Source of the DNA: Acidobacteriaceae bacterium
Lineage (GTDB): Bacteria > Acidobacteriota > Terriglobia > Terriglobales > Acidobacteriaceae
Assembly (NCBI GenBank): GCA_035944135.1
Contig: DASZBM010000002.1
Location: forward strand, 682,001-746,000
Reading direction: 5' to 3'
Length of the DNA stretch: 64,000 nt
Shown here in pieces: positions 1-64,000 of the stretch (position 1 is its first letter; each line of letters starts with the position of its first letter). The position numbers and the translations under genes are program-made. Under the pieces are notes generated by a model. It was not told the origin of the DNA, made no database searches, and worked only from the letters and a program-made list of their open reading frames with translations.

Positions 1-212
1 TTGCCAATTTCACAGCCATATTTGATTGCGGTATCGCCGACCGCAAAGTCCTTGAGCGCAAGTTTGTGCCCCAGCGGAATTGCTTGTTCCGCGTGAGCCT
101 TCAACGTTGAGTTATCCGTAAGGTTTCTACCGACGCAATCGGTGCCTGGTTCAAGATCAACGACTGCGACGCCAACGTTGTCTGCGGCGTCATGGACGAG
201 AAAGTGAATCAT
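1..212 (-). CDS. SuyA/UxaA-type SAF-domain small subunit, partial
   Basis: This gene reads leftward from an ATG at 212-210 and leaves the window without a stop, so only about 70 residues are visible. A clear AGGAG ribosome-binding site precedes the ATG. The visible protein begins MIHFLVHD and contains VGVAVVDL, IPLGHKLAL and KYG, the signature of the SAF domain in the small subunit of (2R)-sulfolactate sulfo-lyase (SuyA) and in the N-terminus of altronate/galactarate dehydratases (UxaA/GarD). As a SuyA, it would work with a SuyB subunit to split sulfolactate into pyruvate and sulfite. It lies 26 nt after the aldehyde dehydrogenase gene in the same direction, which supports a role after aldehyde oxidation. 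The domain family is secure. The choice between sulfolactate lyase and another acid-sugar dehydratase is inference, because the large subunit is outside the window. Confidence 0.7.
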   Translation of the reverse strand, partial: MIHFLVHDAADNVGVAVVDLEPGTDCVGRNLTDNSTLKAHAEQAIPLGHKLALKDFAVGDTAIKYGCEIG

Positions 213-238
213 CAACAGCTCCTTCTAAAGTCAATCCA

Positions 239-1717
239 TCAGATTTGGTTGCCGATGGAAATGTGTTTTGTTTCGAGGAAGGCATCCAGCCCTTCAATTC
301 CAAGCTCGCGCCCCCATCCGCTTTGCTTCACGCCACCGAATGGAGCACTACTGACGGTGGGTGCACCATCGTTGATGCCAATCGTTCCCGCCTCGAGCCG
401 CTCGCTGAGACGCAACATCCGATTGAGGTCGGAAGTCATGGCATAGGCGCTCAGGCCGTAGGGAGAACTATTTGCACGCTCCAGCACCTCCTCTTCTGTT
501 TCGAAGGTGGAGATTGGCGCGACGGGAGCAAAGGTCTCCTCACACATGCAGGTGGCCGAGGCTGGAACATCATCCAGAACCGTCGGCTCGATAAAGAACC
601 CTGTCAGGTTCCCGATGCGTTTGCCGCCTGTGAGGAGGCGGGCACCCTTGCTCACCGCGTCTTGTACCTGCTGCAGAGCTGCGTCCACGGCAGACTGATT
701 GATAAGTGGGCCGACGTCGATTCCTGGTTCGAGGCCGGGTCCGGTGCGAAGCTTCGACACGGCCGCGCAGAATCGGTCGGTGAACTCCTTGTGGATCTTC
801 TTCTGGACGTAAATACGATTGGCTGCAATGCAGGACTGACCTGTATTGCGGAACTTTGCAATCACTGTCTCGCGCACAGCAACGTCGAGGTCACAGTCAT
901 CGAAGACCAGCACCGGAGCAAGCCCGCCAAGCTCGAGGCAGAGGGGCTTGATTGTCTCGGCTGCATTTCGAATCAGAAGGCGGCCAACTTGCGTAGATCC
1001 GGTGAAACTAACCTTTCGACAAACCGGGCTCGAGAGCAGGTTCTCCGAGATCATTGCCGCATTGCCGATAACTAACTGAAAGACGCCACGCGGTATACCT
1101 GCAGTCTCCATACATTCCGCAAGATGTACGCCAGACAGAGGCGTTTGGCGGGCAGGCTTCAGGATGACAGGGCAGCCTGCGGCCAAAGCTGGCGCCACTT
1201 TGCGAACGGAAAGAACGAGAGGGAAGTTCCACGGCGCAATCGCCCCTACGACTCCAATCGGCGTTTTCACGATCAGATGCCGCTTGCCCTTCACTTGGTT
1301 CGGAATGCTGCGTCCGTAGACGCGGCGCGCCTCCTCGGCGAACCAATAAAGGTGATCTGCAGACATCGCAACCTCACCCTCACTCTGTGCAAGAGGTTTT
1401 CCGTTCTCCAGAGTTATCGTCCGCGCGATTTCGGTTCGCCTGCGTATCAACTCATCCGCAACGCGGCGCAGGATATTTCCGCGCTCCAGAGCGGAGAGTT
1501 GTCTCCACTCGCGAAACGCCTTGTCTGCTGCTTCAAGTGCGGCCGTGACATGTTCCTGTTGGATCGAGCAGACTTTTGCGAATGGTTTAGCAGTGGAAGG
1601 ATCGACGACCTCCATCTGTTCCGGTGTATTAATCCACTTACCGGCGATATACGAGCCATACGGATGCTGCTTGTCCTGCGAAAGGTCCGTCTTTTCTCCA
1701 ATTACAGTCGTCGACAT
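239..1717 (-). CDS. NAD(P)-dependent aldehyde dehydrogenase (GabD-like; candidate sulfolactaldehyde dehydrogenase)
   Basis: A 492-residue full-length aldehyde dehydrogenase. PWNFP at 162-166, K187 in ILKPA, FTGST at 238-242, the general base E262 in LELGG and the catalytic C296 in GQSC are all present. Overall it resembles succinate-semialdehyde dehydrogenases. In bacteria that degrade sulfoquinovose, a GabD-like enzyme oxidises 3-sulfolactaldehyde to sulfolactate (known for Pseudomonas putida). The neighbours here (aldolase upstream, SuyA-like subunit downstream) fit that step. Its ATG directly abuts the TAG stop of the GntR regulator gene, so the two are co-transcribed. Family assignment is firm; the substrate is inferred from context only. 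Succinate semialdehyde or another short aldehyde remains possible. Confidence 0.9.
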   Translation of the reverse strand: MSTTVIGEKTDLSQDKQHPYGSYIAGKWINTPEQMEVVDPSTAKPFAKVCSIQQEHVTAALEAADKAFREWRQLSALERGNILRRVADELIRRRTEIARTITLENGKPLAQSEGEVAMSADHLYWFAEEARRVYGRSIPNQVKGKRHLIVKTPIGVVGAIAPWNFPLVLSVRKVAPALAAGCPVILKPARQTPLSGVHLAECMETAGIPRGVFQLVIGNAAMISENLLSSPVCRKVSFTGSTQVGRLLIRNAAETIKPLCLELGGLAPVLVFDDCDLDVAVRETVIAKFRNTGQSCIAANRIYVQKKIHKEFTDRFCAAVSKLRTGPGLEPGIDVGPLINQSAVDAALQQVQDAVSKGARLLTGGKRIGNLTGFFIEPTVLDDVPASATCMCEETFAPVAPISTFETEEEVLERANSSPYGLSAYAMTSDLNRMLRLSERLEAGTIGINDGAPTVSSAPFGGVKQSGWGRELGIEGLDAFLETKHISIGNQI

Positions 1718-2383
1718 CTATTTCACCCACTGCGGTATAAATTTTCCTTGCCGTGCGAGCGTTTCGATCATCTCTCGCGCACCAACAACATGATTGCGTG
1801 CCTGACGCTCAGCCTCTTCTGCAAAGTTGTGCTCAATGGCTTCGACAATCCGATGGTGCTCGGCATGAATCACCGCCGGCTCGCGATATGCTCGGACTGT
1901 CATGCCGAGCGCGCGATATGTCTGCGAGAGTCGCATGAGTGTGTTGTTTCGTGCCAGCTCCACGATGCGCAGGTGAAATTGGCGATCGACTGACGCTGTC
2001 TCCGCGTCATCCTCCTGAGCCATCTTGTAAATTTGGTCAGCCATAGACCGAAGAGCTGCGATGTCGGCGCGCCCCGCGTTATTGCAGGCAAGCCGAGCTG
2101 CGAGGCCTTCAAGAACTTCGCGGAGCTGGTATGCCTCGCAGATGCGGCCCACATCCAGTTTGTCGACGAAAACACCCAGACGGTCGATGGATTCAACAAG
2201 GCCCAGCCACTGCAATTCCAACAAGGACTCTCGCACCGTGCCCTGAGCAACACCCAACTCCCGGGCTAAACTCTGCTGACTCAGTCGCTCTCCTGGCTTG
2301 CTTTCGCCGGAGAGTATTCTTCGTTCGATCTCTTCACGGATCTCATGTCTTGCCACTCGAGTTTTTGTAGCGTTCCGGGGCAT
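1718..2383 (-). CDS. GntR family transcriptional regulator, FCD subfamily
   Basis: A 221-residue regulator. Residues 12-70 form a GntR winged helix with a recognition helix near VAQGTVRESL. Residues 80-215 form an all-helical FCD ligand domain with likely metal ligands D133, H137, H176/H177 and H198. FCD regulators usually sense small organic acids or sugar acids and commonly repress a neighbouring catabolic operon. It sits inside the leftward catabolic set, immediately before the aldehyde dehydrogenase gene. An imperfect AT-rich motif (C-A/G-A-A/T-A/T-GATTGT) appears upstream of this gene, between the kinase and transporter genes, and in the divergent aldolase/hydrolase gap. It may be this protein's operator, but that link is inference. 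Confidence 0.9.
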   Translation of the reverse strand: MPRNATKTRVARHEIREEIERRILSGESKPGERLSQQSLARELGVAQGTVRESLLELQWLGLVESIDRLGVFVDKLDVGRICEAYQLREVLEGLAARLACNNAGRADIAALRSMADQIYKMAQEDDAETASVDRQFHLRIVELARNNTLMRLSQTYRALGMTVRAYREPAVIHAEHHRIVEAIEHNFAEEAERQARNHVVGAREMIETLARQGKFIPQWVK

Positions 2384-2427
2384 CAGCTTTTCCTTCAGCC
2401 GAACTCAATCGGCACAATCTCTAGCGG

Positions 2428-2438
2428 CAATAGATTGT
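2428..2438. promoter_or_regulatory. candidate operator half-site, cluster copy 1
   Basis: CAATAGATTGT lies 45-55 nt upstream of the GntR gene, in the 102-nt gap after the isomerase gene. It matches the copy at 7537-7547 at 9 of 11 positions and resembles the copy at 5099-5109. Recurrence in the gaps of one cluster suggests a shared operator, but the short length means chance cannot be excluded. Confidence 0.35.
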
Positions 2439-2485
2439 AAACTGTCAAACGTTCATACCCGGCCCGAAGTTTTTCCCATTCCTAA

Positions 2486-3859
2486 TCACTCCTGCCAATC
2501 CACGCGCAGCGCCCTCGCCAGCTTCCGGAAGCTCTCTGCGTGGCGCCCGAAGTGCAGCGTCACATGGTGGGGCAGTCCGGCATGAATCAGCCGGTCGAAG
2601 CGTTCAGGAACCTGTCCTCCATCCACCTCAACCAGCAGGCTATTGCCTGTGACTTTTCGGCGCGGCGGGAGAGAGCGGCCCTCGAATGCGGTCCAGTGAT
2701 ATCGCCCGTCGCACCGCCATATCCGCGAGACGGTGACATCGCCGGCGATCTGTAATGCGCCATCAACGACGAAAGGTCGCGCCCCGTTGAAGTGGCCGCC
2801 CAGCGTCGGCTCCTCGTCGCATCCCGTGGCGTTGCACATATCCAGCGGAGCCATGCCGGGATGCCAGAAGAAGATCGTATTTGCGTCGTGCTCCAGCCAG
2901 TCGGAAAGGAAACCTGGCCCGATACCCAGGAATCGGCCTATGAGAGCTCCGATTGCGCCGTCCACATCGCCTTCGATCGATACCGCGTTGCCTTCCGATC
3001 CAAGCCTGGAGACCGCAAAGTACGGCCACTGCCCGAGCACATTTGGCAACTCCGGCCAGCACTGCAGCGCCAGTGCGTCCAGATTCGTCTCTTGCATGAG
3101 GCTCTGAATCGAAAGATAAAAACGCGAATTGACCGAGAGCAGCTCGTCCGCAGGCCCAGAGCCGCCGCCAGTCTCACGCAGGCCAAGTGAATGAACCCGC
3201 TCAAGGTCGGCCGTGACCTGATCCGACGAAATCCCCTGTACGCGTTCAATGAACTGCGGAAGGCTCAGCGGATGAAGCTGCAATCCGAAGGTCTTACGAA
3301 TGAGAAACGGGTCGGCAGCCAGATCCAGGAACCCAGGTGCATGCGTGCCGACAACGCCAAGTTTCGCGGAACCTAACCGCTGAACTGTGTCGGCGAGTGC
3401 AATAGCATTGCGCAATTCCGCTTGAACGTCTTCCGGCGCTCCATACACGAACTCAAACGGGCGGTCTGCCTGGCGCAAGATCGACGCCCAGAGATGCTGA
3501 CCGACCAGCGAGCACGAGCTCACTTTTCCGTCGCCGGGTCGTTCGGGCGTCGCCCACAATATGACCGGACCGCGCCAGCGTTGGCTGACCGTGAGCGCAT
3601 ACTGGCCATCCGCGAGGGAAGGCTGAATCACGATAAGTGCACGGCAACGTCCCTCAACGATTTTGTCGAGCGTCCCATTCACGCTTTCATCATCGAGGAC
3701 GATCGTGTCGACCCCAATCGCGCTCGTACCGAGTTGCGCAAGAGCTTTGCGGCAGCGGTCGCGCATCTCCGCATTCCAGTCCTGGTCAAAGCCCGGGCGC
3801 TTGCGGCCGAAGATCAGAACTCCGACCGGAGCATTCAAGGTTGCTTGCTGCGTCTCCAT
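2486..3859 (-). CDS. L-fucose/L-arabinose isomerase-like protein
   Basis: About 457 residues from an ATG at 3859 preceded by TAGGAG; an in-frame start at 3883 would overlap the kinase gene and lacks this site. The protein has the two-part build of the L-fucose isomerase superfamily. The N-terminal half is Rossmann-like (VGVLIFGRKRPGFD, LIVIQPS). The C-terminal half carries GDVDGAI near the middle and ends with HHVTLHFG, typical of the metal-binding C-terminal domain. Members interconvert aldoses and ketoses or have unknown substrates. It starts 2 nt after the kinase stop, so the two are translationally linked. This fits an aldose-to-ketose step before phosphorylation, possibly sulfoquinovose to sulfofructose. 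That substrate is inferred; E. coli uses an unrelated isomerase (YihS) for this step. Confidence 0.7.
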   Translation of the reverse strand: METQQATLNAPVGVLIFGRKRPGFDQDWNAEMRDRCRKALAQLGTSAIGVDTIVLDDESVNGTLDKIVEGRCRALIVIQPSLADGQYALTVSQRWRGPVILWATPERPGDGKVSSCSLVGQHLWASILRQADRPFEFVYGAPEDVQAELRNAIALADTVQRLGSAKLGVVGTHAPGFLDLAADPFLIRKTFGLQLHPLSLPQFIERVQGISSDQVTADLERVHSLGLRETGGGSGPADELLSVNSRFYLSIQSLMQETNLDALALQCWPELPNVLGQWPYFAVSRLGSEGNAVSIEGDVDGAIGALIGRFLGIGPGFLSDWLEHDANTIFFWHPGMAPLDMCNATGCDEEPTLGGHFNGARPFVVDGALQIAGDVTVSRIWRCDGRYHWTAFEGRSLPPRRKVTGNSLLVEVDGGQVPERFDRLIHAGLPHHVTLHFGRHAESFRKLARALRVDWQE

Positions 3860-3861
3860 CG

Positions 3862-5058
3862 TTACTTTGCTCCTATCTCGCAAACAGCTCTGCCGAGTTC
3901 AGTGATGTGCTGCTCAAGTGGCCCAACCAGCGGACGCACGTAGTCAATAAATCCTTTGCTAACCGGAATCGGGCCGCTCTGCAACCACTTGTCCGGAATC
4001 GTGCGTTCGTGGCCGGCAGCCTGCGCCAAGGGAACGATTCGAGTGGCGTGTTCCGACCCGAGAGGCTCAAGCGCGATCATTACGTCTCTCTGTCCCGATA
4101 CCAACGCTTGCACGCCTGCCCGTCCTACCTGCTGCGCATCTTCAACATCACGCGCTGAAGTACAGGCCACGGATGCTCGTCCCAGTAGACCTGGCTTTTC
4201 ACTGCGACACCGAATGCCGAGACGTTGGCTGACAATCGTTGCGAGATGTTGCGCGACGCCGCCCGTCATCGGCCGCTTAAGGGGGTCGCTCTGGGAGGAA
4301 TCACTGCTCTCATACACGAGCGTTCCATCCGCATGCCTGATTCCCTCCGCCACCACGACAACGGCCCAACCAATCCGCTTAACAATGCGGCTCAAATCGG
4401 AAAGAAAGGCTTCAGTTTCGAACGGCACTTCGGGAACATAAATGAGGTGCGGGGCGCTGTCGTCATTCGTCCGTGCGAGTACCGTCGCGGCCGCAATCCA
4501 TCCGACCGAACGCCCCATCGTCTCCAGAATCGTGACCGGCTGGGGAAGGGAACGCAGGTCTGCAGCAAGCTCCTGTGCAGCCGTTGCGATATAACGTGCT
4601 GCACTCGCATACCCGGGGCAACGATCCGTTGCGGCAATGTCATTGTCGATCGTCTTCGGAACGCCGAGAACTCGAATATCAAGCCCCTGCGAGGTGCAGT
4701 GTTTGCTGATGATCTCGGCGCCACGCATCGTTCCATTGCCGCCGAGAAATAACAGGAGATCGATCTTCAACCGGTCGAGAGTCTCGAGCGATTTTTTCAA
4801 CTCCGATTCGGTCGGACTATGACGTGACGAGCCCAATGCCGCGCCGGGCGTCCTGCGTAAAAGCTCGAGATCAGCGATAGACGCATCCGTAAGATCGACA
4901 ATCCTGTCATCGAACAGGCCCCCGATTCCATAACGCGAGCCAAAGATCGATCGGATCGAAGGCTGCCGTTGAGCTTCCGCAATGATCTCCGCAAGACTGG
5001 CGTTGAAGACAGCCGTCGGGCCGCCGCCTTGCACGATCATCAGGTTTGATTCAGGCAT
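3862..5058 (-). CDS. PfkA-superfamily sugar-phosphate/sugar kinase (diphosphate or ATP dependent)
   Basis: A 398-residue phosphofructokinase-fold protein: GGGPT at 11-15, GGNGT at 106-110, PKTIDND at 134-140 with the catalytic Asp, and a later MGRSVGW segment. In E. coli PfkA numbering the 103/104 pair is Asn-Gly and residue 124 is Lys. Gly104 is typical of ATP users and Lys124 of pyrophosphate users, so the donor cannot be read from motifs. It differs clearly from the second family member at 41496-42533, which has GGDDT. In this cluster it lies between an isomerase and a LacD-type aldolase, so its substrate is probably the ketose made by the isomerase. Family is firm. Substrate, including sulfofructose, is inferred from neighbours. 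Confidence 0.85.
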   Translation of the reverse strand: MPESNLMIVQGGGPTAVFNASLAEIIAEAQRQPSIRSIFGSRYGIGGLFDDRIVDLTDASIADLELLRRTPGAALGSSRHSPTESELKKSLETLDRLKIDLLLFLGGNGTMRGAEIISKHCTSQGLDIRVLGVPKTIDNDIAATDRCPGYASAARYIATAAQELAADLRSLPQPVTILETMGRSVGWIAAATVLARTNDDSAPHLIYVPEVPFETEAFLSDLSRIVKRIGWAVVVVAEGIRHADGTLVYESSDSSQSDPLKRPMTGGVAQHLATIVSQRLGIRCRSEKPGLLGRASVACTSARDVEDAQQVGRAGVQALVSGQRDVMIALEPLGSEHATRIVPLAQAAGHERTIPDKWLQSGPIPVSKGFIDYVRPLVGPLEQHITELGRAVCEIGAK

Positions 5059-5092
5059 CGTTGAGTTCTTTGGTTGGGTCCCACGATATTAT

Positions 5093-5109
5093 CGATTGCG
5101 ATTGATTGT
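5093..5109. promoter_or_regulatory. candidate operator, cluster copy 2
   Basis: CGATTGCGATTGATTGT lies in the 58-nt gap between the transporter stop and the kinase start. It matches the sequence at 7531-7547 at 14 of 17 positions, while the surrounding bases do not match. This suggests an internal regulated promoter for the kinase, isomerase, regulator and dehydrogenase genes. Function is inferred from recurrence. Confidence 0.45.
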
Positions 5110-5116
5110 CAATGCA

Positions 5117-6466
5117 TTACGAAGCAGAATATGCCAGGCTCGTGGTCCGGTACTTTCGGCCCAGGATAAAGAGCGCGAAGGTCCCGATCAGAGGCATGAT
5201 TGCGATCAGGACGAAAACAGGCCGGTAGGAGAAGCGATCGACCAGAATGCCTGTGAGAAGAGGGAACAGCAGTCCGCTGAGACCGCCAGCCACTCCGGTC
5301 AGCCCGGTGGCACGGCCGACCTTCGCATCCGGAAACAGGTCGGTGATCGCTCCATACATATTTGCTGACAGGAAGTTGTGCGCGCACACTGCAACGCCGA
5401 TCAGCGCAAGTGCCAAACCGCTGCCGCGGGCCAACGGCACAAGCATGCTCGCGAAACAGAAGGCGCTGCTTCCGTACATTAGCCAGCGCCTCGTGCTGGC
5501 GACCGGAACGCCACGGCGCAGCAGGACTCCGGCAGCCCATCCGCCAAAAATGTTTCCACCGTCTCCCATCAGAAACGGAATCCAACTCACGAAGCCGACC
5601 TGCATCAACGTCATGTGGCGGACGCTGTAGAGGTAACTCGGAATCCAGTACCAGTAGAACTGAATTACAGGCCCAACGAAGAACCTGCACATCATCACGG
5701 CCCAGGCGGACGAATCGCTCAGCAGCTCGCGAAGTGAAATCTTTTTTTGCCCCTGCCGAACCTCTCTCGGTGGCACGACTTCACGCTGATAGACGAACCA
5801 CCAGGCGATCACCCAGATGATTCCGAGCGCTGACGGCACCAGAAACGCTGCGCGAAATCCGAAGCGGTGCAGAAGATACACGATCAGCGGAGGCGCGATC
5901 GTCGCTCCAACCATGCTGCCGCTGTTGAAGATGCCAATAGCCAGTGTTCGTTCCGATGGCGCAAAGAGTCTCGTCGCGGTCTTCACGCCACCTGAGAAGT
6001 TCCCGCACTCACCCGTTCCCATCCAATAACGGATCAATCCAAACTGAGTGCCAGACTTCGCAAACACCTGGGCGGCCGTTGCGGAAGACCACCACGCCAC
6101 CGCCAGGGAGATTCCCAGCCGCGTTCCCCAACGATCCATCAGGTAGCCCATTGGGAACTCGCCGGACATCATGCCGAACTGCAGCGCCGCGACGATGCGC
6201 CCATACTCCACGTTTGTCAGGTGGAAGATGGAACGAATAACCGGCGCCAGCACAGACAGCGTCTGACGATCGATGAAGTTGATTACCGTGATGGAAAACA
6301 GCAGCCCGAGGATGAGCCAGCGCCGCCGGTAGACCGCATCTTCCACACCCGAGCCGGCTGTTTCTCTCTGCCGTTCCGCTATCTCCGGCACGCGTACCCC
6401 ACTCTCACCCATCGACATTTTACGGAGCTCGGAACCTAACCGCGCATCGCTCGTGCTTCGGTCCAT
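5117..6466 (-). CDS. MFS transporter, hexuronate/organic-anion symporter type
   Basis: A 449-residue major facilitator protein with about 12 hydrophobic segments beginning near residue 50. The segment INFIDRQTLSVLAPVI in helix 1 and the first cytoplasmic loop GYLMDRWGTRLG resemble the anion:cation symporter family (ExuT/GudP-like), which imports acidic sugars with protons. That specificity would suit an anionic sugar such as sulfoquinovose. The longest frame starts at 6466 and overlaps the aldolase gene by 31 nt. ATGs at 6418 and 6412 would remove the overlap and lose only a charged leader; no start has a strong ribosome-binding site. Family is firm, substrate inferred from the surrounding catabolic genes. 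Confidence 0.85.
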   Translation of the reverse strand: MDRSTSDARLGSELRKMSMGESGVRVPEIAERQRETAGSGVEDAVYRRRWLILGLLFSITVINFIDRQTLSVLAPVIRSIFHLTNVEYGRIVAALQFGMMSGEFPMGYLMDRWGTRLGISLAVAWWSSATAAQVFAKSGTQFGLIRYWMGTGECGNFSGGVKTATRLFAPSERTLAIGIFNSGSMVGATIAPPLIVYLLHRFGFRAAFLVPSALGIIWVIAWWFVYQREVVPPREVRQGQKKISLRELLSDSSAWAVMMCRFFVGPVIQFYWYWIPSYLYSVRHMTLMQVGFVSWIPFLMGDGGNIFGGWAAGVLLRRGVPVASTRRWLMYGSSAFCFASMLVPLARGSGLALALIGVAVCAHNFLSANMYGAITDLFPDAKVGRATGLTGVAGGLSGLLFPLLTGILVDRFSYRPVFVLIAIMPLIGTFALFILGRKYRTTSLAYSAS

Positions 6467-7437
6467 GGCTTCGCCAGCCGCAGTGCACGATTGATATTCT
6501 CAATATTCTGCGCGCCCTGCGTGTCCATCCATCTCTCCAGTGCCTCCGGTCCCTCTTTCACGTACACGGGAACGCCATCCTGCCATGTTGCACGACCGGC
6601 CAGCACACCGTGGAACTCCACACCCGCATCTGCAGCCAGTTCCAGTGTCTCGATGAACACGGGGCTGCTCACCCCTGCAGAGAGATACACGATTGGCAGA
6701 TCTGTCTTGTCCGCGGCTTCCCGGATCAGTCTCTTCGCCTCGTCACGCGTATACGCTGCATCGCCCTTGAACGCCTTTGTTCCCTCGACGTACGCCATCT
6801 GAACGGGAACGTCGACCTTCAGCACGTCCGCGCCATAGCGTTCCTTCGCAAACTCTTCCATCGAAGCGAGAATGATCTCCGGCTTCCGGCGTGCGAACTC
6901 GGGTCCTTTTTCATCCTCGCCATGCACGCTGTAGGTGAGGAACTCGAGAAAGAACGGTATATCGGCTCCGCGACACTCGGCTCCCACACGTTCCACCCAG
7001 GCGTGTTTCTGTTCGTTTACCCACTCCTTTTCGAAGGGCGTGTAATACACAAGAATCTTTACTGCATCCGCACCGGCTTCCTTCAGGCGCAGCGCCGACC
7101 AGCCATCAGACAAGGACGGCAGCCGCTCCGGTTTATCCGGGCTGTAGCCGGCGTGCTCATAGGCCAGGAGCAATCCCTTCCCATTGATGTTGTGCGTAGC
7201 TTTTAAGCCGTACTGGACATCCAGCAGAATCGACGACGCATGCTTAGTGAGCGAACGCGCTACGATCTCCTTAAACTCGGACATCATGTCGTTCGTCGGC
7301 TCTTTGCCTCCGAGCTCCCGGACCAGCATCTGCTTCAACAGTCCTCTCTGATCCATGGCAGCCGCAGCGATAACTCCGCGATGATCGGCAACCGCTTTGA
7401 GTCCTGCGGCTTTTCCCGGTGTAAGCTTCTTGCGCAT
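6436..7437 (-). CDS. class I aldolase, LacD/YihT type (tagatose-bisphosphate or sulfofructose-phosphate aldolase-like)
   Basis: About 333 residues, close to LacD length and longer than E. coli YihT. It is a TIM-barrel class I aldolase. From the TTG at 7443, DAVKI lies at 126-130, LKVDVPV at 208-214 with K209 as the likely Schiff-base lysine, LSAG at 254-257 and GRATW at 283-287. LacD cleaves tagatose 1,6-bisphosphate; the related YihT cleaves 6-deoxy-6-sulfofructose 1-phosphate to DHAP and sulfolactaldehyde. AGGAG precedes both an ATG at 7437 and a TTG at 7443; I prefer the ATG. As first gene of the leftward set, it would receive the kinase product, and its aldehyde product could feed the dehydrogenase at 239-1717. 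Family is firm; the substrate needs assay. Confidence 0.85.
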   Translation of the reverse strand: MRKKLTPGKAAGLKAVADHRGVIAAAAMDQRGLLKQMLVRELGGKEPTNDMMSEFKEIVARSLTKHASSILLDVQYGLKATHNINGKGLLLAYEHAGYSPDKPERLPSLSDGWSALRLKEAGADAVKILVYYTPFEKEWVNEQKHAWVERVGAECRGADIPFFLEFLTYSVHGEDEKGPEFARRKPEIILASMEEFAKERYGADVLKVDVPVQMAYVEGTKAFKGDAAYTRDEAKRLIREAADKTDLPIVYLSAGVSSPVFIETLELAADAGVEFHGVLAGRATWQDGVPVYVKEGPEALERWMDTQGAQNIENINRALRLAKPWTEARAMRG

Positions 7438-7521
7438 CGTCAATCTGTCTCCTGATAATTTGTAAGCGGTGGGCGCGAGGAAATGAGTGGGCGAGGCCCA
7501 CTATATTGAACGCCACAGACA

Positions 7522-7552
7522 ATAGTCAATCGATTACAAATGATTGTACTAT
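7522..7552. promoter_or_regulatory. candidate operator in the divergent aldolase/hydrolase promoter region, copy 3
   Basis: The 151-nt gap between the leftward aldolase operon and the rightward hydrolase holds ATAGT-CAATC, ten bases, then GATTG-T-ACTAT: an inverted repeat with one extra base on the right arm. Inside it, 7531-7547 matches the copy at 5093-5109 at 14 of 17 positions. A regulator bound here could control both directions at once. The GntR/FCD protein of the cluster is the obvious candidate, by inference. Confidence 0.5.
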
Positions 7553-7594
7553 CGATGCGATGCAGCGACTTCGCAGCGATCGAAAGGTTGTGCC

Positions 7595-9709
7595 GTGAGC
7601 ACGCAAATTCAAAGACGTGACTTTCTCCTTGCAATGCTGGCCACTGGCGGTGCTTTCGCTTCCGGTTCCTTAGAGCGCGCCTGGGGGATGCAATCTCCAT
7701 CATCGCAGGATGCCGAACATGTTCGCCGCGTGTTGGTGATGTTCAAGTGTCACTTCGATGCCGGTTTTATTGATACCCAGCAACACGTTGTACAGAAATA
7801 CTTCCAGCAGTATTTCCCGGCAGCGATTCGAGTCGCGCGCGAGTCGCGTCAGCAGGGAAAGCCCCGCTACGTTTGGACCACCGGGTCCTGGCTGCTCTAC
7901 CGATATCTCGAACAAGCTTCCGGCACTGTGCGAAAAGACGCAGAGCAGGCAATCGCCGACGGCGATCTTGCTTGGCACGCGCTGCCGTTCAACTGGCAGA
8001 CGGAGCTGATGGATGAATCCCAGATCTCTGGCAGCCTGGCGATCTCTCGCTCGCTCGATACGAGGTTCGGTAAGAAAACTACGGGCGCGAAGATGACTGA
8101 CGTGCCGGGACATACGCGCGGCCTCGTTACGCCGCTTGCTCAAGGTGGCGTCACCTTCCTCGACATTGGCGTGAACGGCGGAAGTCGTCCCGCAACTCTC
8201 CCGCCGCTCTTCCTGTGGAAAGACACGCGTGGTGCCTCACTGACAGTCATGTATCACCACAACTACGGCGGGATCACAGTCGTACCCAACTCCGATCTCG
8301 CAATTGACATAGAAGTCCGCGGAGACAACAGCGGCCCGCACACTCCTGCAGAGATTGAAGCCATCTATGCGAATCTGAAGAAGCGTTTTCCGAACGCTGA
8401 AATCACAGCGACCGGCCTCGGCCAGATTGCCGAAGCCGTAGAGCCTCATCGCGCTGACCTTCCCGTCGTGACTCAGGAGATCGGCGATACCTGGATCTAC
8501 GGTGTTCCCAGCGATCCCATCAAGGTGGCACGCTACAGGGAAGTGTCCCGTCTGCGTAATGCATGGATTGCCCGTGGCGAATTTCAGTGCGGCGACAAGA
8601 CGGATCTAGCTCTCCTCTCCGATCTTCTCCTTGAAGCCGAACACACCTGGGGCACCGACACGAAGACGTGGCTGGACTTCGACAACTACAAGCCAGATCA
8701 GTTGGCCCGCATGCTGCCGACGAAGAATTACCAGGTAGTCACTTATAGCTGGCAGGAGAAGCGGCAGGACCTGTTCTCAGCGTTAGCGACATTGCCCGTC
8801 GCGCTGCAGAAGGAGAGTCAGGAGGCGATTGCGACGCTCGATGCTCACGAGCCATCACCCTCGAAGGGACATCACCTGCACGCCGGCGGAGAGATCGAAT
8901 CCGAACACTTCCGCGTGCAGATCAATCCGAAGACTGGAGCGCTCCACCGTCTGTTGAGCAAGAGCTCGGGCCAGGAATGGGCCTCGTCAGACAAGCCCCT
9001 CGCCGTGCTCGCCTATCAGACGCTTTCGACCGAGGATTACGACCGTTTCTTCAAGAACTACATCATTGCGAAAGCAGACTGGATCACCAAAGACTTCGGC
9101 AAACCAAACATCGATCGCATCGGTGCAGTTAGCAAGACGTGGTACCCAACCGTGGACTCAATCCACACGAAGAAGGACGACGACGGCCACACGATCATCA
9201 TCGCCTCGAGCATCAAGGATCGCAAAGCTTTCGAATCTGGTATGGCGTCATTCCCGCAGCGGTTCTATGTGGAGATCTCACTTCCGGATGCCGAACCCAC
9301 AATCTCAATGACCGTCTCGTGGTTCGGTAAACCGTCCACGCGTCTTCCGGAATCCCTCTGGCTTTCGTTCAATCCACAAACATCCGACGATGCTCAGTGG
9401 ACATTCGAAAAGTGTTCCGAGGCCATCTCACCGGACGATGTTGTCGTCGCCGGCGCCCGTCACATGCACAGCCTCTCTTCCGGCTTCAGCTGCCGCTCCG
9501 GTAAGAGCACTTTGTTTGTCGATACGATCGACGCTCCTGTTGTCGCACTCGGAGAGAGATCTCCGCTCAACTTCTCTCAGGACCAGCCAGACCTCAGCCA
9601 AGGCGTCCACTGCAATCTGTTCAACAACGCGTGGGGGACAAATTACATTCAGTGGTTTGGCGAAGATTGTCGACTGCGTTTCAAGCTCCGCGAATCACAG
9701 CAGGCATAA
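7595..9709 (+). CDS. Tat-exported GH38-like glycoside hydrolase (DUF5054-type)
   Basis: About 704 residues from a GTG at 7595 with GAAAGG upstream. The N-terminus has a twin-arginine motif (RRDFLL at 7-12) and a hydrophobic stretch, so it is probably exported folded. The core resembles the GH38 alpha-mannosidase fold: CHFDAGFID at 52-60 matches the HxD metal-binding motif, and DVPGHT at 169-174 matches the position of the GH38 nucleophile Asp. The C-terminal half is rich in beta strands, as in GH38 enzymes. The family I recall for this layout is DUF5054, which has no assigned activity that I know of. It is divergent from the aldolase operon across a shared control region, so it may release the sugar that the operon uses. 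Catalysis and substrate are inferred. Confidence 0.7.
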   Translation: MSTQIQRRDFLLAMLATGGAFASGSLERAWGMQSPSSQDAEHVRRVLVMFKCHFDAGFIDTQQHVVQKYFQQYFPAAIRVARESRQQGKPRYVWTTGSWLLYRYLEQASGTVRKDAEQAIADGDLAWHALPFNWQTELMDESQISGSLAISRSLDTRFGKKTTGAKMTDVPGHTRGLVTPLAQGGVTFLDIGVNGGSRPATLPPLFLWKDTRGASLTVMYHHNYGGITVVPNSDLAIDIEVRGDNSGPHTPAEIEAIYANLKKRFPNAEITATGLGQIAEAVEPHRADLPVVTQEIGDTWIYGVPSDPIKVARYREVSRLRNAWIARGEFQCGDKTDLALLSDLLLEAEHTWGTDTKTWLDFDNYKPDQLARMLPTKNYQVVTYSWQEKRQDLFSALATLPVALQKESQEAIATLDAHEPSPSKGHHLHAGGEIESEHFRVQINPKTGALHRLLSKSSGQEWASSDKPLAVLAYQTLSTEDYDRFFKNYIIAKADWITKDFGKPNIDRIGAVSKTWYPTVDSIHTKKDDDGHTIIIASSIKDRKAFESGMASFPQRFYVEISLPDAEPTISMTVSWFGKPSTRLPESLWLSFNPQTSDDAQWTFEKCSEAISPDDVVVAGARHMHSLSSGFSCRSGKSTLFVDTIDAPVVALGERSPLNFSQDQPDLSQGVHCNLFNNAWGTNYIQWFGEDCRLRFKLRESQQA

Positions 9710-9714
9710 TCGCG

Positions 9715-11016
9715 TCAGCCTGGGTGGAATCCGGCTCGCTGGAACGCAACAGCAACCTCCGGATTGAGCGCGAACGTGTTCCACACAAAACCGGTCCGCA
9801 GATTCTCCGCCATCACGACCGTGATGCCCAGATCGATTCCAAGGCAATCCGCGTCATACCAATCCGCCTGCGGATGAAACGCATCGCAGAATCCATATCG
9901 TCCCCACGCCTTGTCGCTATAGTTTTGCTTCAGCGCACGCAGCACTCGCAGGCAGTCCTCCGGCACAAATGCAAGCGACCCTCCGGCGGCACACGGCACA
10001 ACGGATCCATCAATGCCGCCATGCGCCGGCGGCCCACCCCACGCTCGATACCCATGTTGCGTGTCTGACGCCGAGATGCCCCAGTAGTCGGCCGAATACG
10101 GCTGCCCCAGCGAGAGGCAAAACGCCTCATGCGCACGTGTCGCCGTGATCGAATTCTCGAAATAGTTCGCGAACTTATCCCGCTTCTTACGAAAATCGAA
10201 CCACGCGTGGCTGTACTGATGAACGAAAAGCGGATCAGCGGCCGAGATATACGTGAAGTCCTCGAAGTGCATTACTGGCCGTTCCCACGCGTTCCAGCAT
10301 GCCGCGTCAATCGGATGCGTCGGTGATCCGAGCGCCAGCAGATACATCATCATGAGTTCGCAGTAGTGATTCCATCGACCGCTCAGAAAATTTCCATTCC
10401 GCCACCCCATCGCGAACATATCTCCGCCGTTCAGCATCCACTGCCAGTCGACGCGATGGTAAAGATCGGTTGCCAGTTGATAGATCTCACGATCGCGCCG
10501 GAAATACTGCCGCGCCGTCAGCACACCACAAAGAAGCAGCGACGTATCAATCGGCGAGACCTCACTCCCTTGATACGGATATCCGCTTTCGATGTCATTG
10601 AAGTGCGTGAAGAATCCATGATTGTCTTCCATCTTGTCGTGATGGAATCGCAGCGTATTCCGCACACGTGCGAGCACGGTCGCATGCGGAATGTACCCAC
10701 GCCGATCCGCAATGCATAGCGCTGTGAGCCCAAACCCGGTCGCAGCAATGGACGCCATGCGTCGTTTGTCGCGCACGCCTGGCGGGTCAAACGCCTTTGC
10801 GCGGTCCAGGACCTGGCCCGTCGTCGGACTACCCTGCTCCAGAAAGAACCTGCACGCGCGCCGCTGAAGATCGTCCAGAAAAGTGCTGTCTGCGGTCGTA
10901 GGTCGGTAGGGCGGGGCGGTCACCGAAGTCTGCGCAGCCTGGCCGCGCACCTTGGGCGCCAGCCCAGGCAGCGCAGCGGTTGCAGCCAGAAGCTTCAAAA
11001 CGTGTCGGCGGTCCAT
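9715..11016 (-). CDS. GH144-like glucoamylase-domain protein (candidate endo-beta-1,2-glucanase)
   Basis: A 433-residue secreted protein with an N-terminal MDRRHVLKLLAA signal, Tat-like. The body is an all-helical (alpha/alpha)6-type domain of the glucoamylase-like Pfam family. The closing part GIDLGITVVMAENLRTG fits the conserved GIDxGxxxxxxEN pattern of that family. Characterised GH144 members cut beta-1,2-glucan (sophorooligosaccharides), but many relatives are uncharacterised. It is the last gene of a leftward set with two GH39 enzymes and a TonB receptor. It ends 5 nt from the stop of the opposing GH38-like gene, with no terminator hairpin between. Family confidence is good; substrate is not determined. 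Confidence 0.75.
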   Translation of the reverse strand: MDRRHVLKLLAATAALPGLAPKVRGQAAQTSVTAPPYRPTTADSTFLDDLQRRACRFFLEQGSPTTGQVLDRAKAFDPPGVRDKRRMASIAATGFGLTALCIADRRGYIPHATVLARVRNTLRFHHDKMEDNHGFFTHFNDIESGYPYQGSEVSPIDTSLLLCGVLTARQYFRRDREIYQLATDLYHRVDWQWMLNGGDMFAMGWRNGNFLSGRWNHYCELMMMYLLALGSPTHPIDAACWNAWERPVMHFEDFTYISAADPLFVHQYSHAWFDFRKKRDKFANYFENSITATRAHEAFCLSLGQPYSADYWGISASDTQHGYRAWGGPPAHGGIDGSVVPCAAGGSLAFVPEDCLRVLRALKQNYSDKAWGRYGFCDAFHPQADWYDADCLGIDLGITVVMAENLRTGFVWNTFALNPEVAVAFQRAGFHPG

Positions 11017-11034
11017 CGCTTCTAGTGTGACGGA

Positions 11035-12633
11035 TCAGCGTTCCACAAGGACGACAGCAAGTCCATGAGCCGGCACCGTAAGCTGCAGCTTGCCATTCCG
11101 GAGATGCGTATGTTCCGCCGGAGCCATTGCGCCGGCGACCCGAAGCTCTTCAATCTGTCGCTGCGTCAAATCGCCCACCGGACGGCCCATCGCATTGAAC
11201 GCCTTGATCACATTGCCATGGTCATCGTCCACCCGCCAGATCTCCACCCCGGCATTTGCGGAAACGTGCTGCAGCGTGACCGTGAACGCCTTCGAAGGCC
11301 CGGCAGGCCCGTTCGGCATCGTGTAACGCGGCCCCGTCCCATCCGGCGGAGCATAGTCCCACAGCGCCACGGCCACGCGCCCGTTCGGTCCCGTCGTGGC
11401 CAGCACCGAGTCCGACTCAACATGAATCCTTTTCGTACCCAACTTGTGAAGCGCTCGGAATACGTTCAGCGACGGCTTGGGGATGTTGTCCGCGGCAATC
11501 AGGCCAAACCCGCCGTAGAACGGTGACCGTACCACGCCCTGCTCCTCAAACACATCGGAGAAGGACCAATACGCCATGTTGCTCACCAGGCCATCGCACT
11601 GCCGAATCGTATTCGCGAGCCACGGCCCCATGTAGTCCGTGTCCGTCACATCCGGCTCATTCGCATAACTGGCGTTGTACTCGGAAAAGATGAGCGGCAG
11701 GTTAGGGAAGGGCGAGCTCGCAATCTGATCGTGCACCTTTTTCACCGACCGATACACCATCTCGTCACGCGAAATCTGTTCATCCGTGCCAAACACATCC
11801 TTCGCCGTATCGTTCGCGTAAACGTGAGTTGAGACGAAATCGATCGGAACGTTCGCCTCTTTCACATGCTGAAGAAAGGGCGTCACCCACGCCGCCTGCG
11901 CGGTCGAAGGCCCTCCTACCTGAAGCCGCGGCGACACCGATTTGATCGCGCGCGCAGTGTGGTCATAGAGCTCGAAATACGTGGGCTGTTTCGGCTCGCC
12001 ACCCCAGAAGTCGAGGTTCGGCTCGTTCCACACCTCGAACTTCCAGTTCGCCACTTCATCCAGGCCATAGCGATCCACCAGGTGCTGCGCAAATGCGTGG
12101 ATCATCGCATCCCACTCAGCGTAGTCCTTCGGCGGCGAAACCACCGGATGGTACCAGAACGGATGCAGCTTATTCGGATCGGCGGCCATCTTCTTCGGCA
12201 TGAAGCTCATTTCGACATACGGCCGCACGTGCCGCGCCAGCAATCCGTCGTAGATCTGGTCAACGTAAGAGAAGTTGTATGCAGAGGTGCCCTGCGAAGC
12301 CGTACCCGTCTTGCCCGCCGTCTGCGCGAATTCGATCGTCTTTCGATCCGGATCGTACAGGCCAACCTCATCGTGGAAGATCGCGTGAAATCGGACCGAC
12401 TCGAAGTCCGTAGCTTCCTTCACCGTCATCAAATCTGTGCGGTAGCTCTCGCGCAGAGAGAGAATCGCCCGCCCCGATCCAAATGTCTTTTCCCAGAAGT
12501 GCGGAAACGGAGTTGTTGCTGCTGCGGCGTCAATCGTGACGTCGACTGGAACCGGCGCCGCGCTTTGCGCGATAGCAAGTGGAACCAACATCATCGTTGC
12601 GACAAAGGCCGCCAGCGCCCGCAGCTTACTCAT
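11035..12633 (-). CDS. GH39 family glycoside hydrolase (beta-xylosidase-like), copy 1
   Basis: A 532-residue secreted enzyme starting at MSKLRALAAF; a longer frame to 12741 would run deep into the upstream gene and is not used. A signal peptide ends near residue 23. The TIM-barrel carries the acid/base E204 in VWNEPN and the nucleophile E318 in FSEYN, as in GH39 beta-xylosidases. A C-terminal beta domain follows, with repeats such as VAVALWDY. The start overlaps the stop of the second GH39 gene by 8 nt (translational coupling). The two are paralogues sharing TTPFPHFWE, FGSGRA and PHFW-to-NEPN spacing, so this is a tandem duplication. GH39 also includes alpha-L-arabinosidases and others; the exact substrate is open. 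Confidence 0.88.
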   Translation of the reverse strand: MSKLRALAAFVATMMLVPLAIAQSAAPVPVDVTIDAAAATTPFPHFWEKTFGSGRAILSLRESYRTDLMTVKEATDFESVRFHAIFHDEVGLYDPDRKTIEFAQTAGKTGTASQGTSAYNFSYVDQIYDGLLARHVRPYVEMSFMPKKMAADPNKLHPFWYHPVVSPPKDYAEWDAMIHAFAQHLVDRYGLDEVANWKFEVWNEPNLDFWGGEPKQPTYFELYDHTARAIKSVSPRLQVGGPSTAQAAWVTPFLQHVKEANVPIDFVSTHVYANDTAKDVFGTDEQISRDEMVYRSVKKVHDQIASSPFPNLPLIFSEYNASYANEPDVTDTDYMGPWLANTIRQCDGLVSNMAYWSFSDVFEEQGVVRSPFYGGFGLIAADNIPKPSLNVFRALHKLGTKRIHVESDSVLATTGPNGRVAVALWDYAPPDGTGPRYTMPNGPAGPSKAFTVTLQHVSANAGVEIWRVDDDHGNVIKAFNAMGRPVGDLTQRQIEELRVAGAMAPAEHTHLRNGKLQLTVPAHGLAVVLVER

Positions 12634-14212
12634 GAGCGTCACTCCTATGGCTGGAACTGTGGCTGCTGCGCGTTGAGGCGTCTCCTCCAACGTGCAGCAG
12701 AACGAGCTCGTTAGGCTTGAGGTCGAGGTTGAGATTGCCATCGTGTAGCGTGAGGTGTTCCGCCCCGGGCAGAGCCGATGCCATATTCATCTGCTGCACC
12801 TGCGCTCGCGTCGGATAACGTGGTCTCCCCATTGCCAGGTATGTCTTCATTGGATTGCCGTGATCTTCATCGACTTGCTGAAGGGAAGTGGAAGCATTCG
12901 CCGCAACCCCACTGATATGCAGTGTCACGTGATGCGTCACGATGGACTCCCGCGGCTGATCCACCGACGCCAGATTCCACACTGCAATAGCCAGCGATCC
13001 GTCCGGCAGCCGCGTCACCAGTGCATCATGCGAAGGATTCGCAATTCGCTCGGTCCCAAGCTGATGCAGCAGCGCGAAATCATAGAAGCTCGGCTTATTG
13101 ATCCCGCCGGTGGCCCTCAACCCGAACTGCCCTTCAAACGGACGCTGCGCCGGCCCACCTTCCTCAAACACATCCGAGAACGTCCAGAACGACAGCATAT
13201 CCACGTGGCCATCGCACGTGCGAATCGCCTCGGCCAGCGCGGGCCCGACATACGGCGTGTCGCGCAGCGTGTCCTTGCCCGGTACATTCCACTCCGTCCA
13301 CAGCAGCGGAAGATGCGGCATCGGTGACGCATCAATCTGTCGCCTGACCTTGGCCACTGCTGCGCACGTGCGGTCCTCTTCGATGATGTCCTTGTCGCGC
13401 AGCGGCTGATCCTTGCCCAGCAGCCTTTCTACCGGTTCATCGTCATAGCCATGCGAGCTCACGAAATCCACCGGCACGTGATTCTCCGCCGCATAGCTAA
13501 GGAACCCTGGCACCCATGCCGCCGCGGCGGTCGCCGGCCCGCCGACACGCAGCCTCGGCGAAACCGACTTCAGCGCACGCGCGGTATGCGCATACAGATC
13601 GAAGTAAGAATCCTGCCGCGGAATCCCGCCCCAGAAGTCAATGTTCGGTTCGTTCCAGACCTCGAAGTACCACGTCGCAACCTCATCGATCCCAAAATGA
13701 TCGACAAGATCCTGCGCGAAGGCACGCATCAGATCGTCCCACCGCTCCATGCTCTTCGGTGGCGAAACATTCTGCTTGTACCAGAACGGATGCAGATCAT
13801 CGGGATTGAACGCCAGCTTCTTAGGCATGAAGCTGATCTCCACGACTGGCTTCACACCCTGCGCCAGCAGGCTCTCGTAGATCTCGTTCACATACGTGAA
13901 GTTGTAAACCGGATTGCCGTGCTCATCCTCGTTGTAAACCCCAAGCTCATCGTGAAGAATCGCGTGAAAGCGTAGATACTTCACATCCGTAGCTTGCTTC
14001 ACTGCTGTCAGATCGTTCTGATAGGCCGTGCGCATCACCAGCGCGGCACGCCCTGACCCAAACATCTCCTCCCAGAAATGCGGAAACGGAGTCGTCGTTG
14101 CGCGCGCATCGATGGTGATCTCTTCATCCTGCTGCGCGCACGCAAATCTTGTCCCGAGTAGCACAAACAGCGCTGCAGCGGCGTACACAATCGGCCTGCG
14201 AAGCGTCTGCAT
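12626..14212 (-). CDS. GH39 family glycoside hydrolase (beta-xylosidase-like), copy 2
   Basis: A 528-residue paralogue of the next gene. The signal peptide covers about residues 1-26 (ending FACAQQ). Acid/base E188 lies in VWNEPN and nucleophile E307 in LWTEWN. The nucleophile loops differ between paralogues (SEYNAS versus TEWNVPG), which suggests different substrate preference. It lies 215 nt downstream of the TonB receptor gene in the same direction. The gap contains a dispersed repeat, not a gene. Together with the receptor, the other GH39 and the GH144-like enzyme, it forms a polysaccharide-utilisation locus of the acidobacterial style, without a SusD. Confidence 0.88.
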   Translation of the reverse strand: MQTLRRPIVYAAAALFVLLGTRFACAQQDEEITIDARATTTPFPHFWEEMFGSGRAALVMRTAYQNDLTAVKQATDVKYLRFHAILHDELGVYNEDEHGNPVYNFTYVNEIYESLLAQGVKPVVEISFMPKKLAFNPDDLHPFWYKQNVSPPKSMERWDDLMRAFAQDLVDHFGIDEVATWYFEVWNEPNIDFWGGIPRQDSYFDLYAHTARALKSVSPRLRVGGPATAAAAWVPGFLSYAAENHVPVDFVSSHGYDDEPVERLLGKDQPLRDKDIIEEDRTCAAVAKVRRQIDASPMPHLPLLWTEWNVPGKDTLRDTPYVGPALAEAIRTCDGHVDMLSFWTFSDVFEEGGPAQRPFEGQFGLRATGGINKPSFYDFALLHQLGTERIANPSHDALVTRLPDGSLAIAVWNLASVDQPRESIVTHHVTLHISGVAANASTSLQQVDEDHGNPMKTYLAMGRPRYPTRAQVQQMNMASALPGAEHLTLHDGNLNLDLKPNELVLLHVGGDASTRSSHSSSHRSDAHE

Positions 14213-14219
14213 AACCGGT

Positions 14220-14316
14220 GAGACCCCCCTCCCCGCTGAAATTTGTGCAAAATCTTGATTCCAGGGGGCTTACCTTTGGACCTAATTTCGCAAAATATTG
14301 ATTCTAAAGAGACTTG
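14220..14316. repeat. dispersed intergenic repeat, copy A
   Basis: In the 215-nt gap between receptor and GH39 genes, a run ACCCCCCTCCCC is followed by TTTGTGCAAAATCTTGATT, then GGAC and TAA, then GCAAAATATTGATTCTAAAG. The same ordered blocks occur at 21050-21205, so this is a shared element and not a chance match. I recall similar tracts in intergenic DNA of other acidobacteria, from memory only. No coding potential is visible. Confidence 0.6.
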
Positions 14317-14427
14317 ATCGCTTCAGGATGGGCGTTGGTTTTCTGGTGTTTCGAGTCCGTCATTGAAGGCAAGAAAACGAGGAGGGTGCACCTGCCGGGG
14401 CACCCTCCACCAGTACATTCATCCACG

Positions 14428-17400
14428 CTAGAAGCTGAACCGCGCCTGGAGGGTAATCGTGCGGCCTCCGAGTGCCGTGTGATCGGTGCCGAACGGGGAA
14501 CCTCCGGTTACAGCGCTCCCGGTAGACGTCACATTGTTGGTTACGCTGCCCGGATCGAGGTTCAGGATATTGAACAGGTTGAACGCATCAGCTCGAATCT
14601 CAAGCTTCGCGTTTTCACCCAGAAGCCTCGTGTTCGGAAGTCCGAAGCCTTTACTCAGCGAGGCATCGATATCCCGATAGCTCGGGCCGACGAACGCGTT
14701 GCGCAGGAGACCTGGCGTCGGGGGTAGCGCAACTGTCGGACTGAGCGTCGAGCCATTGCCGCTTACCGCCTGCATTGCGTTCGCAAAGTTCGGCGTGTTG
14801 AAGTAGGTGGTCGACTGCTGAACAATGGTTGACGAGCCGTTGACCGTCCCGTTTACACCCGGGTTGACAACATTGTTGGGAAAGTTGGTGCCGTTGATGA
14901 ACGCATTGTTACTGTGATCGCCCTTATTACCGCCGCCAAGATAATACGGACGAATGTTGGTATAGCCGCAGCTCGTGCAGTAAAGCGACTGCGCAATACC
15001 GTAATTCGGAGAGTACGGATAGCCGGTGTGGACCTGGAAGATACCACTGAGCGACCAGTCGCCCAGAATCTTCTCCGCCCATCCCGCGCTGCCGTGGAAG
15101 ATGACCGGCTGCCAGAGTCCGAAAAGCTTAAACGACTTTCCAACGTTGAAGTCCGAGGGTCCATACGAGTAGCCCTCGTTCTCCGGGAAGTATGGATCTT
15201 CGTAGTACGGTCCTGATCCATCTGTGTCCATGCTCTTCGCCCACTGGAACTGCGCGTCGGCGGAGAAGTGGTGCACGAACGGATGCTTCAACTCAACCAG
15301 CATCGCGTTGTTGTTGGACATTCCCTCGTTGATCCACCAATCGCCACCGCCATTCGGAATCAGTGGATTGAGTGCGTAGCCGGCCACCACAGCACCCGCG
15401 TTCGGTGTCATGTGATTAATCAGGTGACGGCCTACACTGCCTTGGTAGCCCAGCGATGCGACGATCTCCTTGTTGACCTCGTAATCACTCTCGAGTGAGA
15501 AGTGCTGGACATAAATTGTGGGGACATGTCCATAGCCGTTGCCCAAAATGACGACGTTTGCGTTGCCCGCCGTGGGCAAGCCGTTCGCGTTATACCCCGT
15601 AATTGCATGGGGATTGGCAGGATAGCCGCTCAGCGAGTGAATGTTACCTGACGTTCCATAGATGATGTCCGCACCGTTTGTTCCCTGGTTCGTCGGGCTT
15701 GCCCACACATAGTTCACATAATTCTGCGTGGGAGGATTGTTGCCGATGTTGGCAGTGATCGCGATCTCCTCTTGATTGAAGTTGAGACCGTATCCGCCGC
15801 GTACCACCAGCTTGTTGTTGAAGCTGCCCGGCGCCCAGTTGAAGCCGAACTGCGGTCCAAGGTTGGTCTTCGGAGACTCCCAAAGGTTATGTCCGCTGGC
15901 CACGGTCAACCCCGTGAATGCTGCGGTTCCCGCCCCGAACATCACGCGCGGGATGTTGTCCTGCTTGGCATAAAGAGCACCGAAGAAGGAGTAACGCAGG
16001 CCAACGTTCAAGGTGAAATTGGGCTTCACCTTCCATGCATCCTGGATGAAGGCGCCAAACATATTCTCGCGCTCATCGTTGCGCGCCGCTCCCGGAGTTC
16101 CGCTAACGCTGTTGAACCCGCCGTTTTCCTGGTACGGGGCATCGTTGAGAAAATCCCAAATGTTATAGAAGTGGAAGTTCGGGGCTCCTGTGGGCGCGTT
16201 AAGGTATTCCAGTTTCGTGTACTCGCCGCCGAACTTGATGGTGTGGGCGCCGATCACTTTTGTCGCTATATCGCGATAGCCGTAAGTCCATTGGTTCAGG
16301 TGGCTGCCAATGTTGGGTCCAAACTGGGTGATCGTGGCTCCGGAGGCTGGACCAAAGAAGCTGATGTTATCCGCAGGCAGGCCAATCGGCGACTGCGGAT
16401 TGGAGGTGAGCTCGTTCCAGCGCCAGCCCGCCGCGTTTGCGCGGGCCTCGTTCAGCCACGTCGGACCGAAGGTGTGATTCCAGATCAAAGAGAACGCATC
16501 ATTGACCTGGCTGTGATTGAACAGGTTATATGCGCGCGCGCCACCGTTGTAGAACGTGCTGCTGATCGGCACCCAGTAGATCGCAAACGAGAGATGGTCC
16601 TTCTGGCCGGCTTGATAATCCAGGCGGCCGTTGTACTGCTGGTAGTTCGAAGTAGTAGGAGTGCTGACCGTGTAGTAGGCCACGTCCGCGACGCCGTCGA
16701 GACCGCCACCGACGCCCGGCGTCGTAGCGGTTCCGGTCGCGGTTGTGTCCTGGGTCCCCAGAGATCCTTTGATGGGAGAACCGATGTCGAGGCCCTGACC
16801 CGCGATCGTTTTGCAATTCACGCCTTCTTGCAGGCCTGCAGCGGCGCAGGTATCCCCCGACGCTGCGATGGTGCCGCTCGGCGCGCTGCCGGCAAAGCTC
16901 AGATATTGCGCGGCGATGCTGCCAGATGGAGCGGCGGAACGGAAGGCGGATGTCTCATACCATCCGTTGCTGGTGGAGGTCGAGCTGTTCGGACTCGTCT
17001 CGTACGCGAAGAAGGCAAACAAACGGTCCTTGAGGATCGGTCCGCCGAGGCTGCCGCCCCACTGGTTATAGCGTTGCGTGTCCTTGACTGGACTGTTCAC
17101 GCGAGTGCCGTTTGAGGTGCGGATCGCTGGCTGATATGCATTCAAGCCCGGCCGGTGGATGGCGATATACAGGCTGCCGTGGAGCTGATTCGTTCCGCTC
17201 TTGGACGTAACCATCGTCTGCGCGCCCGAGAAGCGGCCGTCCTCAGCGTCGTAGTCGTTGGTCACAATGCGAACGTTGTCAATCGAGTCCTCGTTTGGCG
17301 TGATCACCGTCGTTCCGCCCCAAACCGCGCTCACCGTGCTGATGCCGTCGATCGAGATGCCATTGCTCTCATACTGACCGCCGTTGGCATTCATTTGCGG

Positions 17401-18003
17401 ACCGTTCTCGGTGGGGAAGCTACCGCCGTTGCCTGAGCCGCCGGGTCCCTGCGTCCCGGGTGTTGCATGCACGCCACCGCTCGCGCCCTGCGATCCGTCA
17501 CTCACTGTTCCCGGCGCGAGTTGGCTCAGAGTGAAAACGTCGCGGTTAAACGACGGCGTGTGCTGAATGTCGTTCGAGCTGATGGTGGCGCCGATGTTCG
17601 ACGTCTCCGTATCGATCGCCGATATCGTGTCCGCCGAGACGTTCACCGTCGTAGACGTGTCGCCGAGATCGAGCGCAATGTTGATCGAGTTTGCTTGCTC
17701 CGGGATGATCGTGACGTTCTGCAGTACCTTCTGCTTGAACCCCGACGCGGAGGCCGTAATCGTAAAGTGATCCGGCGGCAACTGGCCGAAGTTGTAAATC
17801 CCTTCGCCATTGGTTGTTGCGGTCTGCGTTGCATTCGTCGCGGTGTCGCGAAGGGTGACCGTTGCGTTAGGGATCACAGCGCCCGTCGAGTCAGCGACCG
17901 TGCCCTGAATCGACGCTCTGAATTGTGCACGGGCCGTTACACCAGCCAGAGAGACCATGCCGGCGAGCAGGAAACCGCAGGCAGTCCGTACAGAAATTCG
18001 CAT
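14428..18003 (-). CDS. TonB-dependent receptor, Oar-like, with carboxypeptidase-regulatory-like domain
   Basis: About 1191 residues from an ATG at 18003 with GGAGG five bases upstream; an earlier in-frame ATG lacks such a site. Residues 1-27 are a signal peptide (ending ARAQ). Residues 30-110 form a carboxypeptidase regulatory-like beta domain (GTVADSTGAVIPNATV). A plug domain follows, then a long beta-barrel ending in an aromatic strand (LQARFSF). Acidobacteria have many such receptors, thought to import oligosaccharides. It heads the leftward GH39/GH39/GH144 set, so its cargo is probably the glycan these enzymes act on. A perfect palindrome 60 nt upstream, beside a divergent LacI gene, suggests repression until the sugar is present. 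Confidence 0.92.
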   Translation of the reverse strand: MRISVRTACGFLLAGMVSLAGVTARAQFRASIQGTVADSTGAVIPNATVTLRDTATNATQTATTNGEGIYNFGQLPPDHFTITASASGFKQKVLQNVTIIPEQANSINIALDLGDTSTTVNVSADTISAIDTETSNIGATISSNDIQHTPSFNRDVFTLSQLAPGTVSDGSQGASGGVHATPGTQGPGGSGNGGSFPTENGPQMNANGGQYESNGISIDGISTVSAVWGGTTVITPNEDSIDNVRIVTNDYDAEDGRFSGAQTMVTSKSGTNQLHGSLYIAIHRPGLNAYQPAIRTSNGTRVNSPVKDTQRYNQWGGSLGGPILKDRLFAFFAYETSPNSSTSTSNGWYETSAFRSAAPSGSIAAQYLSFAGSAPSGTIAASGDTCAAAGLQEGVNCKTIAGQGLDIGSPIKGSLGTQDTTATGTATTPGVGGGLDGVADVAYYTVSTPTTSNYQQYNGRLDYQAGQKDHLSFAIYWVPISSTFYNGGARAYNLFNHSQVNDAFSLIWNHTFGPTWLNEARANAAGWRWNELTSNPQSPIGLPADNISFFGPASGATITQFGPNIGSHLNQWTYGYRDIATKVIGAHTIKFGGEYTKLEYLNAPTGAPNFHFYNIWDFLNDAPYQENGGFNSVSGTPGAARNDERENMFGAFIQDAWKVKPNFTLNVGLRYSFFGALYAKQDNIPRVMFGAGTAAFTGLTVASGHNLWESPKTNLGPQFGFNWAPGSFNNKLVVRGGYGLNFNQEEIAITANIGNNPPTQNYVNYVWASPTNQGTNGADIIYGTSGNIHSLSGYPANPHAITGYNANGLPTAGNANVVILGNGYGHVPTIYVQHFSLESDYEVNKEIVASLGYQGSVGRHLINHMTPNAGAVVAGYALNPLIPNGGGDWWINEGMSNNNAMLVELKHPFVHHFSADAQFQWAKSMDTDGSGPYYEDPYFPENEGYSYGPSDFNVGKSFKLFGLWQPVIFHGSAGWAEKILGDWSLSGIFQVHTGYPYSPNYGIAQSLYCTSCGYTNIRPYYLGGGNKGDHSNNAFINGTNFPNNVVNPGVNGTVNGSSTIVQQSTTYFNTPNFANAMQAVSGNGSTLSPTVALPPTPGLLRNAFVGPSYRDIDASLSKGFGLPNTRLLGENAKLEIRADAFNLFNILNLDPGSVTNNVTSTGSAVTGGSPFGTDHTALGGRTITLQARFSF

Positions 18004-18062
18004 ATTGCCTCCAAAGGGGTACAGCATCGTCCGGCAATGGGAGCCCGGATCGTTCAGTTTCT

Positions 18063-18082
18063 TTAGGCAAACCTTTGCCTAA
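18063..18082. promoter_or_regulatory. perfect palindromic LacI-type operator
   Basis: TTAGGCAAA, CC, TTTGCCTAA: two 9-bp arms with perfect complementarity around a 2-bp centre. It lies between the divergent TonB receptor (start 18003) and the LacI family regulator. Size, symmetry and position are those expected of a LacI operator controlling both genes. Confidence 0.75.
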
Positions 18083-18174
18083 GACGACAGTGTTGTACGC
18101 GCTGCGGTGCTTGGATGTCAAGCCATTCGTTAGGGATGTCAGCTTTGCATTCCTTTTGTGGCAAACTTCGAACT

Positions 18175-19230
18175 GTGCCTCTGCCCAGTAAAGGCCGTGA
18201 TGCAAACCGGCCTGCAAGCCTCAAAATCATTGCCGAACACCTCGGCCTCTCCGTGGCCGCAATCTCTCGCGTGCTCAACGGAGCTCCGGCGGCTAAATCC
18301 ATTCCTAAGGCGACACAGGATCGCATCTTTGCGGCCGCCGAAGAGCTGAACTACCGCCCTAACGTGCTCGCGCGTAGCCTCCGCCGCGGTCGCTCCATGA
18401 TCATCGGCGTCCTCGTCCCGGAGGTTTCCGAAGGCTATGCGACCGCCGTCCTCGCGGGCATCGAGCAGGCACTCCTGCAGGCCGAATACTTCTATTTCCT
18501 AATTAGTCACCATCACCGCTCCGAACTCATCGAGCGGTCCCAAATCATGATGGTTGACCGCGCCGTCGACGGCATCATCGCTATCGACAGCCCGCTGACA
18601 AAACACCCGCATTTGCCGATGATTACCGTCTCCTGTCCGGACGAACACGAGGGCATCACCAACATTGTGCTCAACCACCGCCGTGCAGCAGAACTCGCCA
18701 TCGACCATCTTGTCGGATTGGGACATCGTGACATTGCGTTCATCAAGGGCCAGAGCTTCAGCTCGGACACCGAGCCCCGCTGGCAGGCCATCCGCCACGC
18801 CGCCGGACGCGCCAAGCTCAACGTCGATACCAACCTTGTCGCCCAACTGGAAGGCGATCAGCCTGGACATGAACCCGGGTATTTCGCGACGCAACGTCTG
18901 CTCGCCTCAAATGCGCGTTTCACCGCACTGTTCACCTTCAATGACGTCTCCGCCATTGGCGCAATCCGCGCACTACGCGAAGCGGGACTCCGCGTGCCGC
19001 AGGACGTCTCGGTCGTAGGCTTCGATGACGTGCAGTCCGCAGCCTTCCAAAATCCTGGCCTTACGACCGTACGGCAGCCACTTCGCACGATGGGGATACT
19101 CGCCGCGGAAGCCGTCGTACGCCGTATCGCCGCACCTGAAGAACACCCTGCGGCTAAACAGATCGTGGTCGACCCCGAACTGGTCGTTCGTGATTCGACC
19201 TGTACTCCGCCAAAACGGACGAGGCCCTAG
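18175..19230 (+). CDS. LacI family transcriptional regulator
   Basis: About 351 residues from a GTG at 18175. In-frame ATGs at 18115 and 18136 would add an unconserved leader of up to 20 residues; none has a good ribosome-binding site. The N-terminus has the LacI helix-turn-helix (SLKIIAEHLGLSVAAISRVL), hinge (YRPNVLARSL) and a periplasmic-binding-protein-like sensor domain ending near VVRDST. LacI proteins bind palindromes and respond to sugars. The adjacent perfect palindrome and the divergent glycan-uptake operon make that operon its likely target. Its TAG stop shares one base with the GTG start of the next gene. Confidence 0.92.
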   Translation: MPLPSKGRDANRPASLKIIAEHLGLSVAAISRVLNGAPAAKSIPKATQDRIFAAAEELNYRPNVLARSLRRGRSMIIGVLVPEVSEGYATAVLAGIEQALLQAEYFYFLISHHHRSELIERSQIMMVDRAVDGIIAIDSPLTKHPHLPMITVSCPDEHEGITNIVLNHRRAAELAIDHLVGLGHRDIAFIKGQSFSSDTEPRWQAIRHAAGRAKLNVDTNLVAQLEGDQPGHEPGYFATQRLLASNARFTALFTFNDVSAIGAIRALREAGLRVPQDVSVVGFDDVQSAAFQNPGLTTVRQPLRTMGILAAEAVVRRIAAPEEHPAAKQIVVDPELVVRDSTCTPPKRTRP

Positions 19231-19931
19231 TGTCACCGAAGATAGTGGCACCGAGGGTCGCCATCATCGCGGCACTTCCGCGCGAGATCTCAGGGCTAGT
19301 TCAGGGAATACCGCCTGAGTCTGAGCTGCGACGACGCGGCATCCATTTGCACCGCGCCCCCGGTGCAGTCATCGTCGCGGCGGGGATGGGATCTGCTCGC
19401 GTCACGGTGGCAGTCGAAGCCGCGCTTCAGGAGCAGTCCGGCGTGGAACTCCTGGTCTCGACTGGACTCGCCGGCGCGTGCTCACCCGAGATCGCTGCGG
19501 GCGAAGTGGTGGAGGCAAGTACCGTCATCGACGCGAAGACCGGCGAGCGGTTCGACTGTGACACGTCAGACTTGCGACGCGTGCTCGTCACAACCGAAGC
19601 GATTGCAGGCGTGCGTGAAAAGTCGCGTCTGCTCGCGACCTATAACGCGGCGCTGGTGGATATGGAGGCCGCGACCGTAGCGCGGCTCGCTGCCGCCAAA
19701 GGGTTGCGCTTTCGTGCCCTCAAGGGCATCTCCGACGCACACGACTTCGAGATGGAATCGCTGAGCCGCTTTGCTGACGCTCGCGGTCACTTCCGCACCG
19801 GAGCCTTCGCTCTGCACACGGCACTTCGTCCGGGCAGTTGGCAATCAGCGATGAGCCTGGGTCGTGAGAGCAACCGCGCACTTGCGAGGCTCTGGAGCAA
19901 TTTGCGTTCTCTGATTGCTGAAACGGAGTAA
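19230..19931 (+). CDS. phosphorylase/nucleosidase superfamily protein (HpnG-like candidate)
   Basis: A 233-residue member of the PNP/MTA-SAH nucleosidase fold. GMGSARV forms the phosphate/nucleoside loop, STGLAGACSPEIAAGEVV follows, then DMEAATVARLA with the substrate-binding Met-Glu, and KGISDAHD with the catalytic Asp. Hopanoid-associated members (HpnG) remove adenine from adenosylhopane. This window also carries hpnC, hpnD, hpnE and hpnJ, so that role is plausible, though those genes are 14-27 kb away. Alternatives are MTA/SAH nucleosidase or another nucleosidase. The GTG start overlaps the LacI stop by one base, so it is probably translated after it. Confidence 0.7.
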   Translation: MSPKIVAPRVAIIAALPREISGLVQGIPPESELRRRGIHLHRAPGAVIVAAGMGSARVTVAVEAALQEQSGVELLVSTGLAGACSPEIAAGEVVEASTVIDAKTGERFDCDTSDLRRVLVTTEAIAGVREKSRLLATYNAALVDMEAATVARLAAAKGLRFRALKGISDAHDFEMESLSRFADARGHFRTGAFALHTALRPGSWQSAMSLGRESNRALARLWSNLRSLIAETE

Positions 19932-19957
19932 GCGCAGCTTCCGATATCCTTGAATCA

Positions 19958-21049
19958 ATGAGTGAATCTCTACCAAAGACCATGCGGGCTGCGGTATATC
20001 GCGCACCCGACGATGTACGAACAGAGACGATACCAGTACCCGAGATAGGCCGAGGCGAGGTGCTGGTCAAGATCGATACCTGCGGAATCTGCGGGACAGA
20101 TCTCAAGAAAATTCATACCGGCTCCCATTCCGCGCCGCGCGTCTTCGGGCACGAGATGGCCGGCACGATCGCTTCTGTGGGAGAAGGCGTGCGTGGCTTC
20201 GCCGTCGGCGATCGCGTCATGGCCTTCCACCACATTCCATGCGGGCAATGCTTCTACTGCCGTAAGCAAACCTTCGCACAGTGCGAGCGCTACAAAAAAG
20301 TGGGCACAACGGCTGGCCTTGGGGAAGCTGCAGGCGGCGGCTTCGCTGAGTACATCCGCGTGATGGACTGGATTGTTGGGGACGGCAGCACGACCGCCGG
20401 CCTGGTGAAGATCCCCGATGACATTCCGTTCGAGCAGGCCGCATGGATTGAACCCGTAAACACCTGCTTCAAAGCCATCAAGCTGCTTAACCTCGAGCCG
20501 GATGAGACGGTTCTTGTCATCGGGCAGGGAAGCATCGGCATCCTGCTCGCGGCCCTTGCCGCGCAGACCGGGGCGACCGTGCTGACAAGCGACCTCTATC
20601 CGGAGCGCCATGCGATCGCGGCCCAATACGGCCTCAACCATCCTCTCGATGCTCGCGGCGATGTCGTCGCTGCTTGCAAAACAGCGACGGGTGGCCGGGG
20701 GGCGGATGTGGCGCTGGTGGCGGTGGGGGCGGATGCGCTGATTGGGGTGGCGATGCAGGCGATCCGGCCGGGGGGGCGGGTGATGCTGTTCGCCTCCACG
20801 CAGCATGGGACGGCGCCGTTCGATCCGGCGGCGGTGTGCATGGACGAGAAGACGCTGATGGGGTCTTATTCGGCCTCGGTGGCGATCCAGCAGGAGGGGA
20901 TTGACCTGGTGTTCGAGGGATATCGCTCGGGGAAGCTGGACCTGACGAAGCTCATCTCACACCGGTTCGGGCTGGAAGATGCGGCAGAAGCGGTTAGGCT
21001 AGCCTCGAATCCACAGCCGGATTCGATGAAGATTGTGTTGAAGCCCTAG
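19958..21049 (+). CDS. zinc-dependent MDR alcohol/polyol dehydrogenase, with an internal composition switch
   Basis: A 363-residue medium-chain dehydrogenase. Catalytic zinc ligands are C45 (GICGTD) and H65-E66 (FGHE). Structural zinc cysteines are C95, C98, C101 and C109. The NAD(P)-binding glycine motif lies near IGQGSIGILL. Relatives oxidise sugar alcohols or threonine. The reading frame is intact, yet codon usage changes at about base 20690 (residue 245). Before it, third positions are mixed with many C; after it they are overwhelmingly G (runs such as GTG GCG GTG GGG GCG). This suggests a recombination joint inside the gene. It ends just before a dispersed repeat. Confidence 0.88.
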   Translation: MSESLPKTMRAAVYRAPDDVRTETIPVPEIGRGEVLVKIDTCGICGTDLKKIHTGSHSAPRVFGHEMAGTIASVGEGVRGFAVGDRVMAFHHIPCGQCFYCRKQTFAQCERYKKVGTTAGLGEAAGGGFAEYIRVMDWIVGDGSTTAGLVKIPDDIPFEQAAWIEPVNTCFKAIKLLNLEPDETVLVIGQGSIGILLAALAAQTGATVLTSDLYPERHAIAAQYGLNHPLDARGDVVAACKTATGGRGADVALVAVGADALIGVAMQAIRPGGRVMLFASTQHGTAPFDPAAVCMDEKTLMGSYSASVAIQQEGIDLVFEGYRSGKLDLTKLISHRFGLEDAAEAVRLASNPQPDSMKIVLKP

Positions 21050-21205
21050 GGGTACCCCCCTCCCCCCTGTACTTTTTTGTGCAAAGTCTTCAATCGATTT
21101 CACTTAGCGCTGGACTTAAGGTGTCAGCTTCCTCTAAAGTATTGATTATAAAGGGATAGTCTTGCAAAGTCTTCATAAGAGATGACTTAGAATCACAAAA
21201 AAGAT
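21050..21205. repeat. dispersed intergenic repeat, copy B
   Basis: It occupies most of the 225-nt gap between the convergent dehydrogenase and glycogen phosphorylase genes. It has the same block order as 14220-14316: ACCCCCCTCCCC, then TTTTGTGCAAAGTCTTCAAT, then GGACTTAAG, then AAAGTATTGATTATAAAGGG. An extra TTGCAAAGTCTTCAT block follows. Nothing coding is visible here. Confidence 0.6.
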
Positions 21206-21274
21206 GGAATCCAACGATGCTGGGATTCTCCCTGGCCCCGTGGGGAAGGCGTTTGTCAAGCAGGCGGAGGCTGG

Positions 21275-23815
21275 TTAGCGCTGATCGGGGTGCGCCTCCG
21301 CGGTGGGCGCGACAGGCAATTTCCAGATGTCGGAGCAGTACTGGCGGATCGTGCGGTCGGAGGAGAACTTGCCGGAGCGTGCAGTGTTGAGAAGCGACAT
21401 GCGACTCCAGCGAGTGATGTCACCGAAGGCTGCGCCGGCTTCGGCCTGGGCGGCAGAGTAGGCGTCGAAGTCGGCGAGCACGAAGTAGCGATCGTTGTTC
21501 AACAGGTCATTGACCAGCGGCGCCAGGGTGTCTCGGTCTCCGTTGCTGAAGCGGCCGTCCAGGAGGCCGTCGAGAACTTCGCGGAGCAGAGGGCTGCGCT
21601 CGTAGAAGCTGCGGGGGTGATAACCGCCGTGGACGAGATCGGCGATCTGCGAGGCGGTGAGGCCGAAGAGGAAGAAGTTTTCTTCACCAGCCTCCTGGCG
21701 GATTTCGATGTTTGCGCCATCGAGTGTGCCGAGGGTGACCGAGCCGTTAATCATGAACTTCATGCAGCCGGTGCCGCTGGCCTCCAGGCCGGCCGTGGAG
21801 ATCTGCTCGGAGAGATCAGCGGTTGGGTAGATGCGCTGGCCGAGCGTGACGGAGTAGTTGGGCAGGAAGACGACTTTGAGGAGGCCGTTGACCTGGGGAT
21901 CGTGATTGATGAGGTCGGCGGCGGTGCAGACCAGTTTGATCATGAGCTTGGCCATGGTGTAACTGGGCGCGGCTTTGCCACCGAAGAGGAACGTTCGCGG
22001 CGTGAGGTTCTTCGCGGTGCCGTTCTTGATCTGGCAATAGAGCGAGAGGATGTGAAGCGCGTTGAGGTGCTGGCGCTTGTACTCGTGGATGCGTTTGACC
22101 TGGACGTCGAACATCGAGCAAGGGTCGATGGAGATGTCCATCGTTTCTTTGATGAAGGCGGCGAGGCGTCCTTTGGCGTCCTCCTGGGTGGAGCGCCAGC
22201 GGTGGAGGAAGTTCGTGTCGTTCGCGTAGGGCTCGAGGGCGCGCAGCTGGAAGAGATCCTTGTGCCAGGCTGTGCCGATGGTGTCGTTGATGAGGCCTGT
22301 GAGCTCGGGGTTGGAGAGCATGAGCCAGCGCCGTGGGGTGACGCCATTGGTCTTGTTGCTGAAGCGCGCGGGCCAGGCCTCGTAGAAGTCGCGGAGGGTG
22401 ACGGTCTCGAGGAGGTGGGTGTGGAGCTCGGCGACACCGTTGACGGCCTTGGAGCCGACGACGGCGAGGTGTGCCATCTGGACGTTGCGCTCGCCGTCTT
22501 CACCGATGATGCTCATGCGGCGCATGCGGGCGTCGTCGTTGGGGAAGCGCTGACGCATTTCGTCGAGGAAGCGCTGATTAATCTCGTAGATGATTTCGAG
22601 ATGTCGCGGCAGGAGATTGCCGAAGAGGTCGAGCGGCCAGCGCTCCAAGGCCTCCGGAAGGAGCGTGTGGTTGGTATAGCCGAAGGTGGCCTGCGTGACC
22701 TTCCAGGCATCGTCCCATCCCATGGCGTGATCGTCCATGAGCAGGCGCATGAGCTCGGCGATACCGATGGAGGGATGGGTATCGTTCAACTGCACGGTCC
22801 ACTTAGTGGAGAACTCCGTGAGCGGCTTGCCGAGCGAGAGATGAATGCCGACCATGTTCTGCAGCGAGCATGAAGTGAAGAAGAACTGCTGCATGAGGCG
22901 GAGGCGCTTGCCTTCGACGTTTTCGTCGGGCGGATAGAGAACCTTGCTGAGGGTTTCCCATTCGATTTTGTCGTGCACAGCACCGGCGTAGTCGCCGGCG
23001 TCGAAGACGCTGAGGTCGAAGTCGTCGACGGCCTGGGACTTCCAGAGGCGCAGGCGGCTGACCGTTCGCGTTCGGTAGCCTGGGATCGGCGTGTCGTAGG
23101 CGATGCCTTCGACTCTCTGTCCGGGAACCCAGCGGTGCCTGAGCAAGCCTTGATCGTCGGTGTAGGTCTCGGTGCGGCCGAAGAAACCGACTTCGACTGG
23201 CTGGGTTGAGGCAATCTCCCAGGGATTGCCGAACTGCAGCCATTTGTCGGATTTTTCGACCTGCCAGCCGTTTTCGATCTCCTGACGAAAGAGGCCGAAC
23301 TCGTAGCGCAGACCGTAGCCGATGACGGGAACGTCGAGTGTCGAGAGCGAGTCGAGAAAGCAGGCTGCGAGTCGGCCGAGACCGCCGTTGCCGAGGCCGG
23401 GCTCCGGTTCCTCGTTGGCGATTGCTTTGAGGTCGAGGTTGAGAGAGTGGAGCGCCTGCTCGGTATTGGAGGTGAGGCCGAGATTCAGGAGATCGTTTTC
23501 CAGGTGCGGACCGAGAAGGTATTCGGCGCTGAGGAAGGCGAGGACGCGAGCGTCCTTCGCACGATAGCCTTCGATGGTTTCGAGCCATCGATCCATGAGG
23601 CGATTGCGCACGACGGCAGCGAGGCCGAGATACTTCTCGAGCGTGGTGGAATGCTCGAGTGGACGGCCGACGGTGTGGATCATGTGATTTCTGAGCGAGA
23701 CCGCAATCTCCTCGGGCGAGGTGCCGGCGTGGTTCTCATTGCGCAATGTGTCCATTTGTTGCGGTTCGAGGTCCGAGGAGTGGGGCGGAGCTGGGTGCTG
23801 ATGCTGCAGCGGCAC
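21275..23815 (-). CDS. glgP: glycogen phosphorylase (alpha-glucan phosphorylase)
   Basis: An 846-residue, full-length GT35 enzyme that releases glucose 1-phosphate from glycogen or maltodextrin in the cytoplasm. The GTG start at 23815 follows GGAGG at a five-base spacing. Early segments GNGGLGRLAACFLDS and YGLRYEFG are diagnostic. The C-terminal pyridoxal-phosphate site is EASGTGCMKFMINGS followed by GTLDGANIEI; family consensus has SN where TGC is seen, but the lysine is kept. It is divergent from a secreted GH5 gene and convergent with the dehydrogenase. No other glycogen genes are in the window. Confidence 0.96.
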   Translation of the reverse strand: MPLQHQHPAPPHSSDLEPQQMDTLRNENHAGTSPEEIAVSLRNHMIHTVGRPLEHSTTLEKYLGLAAVVRNRLMDRWLETIEGYRAKDARVLAFLSAEYLLGPHLENDLLNLGLTSNTEQALHSLNLDLKAIANEEPEPGLGNGGLGRLAACFLDSLSTLDVPVIGYGLRYEFGLFRQEIENGWQVEKSDKWLQFGNPWEIASTQPVEVGFFGRTETYTDDQGLLRHRWVPGQRVEGIAYDTPIPGYRTRTVSRLRLWKSQAVDDFDLSVFDAGDYAGAVHDKIEWETLSKVLYPPDENVEGKRLRLMQQFFFTSCSLQNMVGIHLSLGKPLTEFSTKWTVQLNDTHPSIGIAELMRLLMDDHAMGWDDAWKVTQATFGYTNHTLLPEALERWPLDLFGNLLPRHLEIIYEINQRFLDEMRQRFPNDDARMRRMSIIGEDGERNVQMAHLAVVGSKAVNGVAELHTHLLETVTLRDFYEAWPARFSNKTNGVTPRRWLMLSNPELTGLINDTIGTAWHKDLFQLRALEPYANDTNFLHRWRSTQEDAKGRLAAFIKETMDISIDPCSMFDVQVKRIHEYKRQHLNALHILSLYCQIKNGTAKNLTPRTFLFGGKAAPSYTMAKLMIKLVCTAADLINHDPQVNGLLKVVFLPNYSVTLGQRIYPTADLSEQISTAGLEASGTGCMKFMINGSVTLGTLDGANIEIRQEAGEENFFLFGLTASQIADLVHGGYHPRSFYERSPLLREVLDGLLDGRFSNGDRDTLAPLVNDLLNNDRYFVLADFDAYSAAQAEAGAAFGDITRWSRMSLLNTARSGKFSSDRTIRQYCSDIWKLPVAPTAEAHPDQR

Positions 23816-23992
23816 GGTTGCCTCCAGAGGGTGAGTGAGCCTTCACCCCGATGCGTCCAAGGCGAATGATTACAGGGCGCAGAGTATCTTGCCACTGTTC
23901 TTTCGTGACTGGCGAATGGATGGAAGCATGGTTAGGTGAGGCCTGACTGGGGGGCACGTTACCAAGGGCGCCGGGACCTAGCCGAAAGAATG

Positions 23993-24022
23993 TTGACAGG
24001 ATGCGGGTTTGACCTCTAGGAT
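23993..24022 (+). promoter_or_regulatory. candidate sigma-70-type promoter for the GH5 gene
   Basis: TTGACA at 23993-23998, an 18-base spacer and TAGGAT at 24017-24022 lie about 115 nt before the GH5 start. They sit in the 323-nt gap with the divergent glycogen phosphorylase. The rest of the gap shows no gene. Confidence 0.45.
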
Positions 24023-24138
24023 TTTCGACGGTTTGGGGGACCGGTCTCTAACCGGCTGCTAAAAAGCGCAGGGCTCTGTGCCACTTGTCTGTACTTGCTG
24101 TTGAAGTGGGAACTCATCACAAGGAGACAGGTGAACGC

Positions 24139-25782
24139 ATGGTGCATCCAGAAGGAATGCTGAAGGGTCAGATTTTTAATAGACGGGTTGCCGGCCGCAC
24201 TGCATTGTGGGCTGTGATGGTTTTGAGCGCGGTGGTTTCGATGCTGCTTGTCTCGGTCATTGCAAAGGCGCAGCCGGCGGTACCTCTGCATACGGCGGGC
24301 CCGTACATAGTCGACAGCAATGGTTTCCGCGTACGGCTGAATGCGGTGAACTGGTATGGCGCGGAGGGCTCGGACTACGTGGTGATGGGGCTCGAGTCAC
24401 AGACGATCTCGGAGATTGTGAGCGAGATTAAAAGCCGCGGGTTCAATGCGGTGAGGCTGCCGTGGTCGAACGAGATGTATGAGAGCAACCCGGTGGTGGG
24501 GAGCTATTCGCTGACGGCGAACCCGAGTCTCGAAGGCGACAATGCGTTGACGATTTTTGATGCCGTGGTGAATGCGCTGACGAGCGCGGGGATCATGGTG
24601 ATCCTGGACAATCACACGAGCACGGCGATGTGGTGCTGCGGCAATGATGTGAATCAGCTCTGGTACAACAGCAGCTATCCGCAGACGAGCTGGATCAGCG
24701 ACTGGGAAGGGATGGCGACGCGGTACGCGAGCAATCCGATGGTGATTGGAGCGGACCTGCGCAACGAGCCGCGGATTTCCGCTGTGTGGGGCGGCGGCGG
24801 CGCGGATGACTGGCATGCCGCGGCACAGACGGGCGGCAATGCTGTGCTGGGTGTGAATTCGAACCTGCTGATTTTTGTGGAAGGCATCAGTTATGCCGGC
24901 GATTTGTCGGGTGTGGCGAGTACGCCGGTGACGCTGAATACGGCGAACAGGCTGGTGTATGAGGCGCACGATTATGGCTACTGGTACTCGGGGCTGACGG
25001 GATACAGCGACTGGTACAACACGATCAATCCGAAGTGGGGCTACCTGGTGACGGGAAAGAGTCCGGTACCGCTGTGGATTGGTGAGTTCGGCACGTGCGA
25101 CACGGCGAGCACGTGTGTGAGCAGCACAAATAATGCAGACCTGGGATATTGGTTCGGGTTCATTCACCAGTTCCTGTGGGAGTACAGCGTGGACTGGTCG
25201 TACTGGGCATTCAATGGGACGACGGAGACCGGTCACGGGAGCGGGTTTGGAACGGCGGAGACGTACGGGATCATGAACACGTCGTGGAGCGGCGATGCGC
25301 TGCCCGCGCTGACCTCGAACCTGCAGAGCCTGATTACGAGCGGAGGAGGCCCGGCGACGGGAACGTATGAGCTGAGCAATGTGAACAGCGCCCTGGCGAT
25401 GGAGGTGAATGGGTGGTCGACCGCGAATGGCGGCATTGTGGATCAGTACACGTGGGGCGGCAGCCAGGCGAATCAGGAATGGGTGCTGTCATACCTGAAC
25501 AACGGGCTGTATCAGCTGACGAATGTGAATAGCAGCAAGGTGCTGGATGCGGTGAATCACGGGACGACGAATGGAACGAAGCTACAGCAGTGGTCGAACC
25601 TGAGCGGAAGTAACCAGGAGTACATCGTGACGCACACGGCAGATGGGAATTACCGGCTGGTGAATTCGAACAGTGGGTTGTGCGTGGAGGTGCCGGGGTT
25701 CTCGAAGAGCAATGGCACGCAACTGGACACCTGGGGATGCAATGCAGGGACGAACCAGGAGTGGGTGCTGACGTCGCGATAG
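24139..25782 (+). CDS. secreted GH5 family glycoside hydrolase with C-terminal ricin-type lectin domain
   Basis: About 547 residues from the ATG at 24139, with AAGGAG upstream; a longer frame from a TTG at 24085 is possible. Residues 17-44 form a signal/anchor segment. Residues 45-400 are a GH5 barrel with acid/base E210 (LRNEPR) and nucleophile E316 (WIGEFG). Residues from about 418 form a ricin-B beta-trefoil with three repeats marked by NQEWVL, NQEYIV and NQEWVL, which would bind carbohydrate. GH5 enzymes act on beta-1,4-glucans, mannans and related chains; the subfamily is not clear. A strong intrinsic terminator follows. Confidence 0.9.
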   Translation: MVHPEGMLKGQIFNRRVAGRTALWAVMVLSAVVSMLLVSVIAKAQPAVPLHTAGPYIVDSNGFRVRLNAVNWYGAEGSDYVVMGLESQTISEIVSEIKSRGFNAVRLPWSNEMYESNPVVGSYSLTANPSLEGDNALTIFDAVVNALTSAGIMVILDNHTSTAMWCCGNDVNQLWYNSSYPQTSWISDWEGMATRYASNPMVIGADLRNEPRISAVWGGGGADDWHAAAQTGGNAVLGVNSNLLIFVEGISYAGDLSGVASTPVTLNTANRLVYEAHDYGYWYSGLTGYSDWYNTINPKWGYLVTGKSPVPLWIGEFGTCDTASTCVSSTNNADLGYWFGFIHQFLWEYSVDWSYWAFNGTTETGHGSGFGTAETYGIMNTSWSGDALPALTSNLQSLITSGGGPATGTYELSNVNSALAMEVNGWSTANGGIVDQYTWGGSQANQEWVLSYLNNGLYQLTNVNSSKVLDAVNHGTTNGTKLQQWSNLSGSNQEYIVTHTADGNYRLVNSNSGLCVEVPGFSKSNGTQLDTWGCNAGTNQEWVLTSR

Positions 25783-25805
25783 TTGGATCGGATGCGTAGG
25801 ATTTT

Positions 25806-25845
25806 GCGGTGCTCTGTTTGTCCTCCCCCAGAGCACCGCTTTTTC
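25806..25845 (+). terminator. rho-independent terminator after the GH5 gene
   Basis: GCGGTGCTCT and AGAGCACCGC form a perfect 10-bp stem around a 14-base loop, followed by TTTTTC. It starts 24 nt after the GH5 stop. Confidence 0.85.
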
Positions 25846-25860
25846 TTGTGCGGGTGATGT

Positions 25861-27219
25861 TCAGGAGTGGTGGAAGGTTTCGACGAGGAGCCAGGCGTTG
25901 AGTGCGGCGATGATGACGGCGACGGCGTAGCCCGTGAATTTGAGTAGGCGGCCGTTGGTGAACTCGCCCATCCTGGCGCGGTCGCTGGTGAACTGTACGA
26001 GCGGGAAGACGGCGAAGCTCAACTGCATGCTGAGGATGACCTGGCTGAGGATGAGCAGGTCGGCCGTGCCGCGCTCGCCGTAGAAGAGGACGACGAAGAT
26101 AGTGGGGATGATCGCGATGCTGCGCGTGATGAGGCGGCGTAGCCAGGGCTTGAGGCGGAGGTTGAGGAAGCCTTCCATGACGATCTGGCCAGCGAGGGTG
26201 CCGGTGATGGTGGAGTTCTGGCCGGAGGCAAGAAGGGCGAGGGCGAACATGGTGCTGGCTCCGGTGAAGCCGAGCATGGGTGTGAGGAGCTTGTAGGCGT
26301 CGTTGATCTCGGCGACTTCGAAGTGGCCGTTGCGGTGGAAGACGGCGGCGGCGAGGACGAGGATGGCGGCGTTCACGAAGAGCGCGAGCATGAGCGCGGT
26401 GGCGGAATCGATGTTGGAGAAGCGGATGGCTTCGCGCTTGCCGGCGGAAGTGCGCGGGTAGTCGCGCGTCTGCACGATAGAGGAGTGCAGGTAGAGATTG
26501 TGGGGCATGACGGTCGCGCCGAGGATGCCGATGGCGATGTAGAGCATGTCGGGGTTGGTGATGATGGCGCGTGATGGGATGAAGAGGTTGTGGAGGATGG
26601 GCAGAGCGTCGGGGTGGGAACGGAGGACTTCGATGGCGAAGAGGACGCTAATGGTGCCGATGAGGGTGATGACGAGGGCTTCGAGGTAGCGGAAGCCGCG
26701 GTTTTGCAGGAGCAGGATGAGGAGGACGTCGGCGCCCGTGATGAGGACGCCGAAGATGAGCGGGATGCCGAAGAGGAGCTGCAAGGCGATGGCCGAGCCG
26801 ATGACTTCGGCGAGGTCGCAGGCGGCGATGGCGATTTCGGCGAAGAGCCAGAGAGCGATGGAGGTGCGGCGGGAGTAAGTGTCGCGGCAGGCCTGCGCGA
26901 GGTCGCGCTCGGAGGCGATGCCGAGTTTGAGCGACAGGCTTTGGAGGAGGATCGCCATCAGGTTAGAAAGCATGATGACGAAGAGCAGGGTGTAGCCGTA
27001 ACGAGAGCCGCCGGCGAGGTCAGTGGCCCAGTTGCCGGGGTCCATGTAGCCGACGGCGATGAGGAAGCCGGGGCCGGCGAATCCGAGTATGCGGCGCCAG
27101 AAGGTTCCGGTGTGGGTGAGATGTACGGAGCGGAAGGCGCCGGGAAGCGACGGAGCGGCCTGGTGGTGACGCGGCTCCGCCGTCCGATCGATCTCTTCAA
27201 CAGGAATCATTGTGGACAT
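25861..27219 (-). CDS. mntH: Nramp family divalent metal transporter (Mn2+/Fe2+)
   Basis: About 452 residues from an ATG at 27219 (AAGG upstream); an in-frame GTG at 27225 is the alternative. Eleven or so membrane helices are visible. DPGN at about 60-63 in helix 1 and MPHNLYLHS in helix 6 are the metal-binding motifs of Nramp proteins. It imports Mn2+, perhaps Fe2+, with protons across the inner membrane. The preceding gene on the same strand is its DtxR/MntR-type regulator. A palindrome in the 51-nt gap matches one at the regulator start, indicating metal-dependent repression of both. Confidence 0.93.
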
Positions 27220-27257
27220 CCGCACCTTACTTCTTAGATGCAGTATGCCACAAAGAC

Positions 27258-27269
27258 TTAACCGTGGTT
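27258..27269. promoter_or_regulatory. candidate MntR-type operator before mntH
   Basis: TTAACCGTGGTT contains the near-palindrome AACC-R-TGGTT. It lies directly after the regulator's stop codon and 39 nt upstream of the mntH start. It differs in one base from the site at 27971-27982. Confidence 0.65.
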
Positions 27270-27270
27270 A

Positions 27271-27960
27271 TTAAGAGCTGCTCTGCCGGGGTTTTGACGA
27301 GGGAGGGCGGACCCAGATGCGGTCGGCGGCGAAAAAGCCGAGAGTGAGTTCGCGCGAGCCGATGCGGACGCGGAGGGTGTCGTCATAGTTGCGGGAGACG
27401 GGAGTGAGAGTGACGCCGGGGCCGATGCCGAGGGTATGGAGGAATTCGAGCAGGCGGGCGTCGCGCTCATAGAGGCTGGAGACGATGACGGGCGAGCCGG
27501 CGGCGGCGTCAGAGAGGCGCTGCAGGCCGCGGCGCTTGAGCTGTGCGGGGGTTTCAGGGAGGACTCGATTGCCGTGCGGGCAGTCGCCGGCTTCGCCGAG
27601 GCGCTCGATGAGTTTGGCTTCGAAGGCTGGGGAGATGACGTGCTCGAGGCGCTCGGCTTCGGCGTGGATCTGGTGCCACTCCATGCCGAAGATCTCGGAG
27701 AGCATGCGCTCGACGAGATGGTGGCGGAGGGCGGTGCGGTGAGCGGCTTCGCGGCCTTTGGTGGTGAGCTTGAGCGGGCCGTCTGTGGCGCTGACGTAGC
27801 CGTCTTCGCGGAGGCGGCGTAGCGCCTTGGTCACGGCGGGCGCGGAGACGCCGAGCCATTGCGCGAGGAAGGCAGGGATGACGGTGTGGCCTTCGCTCTC
27901 GGCCTCGATGATGGCCTTGAGGTAGTCCTCTTTCGAGACGGTGATCTCGGCAATGGGCAT
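27271..27960 (-). CDS. mntR: DtxR/MntR family metal-dependent transcriptional regulator
   Basis: About 229 residues from ATG 27960; an ATG at 27978 is also in frame but lies inside the palindromic operator, so I prefer the inner one. Neither start has a clear ribosome-binding site. Order: winged helix (WLGVSAPAVTKALRRL, about residues 20-60), metal-binding/dimerisation helices (AHRTALRHHLVERML, HAEAERLEHVI), and a C-terminal FeoA/SH3-like domain (GIGPGVTLTPV). Such proteins bind Mn2+ or Fe2+ and repress uptake genes. The neighbouring Nramp gene and the paired operators point to Mn2+. Confidence 0.88.
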   Translation of the reverse strand: MPIAEITVSKEDYLKAIIEAESEGHTVIPAFLAQWLGVSAPAVTKALRRLREDGYVSATDGPLKLTTKGREAAHRTALRHHLVERMLSEIFGMEWHQIHAEAERLEHVISPAFEAKLIERLGEAGDCPHGNRVLPETPAQLKRRGLQRLSDAAAGSPVIVSSLYERDARLLEFLHTLGIGPGVTLTPVSRNYDDTLRVRIGSRELTLGFFAADRIWVRPPSSKPRQSSS

Positions 27961-27970
27961 CGTTGATGAG

Positions 27971-27982
27971 TTAACCATGGTT
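27971..27982. promoter_or_regulatory. candidate autoregulatory MntR-type operator
   Basis: TTAACCATGGTT overlaps the first possible ATG of the regulator gene and matches TTAACCGTGGTT at 27258-27269. Binding here would give autoregulation. Confidence 0.6.
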
Positions 27983-28021
27983 TTGTGGGAATTGGAAGCG
28001 GGGGTGGAGCGATTGTGCGAT

Positions 28022-28055
28022 TAGCTACGAGCTATGAGCTATGAGCTACGAGCTG
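28022..28055. repeat. short tandem repeat of AGCTAYG units
   Basis: Four adjacent copies of an 8-base unit (AGCTACG/AGCTATG plus one base) sit upstream of the PP2C gene. The 263-nt gap (27979-28241) otherwise holds hairpins such as CCCTTTCGC, AA, GCGAAAGGG at 28130-28149, and no gene. Confidence 0.6.
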
Positions 28056-28129
28056 CGCGTCGAAGCGAAGCATGTGCGCTCTTCGCGGCCGGAAGATTCT
28101 TTCTCGCGCGCCTTAACGCGCGATACTCC

Positions 28130-28149
28130 CCCTTTCGCAAGCGAAAGGG
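28130..28149. other. perfect intergenic hairpin
   Basis: CCCTTTCGC and GCGAAAGGG form a 9-bp perfect stem with an AA centre. No T-run follows on either strand, so it is not a classic terminator. It is probably one of the small hairpin repeats scattered through this genome. Confidence 0.5.
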
Positions 28150-28241
28150 TAGGCCACCCGGTTCGTGCCGTGACGAAACGGGTCGGTGGGTTGACGGGGT
28201 GACTATACTTGGTGGGGCTTTAAAGGCAGAGGTGGAAGCTG

Positions 28242-29048
28242 TTGGGAGATACGGCTTTGCGATCGGGTGTGGAGGAGCGGAAGATTTCGCTGGAGTTCGA
28301 GGTCGCCGGAAGAACCGATATCGGGATGGTTCGGCGGACGAACCAGGACACCTTTGGAGTGGTGGAGTCGCTGGGGCTGGCGGCGATCTGCGACGGCATG
28401 GGTGGGATGGCCGGCGGCGAGGTTGCGAGCCGCGTGGCGCTCGAGTGTTTTGTGGAAGTGGCGCGGCAGGAGATTGAGGCGAACAAGAGCGGCGACGGTG
28501 AGCGAACAAAGCGGGCGTTATGCAGGGCGGCGGCGGCGGCGAATCGTGCGGTGAGGGCGCGAGCGAGTTATGACATCCGGTTTCGGGGGATGGGGACGAC
28601 GCTGGTAGCGGCGCGGCTGGATGGAAATCAGCTGTTTGTGGCGAACGTTGGTGACAGCAGAGCGTACATGGTGCGGGGTGGAGTGGCCCGGCAGGTGACG
28701 CGGGATCACTCTTATGTGGCGGAGCAGATGAGCCGAGGTTTGATGACGCAGCGGGAGGCGGAGCGGTCGCCGTACCAGGCGGCGATTACGCGGGCGGTGG
28801 GGATTGACGAGGATGTGCAGGCGGACTTCTACACCGAGGCGGTCGAGGCGGGGGATGCGCTGCTGCTGTGCTCGGATGGATTGATGCGGCACATGCGCGA
28901 TGAGGAGCTAGGAAGGATTGTGGCGGACGCGACGGTCACTCCGGCGGAGGCTTGCGAGCGGCTGATTGCGACGGCGAATGCGCGTGGTGGATCGGACAAT
29001 GTGACGTGCGTGGTGATGCGGTTTGGGACGGCGCCGGGACAGGGGTGA
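28242..29048 (+). CDS. PP2C family serine/threonine protein phosphatase
   Basis: 268 residues from a TTG at 28242; a downstream GTG is possible because the first ten residues are not conserved. All PP2C metal-binding motifs are present in order: RTNQDTFGV, ICDGMGGMAGGE, NVGDSRAYM, LLCSDGLM and GGSDNVTCVVM. It removes phosphate from Ser/Thr residues in the cytoplasm using Mn2+/Mg2+. Bacterial PP2Cs often pair with Hanks-type kinases, but none is adjacent. Length is typical for a stand-alone catalytic domain with no membrane segment. Confidence 0.9.
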   Translation: MGDTALRSGVEERKISLEFEVAGRTDIGMVRRTNQDTFGVVESLGLAAICDGMGGMAGGEVASRVALECFVEVARQEIEANKSGDGERTKRALCRAAAAANRAVRARASYDIRFRGMGTTLVAARLDGNQLFVANVGDSRAYMVRGGVARQVTRDHSYVAEQMSRGLMTQREAERSPYQAAITRAVGIDEDVQADFYTEAVEAGDALLLCSDGLMRHMRDEELGRIVADATVTPAEACERLIATANARGGSDNVTCVVMRFGTAPGQG

Positions 29049-29064
29049 GTTTCGATGCTGCCAG

Positions 29065-29105
29065 CCCACTCATGCGCGATAAGACTGCGCATGAATGGGG
29101 CACCC
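29065..29105. repeat. dispersed hairpin repeat CCCACTCATG...CATGAATGGGGCACCC, copy 1
   Basis: CCCACTCATGCGC pairs with GCGCATGAATGGG at 12 of 13 positions around a short loop, followed by GCACCC. The same ends flank a longer middle at 30217-30291. It lies between convergent genes and could also end transcription. Confidence 0.65.
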
Positions 29106-29116
29106 AGATTTCGTGG

Positions 29117-29356
29117 CTAGATGCGGGAAATGTCTTCGGCGGTGACTTCGATGTCGAAGCCGGTGAAGAGGTCGGCTATGCGTTGGTCGGAGAAGCCGCG
29201 CTCGCGGAGGAGGCGGACCTCGTCGGCGAGCATGTTGACGACCTGAGCGGCGGTGAAGTGTTCCTGCGAGGCGCCGGCGGCTTCGCGGAGCTCGCGGGCG
29301 GCGCGGGCGACCTGGTCGGCGGTGTAGGTGGGGTAGTCGGCGGCGTTGTCGGGCAT
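29117..29356 (-). CDS. hypothetical small acidic protein
   Basis: 79 residues from an ATG at 29356 with AGGAGC five bases upstream; a longer frame to 29401 lacks that site. The sequence is soluble and helical (AARELREAAG, VRLLRERGFSDQRIADLF), ending FDIEVTAEDISRI. I do not recognise a family. Segments such as ADEVRLLRERG and SDQRIADL could form a small helical bundle. It stands alone between a hairpin repeat and the divergent hydrolase gene. Confidence 0.7.
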   Translation of the reverse strand: MPDNAADYPTYTADQVARAARELREAAGASQEHFTAAQVVNMLADEVRLLRERGFSDQRIADLFTGFDIEVTAEDISRI

Positions 29357-29480
29357 GGGCGCTCCTGACCTTTTGTCCTGTCCTTCGTCGATAAGAAGCA
29401 TAGAAGCGCGATGAGGTTGCGAGTGGATGAGAAACAGCCATGTGCATGCTGAGGCAGACTAGAAAGCTGGAGTTGTTGCG

Positions 29481-30215
29481 ATGGTAATTGTGCAGGAGTT
29501 TGTGGATCTGGAGACGCCGAGTGGCGCGATGCGCACGCATATCTTGCGGCCGGCGGCAGAGGGAAGGTATCCGGGTGTGTTGTTTTACTCGGAGATCTTC
29601 CAGGTGACGGAGCCGATTCGGCGACAGGCGGCGCAGCTCGCGGGGCATGGATACGTAGTCGCGGTGCCGGAGATTTATCACGAGTATGAGCCGCTGGGCA
29701 CGGTGTTGAAGTATGACCAGGAGGGATCAGATCGTGGGAACACGCTGAAGACGACGAAGCCAGTGCACGGATTTGACGATGACGCGCGGGTTGTTTTGGG
29801 TCATCTCGCGAATCGCGGGGATTGCACAGGCAAGTTGGGCGTGATGGGAATCTGCATCGGCGGGCACCTGGCGTTTCGTGCGGCGATGAATCCTGAGGTG
29901 CGCGGCGCGGTTTGCTTCTACGCGACGGACATTCACAAGGGAAGCCTGGGGCAAGGGCGGCAGGATGATTCGCTGGCGAGGGCGGGCGAGATCAAGGGTG
30001 AACTGTTGATGGTGTGGGGACGGCAGGATCCGCATATTCCGACGGAGGGGCGGATGTTGATTCTCGACAGGCTGAACAATGCTGGTCTGAAGCTGAACTG
30101 GCATGAGGTGAACGGAGCGCATGCGTTTCTGCGCGACGAGGGCGTCAGGTATGACCCGGAGCATGCGAGGGCGATGTTCGGGCTGGCGTTGGATTTGTTT
30201 CATCGGACGCTGTGA
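29481..30215 (+). CDS. dienelactone hydrolase family protein
   Basis: A 244-residue alpha/beta hydrolase with the Cys-Asp-His triad of dienelactone hydrolases: C125 in GICIGGH, D183 in WGRQDPH and H214 in NGAHAF. Such enzymes open lactones such as dienelactone, but many have unknown substrates. No signal peptide is present, so it acts in the cytoplasm. No aromatic-catabolism genes lie nearby, so a chlorocatechol role is unlikely. It is flanked by dispersed hairpin repeats. Confidence 0.88.
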   Translation: MVIVQEFVDLETPSGAMRTHILRPAAEGRYPGVLFYSEIFQVTEPIRRQAAQLAGHGYVVAVPEIYHEYEPLGTVLKYDQEGSDRGNTLKTTKPVHGFDDDARVVLGHLANRGDCTGKLGVMGICIGGHLAFRAAMNPEVRGAVCFYATDIHKGSLGQGRQDDSLARAGEIKGELLMVWGRQDPHIPTEGRMLILDRLNNAGLKLNWHEVNGAHAFLRDEGVRYDPEHARAMFGLALDLFHRTL

Positions 30216-30216
30216 A

Positions 30217-30291
30217 CCCACTCATGCGCTCTACCACCCCAGCGAGCAAGCTCGCCGGGGACCCCGGTCGCCACGCATGAATGGGGCACCC
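30217..30291. repeat. dispersed hairpin repeat, copy 2 (with internal hairpin)
   Basis: It has the same ends as 29065-29105 (CCCACTCATGCG and CGCATGAATGGGGCACCC). The middle is longer and forms its own stem (AGCGAGC AAGCTCGC and nearby GGGGACCCC). It begins two bases after the hydrolase stop codon. Confidence 0.65.
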
Positions 30292-30388
30292 GGCGGGCTC
30301 GGTGGTTGGGTCTTCTGCGATCAGTTTTCAGTTGCCAGTTTGTTCGTGGCTGAAAAGGGTTAAGCGGTTTGGGGAAGGCGAAGACGGT

Positions 30389-30435
30389 CGGGGTTCTTCG
30401 ACTTCGTCGCTCCGCGACTCCGCTCAGAATGACAG
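30389..30435. repeat. dispersed repeat GGGGTYCTTCGACTTCG...CCGCTCAG, copy 1
   Basis: CGGGGTTCTTCGACTTCG, GCTCCGCGACTCCGCTCAG and AATGACAG. A close relative occurs at 36720-36770. It lies just after the stop of the leftward mlaF gene. Confidence 0.6.
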
Positions 30436-30446
30436 CTGTTTTTGCG

Positions 30447-31280
30447 TCACGAGATGAAGGCTTCGAGCCAGGGGTCGGTGGTGCGGGTGAGCTCCTGGGT
30501 GGTGCCGTCGAAGACGATGTTGCCATCGTTGAGGACGAGGAATTTTGTGCCGGGGTCGATGCCGCCGTTGGGGATGAGCTGCATCTTGTTTTCCGCGGGG
30601 TTGAAGCGGTTCGTTGCGAGCGTGAAGGCGTCCTGGATGCGGTGGGTGATGAGGAGCGATGTGGTCTGGGAGACATCGCGCTGCTTGACGATGAGCTCGA
30701 TGATGGTGGTCGAGGTGATGGGATCGAGGCCGCCGGTGGGGCTGTCGTAGAGGATGAGGTCGGGTTTGGAGATGATGGCGCGGGCGATGGAGACGCGCCG
30801 GCGCATGCCGCCGGAGAGCTCGGATGGAAATTTGTTGATAGCCTGCTCGAGCTCGACGAAGCGAAGGGCTTCGACGACGCGATCGTGGGCTTCGGCCTCG
30901 GGGACGTGCTCTTCGATGAGTCGATAGGCGACGTTGTCTTCGACGTTGAGGGAGTCGAAGAGTGCGCTCTCCTGAAAGACCATGCCGATGTGGGCGCGGA
31001 TCTCGTACATCTCGCGCGGGGTGAGGGAGGAAAGCAGGCGGCCGAAGACGCGTATCTCGCCGGAGTCCGGGGTGAGGAGTCCGTTGGCGAGCTTCATGAT
31101 GACGCTCTTGCCGACGCCGGCCGGGCCGAGGAGGATGCGCATCTCGCCGTGCCGGACGGTGAAGGAGACTTCGCGGAGGACGGGGCCGCGATCGAAGGCG
31201 ATGGAGACGCGCGAGAACTCGAGGACTGGCGTGTTGGGATCGAGGACTGGAGCTGCGGGCGCGGTCGCGGGGCTGGCCAT
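30447..31280 (-). CDS. mlaF: MlaF/Ttg2A-type ABC transporter ATP-binding protein
   Basis: 277 residues from ATG 31280. A longer open frame runs on to 32147, but its N-terminal part is an out-of-frame shadow of mlaE. Walker A is GPAGVGKS, the Q-loop is VFQESALFDSL, the signature is LSGGM, and Walker B is DLILYDSPTGGLD, where ordinary ABC proteins have DEPT. Ser in place of the usual catalytic Glu deserves note, because Mla ATPases normally read DEP. MlaF powers phospholipid movement between membranes. It begins 5 nt after mlaE. Confidence 0.9.
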   Translation of the reverse strand: MASPATAPAAPVLDPNTPVLEFSRVSIAFDRGPVLREVSFTVRHGEMRILLGPAGVGKSVIMKLANGLLTPDSGEIRVFGRLLSSLTPREMYEIRAHIGMVFQESALFDSLNVEDNVAYRLIEEHVPEAEAHDRVVEALRFVELEQAINKFPSELSGGMRRRVSIARAIISKPDLILYDSPTGGLDPITSTTIIELIVKQRDVSQTTSLLITHRIQDAFTLATNRFNPAENKMQLIPNGGIDPGTKFLVLNDGNIVFDGTTQELTRTTDPWLEAFIS

Positions 31281-31285
31281 CTGGA

Positions 31286-32065
31286 TTATCTTCCGAAGAT
31301 GCCGATCATCATCTTGGTGACGAGGAAGTCGCAGAGGATGATGAGCACGGAGCTGATGACGACGGCCTGGGTAGTGGAGCGGCCGACGCCCTGTGTGCCG
31401 CCGGTGGTGCGCAGACCGCAGAAGCAGCCGATGGTGGCAATGATGAAGCCGGAGAAGAGCGGCTTGGCGAGGCCTTCGATAACGTCGCCGAAAACGAGCG
31501 AGCGGAAGGCGGTGTGAAAGAAGGCGCTGCCTTTTAGTCCGAGGAGGCCGACCGCCACGAGCGCGCCGCCGGAGATGCCGCAGGCGTCGGAGATGACGGT
31601 GAGAAAGAAGAGCATGATGATAGTCGCGACGAGTCGCGGCGAGACGAGCTTGCGGACGGGGTCGGTGCCGAGGGCGCGCATGGCGTCGATCTGCTCGGTG
31701 ACCTTCATGGAGCCGAGCTCGGATGCCATGCCGGAGGCGTTGCGGCCGGAGACCATGAGACCGGTGAGCACGGGGCCGAGTTCCTTGACCATGGAGAGCG
31801 CGACGAGGCGGCCGGTCATGTTGACCGCGCCGAACTGCTGGAGCGAGGTGGCAGATTGCAGGGTGAGGACGCACCCGGTGAAAAAGCCGGTGAGGATGAC
31901 GATGGGCAGCGAGCCGAAGCCGATGGAGTCCATCTGGGTGAACGTGTCGGCGATGTAACGGGGTGGAGAAAAGATGGCAGCGATGGCGTGCCATGTGAGG
32001 AGGGAATACTCCTGCACTGAGGCGACGATGCCCTTGGCGTAGGCCTCTGGGGAGGGAAATCTCAT
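31286..32065 (-). CDS. mlaE: MlaE-type ABC transporter permease
   Basis: 259 residues with about five membrane helices, a typical MlaE length. VILTGFFTGCVLTLQ, VKELGPVLTGLMVSGR and GTDPVRKLVSPR are hallmark segments. Together with the ATPase it forms the inner-membrane part of a lipid transporter that usually also needs an MCE-domain protein (MlaD). No MlaD gene lies in the window downstream of mlaF. It is divergent from the hopanoid operon with only 71 nt between the starts, so the two may share a control region. Confidence 0.92.
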   Translation of the reverse strand: MRFPSPEAYAKGIVASVQEYSLLTWHAIAAIFSPPRYIADTFTQMDSIGFGSLPIVILTGFFTGCVLTLQSATSLQQFGAVNMTGRLVALSMVKELGPVLTGLMVSGRNASGMASELGSMKVTEQIDAMRALGTDPVRKLVSPRLVATIIMLFFLTVISDACGISGGALVAVGLLGLKGSAFFHTAFRSLVFGDVIEGLAKPLFSGFIIATIGCFCGLRTTGGTQGVGRSTTQAVVISSVLIILCDFLVTKMMIGIFGR

Positions 32066-32136
32066 TCGGTCCGCTGTGGCTAAGAGTAACAGAGCGCGTG
32101 AGGGCTTCGGTGCACGGAAAGTGCGAGAATAGAGGC

Positions 32137-33255
32137 ATGTACGCCACGATGAAGGCCGCCGTTCTGCGTGGGAAAGAGGACCTGCGGGTGGAGCAGGTGC
32201 CGCTGCCGCAAGCCGGTGCCGGGGAGCTGGTGGTGCGGGTCGATGCGGCGCTGACCTGCGGTACGGACCTGAAGGTGTTTCGGCGGGGATATCACGCGAA
32301 GATGCTGACGAAGGATCGGCTCTTCGGGCACGAGGTTGCCGGCACCGTCGCTGAGGTGGGTGAGGGTGTTGCGGAGTTCAAGGTGGGCGAGCGCGTGCTT
32401 CCGATGAACTCTGCACCGTGTGATGCCTGCTTCTATTGCGAGCAGGGGCAACAGAATCTGTGCGACGATTTGCTGTTCAACAACGGAGCTTATGCGGAGT
32501 ACATACGCGTTCCGGAACGGATTGTGCGGAAGAATACGTTGCGGATTCCGGACGGAATGCGCGCGGAGCATGCGGCGCTGACGGAGCCGCTGGCGTGTGT
32601 GGTGCGCGGGCTTGAGGAGTCAAATGCAAAGGCGGGCCAGACGGCGATTGTGCTGGGCGCGGGACCGATCGGATTGCTGTTTATTCATGCGGCGGCGATT
32701 GAAGGGCTCCACGTGATTGCAGTGGTGAAGCGCACGGACCAGGTGCAGACGGCGAAGCTCTTCGGCGCGGAGCATGTGGTGCGCATTTCGGATGTGGAGG
32801 ATCCTGTCGCAGCCGCGAAGGCATTGACGCCCGATGGCCGTGGAGCGGACCTGGTGTTTGAGGCCGTGGCGACTCCGGAGGCGTGGGAATGGGCCGTGCA
32901 GATGGTTCGCAAAGGCGGGGTGGTGAACTGGTTTGGCGGGCCGCCGGCGGGCACGGAGGTGAAGCTGGACACGAACCTGATTCACTACAGCGACCTGACG
33001 CTGAAGGCGAGCTTTCATCACACGCCTGGCACGGTGCGGCGCGCGTTCGAGATGATTGCGTCGGGCCAGTTCAATGCGGATGCGTTCCTGACGGGAACAG
33101 CGTCGCTGGAGGATGTGCCGCAGGTGTTTGAACGGATGCTGACGCGGCCGGCCGAGGGAACGGCGCCGGAGATTAAGACGGTGATCTATCCACATCGGCG
33201 TGGGACAGAGATGACGAGTGCGAACGCGACGGAGCTTGTGGGAGAGCGGCGATGA
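32137..33255 (+). CDS. zinc-dependent MDR alcohol dehydrogenase, first gene of the hopanoid operon
   Basis: 372 residues from ATG 32137. Catalytic zinc ligands C41 (LTCGTD) and H65-E66 (FGHE) and structural cysteines C95, C98, C101 and C109 are intact; the NAD(P) loop is VLGAGPIGLL. It resembles the dehydrogenase at 19958-21049 in architecture. Its TGA overlaps the hpnC ATG by four bases, and hpnC, hpnD and hpnE follow with the same overlap, so it is firmly in the operon. A role in hopanoid or isoprenoid side-chain metabolism is possible but not established; it may simply be linked. Confidence 0.88.
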   Translation: MYATMKAAVLRGKEDLRVEQVPLPQAGAGELVVRVDAALTCGTDLKVFRRGYHAKMLTKDRLFGHEVAGTVAEVGEGVAEFKVGERVLPMNSAPCDACFYCEQGQQNLCDDLLFNNGAYAEYIRVPERIVRKNTLRIPDGMRAEHAALTEPLACVVRGLEESNAKAGQTAIVLGAGPIGLLFIHAAAIEGLHVIAVVKRTDQVQTAKLFGAEHVVRISDVEDPVAAAKALTPDGRGADLVFEAVATPEAWEWAVQMVRKGGVVNWFGGPPAGTEVKLDTNLIHYSDLTLKASFHHTPGTVRRAFEMIASGQFNADAFLTGTASLEDVPQVFERMLTRPAEGTAPEIKTVIYPHRRGTEMTSANATELVGERR

Positions 33256-34250
33256 GTGCGCAGTCGCAGAGCGTGGTGCATGCGTTCGGAGAGCTGGACG
33301 GTGCGCCGGAGATTTATCTGACGCCGGTGGAGCGGCCGAGCGATGAGCAGGCACTGCTGTGGTGCAAGCAACTGGCGACGACGCACTACGAAAATTTTCA
33401 TGTGACGACAGTGTTTCTGCCAAAGAAATTGCGGCCGCACTTTTACAGCGTGTATGCGTTCTGCAGGACGTCGGATGATCTGGGGGACGAAGTTGGCGAC
33501 ACAAAGACGGCGACGCGATTGCTGGCGGAGTGGCGCGCGATGCTGCATGAGTGCTTCGAACAGCCGGAGCGTTCAAGGCATCCGGTGTATGTGGCGCTGC
33601 AACCGACGATCAAGTGCTGCGCACTGCCAATGCAGCCGTTTGACGATTTGATTACGGCGTTTGAGCAGGACCAGGTTTATACGAAGCACGCGTCGCTGAA
33701 AACGCTTGAGGAATATTCGAGATATTCGGCGAATCCGGTGGGGAGGCTGGTGTTGTTGATCAGCGGGTATCGCGATGAAAAGCTGATGCGGCTGTCGGAT
33801 GAAATCTGCACCGGACTGCAACTGGCGAACTTTTATCAGGATGTCGTGACGGACTGGGTGGACCGCGACCGACGGTATCTGCCGGCGGATGCAATGCGGC
33901 GATTTGGCGTGACGGATGAGCAGATTGCGGCGCGGCGGTTTGATGCGAACTTTCGCGCATTGATGGAGTTCCTTGTGGCGGATGCGCGAGCGCGGCTGCT
34001 GCGCGGCGCGAAGATCGCGACGATGGTTGAGCGCGATCTGGCGGCGACGCTGTCACTTTTCGTTAAGGGCGGGTTGTCGATTCTGGATGCAATTGCGGCG
34101 CAGGATTATGACACGCTGAAGTCGCGCCCGGTGGTGACGAAGGTGGCGAAGATGAGGCTGCTGGGTGGAGCGCTTGTGGGGCGAGTGGGTGCGGCGGTTC
34201 TGCCGCGAAGGGGATCGGGGCCGGCTTCGGGTCAGGGACAGGCTGCATGA
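33252..34250 (+). CDS. hpnC: squalene synthase HpnC (hydroxysqualene synthase)
   Basis: 332 residues, trans-isoprenyl diphosphate synthase fold. The first Asp-rich motif DDLGDE is at 75-80 and the second region reads NFYQDVVTDWVDRDRRYLP-like. HpnC, HpnD and HpnE together turn two farnesyl diphosphates into squalene: HpnD makes presqualene diphosphate, HpnC makes hydroxysqualene, HpnE removes the hydroxyl. The three genes sit in that arrangement here with 4-base overlaps. The C-terminal tail after about residue 300 is Gly/Ala/Arg-rich and probably disordered. Confidence 0.93.
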   Translation: MSAQSQSVVHAFGELDGAPEIYLTPVERPSDEQALLWCKQLATTHYENFHVTTVFLPKKLRPHFYSVYAFCRTSDDLGDEVGDTKTATRLLAEWRAMLHECFEQPERSRHPVYVALQPTIKCCALPMQPFDDLITAFEQDQVYTKHASLKTLEEYSRYSANPVGRLVLLISGYRDEKLMRLSDEICTGLQLANFYQDVVTDWVDRDRRYLPADAMRRFGVTDEQIAARRFDANFRALMEFLVADARARLLRGAKIATMVERDLAATLSLFVKGGLSILDAIAAQDYDTLKSRPVVTKVAKMRLLGGALVGRVGAAVLPRRGSGPASGQGQAA

Positions 34251-35239
34251 AGACTGAAGGGAAGGGGCTTCCGCCATCGGAGCTGGAGCTGGCGTATGCG
34301 ACGTGCCGCGAGATTGCCAGGCGCGAAGCAAAGAATTTTTATTGGGCTTTTCGGGTGCTGCCGCAGCATAAGTCCGACGCGATGTGCGCGGTCTATGCGT
34401 TCATGCGCAAGGCGGACGACCTTGCGGATGATGAGCGGATGACGATTGATGAGCGCCGCGAGGCGATGGAGGAGTGGACGGAGGCATGGCGGGCCTCGCG
34501 TGCGAAGCCGCATGGCATTGCGGCGGAAGATCCGGTATTTCGCGCGCTGAACGATACGCAGCGCAGGTTTGGGATCAGCGATGAGCTGCTGGAAAAGCTG
34601 GTGCAGGGGACGACGCTCGATCTGCAGGAGACGCAGCCGGGGGTGGAAGTGGTGCGGTCGATTCGGATCACCGAAGGCGGACACTCGGCGAACAGCTTTC
34701 AGGTGTACACGACGTTTGAGGATCTGTACCGCTACTGCTACCTGGTGGCGTCGGTGGTGGGGCTGGTTTGCATTCGGATTTTTGGGTATACGGATGAGCG
34801 CGCGGAACATTATGCGGAACATGTGGGGATTGCGTTTCAGCTGACGAATATTTTGCGCGACATAAAAGAGGATGCGGAGCGCGGGCGCGTGTATCTGCCG
34901 ATGGCGGAGTTGAAGCACGAAGGCGTGCATCTGGAAGATCTGTTGCTGGCGACGCGCGGTGTGGTGATCACGCAGGAGATGGTGGATCTGGTGAAGCGCG
35001 AGGTAAAGCGCGCGGGCGTGTTTTATCGGGATGCAAATGAGCTGATTCCGCTGCTTGATGCGGATTCGCAGCCGGCCATGCGAGTGCTGGTGTCGATTTA
35101 TGAGGGGCTGCTGGATAAGATTTCGGCGAAGCCGGAGGCAGTGTTTCGGAAGCGTGTGTCGGTTCCGACAGTGACGAAACTGGCGATCCTGGGACGCGGA
35201 TTGTTAGAGGCGTGGCGGCTGCGGAGAAGGCAGGCGTGA
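34247..35239 (+). CDS. hpnD: presqualene diphosphate synthase HpnD
   Basis: 330 residues of the squalene/phytoene synthase family. Motif 1 is RKADDLADDE (DDLADDE at 57-63) and motif 2 is NILRDIKEDAERGRVYLP, closer to consensus than in HpnC, which is usual for the enzyme doing the first condensation of farnesyl diphosphate. Its ATGA start overlaps the hpnC stop, and its own stop overlaps the GTG of hpnE. Product would be presqualene diphosphate in the cytoplasm or at the membrane surface. Confidence 0.94.
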   Translation: MKTEGKGLPPSELELAYATCREIARREAKNFYWAFRVLPQHKSDAMCAVYAFMRKADDLADDERMTIDERREAMEEWTEAWRASRAKPHGIAAEDPVFRALNDTQRRFGISDELLEKLVQGTTLDLQETQPGVEVVRSIRITEGGHSANSFQVYTTFEDLYRYCYLVASVVGLVCIRIFGYTDERAEHYAEHVGIAFQLTNILRDIKEDAERGRVYLPMAELKHEGVHLEDLLLATRGVVITQEMVDLVKREVKRAGVFYRDANELIPLLDADSQPAMRVLVSIYEGLLDKISAKPEAVFRKRVSVPTVTKLAILGRGLLEAWRLRRRQA

Positions 35240-36666
35240 GCGGCAATTTGGCCGCAGGCGCCGCGGCAGATGTAATCGTGGTGGGTGCGGGTGTTGCTGG
35301 ACTTGCGGCGGCCGTGGCGCTGAGCGGAGTGGGTGCTCGGGTGGTGCTGCTGGAGCGCAAGCCTTATGTGGGTGGACGAGCGTATTCGTATCTGCATCCG
35401 GCGTTGAATGAGGTGATCGATTCGCAGCATGTGCTGCTGGGTTGCTGCACGAATTTGATTGATCTGTGCAGGCTGGCGGGTGTGGAGCGGAAGATCCGGT
35501 GGTATGACGCGATTCCGTTTCTCGAGCCGGCGCGCAATGGTGGCGAGGCGCGGAGAAGCGAGATTGTTCCGGGAGGGTTGCCGGCGCCGGCGCATTCCGC
35601 GATGAGCTTTCTGGGCGCGCCGATGTTGAGTGCGCGGGACAAGGCGGGGATTGCGCGCGGGTTGATGGAGTTCATGCGCGGGATTCCTGGCGCGGATGAT
35701 GAGGCGTTCTCGGAGTGGGTGAAGAGGACGGGGCAGACCCAAGGTGCGGTGAAGCACTTCTGGGAGCCGATCATTGTCAGCACACTCAACGATACGTTCG
35801 AGAGGACGTCGACGCGGTATGCGGCGAAGGTGATCTACGTGTCGCTGCTGAAGTCGGCGGAGGGCGGAAGGTTGGGTGTGCCGGCGGAGCCGCTGTCGGA
35901 GTTCTATGCGGCGATGGCGGAGTTGGCGGCGCGGCAAGGAGCTGAGGTGCGGCTGCGGGCGAGTGTGGAGCGGATTGAGCGTGTGGGTGATGTTTGGCGC
36001 GCGACGATGAGTGATGGTGCGGTTGTTTCGGCGAAGGCGATCGTGCTGGCGTTGCCGTTCGAACAGGTGCAGAGGCTGTTGGCGACAATTGCGGAGCCGA
36101 GTGCGGAGCAGCGGACGATGATGGAGGGCTTTGCGCATTTTGTGCACTCGCCGATTACGACGATTCATCTGTGGCTGGACCGCGAGGTGACGGAGATTGA
36201 ACAGGCGGCGTTGCTGGATACGCGGATTCAGTGGATGTTCAATAAGTCTCGAATTCGGCGGAGTGGCGCGGGCGAGCACTATTACGAACTGGTGATCAGT
36301 GCGTCGCATGCGGAGTTGAAGAAGACGCGCGAGGAGATTCTGACGTCTGGCATTGAGGAGTTCCGGAGATTCTTTCCGGCGATGCGTGCAGCGAAAGTTT
36401 TGCGTGCGGGTGTGTTGAAGGAAGCAAGAGCTACTTTCTCGGTGACGCCGGGGCTGGAGCGGTTTCGTCCTGAGGCGGATGCGTGCGGGGATGGGCTTTA
36501 TCTTGCCGGCGATTGGACGAAGACGGATTGGCCCTCGACGATGGAGAGCGCGGCGCGGAGTGGGAGGATGGCGGCGGAGAGAGTGGCGAGAGCAGCAGGT
36601 GGAAAGCAGCAGTTCCTGACGCCGGAGCTGCCGGTGCGTGGGTTGATGCGGATGTTGGCTCGTTGA
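35236..36666 (+). CDS. hpnE: hydroxysqualene dehydroxylase HpnE (FAD-dependent)
   Basis: 476 residues from GTG 35236 in the overlap GTGA, preceded by GGAG and AAGG; a GTG at 35212 is also in frame. The N-terminus has the FAD motif VVGAGVAGLAAAVALS and GGRAYS, the C-terminus the flavin segment GLYLAGDWTKTDWPSTMESA, as in phytoene desaturase relatives. It reduces hydroxysqualene to squalene, the substrate of the squalene-hopene cyclase, which is not in this window. It is the last gene of the overlapping operon. Confidence 0.92.
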   Translation: MSGNLAAGAAADVIVVGAGVAGLAAAVALSGVGARVVLLERKPYVGGRAYSYLHPALNEVIDSQHVLLGCCTNLIDLCRLAGVERKIRWYDAIPFLEPARNGGEARRSEIVPGGLPAPAHSAMSFLGAPMLSARDKAGIARGLMEFMRGIPGADDEAFSEWVKRTGQTQGAVKHFWEPIIVSTLNDTFERTSTRYAAKVIYVSLLKSAEGGRLGVPAEPLSEFYAAMAELAARQGAEVRLRASVERIERVGDVWRATMSDGAVVSAKAIVLALPFEQVQRLLATIAEPSAEQRTMMEGFAHFVHSPITTIHLWLDREVTEIEQAALLDTRIQWMFNKSRIRRSGAGEHYYELVISASHAELKKTREEILTSGIEEFRRFFPAMRAAKVLRAGVLKEARATFSVTPGLERFRPEADACGDGLYLAGDWTKTDWPSTMESAARSGRMAAERVARAAGGKQQFLTPELPVRGLMRMLAR

Positions 36667-36719
36667 GGCAATGACGCTGCGTCGGCTCTTGTTGCGCGCA
36701 GTTGTGAGATGAACATTCC

Positions 36720-36770
36720 CGGGGTCCTTCGACTTCGCGTCCGCTATGACGCTCCGCTCAGGACGACGGT
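36720..36770. repeat. dispersed repeat GGGGTYCTTCGACTTCG...CCGCTCAG, copy 2
   Basis: CGGGGTCCTTCGACTTCG, GACGCTCCGCTCAG and GACGACGG, aligning with 30389-30435. It fills much of the 114-nt gap between the convergent hpnE and EamA-type genes. Confidence 0.6.
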
Positions 36771-36780
36771 AATGCTCGTG

Positions 36781-37182
36781 TTATCGCGAGACCAAGACAA
36801 CGCCGACGGCGAGGAAGCTGGTGGCGAGCCAGCGGCGGCGGTCGACGTTTTCATGCAGAAAGAGCTTGGCGGCGATGGCGTTGCCGACGTAGGTGAGTGA
36901 GCCGATGGCAGGAGCGGCTAGCGAGAGGTCGATCAGCGAGAGGGTGAAGAGCATGGCGAAGAAGTTGAGCGCCATGCAGAGCGCACCGATGAGGAAGACA
37001 GGCGAGGAGAGCACGGCGCGGATGGGGCCGAGGTAGCTGCGCAGCCCGGTGCCGGTGCGGAGCGCGTCGAGGTCGCCGAGGCGGCGCATGGCGGCGGCGA
37101 TGAGGCATTCGCCGGAGATGGCGAGCGCCGCGACGAAGACGATGCAGGACCAGGAACGGACGATTGCGGAGCTGTGCGTCAT
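36781..37182 (-). CDS. half-size EamA/DMT-type membrane protein, second of a pair
   Basis: 133 residues with four hydrophobic helices, half the size of a normal EamA transporter. The end FLHENVDRRRWLATSFLAVGVVLVSR is split here as LHENVDRRRW and FLAVGVVLV, the classic EamA repeat ending. It lies 114 nt after another half-size protein in the same direction; two such subunits commonly form a heterodimer, as in ArnE/ArnF and small multidrug pairs. Substrate is unknown. The position beside the hopanoid operon is suggestive only. Confidence 0.8.
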   Translation of the reverse strand: MTHSSAIVRSWSCIVFVAALAISGECLIAAAMRRLGDLDALRTGTGLRSYLGPIRAVLSSPVFLIGALCMALNFFAMLFTLSLIDLSLAAPAIGSLTYVGNAIAAKLFLHENVDRRRWLATSFLAVGVVLVSR

Positions 37183-37234
37183 GGGCGCGGGTCCCGGCGT
37201 CGGTTGGCTGGGTGGAGAGAAGTGCGGTTTGTGC

Positions 37235-37286
37235 TTTCAGCTTTCAGTTCTCAGTTTCCAGTTCTCAGTTTCCAGATGTCAGTTTG
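37235..37286. repeat. short imperfect tandem repeat of TTTCAGTTCTCAG units
   Basis: The unit CAGTTCTCAGTTTC occurs twice in tandem with degenerate copies on both sides, in the 114-nt gap between the half-EamA genes. A related CAGTTTTCAGTTGCCAG lies near 30324. No coding potential. Confidence 0.55.
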
Positions 37287-37296
37287 GAGAGGCGAC

Positions 37297-37725
37297 TTAG
37301 AGGGCGACGCCGGAGTCCATGCGGTTGAGGTCAGGGTGTTCGGTGCGTGAGGGGGAGTTGGCGACGAAGCCGACGGCGGAGGTGATGAGCAGAATGCCGA
37401 TCCAGCGGTAGATGGAGAGGTGTTCGTGCAGCCAGAAGCGCGAGAGGAGCGCGACGACGACGTAGCCGAAGGCCGTCGCGGGCATGACGAAGGTGAGGTC
37501 GGCCCAGGAGAGCGCGGTCATGTAGCTGGCGAAGAAGCCGATGAGGAGGACGATGCCGATATCGACGAAGGGATTGAAGAGGGCGTGCCAGAGGAGGCCG
37601 AGGTGGTGGAGGTCGACCGGACCGACCTGGGCCATGCCGCGCGAGAGGAGCGTGTCGCCGACGGAGGCGGTGAGCATGATGCAGATCAGGATGGCGTACT
37701 GAGAGGCTTTGAGGCGATGAGTCAT
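37297..37725 (-). CDS. half-size EamA/DMT-type membrane protein, first of a pair
   Basis: 142 residues, four hydrophobic helices; the last repeat ends LHEHLSIYRWIGILLITSAV, matching the EamA pattern. The C-terminal 17 residues are hydrophilic. With the following gene it makes a split EamA transporter, like ArnE/ArnF. What is moved is unknown; lipid-linked sugars, amines and sugars are precedents in the superfamily. Confidence 0.8.
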   Translation of the reverse strand: MTHRLKASQYAILICIMLTASVGDTLLSRGMAQVGPVDLHHLGLLWHALFNPFVDIGIVLLIGFFASYMTALSWADLTFVMPATAFGYVVVALLSRFWLHEHLSIYRWIGILLITSAVGFVANSPSRTEHPDLNRMDSGVAL

Positions 37726-37891
37726 GCGGGGTGCAGGTTCAAGGATAACAACAGTGGTTAGTCGTTAAGTGGTTAGTAGGCGTGGGTGGAGGGCGGGCAT
37801 GAAATTTCAAGTTGCGATGTGCACGGAGCGCGATAGAATTCGTCCGAATCAATAAGCAGCGCCAAGGGCAAATGAGGGAGGTCGCGTTCTG

Positions 37892-38977
37892 ATGCGGACG
37901 GAGCGGGGCGGACTATCTGTTTTCCGAGGTATTTTGCGGCGAGTGTGGGTGGTGGGGTTCTGGGCGGCGGTGGCGCTGGTGATCGCGTTGAGTGTGGCGA
38001 GTGCGCGGGCGCAGGATAGTCCTTCCACGGATGCTCCGCCTGAACCGGATAAGAATGTGCCGGTGGTGCAACAGCCGGCACCGGTAGAAAGGCCGCAGAT
38101 GCAGGCGCCGGTGGTGGATCAGGGAGCGCCGCAGGGAAGCGGGCTGGATGTGTTCGAAAGCAGGATCCCGGCTGATCAGATGGCGTTTCTGAATGGGCTG
38201 GCAGGGCGGACTTCGAACGAGGTGATCCAGGATAAGCAGTTCAAGAAATTGATGAAGTTTTTTGTGCCAAGTTGCGAGTTTCATTACGGCAGAGATATGG
38301 GGCTGGATGCGGCGCTCCACATGGTGATTGAAGGGTCGGGGGTGCCGGCGCAGATTCGCGACGGGCGGTACTTCACGATCGCAGGATCGAATGGGCCATA
38401 CCTGATCGGGCGCGCAATGATCTGGATCGATATGAAAGAGGGGATCGGCCTGGGCGCGTTTTACTTCCATCCGACGAATGGCGAGCCGACGCCATCGGTG
38501 GCAGTGTTTTCGCGGCAGGTGAAGGACAAGGCGCTTGGGATGAGCGATCTTCCGCCCGCGTTTGCGGAGGATCTCGCGGCGTGGGCGGGTGGATCAAGGG
38601 TGCCACCGCTGACTACGAGGTACTTTCTGACCGGAAGCAATATGCGCGTGCTGCTGGAGCATGACGAGGATTATTGCTCAGGCACGAATCTGAATCTGGT
38701 GCCGGAGGGCGAGCAGTGCGAGCAGATGGACGCTGATGCGGCGGACCTGGATGAGGTCGCGGCGTACTACCTGGACCAGGTGCACTACCGGACGAACGCG
38801 ACAGCGTGGATGATTGGACCGGACCAACAGGACTGGTTGCTGGTCCGGGAGCGAACGTGCGGTGGGGTGGCGGACCCGTTGGGATGCAGGATTCGGGTGA
38901 CGCGAGAGCACACGCACATCATTACGGGACGGCCGATGCGACCGAGGCCGGGACCGCGCCCCGGAGCGCACGCTTAG
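37892..38977 (+). CDS. secreted/anchored hypothetical protein with C-terminal LprI-like segment
   Basis: 361 residues. Residues 15-41 form a signal peptide (ending ASARAQ), then a Pro-rich linker to about residue 85. The middle part (about 100-275) I do not recognise. The C-terminal part has TAWMIGPDQQDWLLVRERTC and a later CRIRVTREH, resembling LprI-type lysozyme-inhibitor domains (W..xRxxxC...C..xxT..R). If so, it acts in the periplasm. Its TAG stop overlaps the TAA stop of the convergent FecR-like gene by two bases (TTAG). Confidence 0.7.
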   Translation: MRTERGGLSVFRGILRRVWVVGFWAAVALVIALSVASARAQDSPSTDAPPEPDKNVPVVQQPAPVERPQMQAPVVDQGAPQGSGLDVFESRIPADQMAFLNGLAGRTSNEVIQDKQFKKLMKFFVPSCEFHYGRDMGLDAALHMVIEGSGVPAQIRDGRYFTIAGSNGPYLIGRAMIWIDMKEGIGLGAFYFHPTNGEPTPSVAVFSRQVKDKALGMSDLPPAFAEDLAAWAGGSRVPPLTTRYFLTGSNMRVLLEHDEDYCSGTNLNLVPEGEQCEQMDADAADLDEVAAYYLDQVHYRTNATAWMIGPDQQDWLLVRERTCGGVADPLGCRIRVTREHTHIITGRPMRPRPGPRPGAHA

Positions 38978-40746
38978 CGGTGACTGCCGCCGCCGGATGA
39001 TTTTCCCGAGGACGAGCCGCCGCTGGAACCTCCGCCACTATGTCCGCCACCACCGCCGCTGGATCCGCCTCCGGAATGGCTGCCGCCGCCGCTGAATCCG
39101 CCGCCGGAGTGACCGCCGCCGGAAGCGCCACCGCGGAATCCACTGGCGGCTGCGCCGTGATTGCCCCCTCCGGATGGAGATGGAATGTGACCGCCGCGAT
39201 CGGTCATGGATTCTGTGTAGGTGTGGGTGTGGCCGCCGTCGGTGACGCGGGTGGCGAGCATGAAGCGGTCGGAGCGGGTGTTGAACTGGAGCGTTGAGGC
39301 GATCACGCGCGTGGAAGCAGAGCCGATGGCTGGCGTGGGCTCATGCATCATGTGCACGGCAAGTTGTGGGGAGTCGACGCGTGCGAGCAGCGGGGCCGCC
39401 GGACTGCGGAATTCCTTCGGTGTGGAATCGAGCAGTTTGGGCTGTGATCTGCCGCTAAGAGCGACGCGTTCGATCGGCTGGTTCGGCTTGTCGGTCAGTC
39501 TGTAGACGCCGTGGCGGAGGTTCACCGGCGGCTGGCCGCGTTGATCGCGCGGATGGACGGGGACGTAGCCGAGCTTGCCTTGGTATTTGACCCAATGGAC
39601 GGGGCAGTGGTGGTGCTTATGCGTGCCGACGACCCAGTGATAGCGGTGGTTGGCGTAGATCCAGTAGCCGGCGTGACAGACGGCCCAGTCGTAGGGATAC
39701 AGGTCGTCGATGTTGTAGAGGCCGTAGAGGCGCTGATACCAGTAGAGCTGCGGGTTGCAGGGAAAGTTATCGAGGTCGCTATAGAGAAGCGCAGGTGCGA
39801 GCCGTGGTTTGGGTGCGGTTTGCGCGGTTGCCGCGAGGCCGCCGGTAGAGGATTGCGCTTCGGGTAAGGGCTCGACAGATGTGGTGGCGGCGGAGGTTTG
39901 GCGGGTCCAGCCGTCGTTCGGTTCCCAGCATGTGCCATAAGGGGCGCAAGAGGTGAAGGTGCCTTTGCCGGCGAGGTCGGCGAGACCGGGAACGGGTGTG
40001 CTGAGGCCGGCCTGCTTCATCACGGCGTCCATGGCGGCGGTCCGAGTGGTGATGCGGTCGGCTACCCAGGAGTCCCACGCCGTGGTGGCCGGTGTGGATG
40101 GAATGACGGTGGGGACGAGGTGCAGGCCGACAAGGTTGTAGCTCTCGCCTTTCGCTCCCGCGATGCTGAGGTGACCATTGACGAGCTTCTGGTTGGTCAT
40201 CGGCGTGACCTGCATGCCATCAAGGAAGCCGGTGATTCGCATGTAGCTCTGATCGCCATAATTCACGTCGAGGCTGTGAGTGGCGGTCTCGATGAGGTAT
40301 TGCTCGCCGGGAACGTTGGGGTCGAGATGGGTGGTGATCGTGCCGGAGAGCAGCGCGAGCGTCGTGTGCGGGACGCCGTCGCGAGTGGTGAGGTCAGAAA
40401 AGGTGAGAGCTGAATTTGGCGCGAGGTAGAGGGTTGAAGTGTCCTCGAACTCGATCTCGGCGCGCCCGTCGGCCCCGGTGGCCAGCGAGAAGCCGGACTG
40501 GAGCGGGATACCCGCGACGGCGTGCTCCCATGTGTTGCCGGTAAGTTTTGCGTCGTGCTTGCCGCGGGAGATGCGAACGTCGCCTTCGGCGAAGCTGAGG
40601 CGGACGATCTCGGGAAGCCTGACGTGCGAGGCGGGAGGAGCTTCGTCCGTTTGCTGCGGAGGCGACTGGGCGGCCAATTGGGCTGTAAGGGTGAGAGCTG
40701 AGGCGATGAGGAGTGCAATGAGACGAGAGCAACGAGTGGAACTCAT
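38974..40746 (-). CDS. secreted FecR-domain protein with Gly/Ser/His-rich tail
   Basis: 590 residues with GGAGG upstream of the ATG. The signal peptide ends near AQLAAQ (about residue 26). Residues 50-170 form a FecR-like beta domain (EGDVRISRG, ADGRAEIEFEDTSTLYLAPNS). A middle region rich in Trp/Tyr/His (WYQRLYGLYNIDDLYPYDW) resembles DUF6600-type proteins. The last 70 residues are a low-complexity Gly/Ser/His tract. No sigma factor or FecI lies nearby, so this is not a classic FecR regulator; a cell-envelope role is more likely. Stops overlap the LprI-like gene. Confidence 0.8.
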   Translation of the reverse strand: MSSTRCSRLIALLIASALTLTAQLAAQSPPQQTDEAPPASHVRLPEIVRLSFAEGDVRISRGKHDAKLTGNTWEHAVAGIPLQSGFSLATGADGRAEIEFEDTSTLYLAPNSALTFSDLTTRDGVPHTTLALLSGTITTHLDPNVPGEQYLIETATHSLDVNYGDQSYMRITGFLDGMQVTPMTNQKLVNGHLSIAGAKGESYNLVGLHLVPTVIPSTPATTAWDSWVADRITTRTAAMDAVMKQAGLSTPVPGLADLAGKGTFTSCAPYGTCWEPNDGWTRQTSAATTSVEPLPEAQSSTGGLAATAQTAPKPRLAPALLYSDLDNFPCNPQLYWYQRLYGLYNIDDLYPYDWAVCHAGYWIYANHRYHWVVGTHKHHHCPVHWVKYQGKLGYVPVHPRDQRGQPPVNLRHGVYRLTDKPNQPIERVALSGRSQPKLLDSTPKEFRSPAAPLLARVDSPQLAVHMMHEPTPAIGSASTRVIASTLQFNTRSDRFMLATRVTDGGHTHTYTESMTDRGGHIPSPSGGGNHGAAASGFRGGASGGGHSGGGFSGGGSHSGGGSSGGGGGHSGGGSSGGSSSGKSSGGGSHR

Positions 40747-41073
40747 GACGGCCCTCCATGCAGGCCCGCTGCCTGGGTGAGGTTACGCCTGGAAGACGGG
40801 CGCCGCTGTAAGCGGCTGAAGGCGAAGCCGTAAACAGTGGCATTTAGTAGACGACGCGATCGTTCGCGAGGACGCCGATTTTTCGGACGGTTACCGGAGT
40901 GCTACAGCCATGAAAGATATGGTGCTCCAAAGAATGCCTTCCGGGTTACCAATGCCCGACGAGGAGTACCGTTGCGCTCTGATAGGTTCTGAGATGGAAG
41001 CGAGCGACAGTTCCTATTCGAAGCGGGTGCTTAAACCGCAAGGCGAATGCGAGAGCGCGATCGTCTACGCAAC
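40747..41073. other. left part of a 749-nt gap without a recognisable gene
   Basis: The whole gap runs 40747-41495. A 73-codon frame at 40910-41131 has GGAG upstream, but its composition is not protein-like and its end overlaps a strong hairpin (41074-41108), so I do not call it a gene. A small stem CCGCT-GTA-AGCGG lies near 40804. The right part of the gap holds the two RNA-like elements listed separately. Confidence 0.5.
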
Positions 41074-41182
41074 TGCATCCGGGCTGGCGGGGAGGTCGCC
41101 GGGATGCACAAGAGGTTTCCTCCGCGGCTGAGTAATCAGCCGTGCCTGGTGAGCGGGACTCCACACGGGGTCCCGTTTTTTT
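41074..41182 (+). ncRNA. candidate structured RNA element A, ending in an intrinsic terminator
   Basis: Three consecutive hairpins on the plus strand. First: TGCATCC with GGATGCA, enclosing GGCG with CGCC (41074-41108). Second: GGCTGA-GTAA-TCAGCC, a GNRA-type tetraloop (41126-41141). Third: CGGGACTCC with GGGGTCCCG followed by seven T (41154-41182). Such an array with a terminator in a non-coding gap is what a small RNA or attenuator looks like. I cannot assign a known family. A related arrangement follows at 41396-41470. Confidence 0.45.
41154..41182 (+). terminator. rho-independent terminator of the candidate RNA
   Basis: CGGGACTCC and GGGGTCCCG form a 9-bp stem (one G-T pair) with an ACAC loop, then seven T. 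No plus-strand protein gene lies directly upstream, so it probably ends a small transcript. Confidence 0.75.
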
Positions 41183-41277
41183 GTCACGCTAAAAGCAATG
41201 ATGGATATCGCTCCGCGAGATGAAAATAGCGGCTTTTTTGGCTCATAAGGTTACTAAAAGGATGGAGCGTCACGTAT

Positions 41278-41470
41278 GGAGCTTCTGTTAGGGTGATCGG
41301 TACCAGAAGCTCCAGTTCATGTTTACCGGCTGCGTTTTACCGACACGGTTGCGCGGACGATACTCCCCGCTGTTGCTTGCTGCAGGGGTTTCTCTCCTCG
41401 AGACTCCGAACAGATGAGCGATCATCTGTAACCTCCAGCGAAACGGGACCTCCCCAGGGGTCCCGTTCGC
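41278..41470. ncRNA. candidate structured RNA element B
   Basis: Stem GGAGCTTCTG with CAGAAGCTCC around a 16-base loop (41278-41313), then CAGATGA-GCGA-TCATCTG with a GNRA-type loop (41411-41428), then ACGGGACC with GGTCCCGT at the tip of a longer stem (41438-41470). The last two hairpins and the TTTCTCTCCTC before them parallel element A (TTTCCTCC, GNRA hairpin, CGGGAC stem). No T-run follows. Strand is uncertain. It lies 25 nt beyond the stop of the phosphofructokinase gene, so a 3' UTR role is an alternative. Confidence 0.35.
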
Positions 41471-41495
41471 ATTTGCAGCAGAGGTTTGCGGAGGG

Positions 41496-42533
41496 CTAGA
41501 GCTTCGGTTCGAGGGACTCCTGAACGGCGAAGAGGTCCTCGCCGACGGTGCGCGTTTTGGCGATAGCGTCCTTGAGGGGAATGTCGGAGATCTGCGTGCC
41601 TTTGAGGACAACGAGACGGCCGAACTTGCCGGCGTGGACGAGGTCGATGGCGGCGACACCGTAGCGCGTGGCGAGCATGCGGTCATAGGCAGAGGGTGTG
41701 CCACCGCGCTGCGTATGGCCAAGGTTGACGGAGCGTGTCTCGTAGCCGGTGCGCTTCTCGATCTCTTCGGCGAGCGCCTGACCGATGCCGGAGAGACGGA
41801 CGTGGCCGAAGGAATCGACCTTGCTGCCGGCGGAGATCTGTCCTTCGACGTGCGGGAGCTGTGCACCTTCGGCGACGACGACGATAGCGAATCGCTTGCC
41901 GGACTCCCAGCGCTTCTTGAGCAGTGCGACGACGCGGTCCATGTCGATGGGTCGCTCCGGAGTGAGGATGACGTCGGCGCCGCCGGCGATGCCGACGGTG
42001 ATGGCGATCCAGCCGGCGTCGCGGCCCATTACCTCGACGACCTGGCAGCGTGAGTGGGCTTCGGTGGTGGAGTGCAGGCGGTCGACGGCCTCGGTAGCGA
42101 TGGTGACGGCGGTGTCGAAGCCGAAGCAGACGTCGGTGCCGGAGAGATCGTTGTCGATGGTCTTGGGGACGCCGACGCAGGGCACACCGCGCTCGATGAG
42201 CTCGACGGAGATGGATTGCGTGTCGTCGCCGCCGAGGGCGATCAGCGCGTCGAGATTGTGCTTCTTGATGTTGGCGAGGCACTTCTCAAAGCCGCCTTCA
42301 ACCTTTTTCACGTTGGTGCGCGAGGAGCGAAGGATGGTGCCGCCGCGGTGCAGAATGCCGCTGGTGGTCTGGAGATCGAGCGGCATGGTTTTGTCGTCGA
42401 TGACGCCGCGCCAGCCTTCAAGGAAGCCTACGAACTCGTCTCCGTAGTGGTTGATACCTTTGCGCACGGCGGCGCGAATAACGGCGTTGAGGCCGGGGCA
42501 ATCGCCGCCTCCGGTAAGCATTCCAATCCGCAT
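41496..42533 (-). CDS. pfkA: 6-phosphofructokinase, pyrophosphate-dependent type
   Basis: 345 residues. GGGDCPGLN at 8-16, GGDDT at 101-105 and PKTIDND at 123-129. Asp at the second GGDD position plus Lys in PKTIDND is the pattern of pyrophosphate-dependent enzymes, as established for the PfkA superfamily; ATP users have GGDGS and GT. It interconverts fructose 6-phosphate and fructose 1,6-bisphosphate in glycolysis. It is a different branch from the kinase at 3862-5058. It stands alone, with an RNA-like region downstream and a divergent PEP-CTERM gene upstream. Confidence 0.93.
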   Translation of the reverse strand: MRIGMLTGGGDCPGLNAVIRAAVRKGINHYGDEFVGFLEGWRGVIDDKTMPLDLQTTSGILHRGGTILRSSRTNVKKVEGGFEKCLANIKKHNLDALIALGGDDTQSISVELIERGVPCVGVPKTIDNDLSGTDVCFGFDTAVTIATEAVDRLHSTTEAHSRCQVVEVMGRDAGWIAITVGIAGGADVILTPERPIDMDRVVALLKKRWESGKRFAIVVVAEGAQLPHVEGQISAGSKVDSFGHVRLSGIGQALAEEIEKRTGYETRSVNLGHTQRGGTPSAYDRMLATRYGVAAIDLVHAGKFGRLVVLKGTQISDIPLKDAIAKTRTVGEDLFAVQESLEPKL

Positions 42534-42827
42534 TGCAGATGTCCCTTTCGTTGTTTCAGTGAAGCGATGAGCGTGAATGATCCGTGACTAACAACGATAA
42601 CAAATAACGAAGAGAGCGTTCTTAATGTAGCGTCCGGGGACACCACCGCAGCGAATTCAAAGTGAGATACCGGTTCGGGTGATTGAGATTGTGACTAAGG
42701 ATGGTAGAAAATCTGCCGATATCGGTAAGCGTTCGAAAGATTAACGATTCAATCAGAGCTCCTGTAAGCGGCTGAGCCGCGCGCGGAGATTTCTGTGTGC
42801 TGTGGAGACCACTGCAAGAGGAGAAAT
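42534..42827. other. divergent promoter region between pfkA and a PEP-CTERM gene
   Basis: 294 nt without a gene. It includes the perfect palindrome CCGATATCGG near 42716-42725. A weak sigma-54-like pair TGG...TGC (42702-42715, GG and GC ten bases apart) lies upstream of the PEP-CTERM start; it is far from consensus. Confidence 0.35.
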
Positions 42828-43412
42828 ATGCGTCGATCCGTATTGATGCAGGTTGCGGTTGCGCTGGCGAGCGTGGGAATCGCAGCCGCGGCCGCGCATG
42901 CGAGCACGATTCCTGCGGGTAACTATGACCTGACCGGCGTGACGGTGGATGGATTTCAGCTTACGGGTTCGGTGACGCTGAATGGGAGCGGGATCGTGGA
43001 TGCGGCGAACATCACGCTGAACGATTCGGCGCTGAGGAATCCGGTGTTCACGGAGGTGAACTCCGCGGGTGGGCCAACGGGCTACAGCCCGACGGCAGAC
43101 TATGCGTACATCAGCGACCCGGGCATGGGGCAGTTGGCGCTGTATTACCTGCCGACGCTGGACGGCTCCGGAGATGTGGATCTCTGCATTCTCAGCGCGA
43201 ACGATTGCAACAGCTACCAGGCGTCGTACATGCAGATTTATCGCGGGTCGACGTTCGGGTACAACCCAGTAGGTCTGGGCAGCGGAGCTTTAGATAGTGC
43301 TCCGGTGGCGAGTTCCGTAACGCCGGAGCCGATGTCGCTGGCACTGCTCGGAACCGCCTTGATCTGGTTTGTATCCGTTAATCGGCCTAGATCACGACGG
43401 CGAAGGCTATAG
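42828..43412 (+). CDS. PEP-CTERM sorting domain protein
   Basis: 194 residues from ATG 42828 with AGGAG upstream. The signal peptide ends near AAHAS (about 26). The body is a small beta-rich domain of unknown role. The C-terminus is a sorting signal: TPEPMSLALLG, a hydrophobic helix (TALIWFVSV), then a basic tail (RPRSRRRRL). PEP-CTERM proteins are cut by an exosortase and delivered to the envelope or extracellular matrix; no exosortase gene lies in the window. Confidence 0.85.
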   Translation: MRRSVLMQVAVALASVGIAAAAAHASTIPAGNYDLTGVTVDGFQLTGSVTLNGSGIVDAANITLNDSALRNPVFTEVNSAGGPTGYSPTADYAYISDPGMGQLALYYLPTLDGSGDVDLCILSANDCNSYQASYMQIYRGSTFGYNPVGLGSGALDSAPVASSVTPEPMSLALLGTALIWFVSVNRPRSRRRRL

Positions 43413-43461
43413 GGGCGCGGAGCGGGGATAACCCGCGGGCCGCAAGCGAGCCTTCTGAATG

Positions 43462-45411
43462 TCAATGTGAAAGCAGGCCGAACACGGCAACGCCGTTCTG
43501 GGTGCCGATGTAGACCTTGCCGTTCACGACCAGCGGGACGATGAATTTGTTGCCATTGCCGAAGCTGTCTCGCCCGGAGGCTGCCTGGTTGCTGTTGTAG
43601 AACTCGTGGGCCAGGTTGGTAGGGTCGTAGGCGTGGAGCACACCGGGTGAATTGAGATTGGACTCCAGTGCCCAGACGATGCCGTTCTGCGTGCCGTTGG
43701 CGGAGATGGTGGGTGTCGGACCGGGATGAGGAAATTTGACGGCCGTCACGCTGGACGCGGAGATAGCCATGCGCGCGTTCGTGAACGGGAATGCTTTGAG
43801 TGAGTCGCCGTCGGCGGCGTAGTAGAGCACGCCATTGAAATAGGCGGGGCTGGAGTAAACCATGCCGGTCATCACGCCGGAAAGCTGCTGATAGATGTTG
43901 GTCGTTGAAGATGGATTGTATTTGCCGAGGTTGTCGCGGTCGGCAAGGTAGATGGTTTGATCTTTGCCGGCGCCTACGATCAGGTGATGCACGGTGCCGT
44001 TGGAGTCGGTCTGATCGGGCAGGAGCAGAGGGCCGCCGGAGCCAAGATCGAGATCGGCGTTCGAATCGGAAATGCCGTTGGCGGATTCGAAATAGTCGGC
44101 GACGGTGAGCTTGCCGCCGGAGGTGGAGAGCTTGAGCATGGCGTTGCCGAAGTTCGCCTTGGAGGGGAAACCGTTCGAGTCGAGTGTGGTGTCAAAGGTG
44201 CCATTGGCGTCGAGCAGATAGACGTAGCCGTTGGAGTCCGCGGCCATGCCGGCGCCGGCCATCCACACGGAGCCCTCGTGTCCGTTGGGTGTGATGTTCA
44301 GGACCGCGGTCTGCTGGAGCGACGATTCGCTGTAGGCCATGACCCATCCCGTGTAGAGGCCGATGTCGCAGTGCGAGGTCCATGTGAGATAGATCGTGCC
44401 GTTGAGCAGCAGGAGCGCGGCGCGCTCAGCGTACTGCGACGGGTTGAACACGACGTTACCGCTCTGTGAGTTGTCGCCAGTGCCGGGATACGTCGCGGTG
44501 ATCTCGGTGGGGCTGCCCGCGAGCTCAGCTCCGGTGGTGAGGTCGAGCGCGTGCAGGCGCTGATGGTAGCTGCCGGAGGAGTCCTTGCTCATGGCGACGG
44601 TGAAGAGCGTGCCGTTGGGCCCGCTCTTGCGATCGATGACCGGGGTCGAGGTGATGCCGATCTCCGGGGTGATCTGGCCGCAGCCGTGATCGTCGCTGGT
44701 GGTTTCGCCGGAGCCGAGGACAGAGACATGCCAGAGCTGTGCTCCGGTGTCGGCGTCGAAGGCGTAGACGCTGGCGTGTTCGGTGGCGACGTAAAGGATG
44801 TTGTGCAGAGTGTTGCCGATGACGACGTTCGCGAGGAAGAGCGGCTGCGCATCGACCTTGCTGTCGACAGAGAAAAAGCCGATCTTGCCGAACTGAGTGG
44901 AGTTCACGTTGGCGGGAGTGAGGATGGTCTCCTGCGAGTTGAGGCCGTCGCGCGCGAGGTCGTAGTGCCAGGTGGCGACGTCGGGTGCGTTGGTCATAGC
45001 CGCGCCTTGAACCGTGAGCGCGAGCGTGGCGGTGTGGGTGAGGGAGCCGGAGGTGCCGGTAAAGGTGATCGTGGGGGCGGCTGAGGGCGTGGTGATCGGC
45101 GCGGTCAGGGCGGTAGTCGCGGACGGTTGTGCAGGTGTGAGGGTGACGGTGGAAGGGTTCGCAGAAACGCTGGAGGGAAGGCCGGAGATCGCAACGGAGA
45201 TGGAGCCGGTGAATCCGTTGAGCGCGGAGGCTGTAACGGTGATCGTACTGCTGGTCGTTCCGGCGTTGAGCGAGAGGGAACTGGGGGAGACTGCGAGGGA
45301 GAAGTCTGGAGTCGGCTTAGGGGCTGAGCTGCCACCGCAGGAGAGGAGAAGGGCAGAGAGAGTGAGGCCGGTAGCGAATCGGACGACTGACCCAGCAGGA
45401 CAAGTGCGCAT
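43462..45411 (-). CDS. lipoprotein with Ig-like domain and PQQ-like beta-propeller
   Basis: 649 residues with GGGAG before the ATG. A lipobox LLSCGG at about residues 22-27 predicts lipid attachment. Residues 35-135 are an Ig-like/BACON-type beta domain (FSLAVSPSSLSLNAG, FTGSISVAISGLP). Residues 145-645 look like an eight-bladed-type propeller with repeated ILYVATEHASVYAFDADTG-like strands, here YVATEHASVYAFDA. Acidobacteria carry many such proteins of unknown role. No catalytic residues of quinoprotein dehydrogenases are recognisable, so I call it structural or binding. Confidence 0.8.
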   Translation of the reverse strand: MRTCPAGSVVRFATGLTLSALLLSCGGSSAPKPTPDFSLAVSPSSLSLNAGTTSSTITVTASALNGFTGSISVAISGLPSSVSANPSTVTLTPAQPSATTALTAPITTPSAAPTITFTGTSGSLTHTATLALTVQGAAMTNAPDVATWHYDLARDGLNSQETILTPANVNSTQFGKIGFFSVDSKVDAQPLFLANVVIGNTLHNILYVATEHASVYAFDADTGAQLWHVSVLGSGETTSDDHGCGQITPEIGITSTPVIDRKSGPNGTLFTVAMSKDSSGSYHQRLHALDLTTGAELAGSPTEITATYPGTGDNSQSGNVVFNPSQYAERAALLLLNGTIYLTWTSHCDIGLYTGWVMAYSESSLQQTAVLNITPNGHEGSVWMAGAGMAADSNGYVYLLDANGTFDTTLDSNGFPSKANFGNAMLKLSTSGGKLTVADYFESANGISDSNADLDLGSGGPLLLPDQTDSNGTVHHLIVGAGKDQTIYLADRDNLGKYNPSSTTNIYQQLSGVMTGMVYSSPAYFNGVLYYAADGDSLKAFPFTNARMAISASSVTAVKFPHPGPTPTISANGTQNGIVWALESNLNSPGVLHAYDPTNLAHEFYNSNQAASGRDSFGNGNKFIVPLVVNGKVYIGTQNGVAVFGLLSH

Positions 45412-45540
45412 TCCGAAGACTCCCGTTGAAACGCTATCACCTATGGACGAGTTCGGATGTCATGTGGATGTCATCGCGACCTCATCACCGCGAGTTTCGC
45501 GCACCGTCCACGAGAGCGGTGTGGTGCGGAGCAAATGAAA

Positions 45541-45564
45541 GAGCGGCCGGGGTTCCGGCCGCTC
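45541..45564 (-). terminator. intrinsic terminator-like hairpin after hpnJ
   Basis: GAGCGGCCGG, GGTT, CCGGCCGCTC: perfect 10-bp stem with a four-base loop, 24 nt after the hpnJ stop. On the minus strand it is followed by TTTCATTT, a broken T-run. Confidence 0.7.
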
Positions 45565-45587
45565 TGCTATTTTCACGTGAACGAACT

Positions 45588-47072
45588 TTATGCGTTCATG
45601 CTGACGGATTCCTGTGCCTTGATCGCCTTTTCTTCGGCCTTGGCGCGGGCAGCCTTGTTGCGCTGCGAGCGTAGCTTCATGAAGGACTTGGCTTCGGTGT
45701 AGAGACGGGGGACGTCACGGTTGACAATGGCCTTCCAGACTACGCGCGCTGCAGCCTTGGGGCGGAAGTAGTACTCGTCGTAGAAGCGGTGGACCTGCTC
45801 CATGACGTACTCGGTGGGAAGGCCGGGGTACTCGATGTGGGCCATCTGGTGCCCGCCGCCGTCCTGCATGTTTTCGTTGGTGATGAAGTCGTTGCGCTTG
45901 GCGAAGTCGTAGAACTCGGTGCCGGGGTAGGCGTGCGCGACGGAGACCTGGATGGTCTCGCAGTCGAGCGACTTGGCAAAGTTAATGGTGTTGCGGATCG
46001 ACTCTTTGGTCTCGCCGGGAAGGCCAAGGATGAAGTCGGCGTGAATGACCAGGCCGAGGTCGTGGCAGTCCTTGACGAAGTCTCGCGCGCGCTCGACGGT
46101 GGCGCCCTTCTTGATGTTCTTGAGGATCTGCGGGTCGCCGGACTCGAAGCCGACGATGAGCAGCCGGCAGCCGGCTTCCTTCATGGCTTTCAGAGTGTCG
46201 CGGTCAGTGGTGACTCGCGAGGTGCAGGACCAGGTGATGCCGAGCGGCTTCAGCTTCTCGCAGAGCTCGATGGTGCGGGCCTTCTGGATGTTGAAGGTGT
46301 CGTCGTCAAAGAAGAATTCTTTGACGTGGGGGAAGTTTTCCTTGGCCCACTTCATCTCGGCGGCAACGTCGTCGGTGCTGCGCTTGCGCCAGGCGTGGCC
46401 GGAGAGTGTCTGGGGCCAGAGGCAGAAGGTGCACTGCGCCGGGCAGCCGCGCGTAGAGTAGAGCGCGATGTACGGGTGCAGAAGGAACGGCACGTTGTAC
46501 TTCGTGACGTCGAGATCGCGCTTGTAGATTTCGGTGGCCCAGGGCATCTCGTCGAGCTGCTCGGGGGTGACCTGCGGACGGTCGGGGTTGTGCTGAATCT
46601 TTCCGCTGGCGTCGCGGTAGGAAATCCCGAGGATCTCGTTCAGCGGCTTGCCGTTGGCGTACTCCACGACGGAGAAGTCGAACTCGCGGCGGCAGACGAA
46701 GTCGATGACTTCGCACTCGTTGAGAGCGCGGTCGGGGTCGGTGGTGACCGGCGGCCCGACGAAGGTGATTTTGATGGACGGATTCGCGGCCTTGATTGCG
46801 CGCGCAAGTCCGTGGTCGCCGGCCCAGCCGACGGTCGAGGTGAAGAGCACCAGGAACTCGTAGTCCTTCGAGATCTCAATGACCTCGTCTGCGGAGATGT
46901 GGTGGGGCGGTGCGTCAAGCAGCCGCGAACCCTCCAGCATGCCCGCCGGATAGGTGAGCCAGACGGGGTACCAGTAGGACTCGATCTCACGGGTTGCAGG
47001 CCACCGGGAGCTGGCGCCCCCATCAAAATTCTCAAAGGAGGGCGGGTTCAGGAGCAGGGTTTTGAGCGGCAT
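45588..47072 (-). CDS. hpnJ: hopanoid biosynthesis radical SAM protein HpnJ
   Basis: 494 residues. The N-terminal signature LLNPPSFENFDGGASSRW is diagnostic of HpnJ. Residues 60-180 form a B12-binding-like domain. The radical SAM cluster motif is C210-x3-C214-x2-C217 (RGCPAQCTFC). HpnJ is needed for bacteriohopanetetrol cyclitol ether formation after HpnI and HpnK add and deacetylate an amino sugar. The C-terminal 40 residues are Lys/Ala-rich. It is separated from hpnCDE by 9 kb and lies alone on its strand between a terminator and an outer-membrane channel gene. Confidence 0.92.
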   Translation of the reverse strand: MPLKTLLLNPPSFENFDGGASSRWPATREIESYWYPVWLTYPAGMLEGSRLLDAPPHHISADEVIEISKDYEFLVLFTSTVGWAGDHGLARAIKAANPSIKITFVGPPVTTDPDRALNECEVIDFVCRREFDFSVVEYANGKPLNEILGISYRDASGKIQHNPDRPQVTPEQLDEMPWATEIYKRDLDVTKYNVPFLLHPYIALYSTRGCPAQCTFCLWPQTLSGHAWRKRSTDDVAAEMKWAKENFPHVKEFFFDDDTFNIQKARTIELCEKLKPLGITWSCTSRVTTDRDTLKAMKEAGCRLLIVGFESGDPQILKNIKKGATVERARDFVKDCHDLGLVIHADFILGLPGETKESIRNTINFAKSLDCETIQVSVAHAYPGTEFYDFAKRNDFITNENMQDGGGHQMAHIEYPGLPTEYVMEQVHRFYDEYYFRPKAAARVVWKAIVNRDVPRLYTEAKSFMKLRSQRNKAARAKAEEKAIKAQESVSMNA

Positions 47073-47187
47073 ACGATAAGTCTCATTTTACCATTTCGTT
47101 ACTGCGCATGCCCGCGCGTTTCGACGCAGAGGTGGAGAGCAAGGTTCCCTCTGAAAACGGCAGCAGAAGTGCGGCAGTGACAGCGGT

Positions 47188-48570
47188 TTACGGGTTGGGC
47201 GCGGGAGCTGTCGGCGGGCTGCCCGCCGAGTTGCGAAGCCATGTGTCCAGATTGCCCTGCGCCCGCATGAGCTGCACCTGGGCTTGTTCAAGATCGAAAC
47301 GCGAGTTGAGCATCGTGATGTATTTTCCTCGCTCATCGATTTCCGCGTTGGCCTGGTCCTTGGGGGTGCGTTGGGGCGCGTTGGGATTAGCCGCGCTGGC
47401 CTGAAGCTGTGTACGAATGGCGGCGAGCTGCTGGGAAGAGAGCTGCTGCTCCAGGTCTGCGACCTCGGCCTTGGCCGACAGGGTCTGCGTGCTGCGTGCG
47501 AGCTGCGCATGGCCCTCTTGATCTTTGATACGGGCGTTTTGGTATTCGGCGAAGGCGTGGACGGCGTCCGCGGCGGACTCTTTCGCTTTGTCCTTGAGCG
47601 CGCGATCGAAGATGGGCCAGCTCACCTGGATGCCGATGCCGGCATTGTTGTACTGGAAGACGGATTTACCGGTTTGTGGATTTGTCGGGAAGTAGACCTG
47701 GTAGTTGTTGAACTTCGCAAAGAGGCTGTACTGGCTCGCGAGGAATATCTGCGGCCTGTAGAGCTTTTTCTGGTCGCCCCAGGCGATCTGCTGTTTCGCT
47801 TCAGCGCTTTCGAGCGCCGCTCGCACCGAGGGGCTTTCCGGCAACGCAATTTTGGCATGGTCCGCGGCCGGCGCGCCGAGCTGCGGAATGCTGTCGTGTG
47901 TAGTTGTGAGATTTTGGGACGGGAGCCCGATGAGGTCTGCGAGGCGTTGCTGATCGAGCGCGCGTTCGTCCTGCGCGTTGAGGTAATTGAGGCGGATTTG
48001 CGCGGCTGTGAGCTTGGCTTGGGTTAGATCGATGCCTGTGTCAACGCCGGCGTTAAGGCGATCGCCGACGATGGTGACGAGCTGCTCCGCGCGTGCAAGC
48101 TGCTCATCCAGCGCCTGCTCGCGAGCGAGGTCCCGGTCGAGCGCCAGATAGGTGACAACCGTGTCCTCTTCAACGGCAGCGCGAGCATCGGTGGCGTTGA
48201 GCAATGCAGCTTGCAGACCGAGGCGCGAGGCGCGAATGTAATCCCGCTGCGACCAGCTGAGCACCACCCCCTGCAATGTGGCGTTGACGACCGACGGTTG
48301 CCCGAGCGGATAACCGTAGGACCAGCCGAGACCGGAGCCGACGGTTATGGCCGGAATGTAGACGTCTTTGCTCTCTTTGAGGACGGCGGTCGACTTGTCC
48401 ACGTCTGCCTGCGCGAGGCGAACACGGGGATTGTTCTTGAGTGCGAGGTCAACGGCGGAGACCAGCGAAATCTGGGCGTGGGCAGATCTGGACGCAGGCG
48501 CAAACGTGACAACGAAGAGGATCAGCAACGTCGCTGCGTTAATCCGAACGACTGGGGAGTGCCTGTGCAT
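47188..48570 (-). CDS. TolC-family outer membrane efflux protein
   Basis: 460 residues. The signal peptide ends near SAHAQ (about 33). Two long helical repeats follow, each starting like VDLALKNNPRVRLAQADVD, the OEP repeat that builds the TolC barrel and helical tunnel. The C-terminus is Pro/Ala-rich. It is the last gene of a leftward trio with a TPR protein and a HlyD-type adaptor, so it should form the outer-membrane exit of an export complex. Confidence 0.9.
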   Translation of the reverse strand: MHRHSPVVRINAATLLILFVVTFAPASRSAHAQISLVSAVDLALKNNPRVRLAQADVDKSTAVLKESKDVYIPAITVGSGLGWSYGYPLGQPSVVNATLQGVVLSWSQRDYIRASRLGLQAALLNATDARAAVEEDTVVTYLALDRDLAREQALDEQLARAEQLVTIVGDRLNAGVDTGIDLTQAKLTAAQIRLNYLNAQDERALDQQRLADLIGLPSQNLTTTHDSIPQLGAPAADHAKIALPESPSVRAALESAEAKQQIAWGDQKKLYRPQIFLASQYSLFAKFNNYQVYFPTNPQTGKSVFQYNNAGIGIQVSWPIFDRALKDKAKESAADAVHAFAEYQNARIKDQEGHAQLARSTQTLSAKAEVADLEQQLSSQQLAAIRTQLQASAANPNAPQRTPKDQANAEIDERGKYITMLNSRFDLEQAQVQLMRAQGNLDTWLRNSAGSPPTAPAPNP

Positions 48571-48602
48571 CGTCGTCTTTCGTCCGCCTCCGTTTGCGGC
48601 GT

Positions 48603-49643
48603 TCAGCGTGCTGCGATGGTCGTCTGATGCTCGAGCGCGGCGAGTTCCTTGCGCGCCGGAGCGTAGTCTGCAGCCAGATCGATTGCGCGTCCGAGTTCGA
48701 TCTTAGCCTCCGCTGTGTTGCCCTGGTTCCGGAGAAGTTTAGCGAGCGTCACGTGCACGCGAAAGGCCGGAGCTGCGTCGGACTTCGAGCGAGACGCGAG
48801 ATAGTCGCGCAGGCCACGTTCGGCGAGCCGGGGCTCGCGATTCATTTCGGTGAGCGTTGTTGCAGCGTCGACGAGTGTGGCGTCATGCGTGCGATCGAGA
48901 GCTATGGCGCGGCGCAGAGCCTCGACAGCCTGATCGTTCTGGGCACGCCGCGAGTAAAAGGCGCCAAGGTCGGCCCATGCGTTCGGCTTGTTGGCTACCG
49001 CAGTCGCTGCGCGGAACTCACGTTCGGCCGTCGCGTAGTCCTTCTGCTTTTCAGCAGACATGGCCCGGGTGCGGTGTGCGTTCTGCGGAAGCTCGGCAGC
49101 AGAGCGGTCGGCGAGAAGTGCGGCCTTGTCGAACCCGCCGCCGACGATCGAAGGGGCGTCAATGTAGTACTCGCTGAGATCGTTCACTGCATCGCCATTC
49201 AGGGGATTGAGCCGGACGGCTGCTTCGAATGCGTTGCGGACCTTAAAGGCGAGACGTAGACCGGCAATGGGTCCGGCAGTATCGGCCTGCATTCCATATG
49301 CGCGACCGGCCCAGTCCTGCGCGGCGCTGTCGTTGCCAAGCGTGCGGAGCGCGATGGTGCACTCGGAAGCCGCGGCGGACGCGAGGGACTGCGCATAGTA
49401 CGCGCGGCAGAGCAGCAGGTGCGCCTGACCATTGGAAGGGTCCGCGGAGAGGACCTGCTTTAGTTGCGCGACGGCAGCGTTCGAGCTGCCGTTCAAGAGC
49501 GCATCCGTGGCGGATGCGAGATCGGCCGCCCGCGAGTTGCAGGGCACTGCGAGTAAAGTGGCAGCGCTCACTGCGAAAACAGCGCGGCGAAGCTTGAGGA
49601 TGTTTGCGGAGAGATTCAATCGAAGAGCTTTCAAAGGAGGCAT
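48603..49643 (-). CDS. TPR-repeat periplasmic protein in an export operon
   Basis: About 346 residues from ATG 49643; a TTG at 49658 would overlap the adaptor gene. The signal peptide ends near NSRAAD. Several tetratricopeptide helices follow, such as AVAQLKQVLSADPSNGQAHLLL and AEREFRAATAVANKPNAW-like units, here AQLKQVLSADPSNGQ and AVANKPNAWADLG. TPRs bind other proteins; in this trio it could bridge adaptor and channel or a cargo. A role cannot be given from sequence. Confidence 0.8.
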   Translation of the reverse strand: MPPLKALRLNLSANILKLRRAVFAVSAATLLAVPCNSRAADLASATDALLNGSSNAAVAQLKQVLSADPSNGQAHLLLCRAYYAQSLASAAASECTIALRTLGNDSAAQDWAGRAYGMQADTAGPIAGLRLAFKVRNAFEAAVRLNPLNGDAVNDLSEYYIDAPSIVGGGFDKAALLADRSAAELPQNAHRTRAMSAEKQKDYATAEREFRAATAVANKPNAWADLGAFYSRRAQNDQAVEALRRAIALDRTHDATLVDAATTLTEMNREPRLAERGLRDYLASRSKSDAAPAFRVHVTLAKLLRNQGNTAEAKIELGRAIDLAADYAPARKELAALEHQTTIAAR

Positions 49644-49650
49644 GGATCGG

Positions 49651-50895
49651 TTATTCAACGACCTTCACGTGGAGTCCGTTGGAGAGATCGACCTCGCTGG
49701 TGGCGCCGAGTGCGATGACGTCACCCTCGTTCAGACCGCTGGTAATCTCGGCCCGCGTAAGATTCACGACCGCATTCGGCGCAATCTCCACGGGCGTGCG
49801 CACCAGCTTGTTATCGACGATCTTGTAGACGAAATTGACGGATCCCTCAGTGTGCAACGCTTCGCGCGGAACGCTCAGCACGTTGTTGCGCTGGGCGGTC
49901 GTGACCCTCACCGTGACGTTGGTATTAGGCAGCAGGTCACCGCGTGCATCGTCGACTGTGATGAGGCATTCGCCGACATTGCGGGTGCCGTAGGTGATCA
50001 CGGTGGTGGGCGCCTGCTCGACGTGACCGTGCCAGACGAGGTTGGGCTTGGCCTCCCAGGTGATGGTGACCGGCTGACCGGCGGCGAGCTTGCCGATCTC
50101 GGGCTCGTCGAAATAAGCGCGGATCTGCAGCTTAGTGAGATCGGCCACGTTGATGAGCGCCTGCCCAGGCTGCACGAAGTCATATTGCGCGACAGGCAGA
50201 GAGTAGACCGTGCCAGAGAATGGAGCGTGTACGTCCACATCGGCAAACCCGCTCTGTGCGGCGGAGAGATTCGCCCGGGCCTGTGCCACCTGCGCTCGCT
50301 GCGCGGACATATCCACGGATCCGTAGCGGTCATTGAGTCGCTTTTGAATCTGCACGACGCGATTCTGCGCCGTGGTGAGCTGCTGCTGCGCGAGCGCGAC
50401 CTCGTTGGGTGAAGCAGCGCCTTGCGCGAGAAGCTTCTGATCCGTGTTCAGGGTGGCCTGTGCCTGCTGCACCTGATTCTGCGCGTTCGTCAGGTCTGCC
50501 TGCTCTGAAAGCCGCTCGTCCTGCGTTCCACCGTGCTGCATGTTCATCAGGGCCGCTTCGGCGCTGTCGACGCTCGCCTGAGCGCCAGCGACACGGTTTG
50601 CCGCATCGGCAGCGTCCATCCGGAGCAGCTCCTGGCCTTTGTGGACCTGCTCACCAAGACGCACGTAAAGCCTGGCGATGACTCCGGGATTGGGAGCGTG
50701 CGCCTGGAAGTCGACGATGGGCTCAACTTTGCCGTTGGTGGGAATAGTGCTGGTGAGGTCTTGCCGGCTCACTTGCGCGGCGCGCACCTGCACCACAGGC
50801 TTGCGGTGCATGAGGAAAAAAACCACGGCCACGACGATAACGGCGAGCAGAATCCAGAGCCACGCACGTGATTGGGTTTTTCCTTCTTGAGCCAT
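49651..50895 (-). CDS. HlyD/RND-type periplasmic adaptor (membrane fusion) protein
   Basis: About 414 residues from ATG 50895. One N-terminal membrane helix (about 13-30), then barrel-sandwich (lipoyl-like) halves around a long coiled coil (about 95-215, AGAQASVDSAEAAL, DLTNAQNQVQQAQATL), then beta-barrel and membrane-proximal domains (DARGDLLPNTNVTVRV). It normally links an ABC or RND pump to TolC. The trio adaptor, TPR, channel has no pump gene, so an unlinked transporter must be used, or the set works differently. Confidence 0.9.
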   Translation of the reverse strand: MAQEGKTQSRAWLWILLAVIVVAVVFFLMHRKPVVQVRAAQVSRQDLTSTIPTNGKVEPIVDFQAHAPNPGVIARLYVRLGEQVHKGQELLRMDAADAANRVAGAQASVDSAEAALMNMQHGGTQDERLSEQADLTNAQNQVQQAQATLNTDQKLLAQGAASPNEVALAQQQLTTAQNRVVQIQKRLNDRYGSVDMSAQRAQVAQARANLSAAQSGFADVDVHAPFSGTVYSLPVAQYDFVQPGQALINVADLTKLQIRAYFDEPEIGKLAAGQPVTITWEAKPNLVWHGHVEQAPTTVITYGTRNVGECLITVDDARGDLLPNTNVTVRVTTAQRNNVLSVPREALHTEGSVNFVYKIVDNKLVRTPVEIAPNAVVNLTRAEITSGLNEGDVIALGATSEVDLSNGLHVKVVE

Positions 50896-51007
50896 ACGCA
50901 AAGGGTCAGTATATAGGACGACGCCAGATGGCTCTGAGGTCCAAAACTTTTATGACGAATGAATTACAAGACTTTTCGCGACGTTACAAACTTGAGTCCA
51001 GTGCTCC

Positions 51008-52855
51008 TCAACAGCATCTCTCGAGCGCAAGAATCTCGAGCTCCCACCCACCGAAATCTGGGTGCCAGTTGCGGCGCAGGTGATAGGCGACATCGAAGAA
51101 CTCACCGGGCAACCAGTTCTGCTGTCGAAACCGCTCGGCCCAGGGCGTCCGGCGTCCCCAGGCGACCCCGCTGAACCGGCCGCCGCCATCCTCGTCTTCG
51201 AGCGAGACGCGAAGGTGGCGCTCGGCCAGGATGCGTGGCGGGTTCACAAGGCGGGTGCGGCGAGTGGCGAAGATCGGATCTGGGTTGCCAAGACCAAAGG
51301 GTTCGAGCCGTTCGAGTGTGCCGAGAAGTTCAGGGGTGATCTCCGCGAACCGGAGTTCCAGATCAAATCGCAGCTCTTCTGCGGCAGGCGTGAGCCCGAG
51401 CTGAGCGGCCGCAATGCGGTCCAGCGCTGCGCGCAACTGCGGCACGTTCGTGGAGGGCAGGGCGAAGCCGACCGCATGGGCATGGCCGCCGAACCGCGAG
51501 AAGAGACGGCTATCTCCTTGTTCATGGGCCGCGGTGATCGCGTCGAGCAGGTGAAAGCCTCGAACGGAACGGCCCGAGCCATGCGCCAGCGGAATTTCAG
51601 ATGGATCTGCGGTCTTTTCATGCGCGAGAACCAGCGCGGGTCTCCCGGTGCGCTCGACGACGCGTGAAGCAAGAATGCCGACGACGCCGCGGTGCCAACC
51701 GGCTGTCTGAGTTCCGTGGTCGTCAAGAACAAGGCATGCGGGAAGACCGTCGGGCGAAGTGAGCAGAGCCTCAATCTGTTGCTCAATCTCTCGCAGCGCA
51801 TTGGCTTCGGTGGCTCGGCGGTCATCGTTCAACCGATGCAGCTTTTCGGCGAGCAGGCGGGCAGCGACGGGATCCCGGGAGAGGAACAGCTCGACAACGT
51901 CGCTCGCCACCTCCATGCGGCCGGCGGCGTTCAGGCGCGGCGCAAGCCGGAAGCCAACGTCGGTCGCAGAGATCGGGCGCGAGATATCGATTCCGGCGAG
52001 TTCCATCAACGCCCGAAGGCCGGTCTGCGCCGGGCTGCGCAGTTCACGGAGACCAATGGAGGCAATGGTGCGGTTCTCGTCAGTCAGGGGAACGGAGTCC
52101 GCGATGGTGGCAACCGCGAGCAGCTTGAGAAAGGACGGCAGCGTTTTGGTGCGAAGGCGCTCACGCTCATCGTCATCGCGGGCTGCGCCTTCGAGCAGCG
52201 CCTGAGCAAGTTTGAAGGCGACCGCCGCTCCGCAAAGGTCCTTGCAGGGATATTGGCAGTCCGTTTGATTTGGGTTCAGAACGGCGAGTGCTCGCGGCGT
52301 CCCGTTCAGCTCATCGGGCAGATGATGGTCCGTCACGATCAGGTCCAGTCCGAGCCGGTCGGCCTCTTCCGCCGCGGCATGGGCGCGGATGCCGGTATCC
52401 ACCGACACAACCACCCGCACGCCTTCTGCGGCGGCGTCGGCGATGCGCGACTCGCGCATGCCGTAGCCCTCGCGGATTCGATGAGGAATGTGATACCGGA
52501 TGTCCGGGATGGCTCCGAGCGCGGCCGCCGCGCGCTCGCACGCCGTCTTCAGCAGCACCGTTGCGACGGTGCCGTCCACGTCGTAGTCACCGTAGATGAG
52601 GATCGGCTCATGTGCCAGCAGAGCCCGGCGGATGCGGTCGACGGCCTCACGCATACCGCGCATCGCGTAAGGGTCGTGCAGATGTGAAAGGGAAGGGCTG
52701 AGGAACTTTGTCGCGGAGTTCGCGTCCGCATAGCCGCGAGCGACCAACAGCCGGGCAATGGGTTCCGGCAGGCCCAGATCACGGGCGAGCTGTTCGGAGG
52801 CAGAGGACGGTGCAGCGGCTGCGGTCCAGCGGGCGGGATCAGTCGTCGTCGGCAT
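51008..52855 (-). CDS. recJ: single-stranded-DNA-specific exonuclease RecJ
   Basis: 615 residues, slightly longer than E. coli RecJ. The DHH motifs are YGDYDVDGT and TDHHLP, followed by the DHHA1 domain (GSGRSVRGFHLLDAI, FGGHAHAVGFALP) and a C-terminal OB-like domain (FEPFGLGNP-like segment LEPFGLGNPDPIF). It degrades single-stranded DNA 5' to 3' in recombination and repair. Its start lies inside the last 17 bases of the upstream gene. Confidence 0.94.
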   Translation of the reverse strand: MPTTTDPARWTAAAAPSSASEQLARDLGLPEPIARLLVARGYADANSATKFLSPSLSHLHDPYAMRGMREAVDRIRRALLAHEPILIYGDYDVDGTVATVLLKTACERAAAALGAIPDIRYHIPHRIREGYGMRESRIADAAAEGVRVVVSVDTGIRAHAAAEEADRLGLDLIVTDHHLPDELNGTPRALAVLNPNQTDCQYPCKDLCGAAVAFKLAQALLEGAARDDDERERLRTKTLPSFLKLLAVATIADSVPLTDENRTIASIGLRELRSPAQTGLRALMELAGIDISRPISATDVGFRLAPRLNAAGRMEVASDVVELFLSRDPVAARLLAEKLHRLNDDRRATEANALREIEQQIEALLTSPDGLPACLVLDDHGTQTAGWHRGVVGILASRVVERTGRPALVLAHEKTADPSEIPLAHGSGRSVRGFHLLDAITAAHEQGDSRLFSRFGGHAHAVGFALPSTNVPQLRAALDRIAAAQLGLTPAAEELRFDLELRFAEITPELLGTLERLEPFGLGNPDPIFATRRTRLVNPPRILAERHLRVSLEDEDGGGRFSGVAWGRRTPWAERFRQQNWLPGEFFDVAYHLRRNWHPDFGGWELEILALERCC

Positions 52856-53300
52856 CGTCGACGATGATATGACCCAGCTCTGTGAGTGTCTCCATCAGGT
52901 TCTGGAAGGTGTCGTACCACTCGGTTGCGGTCTCGAAGAGGTACATGATGCCGCCGTAGGAGAACCCGAGTTGCAGGTAGCCGGTCTTGCCGACGTGCTC
53001 CGTCAGCTCCTGTGCCTCGTGGAGCTCGGGCGCGTCATGGTCCGGATAATTGTGGCTGCGGACCTGCTCCATCAGCGTGGCCACGTCCTCGGGCTCGAGC
53101 ACAACCTCGCTCATGGTGATGAAGGGGGCGTTGGCCGCCTTGGCATGTTCGACGAAGTCCTTCCAGCCGTCGTCGCTATCGGCCTCAAAGATGACCGTGG
53201 GGACGTCCTCCGAGACGTACCCGCTCATGCGTCGCATGCCGTGGCCGGCGATGAACGCGATCATGTCATCTTTCACACTTGTCAGATCATCCAGAACCAT
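52839..53300 (-). CDS. conserved hypothetical acidic protein
   Basis: 153 residues from ATG 53300; a longer frame to 53366 gives an unlikely basic leader. Strongly acidic, ending DDADDD. Alpha/beta pattern with DVPTVIFEADSDDGWKDFVE, FSYGGIMYLFETATEWYDTF, here in parts: VPTVIFEADS and YLFETATEWYDTF. No signal or membrane segment. I recognise no family. Its last 17 bases overlap recJ, so the two are coupled. Confidence 0.75.
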   Translation of the reverse strand: MVLDDLTSVKDDMIAFIAGHGMRRMSGYVSEDVPTVIFEADSDDGWKDFVEHAKAANAPFITMSEVVLEPEDVATLMEQVRSHNYPDHDAPELHEAQELTEHVGKTGYLQLGFSYGGIMYLFETATEWYDTFQNLMETLTELGHIIVDDADDD

Positions 53301-53364
53301 AAGGATCCATTTTCGCAGATTGCGGGTTGTGGTGCCTGAGGGACGCGCCGCACATCCAATCCGC

Positions 53365-53718
53365 ATGTCGAACTACGAGCATCATGTATTTGTCTGCCTC
53401 AACGAGCGGGACGAGACCGCGGCAAGACCGAGCTGCGGCCACCGGCACGCGAACAAGATTCGCGATCTGATGAAGGATGCCGTGAAGGCATCGGGCCTGA
53501 AGGGTAAAGTGCGCGTCAACCAGGCTGGATGCCTGGATCAATGCGAGCACGGCCCGGTAATGGTCGTCTATCCGGAGGCCGTCTGGTACGGCTTTGTACA
53601 TCCGAAAGACGTCGAGGAGATCGTTGACGAGCACTTGAAACACGGCCGGCCGGTGGAGCGCTTGCGGCTAACGCAAGGCTGCATCAACACAAAAGAGTGT
53701 CCACACCGCAAGGGCTGA
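53365..53718 (+). CDS. thioredoxin-like [2Fe-2S] ferredoxin
   Basis: 117 residues. Thioredoxin-fold ferredoxin with cysteines in VCLN, SCGHR and GCLDQCEHGP, the usual CLN...C...CLxxCxxGP layout. HPKDVEEIVDEHL near the C-terminus is typical. The tail has two more cysteines (GCINTKEC), which could be structural. It would carry electrons in the cytoplasm; the partner enzyme is not apparent. Divergent from the hypothetical gene before recJ. Confidence 0.9.
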   Translation: MSNYEHHVFVCLNERDETAARPSCGHRHANKIRDLMKDAVKASGLKGKVRVNQAGCLDQCEHGPVMVVYPEAVWYGFVHPKDVEEIVDEHLKHGRPVERLRLTQGCINTKECPHRKG

Positions 53719-53753
53719 GGCTCCGGAGATGACGTGCTAACCTATGGCTGCCC

Positions 53754-54032
53754 ATGATTTTCTCGAAGGACTACATTGGCTATCTTGCGCGGCAGACGAC
53801 CAAGCATCTGGTCGCGGCCAAGATGATCAAAACTGACAAACCAGATCTGGCAAACGAGCGCGTTACCGCTGCGCTCATCGACGAGCTCGGCCTCGAAGAC
53901 CGGATTAACGAAGAGGTTCGCGTGATCCTGGAGGCCTTCCAGGACGACATGCTAAAGAGCGGCGCCAGCTACCCTGAGATGTTCAAAAAGGTGAAGATGG
54001 AGCTCGCGCGCAAGTACAAGGCGGTGCTATGA
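53754..54032 (+). CDS. DUF507 family protein, first copy
   Basis: 92 residues, helical, rich in Lys/Glu: SKDYIGYLARQTTKHL, AALIDELGLEDRINEEVRVI. DUF507 proteins occur often as neighbours in pairs, in Acidobacteria, Deltaproteobacteria and Aquificae, with no known function. Its stop overlaps the ATG of the next DUF507 gene (ATGA). Confidence 0.85.
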   Translation: MIFSKDYIGYLARQTTKHLVAAKMIKTDKPDLANERVTAALIDELGLEDRINEEVRVILEAFQDDMLKSGASYPEMFKKVKMELARKYKAVL

Positions 54033-54304
54033 GGATCAGCCGAGACAAGCTGAACAAGCTGGCCCACACCATCGCCGACACGTTGGCCGAGATCGACGAA
54101 GTCGAGTTCATGGAGGACCGCAATACGATCCGCCAGGAGGCTCGCAAGGCGTTGGAGACGCTGCTGACCCAGGAAACGAAGATCGACGCAGCGGCACGGC
54201 AGAAGATCGCCTCGCAGCGGCGCATCATCCCCGAGGGCTCGCAGGAGTGGGACATTCTCTATCGCAAGTACTACAACGACGAGGTCAAGAAGCTCGGGTT
54301 GTAG
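54029..54304 (+). CDS. DUF507 family protein, second copy
   Basis: 91 residues, helical: SRDKLNKLAHTIADTLAEID, REARKALETLLTQETK, ending WDILYRKYYNDEVKKLGL. Same family as the preceding gene and overlapping it by four bases, so the two are probably made together and may form a complex. Function is unknown. Confidence 0.85.
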   Translation: MRISRDKLNKLAHTIADTLAEIDEVEFMEDRNTIRQEARKALETLLTQETKIDAAARQKIASQRRIIPEGSQEWDILYRKYYNDEVKKLGL

Positions 54305-54343
54305 CGCCCCGGAGCAATTGGCCGGCCGGACCGCTAATAGTGC

Positions 54344-54349
54344 TATAAT
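54344..54349 (+). promoter_or_regulatory. -10 element of the tRNA-Glu promoter
   Basis: A perfect TATAAT lies 35 bases before the tRNA. No good -35 is seen at the usual spacing (only TTGGCC at about 20 bases). Confidence 0.5.
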
Positions 54350-54383
54350 GACTTCATCGCAACAGAGCGATTCTCTCTGTCGT

Positions 54384-54460
54384 GGCGATATGGTGTAACT
54401 GGTTAACACGTCGCCCTCTCAAGGCGAAGAGTTCGGGTTCGAGCCCCGATATCGCTACCA
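54384..54460 (+). tRNA. tRNA-Glu, anticodon CTC
   Basis: Cloverleaf read by eye: acceptor GGCGATA with TATCGCT (first pair G-T), D stem GTGT/ACAC, anticodon stem TCGCC/GGCGA with loop CTCTCAA (anticodon CTC, reads GAG), T arm TCGGG-TTCGAGC-CCCGA, and encoded ACCA at the end. No integrase or att duplication is visible downstream. Confidence 0.95.
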
Positions 54461-54613
54461 AAAACCTTCAAAATAGAGACGAACTCAGAACCATGGATGA
54501 GGCTCCATTTAGTGAGCTTCGTTTGGTGGCCGTTTGGTGGCTCTTGAACTTCGGCAAAGCCTGCGGCCAAGTTTGTGAAGCTCGCCCGGGATGAGGCCTT
54601 CAACTGGGTACGC
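54461..54613. other. gap after the tRNA without a gene
   Basis: 153 nt between tRNA-Glu and the stop of the DHA2 transporter. It contains TTTGGTGGCCGTTTGGTGGC, a short tandem echo. I see no gene and no clear attachment site. Confidence 0.4.
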
Positions 54614-56137
54614 TCACGGACGTTCATCGCGAACCGTAGCAATGGCGGTGAAACCTGCGGCTGCGGCTGAACCCGCTGCGAGCAAAACGATCAGACGAAA
54701 TGCGCCAACGAACGCTTCATCAATCGCATATTTCGCGTGAACATCTGTGGTCTGAATAGCTCCCAGGCGACGTCGCTGTCCTTCCACCTGTGAAACGGTC
54801 TGCGATGGGAGGTGCAACACAACCAGATCATTTTTCAGCACAGCGCCAAATCTTGCGAAGAATAGTGGTGCGGTCAACGCAAGCGCAAGCAAAGCGGCCG
54901 TTTGGCTTACAGCATTATTAATTCCTGAAGCAGTGCCAGACAGGTTCTCGTCAACGGAGCTCATGACGACGGTCGTCAGAGGCGCCACACTGATCGTCAT
55001 TCCGAGTCCTAGAACAATAGCCGCGGGGAAGTAGGTTGCCCAGTAGGTACCTCCGACTCCCGGGAACGCGAGGAGAACATAGCCAAACACGGCGATAAAG
55101 GGTCCGACGACTAGTGGGAGGCGAGTTCCCCATTGTGCAACCAGTCCACCAGCCCAGCGAGAGAGAAGAAACATCACCAGAATCAGAGGCAACATCGCTG
55201 CTCCCGCCTCTGTGGGTGTGTATGACTGCGCCTGAATGAGATTCAAAGGCAGGTAGAACAGGGCCGCAGAAAGCGCTCCATAAAGGAAGAAAGTCAGAAG
55301 ATTTGCACCCGCAAAGGTCCTGCTCAAGAAAAGTTTCGGATTTATCAAGGGCGATCGAGCATAACGCTCGTTGACAAGAAACAGTGCGGAAAGGACCAAA
55401 CCGACTGCGCCAGCGAGGCGTGAAACAACGTGCCCGTTCGACCATTCCAGCAAGCTATATGTAATGCAACCGAGTCCCGTTGTTACCAGGAATGCGCCTC
55501 TGACGTCGAGTGGATTGCTGCTGCGCTGTTCACGCTTGGGAATTTTCACCTTCGTTGTCCAGACCGCTGCAATCGCGATCGGGATATTCACGAAGAAGGC
55601 CCAGCGCCACGACGCGTGCTGCACTACCCATCCTCCGATCACAGGACCGAGCGCGGTCATGATGGCCGCGAAGCCCGACCATGTTCCGATTGCCCGGCCG
55701 CGCTCTGCACCCACAAACTCGCTGCTCAGCAACGCGAGACTATTTGGCACCAGGAGAGCTCCGCCCACACCTTGCAGGCAGCGCGCGAAAAGAAGCTGCC
55801 CGATTCCATGAGCCAAACCGCATCCCAACGAAGCAATCGCGAACAGAACAATCCCGCACAGAAATATCTTTCGTAATCCGAACTGGTCGCCTAATGATCC
55901 TCCTATCAGCAGCAGGGAGGCGAGGAACAGTGCGTACCCTTCGACGACCCATTGCACCTCTGTTCCCGTCGCACCGAATGAGTTCTGCATGCTGGGAAGT
56001 GCTACATTCACCACCGTCCCATCGATGTAGTCCATGCTCGAGCCGAGAACCGTTGCTGCAAGGAGCCAACGGGCGTTCGCAGGTGCGACCGCCGCAGGCA
56101 CTTTCGTTTCAACACACGGCATGGGGCCACAGTTCAT
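54614..56137 (-). CDS. DHA2 family MFS drug/proton antiporter (EmrB/QacA-like)
   Basis: 507 residues with about 14 membrane helices. Motifs: SSMDYIDGTVVNVALP in helix 1, GDQFGLRK in the first loop, GRAIGTWSG and the motif C-like GPVIGGWVVQHASWRW in helix 5. These place it in the 14-helix DHA2 group, which exports drugs or other hydrophobic compounds. It lies downstream of the cNMP/thioredoxin-reductase-like gene (164-nt gap) on the same strand. Base composition here is less G-biased on the plus strand than in the preceding 30 kb. Confidence 0.9.
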   Translation of the reverse strand: MNCGPMPCVETKVPAAVAPANARWLLAATVLGSSMDYIDGTVVNVALPSMQNSFGATGTEVQWVVEGYALFLASLLLIGGSLGDQFGLRKIFLCGIVLFAIASLGCGLAHGIGQLLFARCLQGVGGALLVPNSLALLSSEFVGAERGRAIGTWSGFAAIMTALGPVIGGWVVQHASWRWAFFVNIPIAIAAVWTTKVKIPKREQRSSNPLDVRGAFLVTTGLGCITYSLLEWSNGHVVSRLAGAVGLVLSALFLVNERYARSPLINPKLFLSRTFAGANLLTFFLYGALSAALFYLPLNLIQAQSYTPTEAGAAMLPLILVMFLLSRWAGGLVAQWGTRLPLVVGPFIAVFGYVLLAFPGVGGTYWATYFPAAIVLGLGMTISVAPLTTVVMSSVDENLSGTASGINNAVSQTAALLALALTAPLFFARFGAVLKNDLVVLHLPSQTVSQVEGQRRRLGAIQTTDVHAKYAIDEAFVGAFRLIVLLAAGSAAAAGFTAIATVRDERP

Positions 56138-56301
56138 AGTGTTCAGCCGAGCATGAGTAAACGGTAGAAGCGCCTTGTATGTAAAGAGCGCGGCAAGAGC
56201 GGCTAGATCGCAACCAGGAATTTGTCCGGTGAAGAGGTTTGCTTCTCCTGGGTAAAGTCCTGCGTCTGGCAGAAATTCCTTGTCGGAATATTCCGAATCG
56301 C

Positions 56302-58044
56302 TTATTGATGAACCGGCTGGAGTGACGCTGCAGCGCTCGCCGATCGCAGTGCGGCCAGCGCGGAATGGGGCTCGACGGCGAAGCTATTACGATGGTCCGC
56401 GAGATAGCGGTGAACGTCCGAGATGACCACCGAACCTTCGCCGACCGCTGACGCGACACGCTTCACCGAGTTGGATCGCACATCGCCGACCGCAAATATG
56501 CCAGGCACACTGGTTGCATAGGGAGTCATCTCGAAACCGTCCGTGCCTCCAGTAAGGATGAATCCTTTTTTGTCGAGCTTTACTGTGCCAAAGAGCCACC
56601 CGGAGTTCGGCTCGGCGCCGATCATCACGAAAACGCTTCCAATGGGCTTTACCGTCAAATCATCCGATTTGCGATTGATCCAAGTGACGTCTTCGAGCGA
56701 AGACCCGCCTTCGAGCTTCACGATCTCAGAGTCTGTATGGAGCGTAATGCGAGATGAGCTTTCGATGCGAGAGATGAGGTATTGCGACATCGTGCTTGCG
56801 AGAGATTTACCGCGAACAATGTGATGCACATGACTCGCGATGCCGGATAAAAACACCGCAGCCTGCCCTGCGGAGTTTCCACCTCCCACTACGATCACTT
56901 CGCTGTCGCGGCAGAGCAGCGACTCCATCGCTGTCGCGGCATAGTAGATCCCATGGTTCTCAAAATGGCTGTAGTTCTCCACCGATAGCTTGCGATACTG
57001 TGCTCCGGAGGCGATGACCACAGACCGTGAGCATACCGACATGCCGCCTGCAAGGGTCAGTTTGTGGATGCCACCAATCTGTTCCGCCGTCACCACCTCT
57101 CTGGAGATGGCGAACCTCACGCCGAACTTCAACGCCTGCAGCTGAGCGCGGCTCGCCAGCCGATTGCCGGAGATGCCGGTAGGGAAGCCGAGGTAGTTTT
57201 CGATCTTCGAACTCGTACCGGCCTGACCACCGGGAGCAGTGCCTTCGATCACAAGCGTGCAGAGTCCCTCCGATGCAGCATAAACAGCGGCCGCCAGGCC
57301 CGCAGGTCCAGCCCCGACGACAACCACGTCGTAGATCAACTCTGGGTCAGGAAGCTCCGTGATGCCCAGTTCGTCGGCAAGCTCCGCGATCGTTGGGCGA
57401 TACAGGGTGCGGCCATCAGAAAGCACAACGGCCGGGATGGAAGGTTCAACGTCGGCCAGGCCATTGTCCGGCACAGGAGCCTGTTGCACCGGTACTTCAA
57501 CTATCCTGTGCGGATAGTTGTTGCGGATGAGGAAACGCTGGAGTTGAGTCATCTCCGCATCACCAGCTTGACCCATCAGCACAACGCCACCCGCCTCTTC
57601 GCCGAGCAGGCCAATACGGCGCCAGATCGTAGCTTGCGTAATGAGGTTTGCGATATCACCTTCTGCACGCATCAGCCGCCGCAACTCGTTGCGGGGTATG
57701 CGGAGAATCCGGCTTTCAGTGACGGTTTGCGCTTCGACCAGCGACCCCTGTGAGTTCAGAAGATTCAACTCGCCGGAGAACTCAAATCGGCGATGATGAG
57801 CGATAACTTTCGTTTCGCCATTATCAGCGGGCAGGTAAATACTGACTTCGCCGTCGAGCACGACGAACATATCCACCTGGCGCTCGCCGCGAGTAAATAA
57901 ATGTTGGTTCGCCGGGATGATTTCCTCTCGACCATAAGGACGAATGCGTTCAACCATCTCCTCCGTAAGTTGAGGAAAGGCGAGTTCCGGCCGAAAATCC
58001 GGAACGTTCCATGCGCTGGTGTGGCTGTTTCCTTCTTCGGGCAT
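56302..58044 (-). CDS. cNMP-binding / thioredoxin-fold / thioredoxin-reductase-like FAD fusion protein
   Basis: 580 residues from ATG 58044 (weak GAGGA upstream; ATGs at 58080 and 58077 are alternatives). Residues 25-130: cyclic-nucleotide-binding fold (LFTRGERQVDMFVVLDGEVS). Residues 150-225: thioredoxin/glutaredoxin-like (VVLMGQAGDAEM, VPAVVLSDGRTLYRP in parts). Residues 237-560: FAD/NAD(P) oxidoreductase of the thioredoxin reductase family, GAGPAG at 244-249, GGGNSA at 387-392, GDVRSNSVKR near the end. Where thioredoxin reductases have CATC, this protein has AATA (about 369-372), so the usual redox disulfide is absent. The electron acceptor must differ. The partner could be the adjoining transporter operon, but that is speculation. 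Confidence 0.88.
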   Translation of the reverse strand: MPEEGNSHTSAWNVPDFRPELAFPQLTEEMVERIRPYGREEIIPANQHLFTRGERQVDMFVVLDGEVSIYLPADNGETKVIAHHRRFEFSGELNLLNSQGSLVEAQTVTESRILRIPRNELRRLMRAEGDIANLITQATIWRRIGLLGEEAGGVVLMGQAGDAEMTQLQRFLIRNNYPHRIVEVPVQQAPVPDNGLADVEPSIPAVVLSDGRTLYRPTIAELADELGITELPDPELIYDVVVVGAGPAGLAAAVYAASEGLCTLVIEGTAPGGQAGTSSKIENYLGFPTGISGNRLASRAQLQALKFGVRFAISREVVTAEQIGGIHKLTLAGGMSVCSRSVVIASGAQYRKLSVENYSHFENHGIYYAATAMESLLCRDSEVIVVGGGNSAGQAAVFLSGIASHVHHIVRGKSLASTMSQYLISRIESSSRITLHTDSEIVKLEGGSSLEDVTWINRKSDDLTVKPIGSVFVMIGAEPNSGWLFGTVKLDKKGFILTGGTDGFEMTPYATSVPGIFAVGDVRSNSVKRVASAVGEGSVVISDVHRYLADHRNSFAVEPHSALAALRSASAAASLQPVHQ

Positions 58045-58248
58045 GAGTGGTCGGGTCCTCGCTGGATGCGGATCCATCATCTGCCACAGCGAGCACAACC
58101 GTCCAGATTGCAGGCCGAGTGAGATATTGAGTCGGCAGGCCAGATGTTGGCGAGGATTAGGAGGGTTTAGTTAAATGCAGAAGCACGAGCCGTTTCTGCG
58201 CACTTAGTGTCCCACTCTGGATAGGGGTTTGCACTGCCATGCCTGATA

Positions 58249-58282
58249 GAAAAACGCCCTCTCCGAGATATACGGAGAGGGC
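58249..58282 (-). terminator. rho-independent terminator of the second TonB receptor
   Basis: GCCCTCTCCG and CGGAGAGGGC form a perfect 10-bp stem with a 7-base loop. On the minus strand it is followed by GTTTTTC. It is 26 nt beyond the receptor stop. Confidence 0.88.
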
Positions 58283-58307
58283 TGCCGAACGATTCGCGAA
58301 TCGGTTG

Positions 58308-61088
58308 CTAGCGCTTGGAGCTAGTCCCGAACGTGACGGTGAGCATGATGCTGCGGGTCGCAAGGATGCTGATGTTGTCCTGGCCGCTGATCGCCGTCGA
58401 GCCGTTGAATGGGTCGGCGTAGGTGGTCCCGTTGGCGGTAATGTTATTCGCCACGGAACCGTTGCTGTAGCTGATGCCAGTGATCGAGTGCTCGTTGAAG
58501 AGGTTGTTGGCGCTGAGGCGCAGCTTCGTGCCGTTGAAGCGACTGCCGCTGCGGATGGTGTAGTTGACGAAGACGTTTGTCATGCTGAATGGATCAATGG
58601 TGCCCTGGTTGTGGTACGCGCCGTTGTCCTGGTACTCGAGGCCGACGCGTTTTTCGAAGAGCGCCGCGTCCCAGGCACCGTGCTGGTAGGTGACGCCGAT
58701 AGTTTCAACATCGGAGGGTGTTTGGGCGATCCACATGCCGCTCGGCGCATTGACCGCGAGGGTCGGTGTGGATGAGCTGCATCCGGTTGCGCCGGAGGTG
58801 CAGCTTACGCTCTCCGAACCGACGTAGACAGCGTGGTTATAGCTGGCGTTCAGGTAAGCGCCGAGGCCGTGGGTGAACTGGATGTTGCTCTGGCCTTCGA
58901 TGCCTTGCGTGACCGATGGCGGCTGCGCGTAGAAGACGGGTTCGCCGGTGGTCGGGTCCGCGGTGGACGAGTAGCTGTTGTCGAAGTGGATATGGAAATA
59001 GTCCGCGTCGAAAGTGGCGTGCTTGAAGACGAGCACGGTACCGGTCTGGTACGTGGTGTTCATCTGCTGCTTGGGCAGCGCGCCGACGCCGAGGAACGTT
59101 CCGTTGGTGTTCTGCTTGTAGTCGAAGACGCCGGATGGCGGAACGATTGAGCCCTGCGCGAACTGTCCGTAGACGCTCATGTTCGGGCGCAGGCGGAAGT
59201 TGGCGCTGGCGGAGGGAAGTGAAGCGAAGTAGCTGCCGCCGTTCGCAATGAACGCGTTCGGGTTGACCGACGAGTTGGTGGCCGGGTTGCAGGTGCCGGG
59301 GACGAAGCAGCCGATGGTCTTGCCGTCGTCGGCCCACTGCTGCGTGCCGATGGTGTAATACGCAAACTTCACGCCGGGCGTGAGATCGAGCCGGCTAGTC
59401 ACGTGCCATTGATATTCGGCGAAGGGCTGGTATGAGTTAGTGACGAACTTCTCGGCGAAGTTGGGGAGCGCTTGATCTGCCCAGCTGTTCAAGGGGTCGG
59501 ATGGATACTGATGGCGGTTCGTGTTGGCCCACTCGTACCACATGCCAGTGCGAAACACTCCATGCTTCGAGACGTTCGAAAGCTCTGATATCTCGCCATA
59601 CTTGCGATAGCTGTTGTACTTGTCGACGCCGCAGGGCAAAGCACTGACGCCCTTCTTGCTAGTGACGATGACGTTGCAGGGGGCGATGGACATGCCGAGA
59701 TACGTCTTCGAGCCGTTGATGGTCGTGGACTCGGTGATCGGTGTGGCGTTCGAGTACTTCTCCGAGTTGTCGTAGTCGTAGGTGTAGGGCTTGATGTCGA
59801 GCAGCCAGTTTTTGGCGAAATCGTGGTGTACGCCGACGTACTCGAAGTCGGTGGGCACGTGGTAGTAGTTGTACCGAGTATCGAGGTAAAGGTTGGGATC
59901 GGAATTATTGGTCAGCAGGAAGTTGATGCCGGCATTCGTGTACGGCATCAGTGTCGTTGTGCCCGAGATGTAGCAGTTGTATGCCGATGACGTGACGCCG
60001 TACATCTGGCAGCGTGTGGCTGCGAAATTGGGCGTGTTGGCATCTACCCAGATCACTTCAGAGAAGCCAGTGAGCGTCGTCTTGTCGGTGAGGCGGTACT
60101 CGAGCTTCAGGTCGCCGGAGTTGTACTGCTGGTTGTTCAGGCTCTGATAGCCGTGCGATTGCAGGTGGTGAATGTCGATATCGGTGTTGAACTTTTTACC
60201 GGGACCGAACGGACCGGAGTCGTAGGCGGCATCGTAGAGATACGTGTTGAACGATCCACCGGAGAAGGTGAAGCGAAGCGAGTCAACCGGCGAGAGATCG
60301 CGCGAGAGCAGATGGATCGAGCCGCCGAAGGGTGTGGGCCCAATCGTCGACGCGGTGCCGGGGCTGCGGTCCATGTTGATGCCGCCGACGGCCTGCGCCG
60401 GGAAGAACGCCCAGGAGTGATGCGTGGGCGTGTTCGTGTCGTAGAAGGGGATGCCGTCGAAATCAATGTCGTAGTCGCCGTCCGGAAAGCCGCGGAAGTA
60501 TGTCTTGGACTGACCGAGACCGACGCCGTCGCTCGAGAGCGTGAAGGTGGACGGCGCCATCTGCACGAGCTCGCCATAGTCGGAGACCGGCGATGTGAAG
60601 TTGTTGATGAAAGACGTGGTGATCAGCGTCTGCGCGGAGGTCTCATCGAGTTTCGCATTCAGCGGTGCGAGCGCAGAGGCGACCGAGTGCATAGGATCGG
60701 CGGCGACCGTGACGTTCTCGCTCGTCGAGCCGATGGTGAGTGCGAAAGTGAGATCCGAAGTATCGGCCGAGACCTGCACGGCGGACTTCGTCTGCGCGGT
60801 GAAGCCGGGAGCGGTAACGCGGACGGTATACAAGCCGGCAGCGAGACCTGAGAACGTGAAGTGTCCCTGATCGTCTGTGGTCGCCGTTACCGTCCTCCCA
60901 CTTGCGGTGTCCCGCGCGCTGACGGTGGCCTTCTGGAGCAAGCCGCCAGTCGCATCGGTGACGGTGCCGTGAAGTGTGTTGGTCGATTGCGCTAACGACG
61001 TTCCGCAGAGAAGGAAGAGAACTGTCAAGAGTGTGATGGCTGCGGCGTGGCGATGCTTGATGGTGCGGGTGAACACGAATGCGTTCAT
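58308..61088 (-). CDS. TonB-dependent receptor with carboxypeptidase-regulatory-like domain
   Basis: About 926 residues from ATG 61088 with AAGGAAG upstream; a longer frame to 61166 lacks a site. The signal peptide ends near GTSLAQS. Residues 38-125 form the regulatory-like beta domain (LHGTVTDATGG, GHFTFSGLAAGLYTVRV). The plug follows (FRGFPDGDYDIDFDGIPF), then the barrel, ending with SIMLTVTFGTSSKR. It is shorter than the first receptor and has a classic plug, suggesting another ligand. A 9-bp inverted repeat lies 58 nt upstream. No hydrolases adjoin it. Confidence 0.92.
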   Translation of the reverse strand: MNAFVFTRTIKHRHAAAITLLTVLFLLCGTSLAQSTNTLHGTVTDATGGLLQKATVSARDTASGRTVTATTDDQGHFTFSGLAAGLYTVRVTAPGFTAQTKSAVQVSADTSDLTFALTIGSTSENVTVAADPMHSVASALAPLNAKLDETSAQTLITTSFINNFTSPVSDYGELVQMAPSTFTLSSDGVGLGQSKTYFRGFPDGDYDIDFDGIPFYDTNTPTHHSWAFFPAQAVGGINMDRSPGTASTIGPTPFGGSIHLLSRDLSPVDSLRFTFSGGSFNTYLYDAAYDSGPFGPGKKFNTDIDIHHLQSHGYQSLNNQQYNSGDLKLEYRLTDKTTLTGFSEVIWVDANTPNFAATRCQMYGVTSSAYNCYISGTTTLMPYTNAGINFLLTNNSDPNLYLDTRYNYYHVPTDFEYVGVHHDFAKNWLLDIKPYTYDYDNSEKYSNATPITESTTINGSKTYLGMSIAPCNVIVTSKKGVSALPCGVDKYNSYRKYGEISELSNVSKHGVFRTGMWYEWANTNRHQYPSDPLNSWADQALPNFAEKFVTNSYQPFAEYQWHVTSRLDLTPGVKFAYYTIGTQQWADDGKTIGCFVPGTCNPATNSSVNPNAFIANGGSYFASLPSASANFRLRPNMSVYGQFAQGSIVPPSGVFDYKQNTNGTFLGVGALPKQQMNTTYQTGTVLVFKHATFDADYFHIHFDNSYSSTADPTTGEPVFYAQPPSVTQGIEGQSNIQFTHGLGAYLNASYNHAVYVGSESVSCTSGATGCSSSTPTLAVNAPSGMWIAQTPSDVETIGVTYQHGAWDAALFEKRVGLEYQDNGAYHNQGTIDPFSMTNVFVNYTIRSGSRFNGTKLRLSANNLFNEHSITGISYSNGSVANNITANGTTYADPFNGSTAISGQDNISILATRSIMLTVTFGTSSKR

Positions 61089-61146
61089 GGCTTCCTTAGT
61101 TGCTAAAGAGTTTTTGCACTGATTGGACACACGAAGACAGTCCAGT

Positions 61147-61170
61147 AGACATGCGGTAATTCGCATGTCT
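61147..61170. promoter_or_regulatory. inverted repeat upstream of the second TonB receptor
   Basis: AGACATGCG, GTAATT, CGCATGTCT: two perfect 9-bp arms with a 6-base spacer, 59-82 nt before the receptor start. It is a likely regulator binding site; the regulator is not identified. Confidence 0.55.
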
Positions 61171-61282
61171 GACCGACAGACGGCGCACGCTGTTTCGGTT
61201 CTTTAAAAGATGAGGCGTGCCGGCGCGCGAAGAGTAAACTCGTCGTGAAATAGCGGTAACAACGTTGTAAAAACGCGCTGGA

Positions 61283-61873
61283 TTACGTCAGCGGCAGCGT
61301 CTCTTTTATGAGACGTTGTGAGTGGAGATGACCACTTGCGTCGAAGTTCAGGACGATGACCCAGTCATAAACATCATTGGGCCATTTGCCGCCCGGGATG
61401 AGATTGGGCGAAGCGCCGAATGCAGTGAGCAGGGCGGGGATGGAGCCGTGGCGCCAGGCAACGAGCGGGTGGTTGCCGTGGGGCTGGGTACGCAGGAGTG
61501 TGACCAGCGCAGTCGGAGCCTTGGTGCTGATGGAGCTATCGACTGCGAGGCCGGTGGCGCGGCTGAGAGGCACGAGAGTGAGGCGAGGGCGAATGCTGTC
61601 GACGGAATCCGCGCCGGCGTAAAGCGCGTTGACGCGCAGCTTGAGGCCGCCTTCGTGAAATGGCTCGAAGTAGTGCACATATGCTTTGGCACGAGCCTCA
61701 CCAGTTGCTGTGAGTTCGCGACCAAGGAGAGGCTTTTCGGCGTGCCGCACGATCAGGACGGTGTTTCCAGCCAGATGGTCGCGAACAGGGATCGGGGCGT
61801 GAGGAGGAGCAGAAAACGCAACCGCTGCGACGAAGGTCAACCGAAAGAAATGCCCAATGCGTACGAGGCTCAT
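61283..61873 (-). CDS. secreted histidine phosphatase superfamily protein
   Basis: 196 residues. Signal peptide about 1-25. IVRHAEKP at about 42-49 is the RHxE catalytic motif of the histidine phosphatase superfamily. A second His in AWRHGSIPALL matches the C-terminal catalytic His. LTATGEARAKAY follows the usual spacing. Many such proteins dephosphorylate small sugar phosphates or proteins; a periplasmic place is predicted. It stands alone between the receptor and a PEP-CTERM gene. Confidence 0.8.
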   Translation of the reverse strand: MSLVRIGHFFRLTFVAAVAFSAPPHAPIPVRDHLAGNTVLIVRHAEKPLLGRELTATGEARAKAYVHYFEPFHEGGLKLRVNALYAGADSVDSIRPRLTLVPLSRATGLAVDSSISTKAPTALVTLLRTQPHGNHPLVAWRHGSIPALLTAFGASPNLIPGGKWPNDVYDWVIVLNFDASGHLHSQRLIKETLPLT

Positions 61874-61940
61874 CCGATCATCGTGAAGGAGAGAACATCA
61901 TGTGTGTATGAAATTCCTGTGAACTCGACGCTACAATGGA

Positions 61941-61968
61941 CGGCTCAGATACAGCCGAGTTTTTTTTT
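61941..61968 (+). terminator. plus-strand intrinsic terminator-like hairpin
   Basis: CGGCT, CAGATAC, AGCCG then AG and nine T. It lies upstream of the histidine phosphatase gene, which runs the other way, and no plus-strand gene precedes it. It may end an antisense or small transcript, or be chance. Confidence 0.4.
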
Positions 61969-61977
61969 GCGCATGAA

Positions 61978-62005
61978 AGAGCCGCCTCGTGCGGGAGGCG
62001 GCTCT
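61978..62005 (-). terminator. terminator-like hairpin after the PEP-CTERM gene
   Basis: AGAGCCGCCT and AGGCGGCTCT: perfect 10-bp stem with an 8-base loop, 22 nt beyond the stop. Only TTTC follows on the minus strand. Confidence 0.6.
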
Positions 62006-62027
62006 TGTGACGCTGGTTCAAGTGTTC

Positions 62028-62639
62028 TTATGCCCGGAAACGCCGGCGAAGAACGCCAGCAGCACCCAGGATCGACGTGCCAAGCAGAGCGAGGCTGCTC
62101 GGCTCCGGAGTCGCCGCCGGAGCAGGATCAATATCATTGATGTCAATCCCAATCGAATCCGCCGTGCCGGACACGCAGCCATGCCTCAAGCTGCAGGATG
62201 AATAATCGTAAGATCCTACCGCCGAATCGTAGAACAACGACAGCTCAGTGTAGGTGTCGGTCAGGCCCGTAGCCGTAGTGCTGAGGTCGAAGTCCAACCC
62301 GTTCAGATGGAGAACCCCGGCGATATCATCGGCAAGCTCATTTGAGCCACCAAGCCCATTATCCAGGTTCCCAATCGCGTAGCTCACTCCCCCAATGTCC
62401 AGGCTTCCTGTAACACCGGTGATCTGGTACTCATTCGGCAGAAAAGTGGTGGACGCCGTCGGGCTGACGTTAGTCGTGAAGAAGACGTCGGTAACCCCAG
62501 GGCTGCTGGTTCCGTTTGAAAACGCCGGACCAAAGGGAAGAAATGCACCGTGGAAGCTAAGGGAGAATGTATCGGCTTTTGCGACCTGGGAGCCCAGCAG
62601 AGCGGTGCCCAGCGCACATAGAAGGAGCGCTCGTTTCAT
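62028..62639 (-). CDS. PEP-CTERM sorting domain protein
   Basis: 203 residues from ATG 62639 with GAGGT upstream; an ATG at 62651 is four codons earlier. The signal peptide ends at about KADTFS. A beta-rich body follows (FLPNEYQITGVTGSLDIGG, TYTELSLFYDS). The sorting signal is TPEPSSLALLG, a hydrophobic helix and RRRFRA. A near-consensus sigma-54 promoter lies upstream, and PEP-CTERM genes in several bacteria depend on sigma-54 and the PrsR regulator. The exosortase must be elsewhere. Confidence 0.9.
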   Translation of the reverse strand: MKRALLLCALGTALLGSQVAKADTFSLSFHGAFLPFGPAFSNGTSSPGVTDVFFTTNVSPTASTTFLPNEYQITGVTGSLDIGGVSYAIGNLDNGLGGSNELADDIAGVLHLNGLDFDLSTTATGLTDTYTELSLFYDSAVGSYDYSSCSLRHGCVSGTADSIGIDINDIDPAPAATPEPSSLALLGTSILGAAGVLRRRFRA

Positions 62640-62681
62640 TATTGACCTCATTAAGTTGAGTTGGAACTCGCATTAGCAAGA

Positions 62682-62697
62682 AGCAACTCCTGTGCCA
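62682..62697 (-). promoter_or_regulatory. sigma-54 (RpoN) promoter of the PEP-CTERM gene
   Basis: On the minus strand TGGCAC, five bases, TTGCT. This fits the -24/-12 consensus TGGCAC-N5-TTGC[AT]. It lies 43-58 nt before the start codon, with GG and GC ten bases apart. Confidence 0.78.
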
Positions 62698-62871
62698 TTC
62701 TTCGCATCACGATTTGCACAGCGGAACCAGCAAAACCCCAACAAAACACGGGTAACTACCTAAAGTGATGTGCAATTTCTTGCGGGGAAACTAGCGACGT
62801 TTGTTCACCTTCGTGATTACTAAAGCAGCATGCACGCCCGTTATACTTGCTTCAGCACCACCGTGAATCAA

Positions 62872-64000
62872 ATGAGCAAGACCTTTTATTTAGAAACCTT
62901 TGGCTGCCAGATGAACGCGCACGACTCCGAAAAGGTCGTCGGCACACTGCAGCAGGAGGGCTACACCCAGGTCACCGATGAGACCGACGCGGACCTGATT
63001 CTTTACAACACCTGTTCCATCCGCGATAAAGCGGAACAGAAAGTCTTTCACCGGCTCAACGAGTACAAGCGTATGCAGGGTGAGGGCAAGCGCTTCGGCG
63101 TGCTCGGCTGTGTCGCCCAGCAGGAAGGCCAGCGCATCTTCGAGCGAGCACCCTATGTCTCCCTCGTTGCCGGCTCGGCCAGTTACCGCAATCTTCCCGA
63201 GATGCTTCGCCGTCTTGAATCTGGCGAGACCCGCGTTACCGGGCTCGACGACCGCCAGACCGATGAGACCTTCGACACCGAGTTCACGGCCCGCTCCAAC
63301 CCGCACCGCGGCTACATCACCATCATCGAGGGCTGCGATAAGTTTTGCGCTTACTGCGTCGTTCCATACACCCGCGGCAAGGAGCGCTCGCGTTCCTCAG
63401 CTTCGGTGCTCGCTGAAGCTCAGCGCATCGCCGGGCTTGGTTACACCGAAATCCAGCTCCTCGGCCAGAACGTGAACAGTTACCGCGATCCCAGCGGCCG
63501 CCGCACCTTCGCCGAGTTGCTCATCGCGGTAAGCGAGATCACCGGCATCCAGCGCGTGCGCTTCACCACCTCGCACCCGCGCGACTTCACGAAGGACATC
63601 GTCGACGCGATCGAACAACACCCGAAGCTCTGCAACCACATCCACCTGCCCGTGCAGTCCGGCTCGACGGACGTCCTCCACGCCATGCAGCGCGAGTACA
63701 CGCGCGAGTGGTATCTCGAGCGAATCCAGTGGACCAAGGACGCCAAGCGGGATATCTCGCTGACCACTGACATCATCGTTGGCTTCCCGGGCGAAACCGA
63801 CCGCGACTTCGAGCAGACGATCACGCTGCTTGACACTGTCGGCTACGACGGCGTCTTCGGCTTTAAGTACTCGCCGCGGCCCAACACGCCCGCCATCCAT
63901 ATGCACGATTCCATTGCAGACGAGGTGAAGGCACAGCGGCTCGCCATCCTGAACGAGCGTCAGCGTGAGATCCAGCGTACAAACTACCAGCGACATCTCG
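62872..64000 (+). CDS. miaB: tRNA-2-methylthio-N6-dimethylallyladenosine synthase MiaB, partial
   Basis: The gene starts at an ATG at 62872 and runs off the window, about 376 residues seen. A GTG at 62863 and an ATG at 62830 are in frame upstream. N-terminal MTTase domain cysteines are C12, C48 and C80, which bind the auxiliary cluster. The radical SAM motif is C155-x3-C159-x2-C162 (EGCDKFCAYC). MiaB adds a methylthio group to i6A37 of tRNAs reading UNN codons. The TRAM domain would lie beyond the window. The pattern YLETFGCQMNAHDSE at the start is typical of MiaB and not of RimO or MtaB. Confidence 0.95.
   Translation, partial: MSKTFYLETFGCQMNAHDSEKVVGTLQQEGYTQVTDETDADLILYNTCSIRDKAEQKVFHRLNEYKRMQGEGKRFGVLGCVAQQEGQRIFERAPYVSLVAGSASYRNLPEMLRRLESGETRVTGLDDRQTDETFDTEFTARSNPHRGYITIIEGCDKFCAYCVVPYTRGKERSRSSASVLAEAQRIAGLGYTEIQLLGQNVNSYRDPSGRRTFAELLIAVSEITGIQRVRFTTSHPRDFTKDIVDAIEQHPKLCNHIHLPVQSGSTDVLHAMQREYTREWYLERIQWTKDAKRDISLTTDIIVGFPGETDRDFEQTITLLDTVGYDGVFGFKYSPRPNTPAIHMHDSIADEVKAQRLAILNERQREIQRTNYQRHL

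Follow-up and report, generated by a model that had tools for sequence, protein, structure and literature searches.

We found, in an Acidobacteriaceae genome, a row of ten genes that quite probably encodes the complete use of sulfoquinovose carbon, down to pyruvate and sulfite. We infer every reaction and substrate of this route from what was observed, namely gene content, gene order, protein families, conservation and co-occurrence. Sulfoquinovose is the sugar of the plant sulfolipid, and its breakdown by carbon-carbon cleavage is mostly a shared task, in which one bacterium excretes sulfolactate or DHPS and another carries out the desulfonation. Its production has been estimated at 10 billion tons a year (PMC12890257), and finding the two halves together in a single bacterium has been called unusual (mBio 2025, PMC12421959). 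No such cluster or pathway was found described for Acidobacteriota in the literature searched.

Results

The window, G000:C2:682001-746000, is the whole 64,000-nucleotide stretch analysed (Acidobacteriaceae bacterium, Acidobacteriota). The gene row runs beyond its left edge, to about C2:678700, which adds SuyB, ComC-like and SlcC-like genes; coordinates on the extended locus L003 become window coordinates by subtracting 18000. The ten genes lie on the minus strand with intergenic gaps of -31 to +102 bases and are probably one operon that would be co-transcribed. The genes listed in the preliminary description were all open and in place in an ORF check of the window. The same gene order, which it had suggested looking for elsewhere, recurs in other genomes, and because of this recurrence the cluster is more than a product of chance. 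The features are as follows.

L003:14700-15683, minus strand: SlcC-like 2-hydroxyacid dehydrogenase, outside the window
L003:15676-16743, minus strand: ComC-like Ldh_2 dehydrogenase, outside the window
L003:16765-17940, minus strand: SuyB, outside the window, adjoining the SuyA-like gene
L003:17931-18212 (window part 1-212, cut by the edge), minus strand: SuyA-like small subunit, 93 aa, SAF domain
239-1717, minus strand: GabD-type aldehyde dehydrogenase, candidate sulfolactaldehyde dehydrogenase (PF00171, Aldedh)
1718-2383, minus strand: GntR/FCD transcription regulator within the gene row (PF00392 and PF07729)
2486-3883 (alternative ATG start at 3859), minus strand: SqvD/SftI-like isomerase, predicted FucI/AraA fold (NF048012 and structure model)
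3862-5058, minus strand: PfkA-family kinase, candidate sulfofructose 1-kinase (PF00365)
5117-6466, minus strand: MFS transporter, candidate for sulfosugar or anion uptake (MFS_1)
6436-7443, minus strand: class I aldolase, LacD/YihT superfamily; candidate for the cleavage of sulfofructose 1-phosphate (PF01791, PRK12858)
7544-9709, plus strand, divergent from the gene row: exported-looking DUF5054 protein, candidate glycosidase (PF16477)

A sulfosugar pathway with a candidate for each step had been proposed from the window, and the SuyB, ComC-like and SlcC-like genes adjoining it on the left support that proposal. The MFS protein would import the sulfosugar, the isomerase would convert sulfoquinovose to 6-deoxy-6-sulfofructose, the kinase would phosphorylate sulfofructose at C1, and the aldolase would split sulfofructose 1-phosphate into DHAP and (S)-sulfolactaldehyde. 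GabD would then oxidize (S)-sulfolactaldehyde to (S)-sulfolactate, SlcC and ComC would take this through sulfopyruvate to (R)-sulfolactate, and SuyAB would release pyruvate and sulfite, with the FCD protein presumably regulating the gene row.

Candidate enzymes of the upper half

Among the NCBIfam models, the isomerase matches just one at E <= 1e-10, namely NF048012 for the sulfoquinovose isomerase SftI (2.4e-49, full length); the score of 168 bits is far under the curated cut-off of 700. With the limit set at E <= 0.001, this model finds matches in 115 of 200 genomes of the family and in two of 14 control genomes, and a second protein of the same genome reaches 93 bits. Because the score is below cut-off and the model matches so broadly, the assignment rests on the neighbouring genes and on a score gap: ten of the 200 genomes, our own included, have the isomerase at 155 bits or more, and the best of the rest stands at 107 bits. 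The AF2 model (pLDDT 84) finds L-arabinose isomerases as its best PDB matches (TMq about 0.8; FucI 1fui, 0.74). Residues E304, D328, H341, H439 and H440 are invariant in all 18 copies. Judged by the model, the fold is that of FucI/AraA, in keeping with the FucI-type isomerase of the preliminary description, although the sequence gave no Pfam match, PF02952 included.

The kinase scores 179-180 bits with PF00365 and falls by sequence in the PPi-PFK subfamily, with Gly at the position where two PPi-PFKs carry Asp, a residue that would predict ATP as the phosphate donor; the one other PF00365 protein of the genome, at about window 41640-42530, scores 347 bits against about 180. Its PF00365 match would place the kinase of the gene row in the family of SqiK. 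Isomerase and kinase had been thought to come from families other than those of E. coli, and indeed YihS and YihV match no gene-row protein (blastp, E 1e-3) and differ in family, but these families are not new for sulfosugars, being those of SqvD and SqiK in sulfo-EMP2 (PMC9594981). The aldolase belongs to PF01791 (LacD/DeoC class), with its PRK12858 subfamily above cut-off, and not to the class II SqiA type (PF01116). Its PDB matches are LacD enzymes (2e-92) and YihT (2e-9), and it lies nearer LacD, with 25% identity to E. coli YihT. The PDB matches of GabD include, at rank 5, 8c54 (2.5e-131), which is deposited as a succinate semialdehyde dehydrogenase and which we take to be the sulfolactaldehyde dehydrogenase of Rhizobium leguminosarum. 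Each of the 15 full-length cluster copies that we examined has Arg at the places of both Arg171 and Arg289; these are proposed sulfonate binders, but they are not diagnostic, because in human SSADH equivalent Arg residues hold succinate semialdehyde, and such residues are missing from some proven sulfolactaldehyde dehydrogenases (PMC10599462).

An unlikely alternative for this upper half is that the substrate is sulfofucose (6-deoxy-6-sulfo-D-galactose), which would be isomerized to sulfotagatose, phosphorylated and split by a tagatose-bisphosphate-type aldolase ahead of the same lower half. In its favour, galacto-type sugars are substrates of enzymes with the AraA/FucI fold, the aldolase is closest to LacD tagatose-1,6-bisphosphate aldolases, and some copies of the cluster lie near GH42, GH59, GH2 and GH97 genes, families whose members are often galactosidases. 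Paracoccus, moreover, has a tandem pathway from sulfofucose to SuyAB (PMC12421959). Against it, the sole isomerase model matched is that of a sulfoquinovose isomerase. The known sulfofucose route is of ED type, with sulfotagatose undetected, and sulfofucose itself is presented as possibly rare, or else commoner than recognised (PMC12421959).

The proposed desulfonation end

The preliminary description had pointed to the left of base 1, where a SuyB-type large subunit would favour its reading and an ordinary altronate/galactarate dehydratase would count against it. The neighbour is SuyB-like, and ComC-like and SlcC-like genes follow. By blastp it is 68% identical to the Cupriavidus pinatubonensis SuyB that adjoins hpsN/hpsO and 71-72% to a Paracoccus SuyB, against 30-39% for six other UxaA-type large subunits (E. 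coli UxaA, 30%), and on this identity we rejected an ordinary altronate/galactarate dehydratase. The SuyA-like small subunit, with a SAF domain at 23.5 bits (cut-off 21), is 54% and 52% identical to the small subunits beside the Cupriavidus and Paracoccus SuyB, respectively. On identity, SuyB and SuyA are classed as a predicted SuyAB (R)-sulfolactate sulfo-lyase.

The Paracoccus SuyB has as neighbours a hydroxyacid dehydrogenase, an Ldh-family oxidoreductase and a sulfate-exporter-type gene. Our SlcC-like and ComC-like proteins share only 40% and 35% identity with those of Paracoccus, and in the plasmid searches genes from other contexts score equally or higher, which counts against the assignment. 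The best NCBIfam match of the ComC-like protein is L-sulfolactate dehydrogenase, at 279 bits and below the cut-off of 500. Both proteins are of the expected families and conserved next to SuyAB.

Conservation among relatives

We compared 27 relatives, 19 of which carry at least 5 kb downstream of the isomerase. In 18 of these 19 the isomerase is followed, often behind the FCD gene, by GabD-SuyA-SuyB-ComC-SlcC; in the exception, G064, about 14 kb of the contig separate GabD, SuyB, ComC and SlcC from the isomerase. The ten of 200 family genomes with a high-scoring isomerase are also the ten in which SuyB reaches 85% or more (hypergeometric 2.9e-15, ignoring kinship), and they span seven genus labels. 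A Chloroflexota plasmid also carries a kinase-isomerase pair, at 33% and 28% identity, with a GabD-like gene and a gene for a nitrite/sulfite reductase in the vicinity.

These patterns bear on whether sulfolactate degradation and a sugar pathway for another substrate are simply two unrelated modules lying side by side, which seems quite improbable. Such a view could draw on the separation in G064, on an aldolase gene that changes position among relatives, and on two of the 200 genomes that have SuyB (71-72%) and no high-scoring isomerase, none being seen within the 19.5 kb examined around each SuyB. Against it, GabD joins the halves in a single row in 18 of the 19 relatives, isomerase and SuyB co-occur ten for ten, and the gene row has no tripartite or ABC-type importer like those beside the Paracoccus SuyB. 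It is very improbable that the genes serve to degrade a hexuronate or another non-sulfonated anionic sugar, with SuyAB acting as a sugar-acid dehydratase: SuyB does belong to the UxaA/GarD superfamily (Pfam) and the nearest relatives of the MFS protein are sugar-acid transporters, but the identity gap of SuyB, the isomerase matching SftI alone, the SlcC/ComC-like partners and the reductase near the Chloroflexota pair all argue otherwise.

Uptake, glycoside cleavage and sulfite

The nearest NCBIfam models to the MFS protein are D-galactonate and PgtP-type transporters, both under cut-off. No mutarotase gene was seen in the gene row, nor was a gene for an NAD-dependent sulfoquinovosidase of GH188 (SqgA) noticed there, and the motif [QEHM]DWxGxRxT, read off the YihQ sequence and presumably a mark of YihQ-type sulfoquinovosidases, is absent from the five GH31 proteins of the genome (regex scan). 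The divergent gene had been called an exported GH38-like hydrolase. It does look exported, by a Tat-like RRDFLL signal recognised by eye, but GH38 was not confirmed: PF16477 (DUF5054) is its only Pfam match, solved structures gave no convincing PDB match (one chance match, E 0.91), and its structure model, from a two-row alignment, has a pLDDT of 33 and is uninformative on fold. The gene is full length in two of the 27 relatives, L020 and L110, the L110 copy being placed between the genes for kinase and aldolase; two further relatives keep C-terminal remnants. It is rather doubtful that this protein represents a third class of sulfoquinovosidase, acting in the periplasm or outside the cell and serving one hybrid sulfo-EMP and SlcC/ComC/SuyAB operon for complete sulfoquinovose carbon use in some Acidobacteriaceae; if it were, the region, with its nearby galactosidase-type genes, would be a locus for the head-group sugars of plant thylakoid lipids.

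Sulfite-handling genes, which the preliminary description had looked to, are absent from the gene row. Elsewhere the genome encodes three Oxidored_molyb proteins, of which one is MsrP above cut-off and none scores high enough for SorA, SorT or SoxC, together with a pair of TauE-type transporters and a single protein resembling NirA/sulfite reductase. Among the flanking genes, TonB-type porin matches were weak (23-31%), and the GH39, glycoamylase, cupin-like, SSF symporter and transaldolase neighbours recur in few loci or none; we rejected all of these as parts of the pathway.

Discussion

The closest known system is the sulfo-EMP2 pathway of Bacillus urumqiensis and Megamonas (SqvD, SqiK and SqiA; PMC9594981), which our cluster resembles in its predicted FucI-family isomerase, its PF00365 kinase, its candidate sulfolactaldehyde dehydrogenase and the intermediates proposed. 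The departures from it are the class I aldolase, where sulfo-EMP2 has class II SqiA, and the desulfonation genes within the same cluster. In addition, no SqvB was seen in the row, the proposed end products are sulfite and pyruvate instead of sulfolactate or DHPS, and the host is an acidobacterium, not a member of Firmicutes. With the sulfo-EMP pathway of E. coli (YihS, YihV and YihT) the cluster shares the aldolase superfamily but not the types of isomerase and kinase. Hybrid sulfo-EMP/EMP2 clusters with exchanged isozymes have been described (PMC9594981, PMC13372026, PMC12890257); in those of Yersiniaceae and Vibrio, SqiA replaces YihT, the reverse of the arrangement here, and the passages describing them mention no SuyAB end.

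The extended sulfo-TAL clusters of Thermotogae and Chloroflexi likewise combine an SqvD-type isomerase with SuyAB (PMC9594981), but with a transaldolase in place of kinase and aldolase. Paracoccus wurundjeri, with its tandem sulfofucolytic ED and SlcC/ComC-SuyAB pathway, has the lower half that we propose here and reaches sulfite in a single bacterium (PMC12421959), whereas in its upper half sulfofucose is degraded by an oxidative ED route. Within the phylum, sulfolactate degradation by suyAB, slcC and comC has been described for the peatland acidobacterium SbA5, with suyAB also in SbA4 (PMC6018796); unlike there, the sulfolactate module is joined here to a sulfosugar upper half. If our reading is correct, sulfolipid carbon use and sulfite release would extend, in ten of 200 family genomes, to a phylum not named for either in the literature searched. 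It could also offer a reason why SbA5, reported to lack the known sulfolactate importer and described in a main text that does not contain the word sulfoquinovose (PMC6018796), carries suyAB, slcC and comC: its sulfolactate may arise inside the cell.

Extent of the gene row

All the genes that the preliminary description had listed for a sulfosugar cluster in the window are present as described, and the cluster runs on past the left edge into the overlapping stretch L003 (coordinates there minus 18000 give window coordinates), where the SuyB-type large subunit sought left of base 1 was also found:

L003 17931-18212, minus strand: SuyA-like subunit
L003 16765-17940, minus strand: SuyB
L003 15676-16743, minus strand: ComC-like Ldh_2 protein
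L003 14700-15683, minus strand: SlcC-like 2-hydroxyacid dehydrogenase

The row comprises ten genes (aldolase, MFS, kinase, isomerase, FCD regulator, GabD, SuyA, SuyB, ComC and SlcC) and, since the listed ORFs are spaced by -31 to +102 bases, it reads as one predicted operon, a probable sulfoquinovose-to-sulfite operon with candidate enzymes throughout. On one side (L003 10023-14396) lie a divergent 416-aa protein without Pfam match, a xylose-isomerase-like TIM barrel and an SSF symporter, the first two also found close to the kinase in the relative L014; adjoining the cluster on the other (window 9715-18027) are a putative glycoamylase, two tandem GH39 proteins and a TonB-type outer-membrane protein.

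Candidate enzymes

The isomerase has no Pfam match, and its sole NCBIfam match is the sulfoquinovose isomerase SftI, at 168 bits (cut-off 700). Its AlphaFold2 model (pLDDT 84) matches L-arabinose isomerases with a TMq of about 0.8 and L-fucose isomerases with about 0.74. Residues E304, which falls in an EGD motif common to arabinose isomerases, D328, H341, H439 and H440 are invariant (18/18), and we take them to be putative metal ligands. The kinase (PF00365) is closest to PPi-dependent enzymes; all 20 aligned copies (19 acidobacterial, one from Chlorohelix) carry GGNG where two PPi-dependent structures have GGGD, and the glycine at this donor-motif position presumably points to ATP. One other PF00365 protein of the genome, higher-scoring, lies elsewhere in the window. 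The aldolase is of class I (PF01791), closest to LacD and 25% identical to YihT.

Among the lower-half proteins, SuyB shares 68% identity, across 391 residues, with a Cupriavidus pinatubonensis protein whose gene, together with its SuyA gene, is close to hpsN and hpsO. Identity is 71-72% to a Paracoccus protein encoded near a hydroxyacid dehydrogenase, an Ldh-family oxidoreductase and a sulfate-exporter-type gene, against 30-39% to six other UxaA-type large subunits (E. coli UxaA, 30%). The genome holds a single other PF04295 match, on contig C10. The ComC-like and SlcC-like proteins belong to the right families, but because they are only 35-40% identical to their Paracoccus counterparts, and genes of other context match them as well or better, their assignment leans chiefly on where they stand in the row. 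In all 15 full-length cluster copies of GabD examined, Arg occupies the two sites proposed to bind the sulfonate (PMC10599462); as equivalent residues are described in human SSADH (PMC10599462), the pair is permissive only, compatible with a candidate sulfolactaldehyde role.

The divergent exported gene at window 7544-9709 (plus strand) is present, but its reading as GH38-like was not confirmed: the protein matches DUF5054 only, and no catalytic family could be assigned. Of 27 relatives, 4 have it near or inside the cluster. The copies in L020 and L110 are full length, that of L110 lying between the kinase and the aldolase, while L014/L086 and L089 have C-terminal fragments of 125-149 residues. 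This points to a connection with the pathway in some of the genomes.

Recurrence and distribution

The 21 loci returned by a contig search all come from records titled as acidobacterial (7 'Acidobacteriaceae', 9 'Acidobacteria', 3 Granulicella, 2 Terracidiphilus); joined with stretches from family and phylum searches, duplicates removed, they gave the 27 relatives, two of them from one genome. The same gene order, which the preliminary description had proposed looking for in other genomes, recurs: of the 19 relatives whose sequence continues for 5 kb or more downstream of the isomerase, 18 have GabD, SuyA, SuyB, ComC and SlcC in that stretch, in many cases preceded by the FCD gene. The lone exception, L014, a MAG of the same genus titled Granulicella sp., has GabD, SuyB, ComC, SlcC, aldolase and MFS about 14 kb off on the same contig, a GH42 and another exported-looking protein standing between. 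The kinase was found in 25 of 27 relatives; in L005 and L085, where it was not, the contig breaks off inside the isomerase or a short way upstream of it. A sub-group of loci has a TalB-type transaldolase immediately upstream of the kinase (L010 7737-8738, L013, L016), and in L010 (6378-7232), L012, L013, L017 and L024 an exported-looking TIM-barrel protein occurs there. Nearby glycosidases vary by genome (GH42 in L008 and L105, GH59 in L009, GH2 in L006, GH2 and GH97 in L024, GH3 in L023); several of these families often hold galactosidases.

At E <= 0.001, NF048012 (the SftI model) matched 115 of 200 family genomes, ours included, and 2 of 14 control genomes, none above cut-off. Scores separate into an upper group of ten genomes at 155-179 bits, among them G016 with a second, contig-end match at 143, and a lower group, all the others, at or below 107. 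All ten top loci have kinase, GabD or FCD neighbours, whereas 12 of the 20 lower-scoring loci examined adjoin an SSF symporter instead. SuyB, found at E 1e-60 or better in 12 of the 200, is 85-100% identical in the same ten genomes (hypergeometric 2.9e-15, kinship ignored); two further genomes have it at 71-72% without a high-scoring isomerase. In these (L103, L104) SuyB lies near FCD-like, Gfo/Idh/MocA and hydroxyacid dehydrogenase genes, in L104 also a creatininase, and the isomerase was not found within 19.5 kb; they are perhaps a different sulfonate locus. In a phylum-wide draw the isomerase occurred in 4 of 396 genomes, all Acidobacteriaceae, so its distribution is patchy; G549 (locus L110), new among the four and used as a test, has the full row.

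Two plasmid regions outside the phylum carry isomerase relatives:

L076 1233-15795, plasmid NZ_CP128401.1: Candidatus Chlorohelix kinase-isomerase region
L075 128-9427, Zymomonas mobilis ZM4 plasmid pZZM402: class II aldolase, aldose epimerase, isomerase relative

In Chlorohelix, a gene annotated diphosphate-fructose-6-phosphate phosphotransferase (33% identical to our kinase) directly adjoins the isomerase relative (28%), with GabD-like, nitrite/sulfite reductase, siroheme, Gfo/Idh/MocA and phosphoglycerate-dehydrogenase-like genes nearby. This is possibly a sulfosugar cluster in a Chloroflexota, and the arrangement hints, independently, at the pathway reading. The Zymomonas region, which also has Gfo/Idh/MocA, MFS and TonB receptor genes and whose isomerase relative is 34% identical to that of Chlorohelix, is a possible sulfoquinovose cluster. 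SuyB matches in the plasmid collection reached 60-80% identity in 13 of 314 records and stayed below 60% in 301.

Comparison with known pathways

Our search of the open-licence literature on sulfoquinovose and sulfolactate found no sulfoglycolytic operon in Acidobacteriota, which is no proof of novelty. The extracts of a study of the peatland acidobacterium SbA5 give suyAB, slcC and comC and do not mention sulfoquinovose (PMC6018796). As far as the extracts of the other sources go, the sulfo-EMP2 enzymes are SqvD, SqiK and SqiA (PMC9594981); a 2026 review places class I aldolases in Actinobacteria, class II in Firmicutes and both in Proteobacteria, with hybrid combinations in Proteobacteria and Actinobacteria (PMC12890257); a hybrid pathway has been shown in Vibrio (PMC13372026), a sulfofucose-SuyAB tandem was described in mBio in 2025 (PMC12421959), and GH188 sulfoquinovosidases are known (PMC10755693). 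The string 'acidobacteri' occurs nowhere in the text of the Vibrio and GH188 papers. SuyAB in one cluster with a sulfosugar pathway is itself known from the extended sulfo-TAL clusters of Thermotogae and Chloroflexi (PMC9594981); those use a transaldolase, the present row a candidate kinase and aldolase. What is new is probably that a hybrid upper half is combined with a lower half already known, in a phylum that these sources do not connect with such a pathway.
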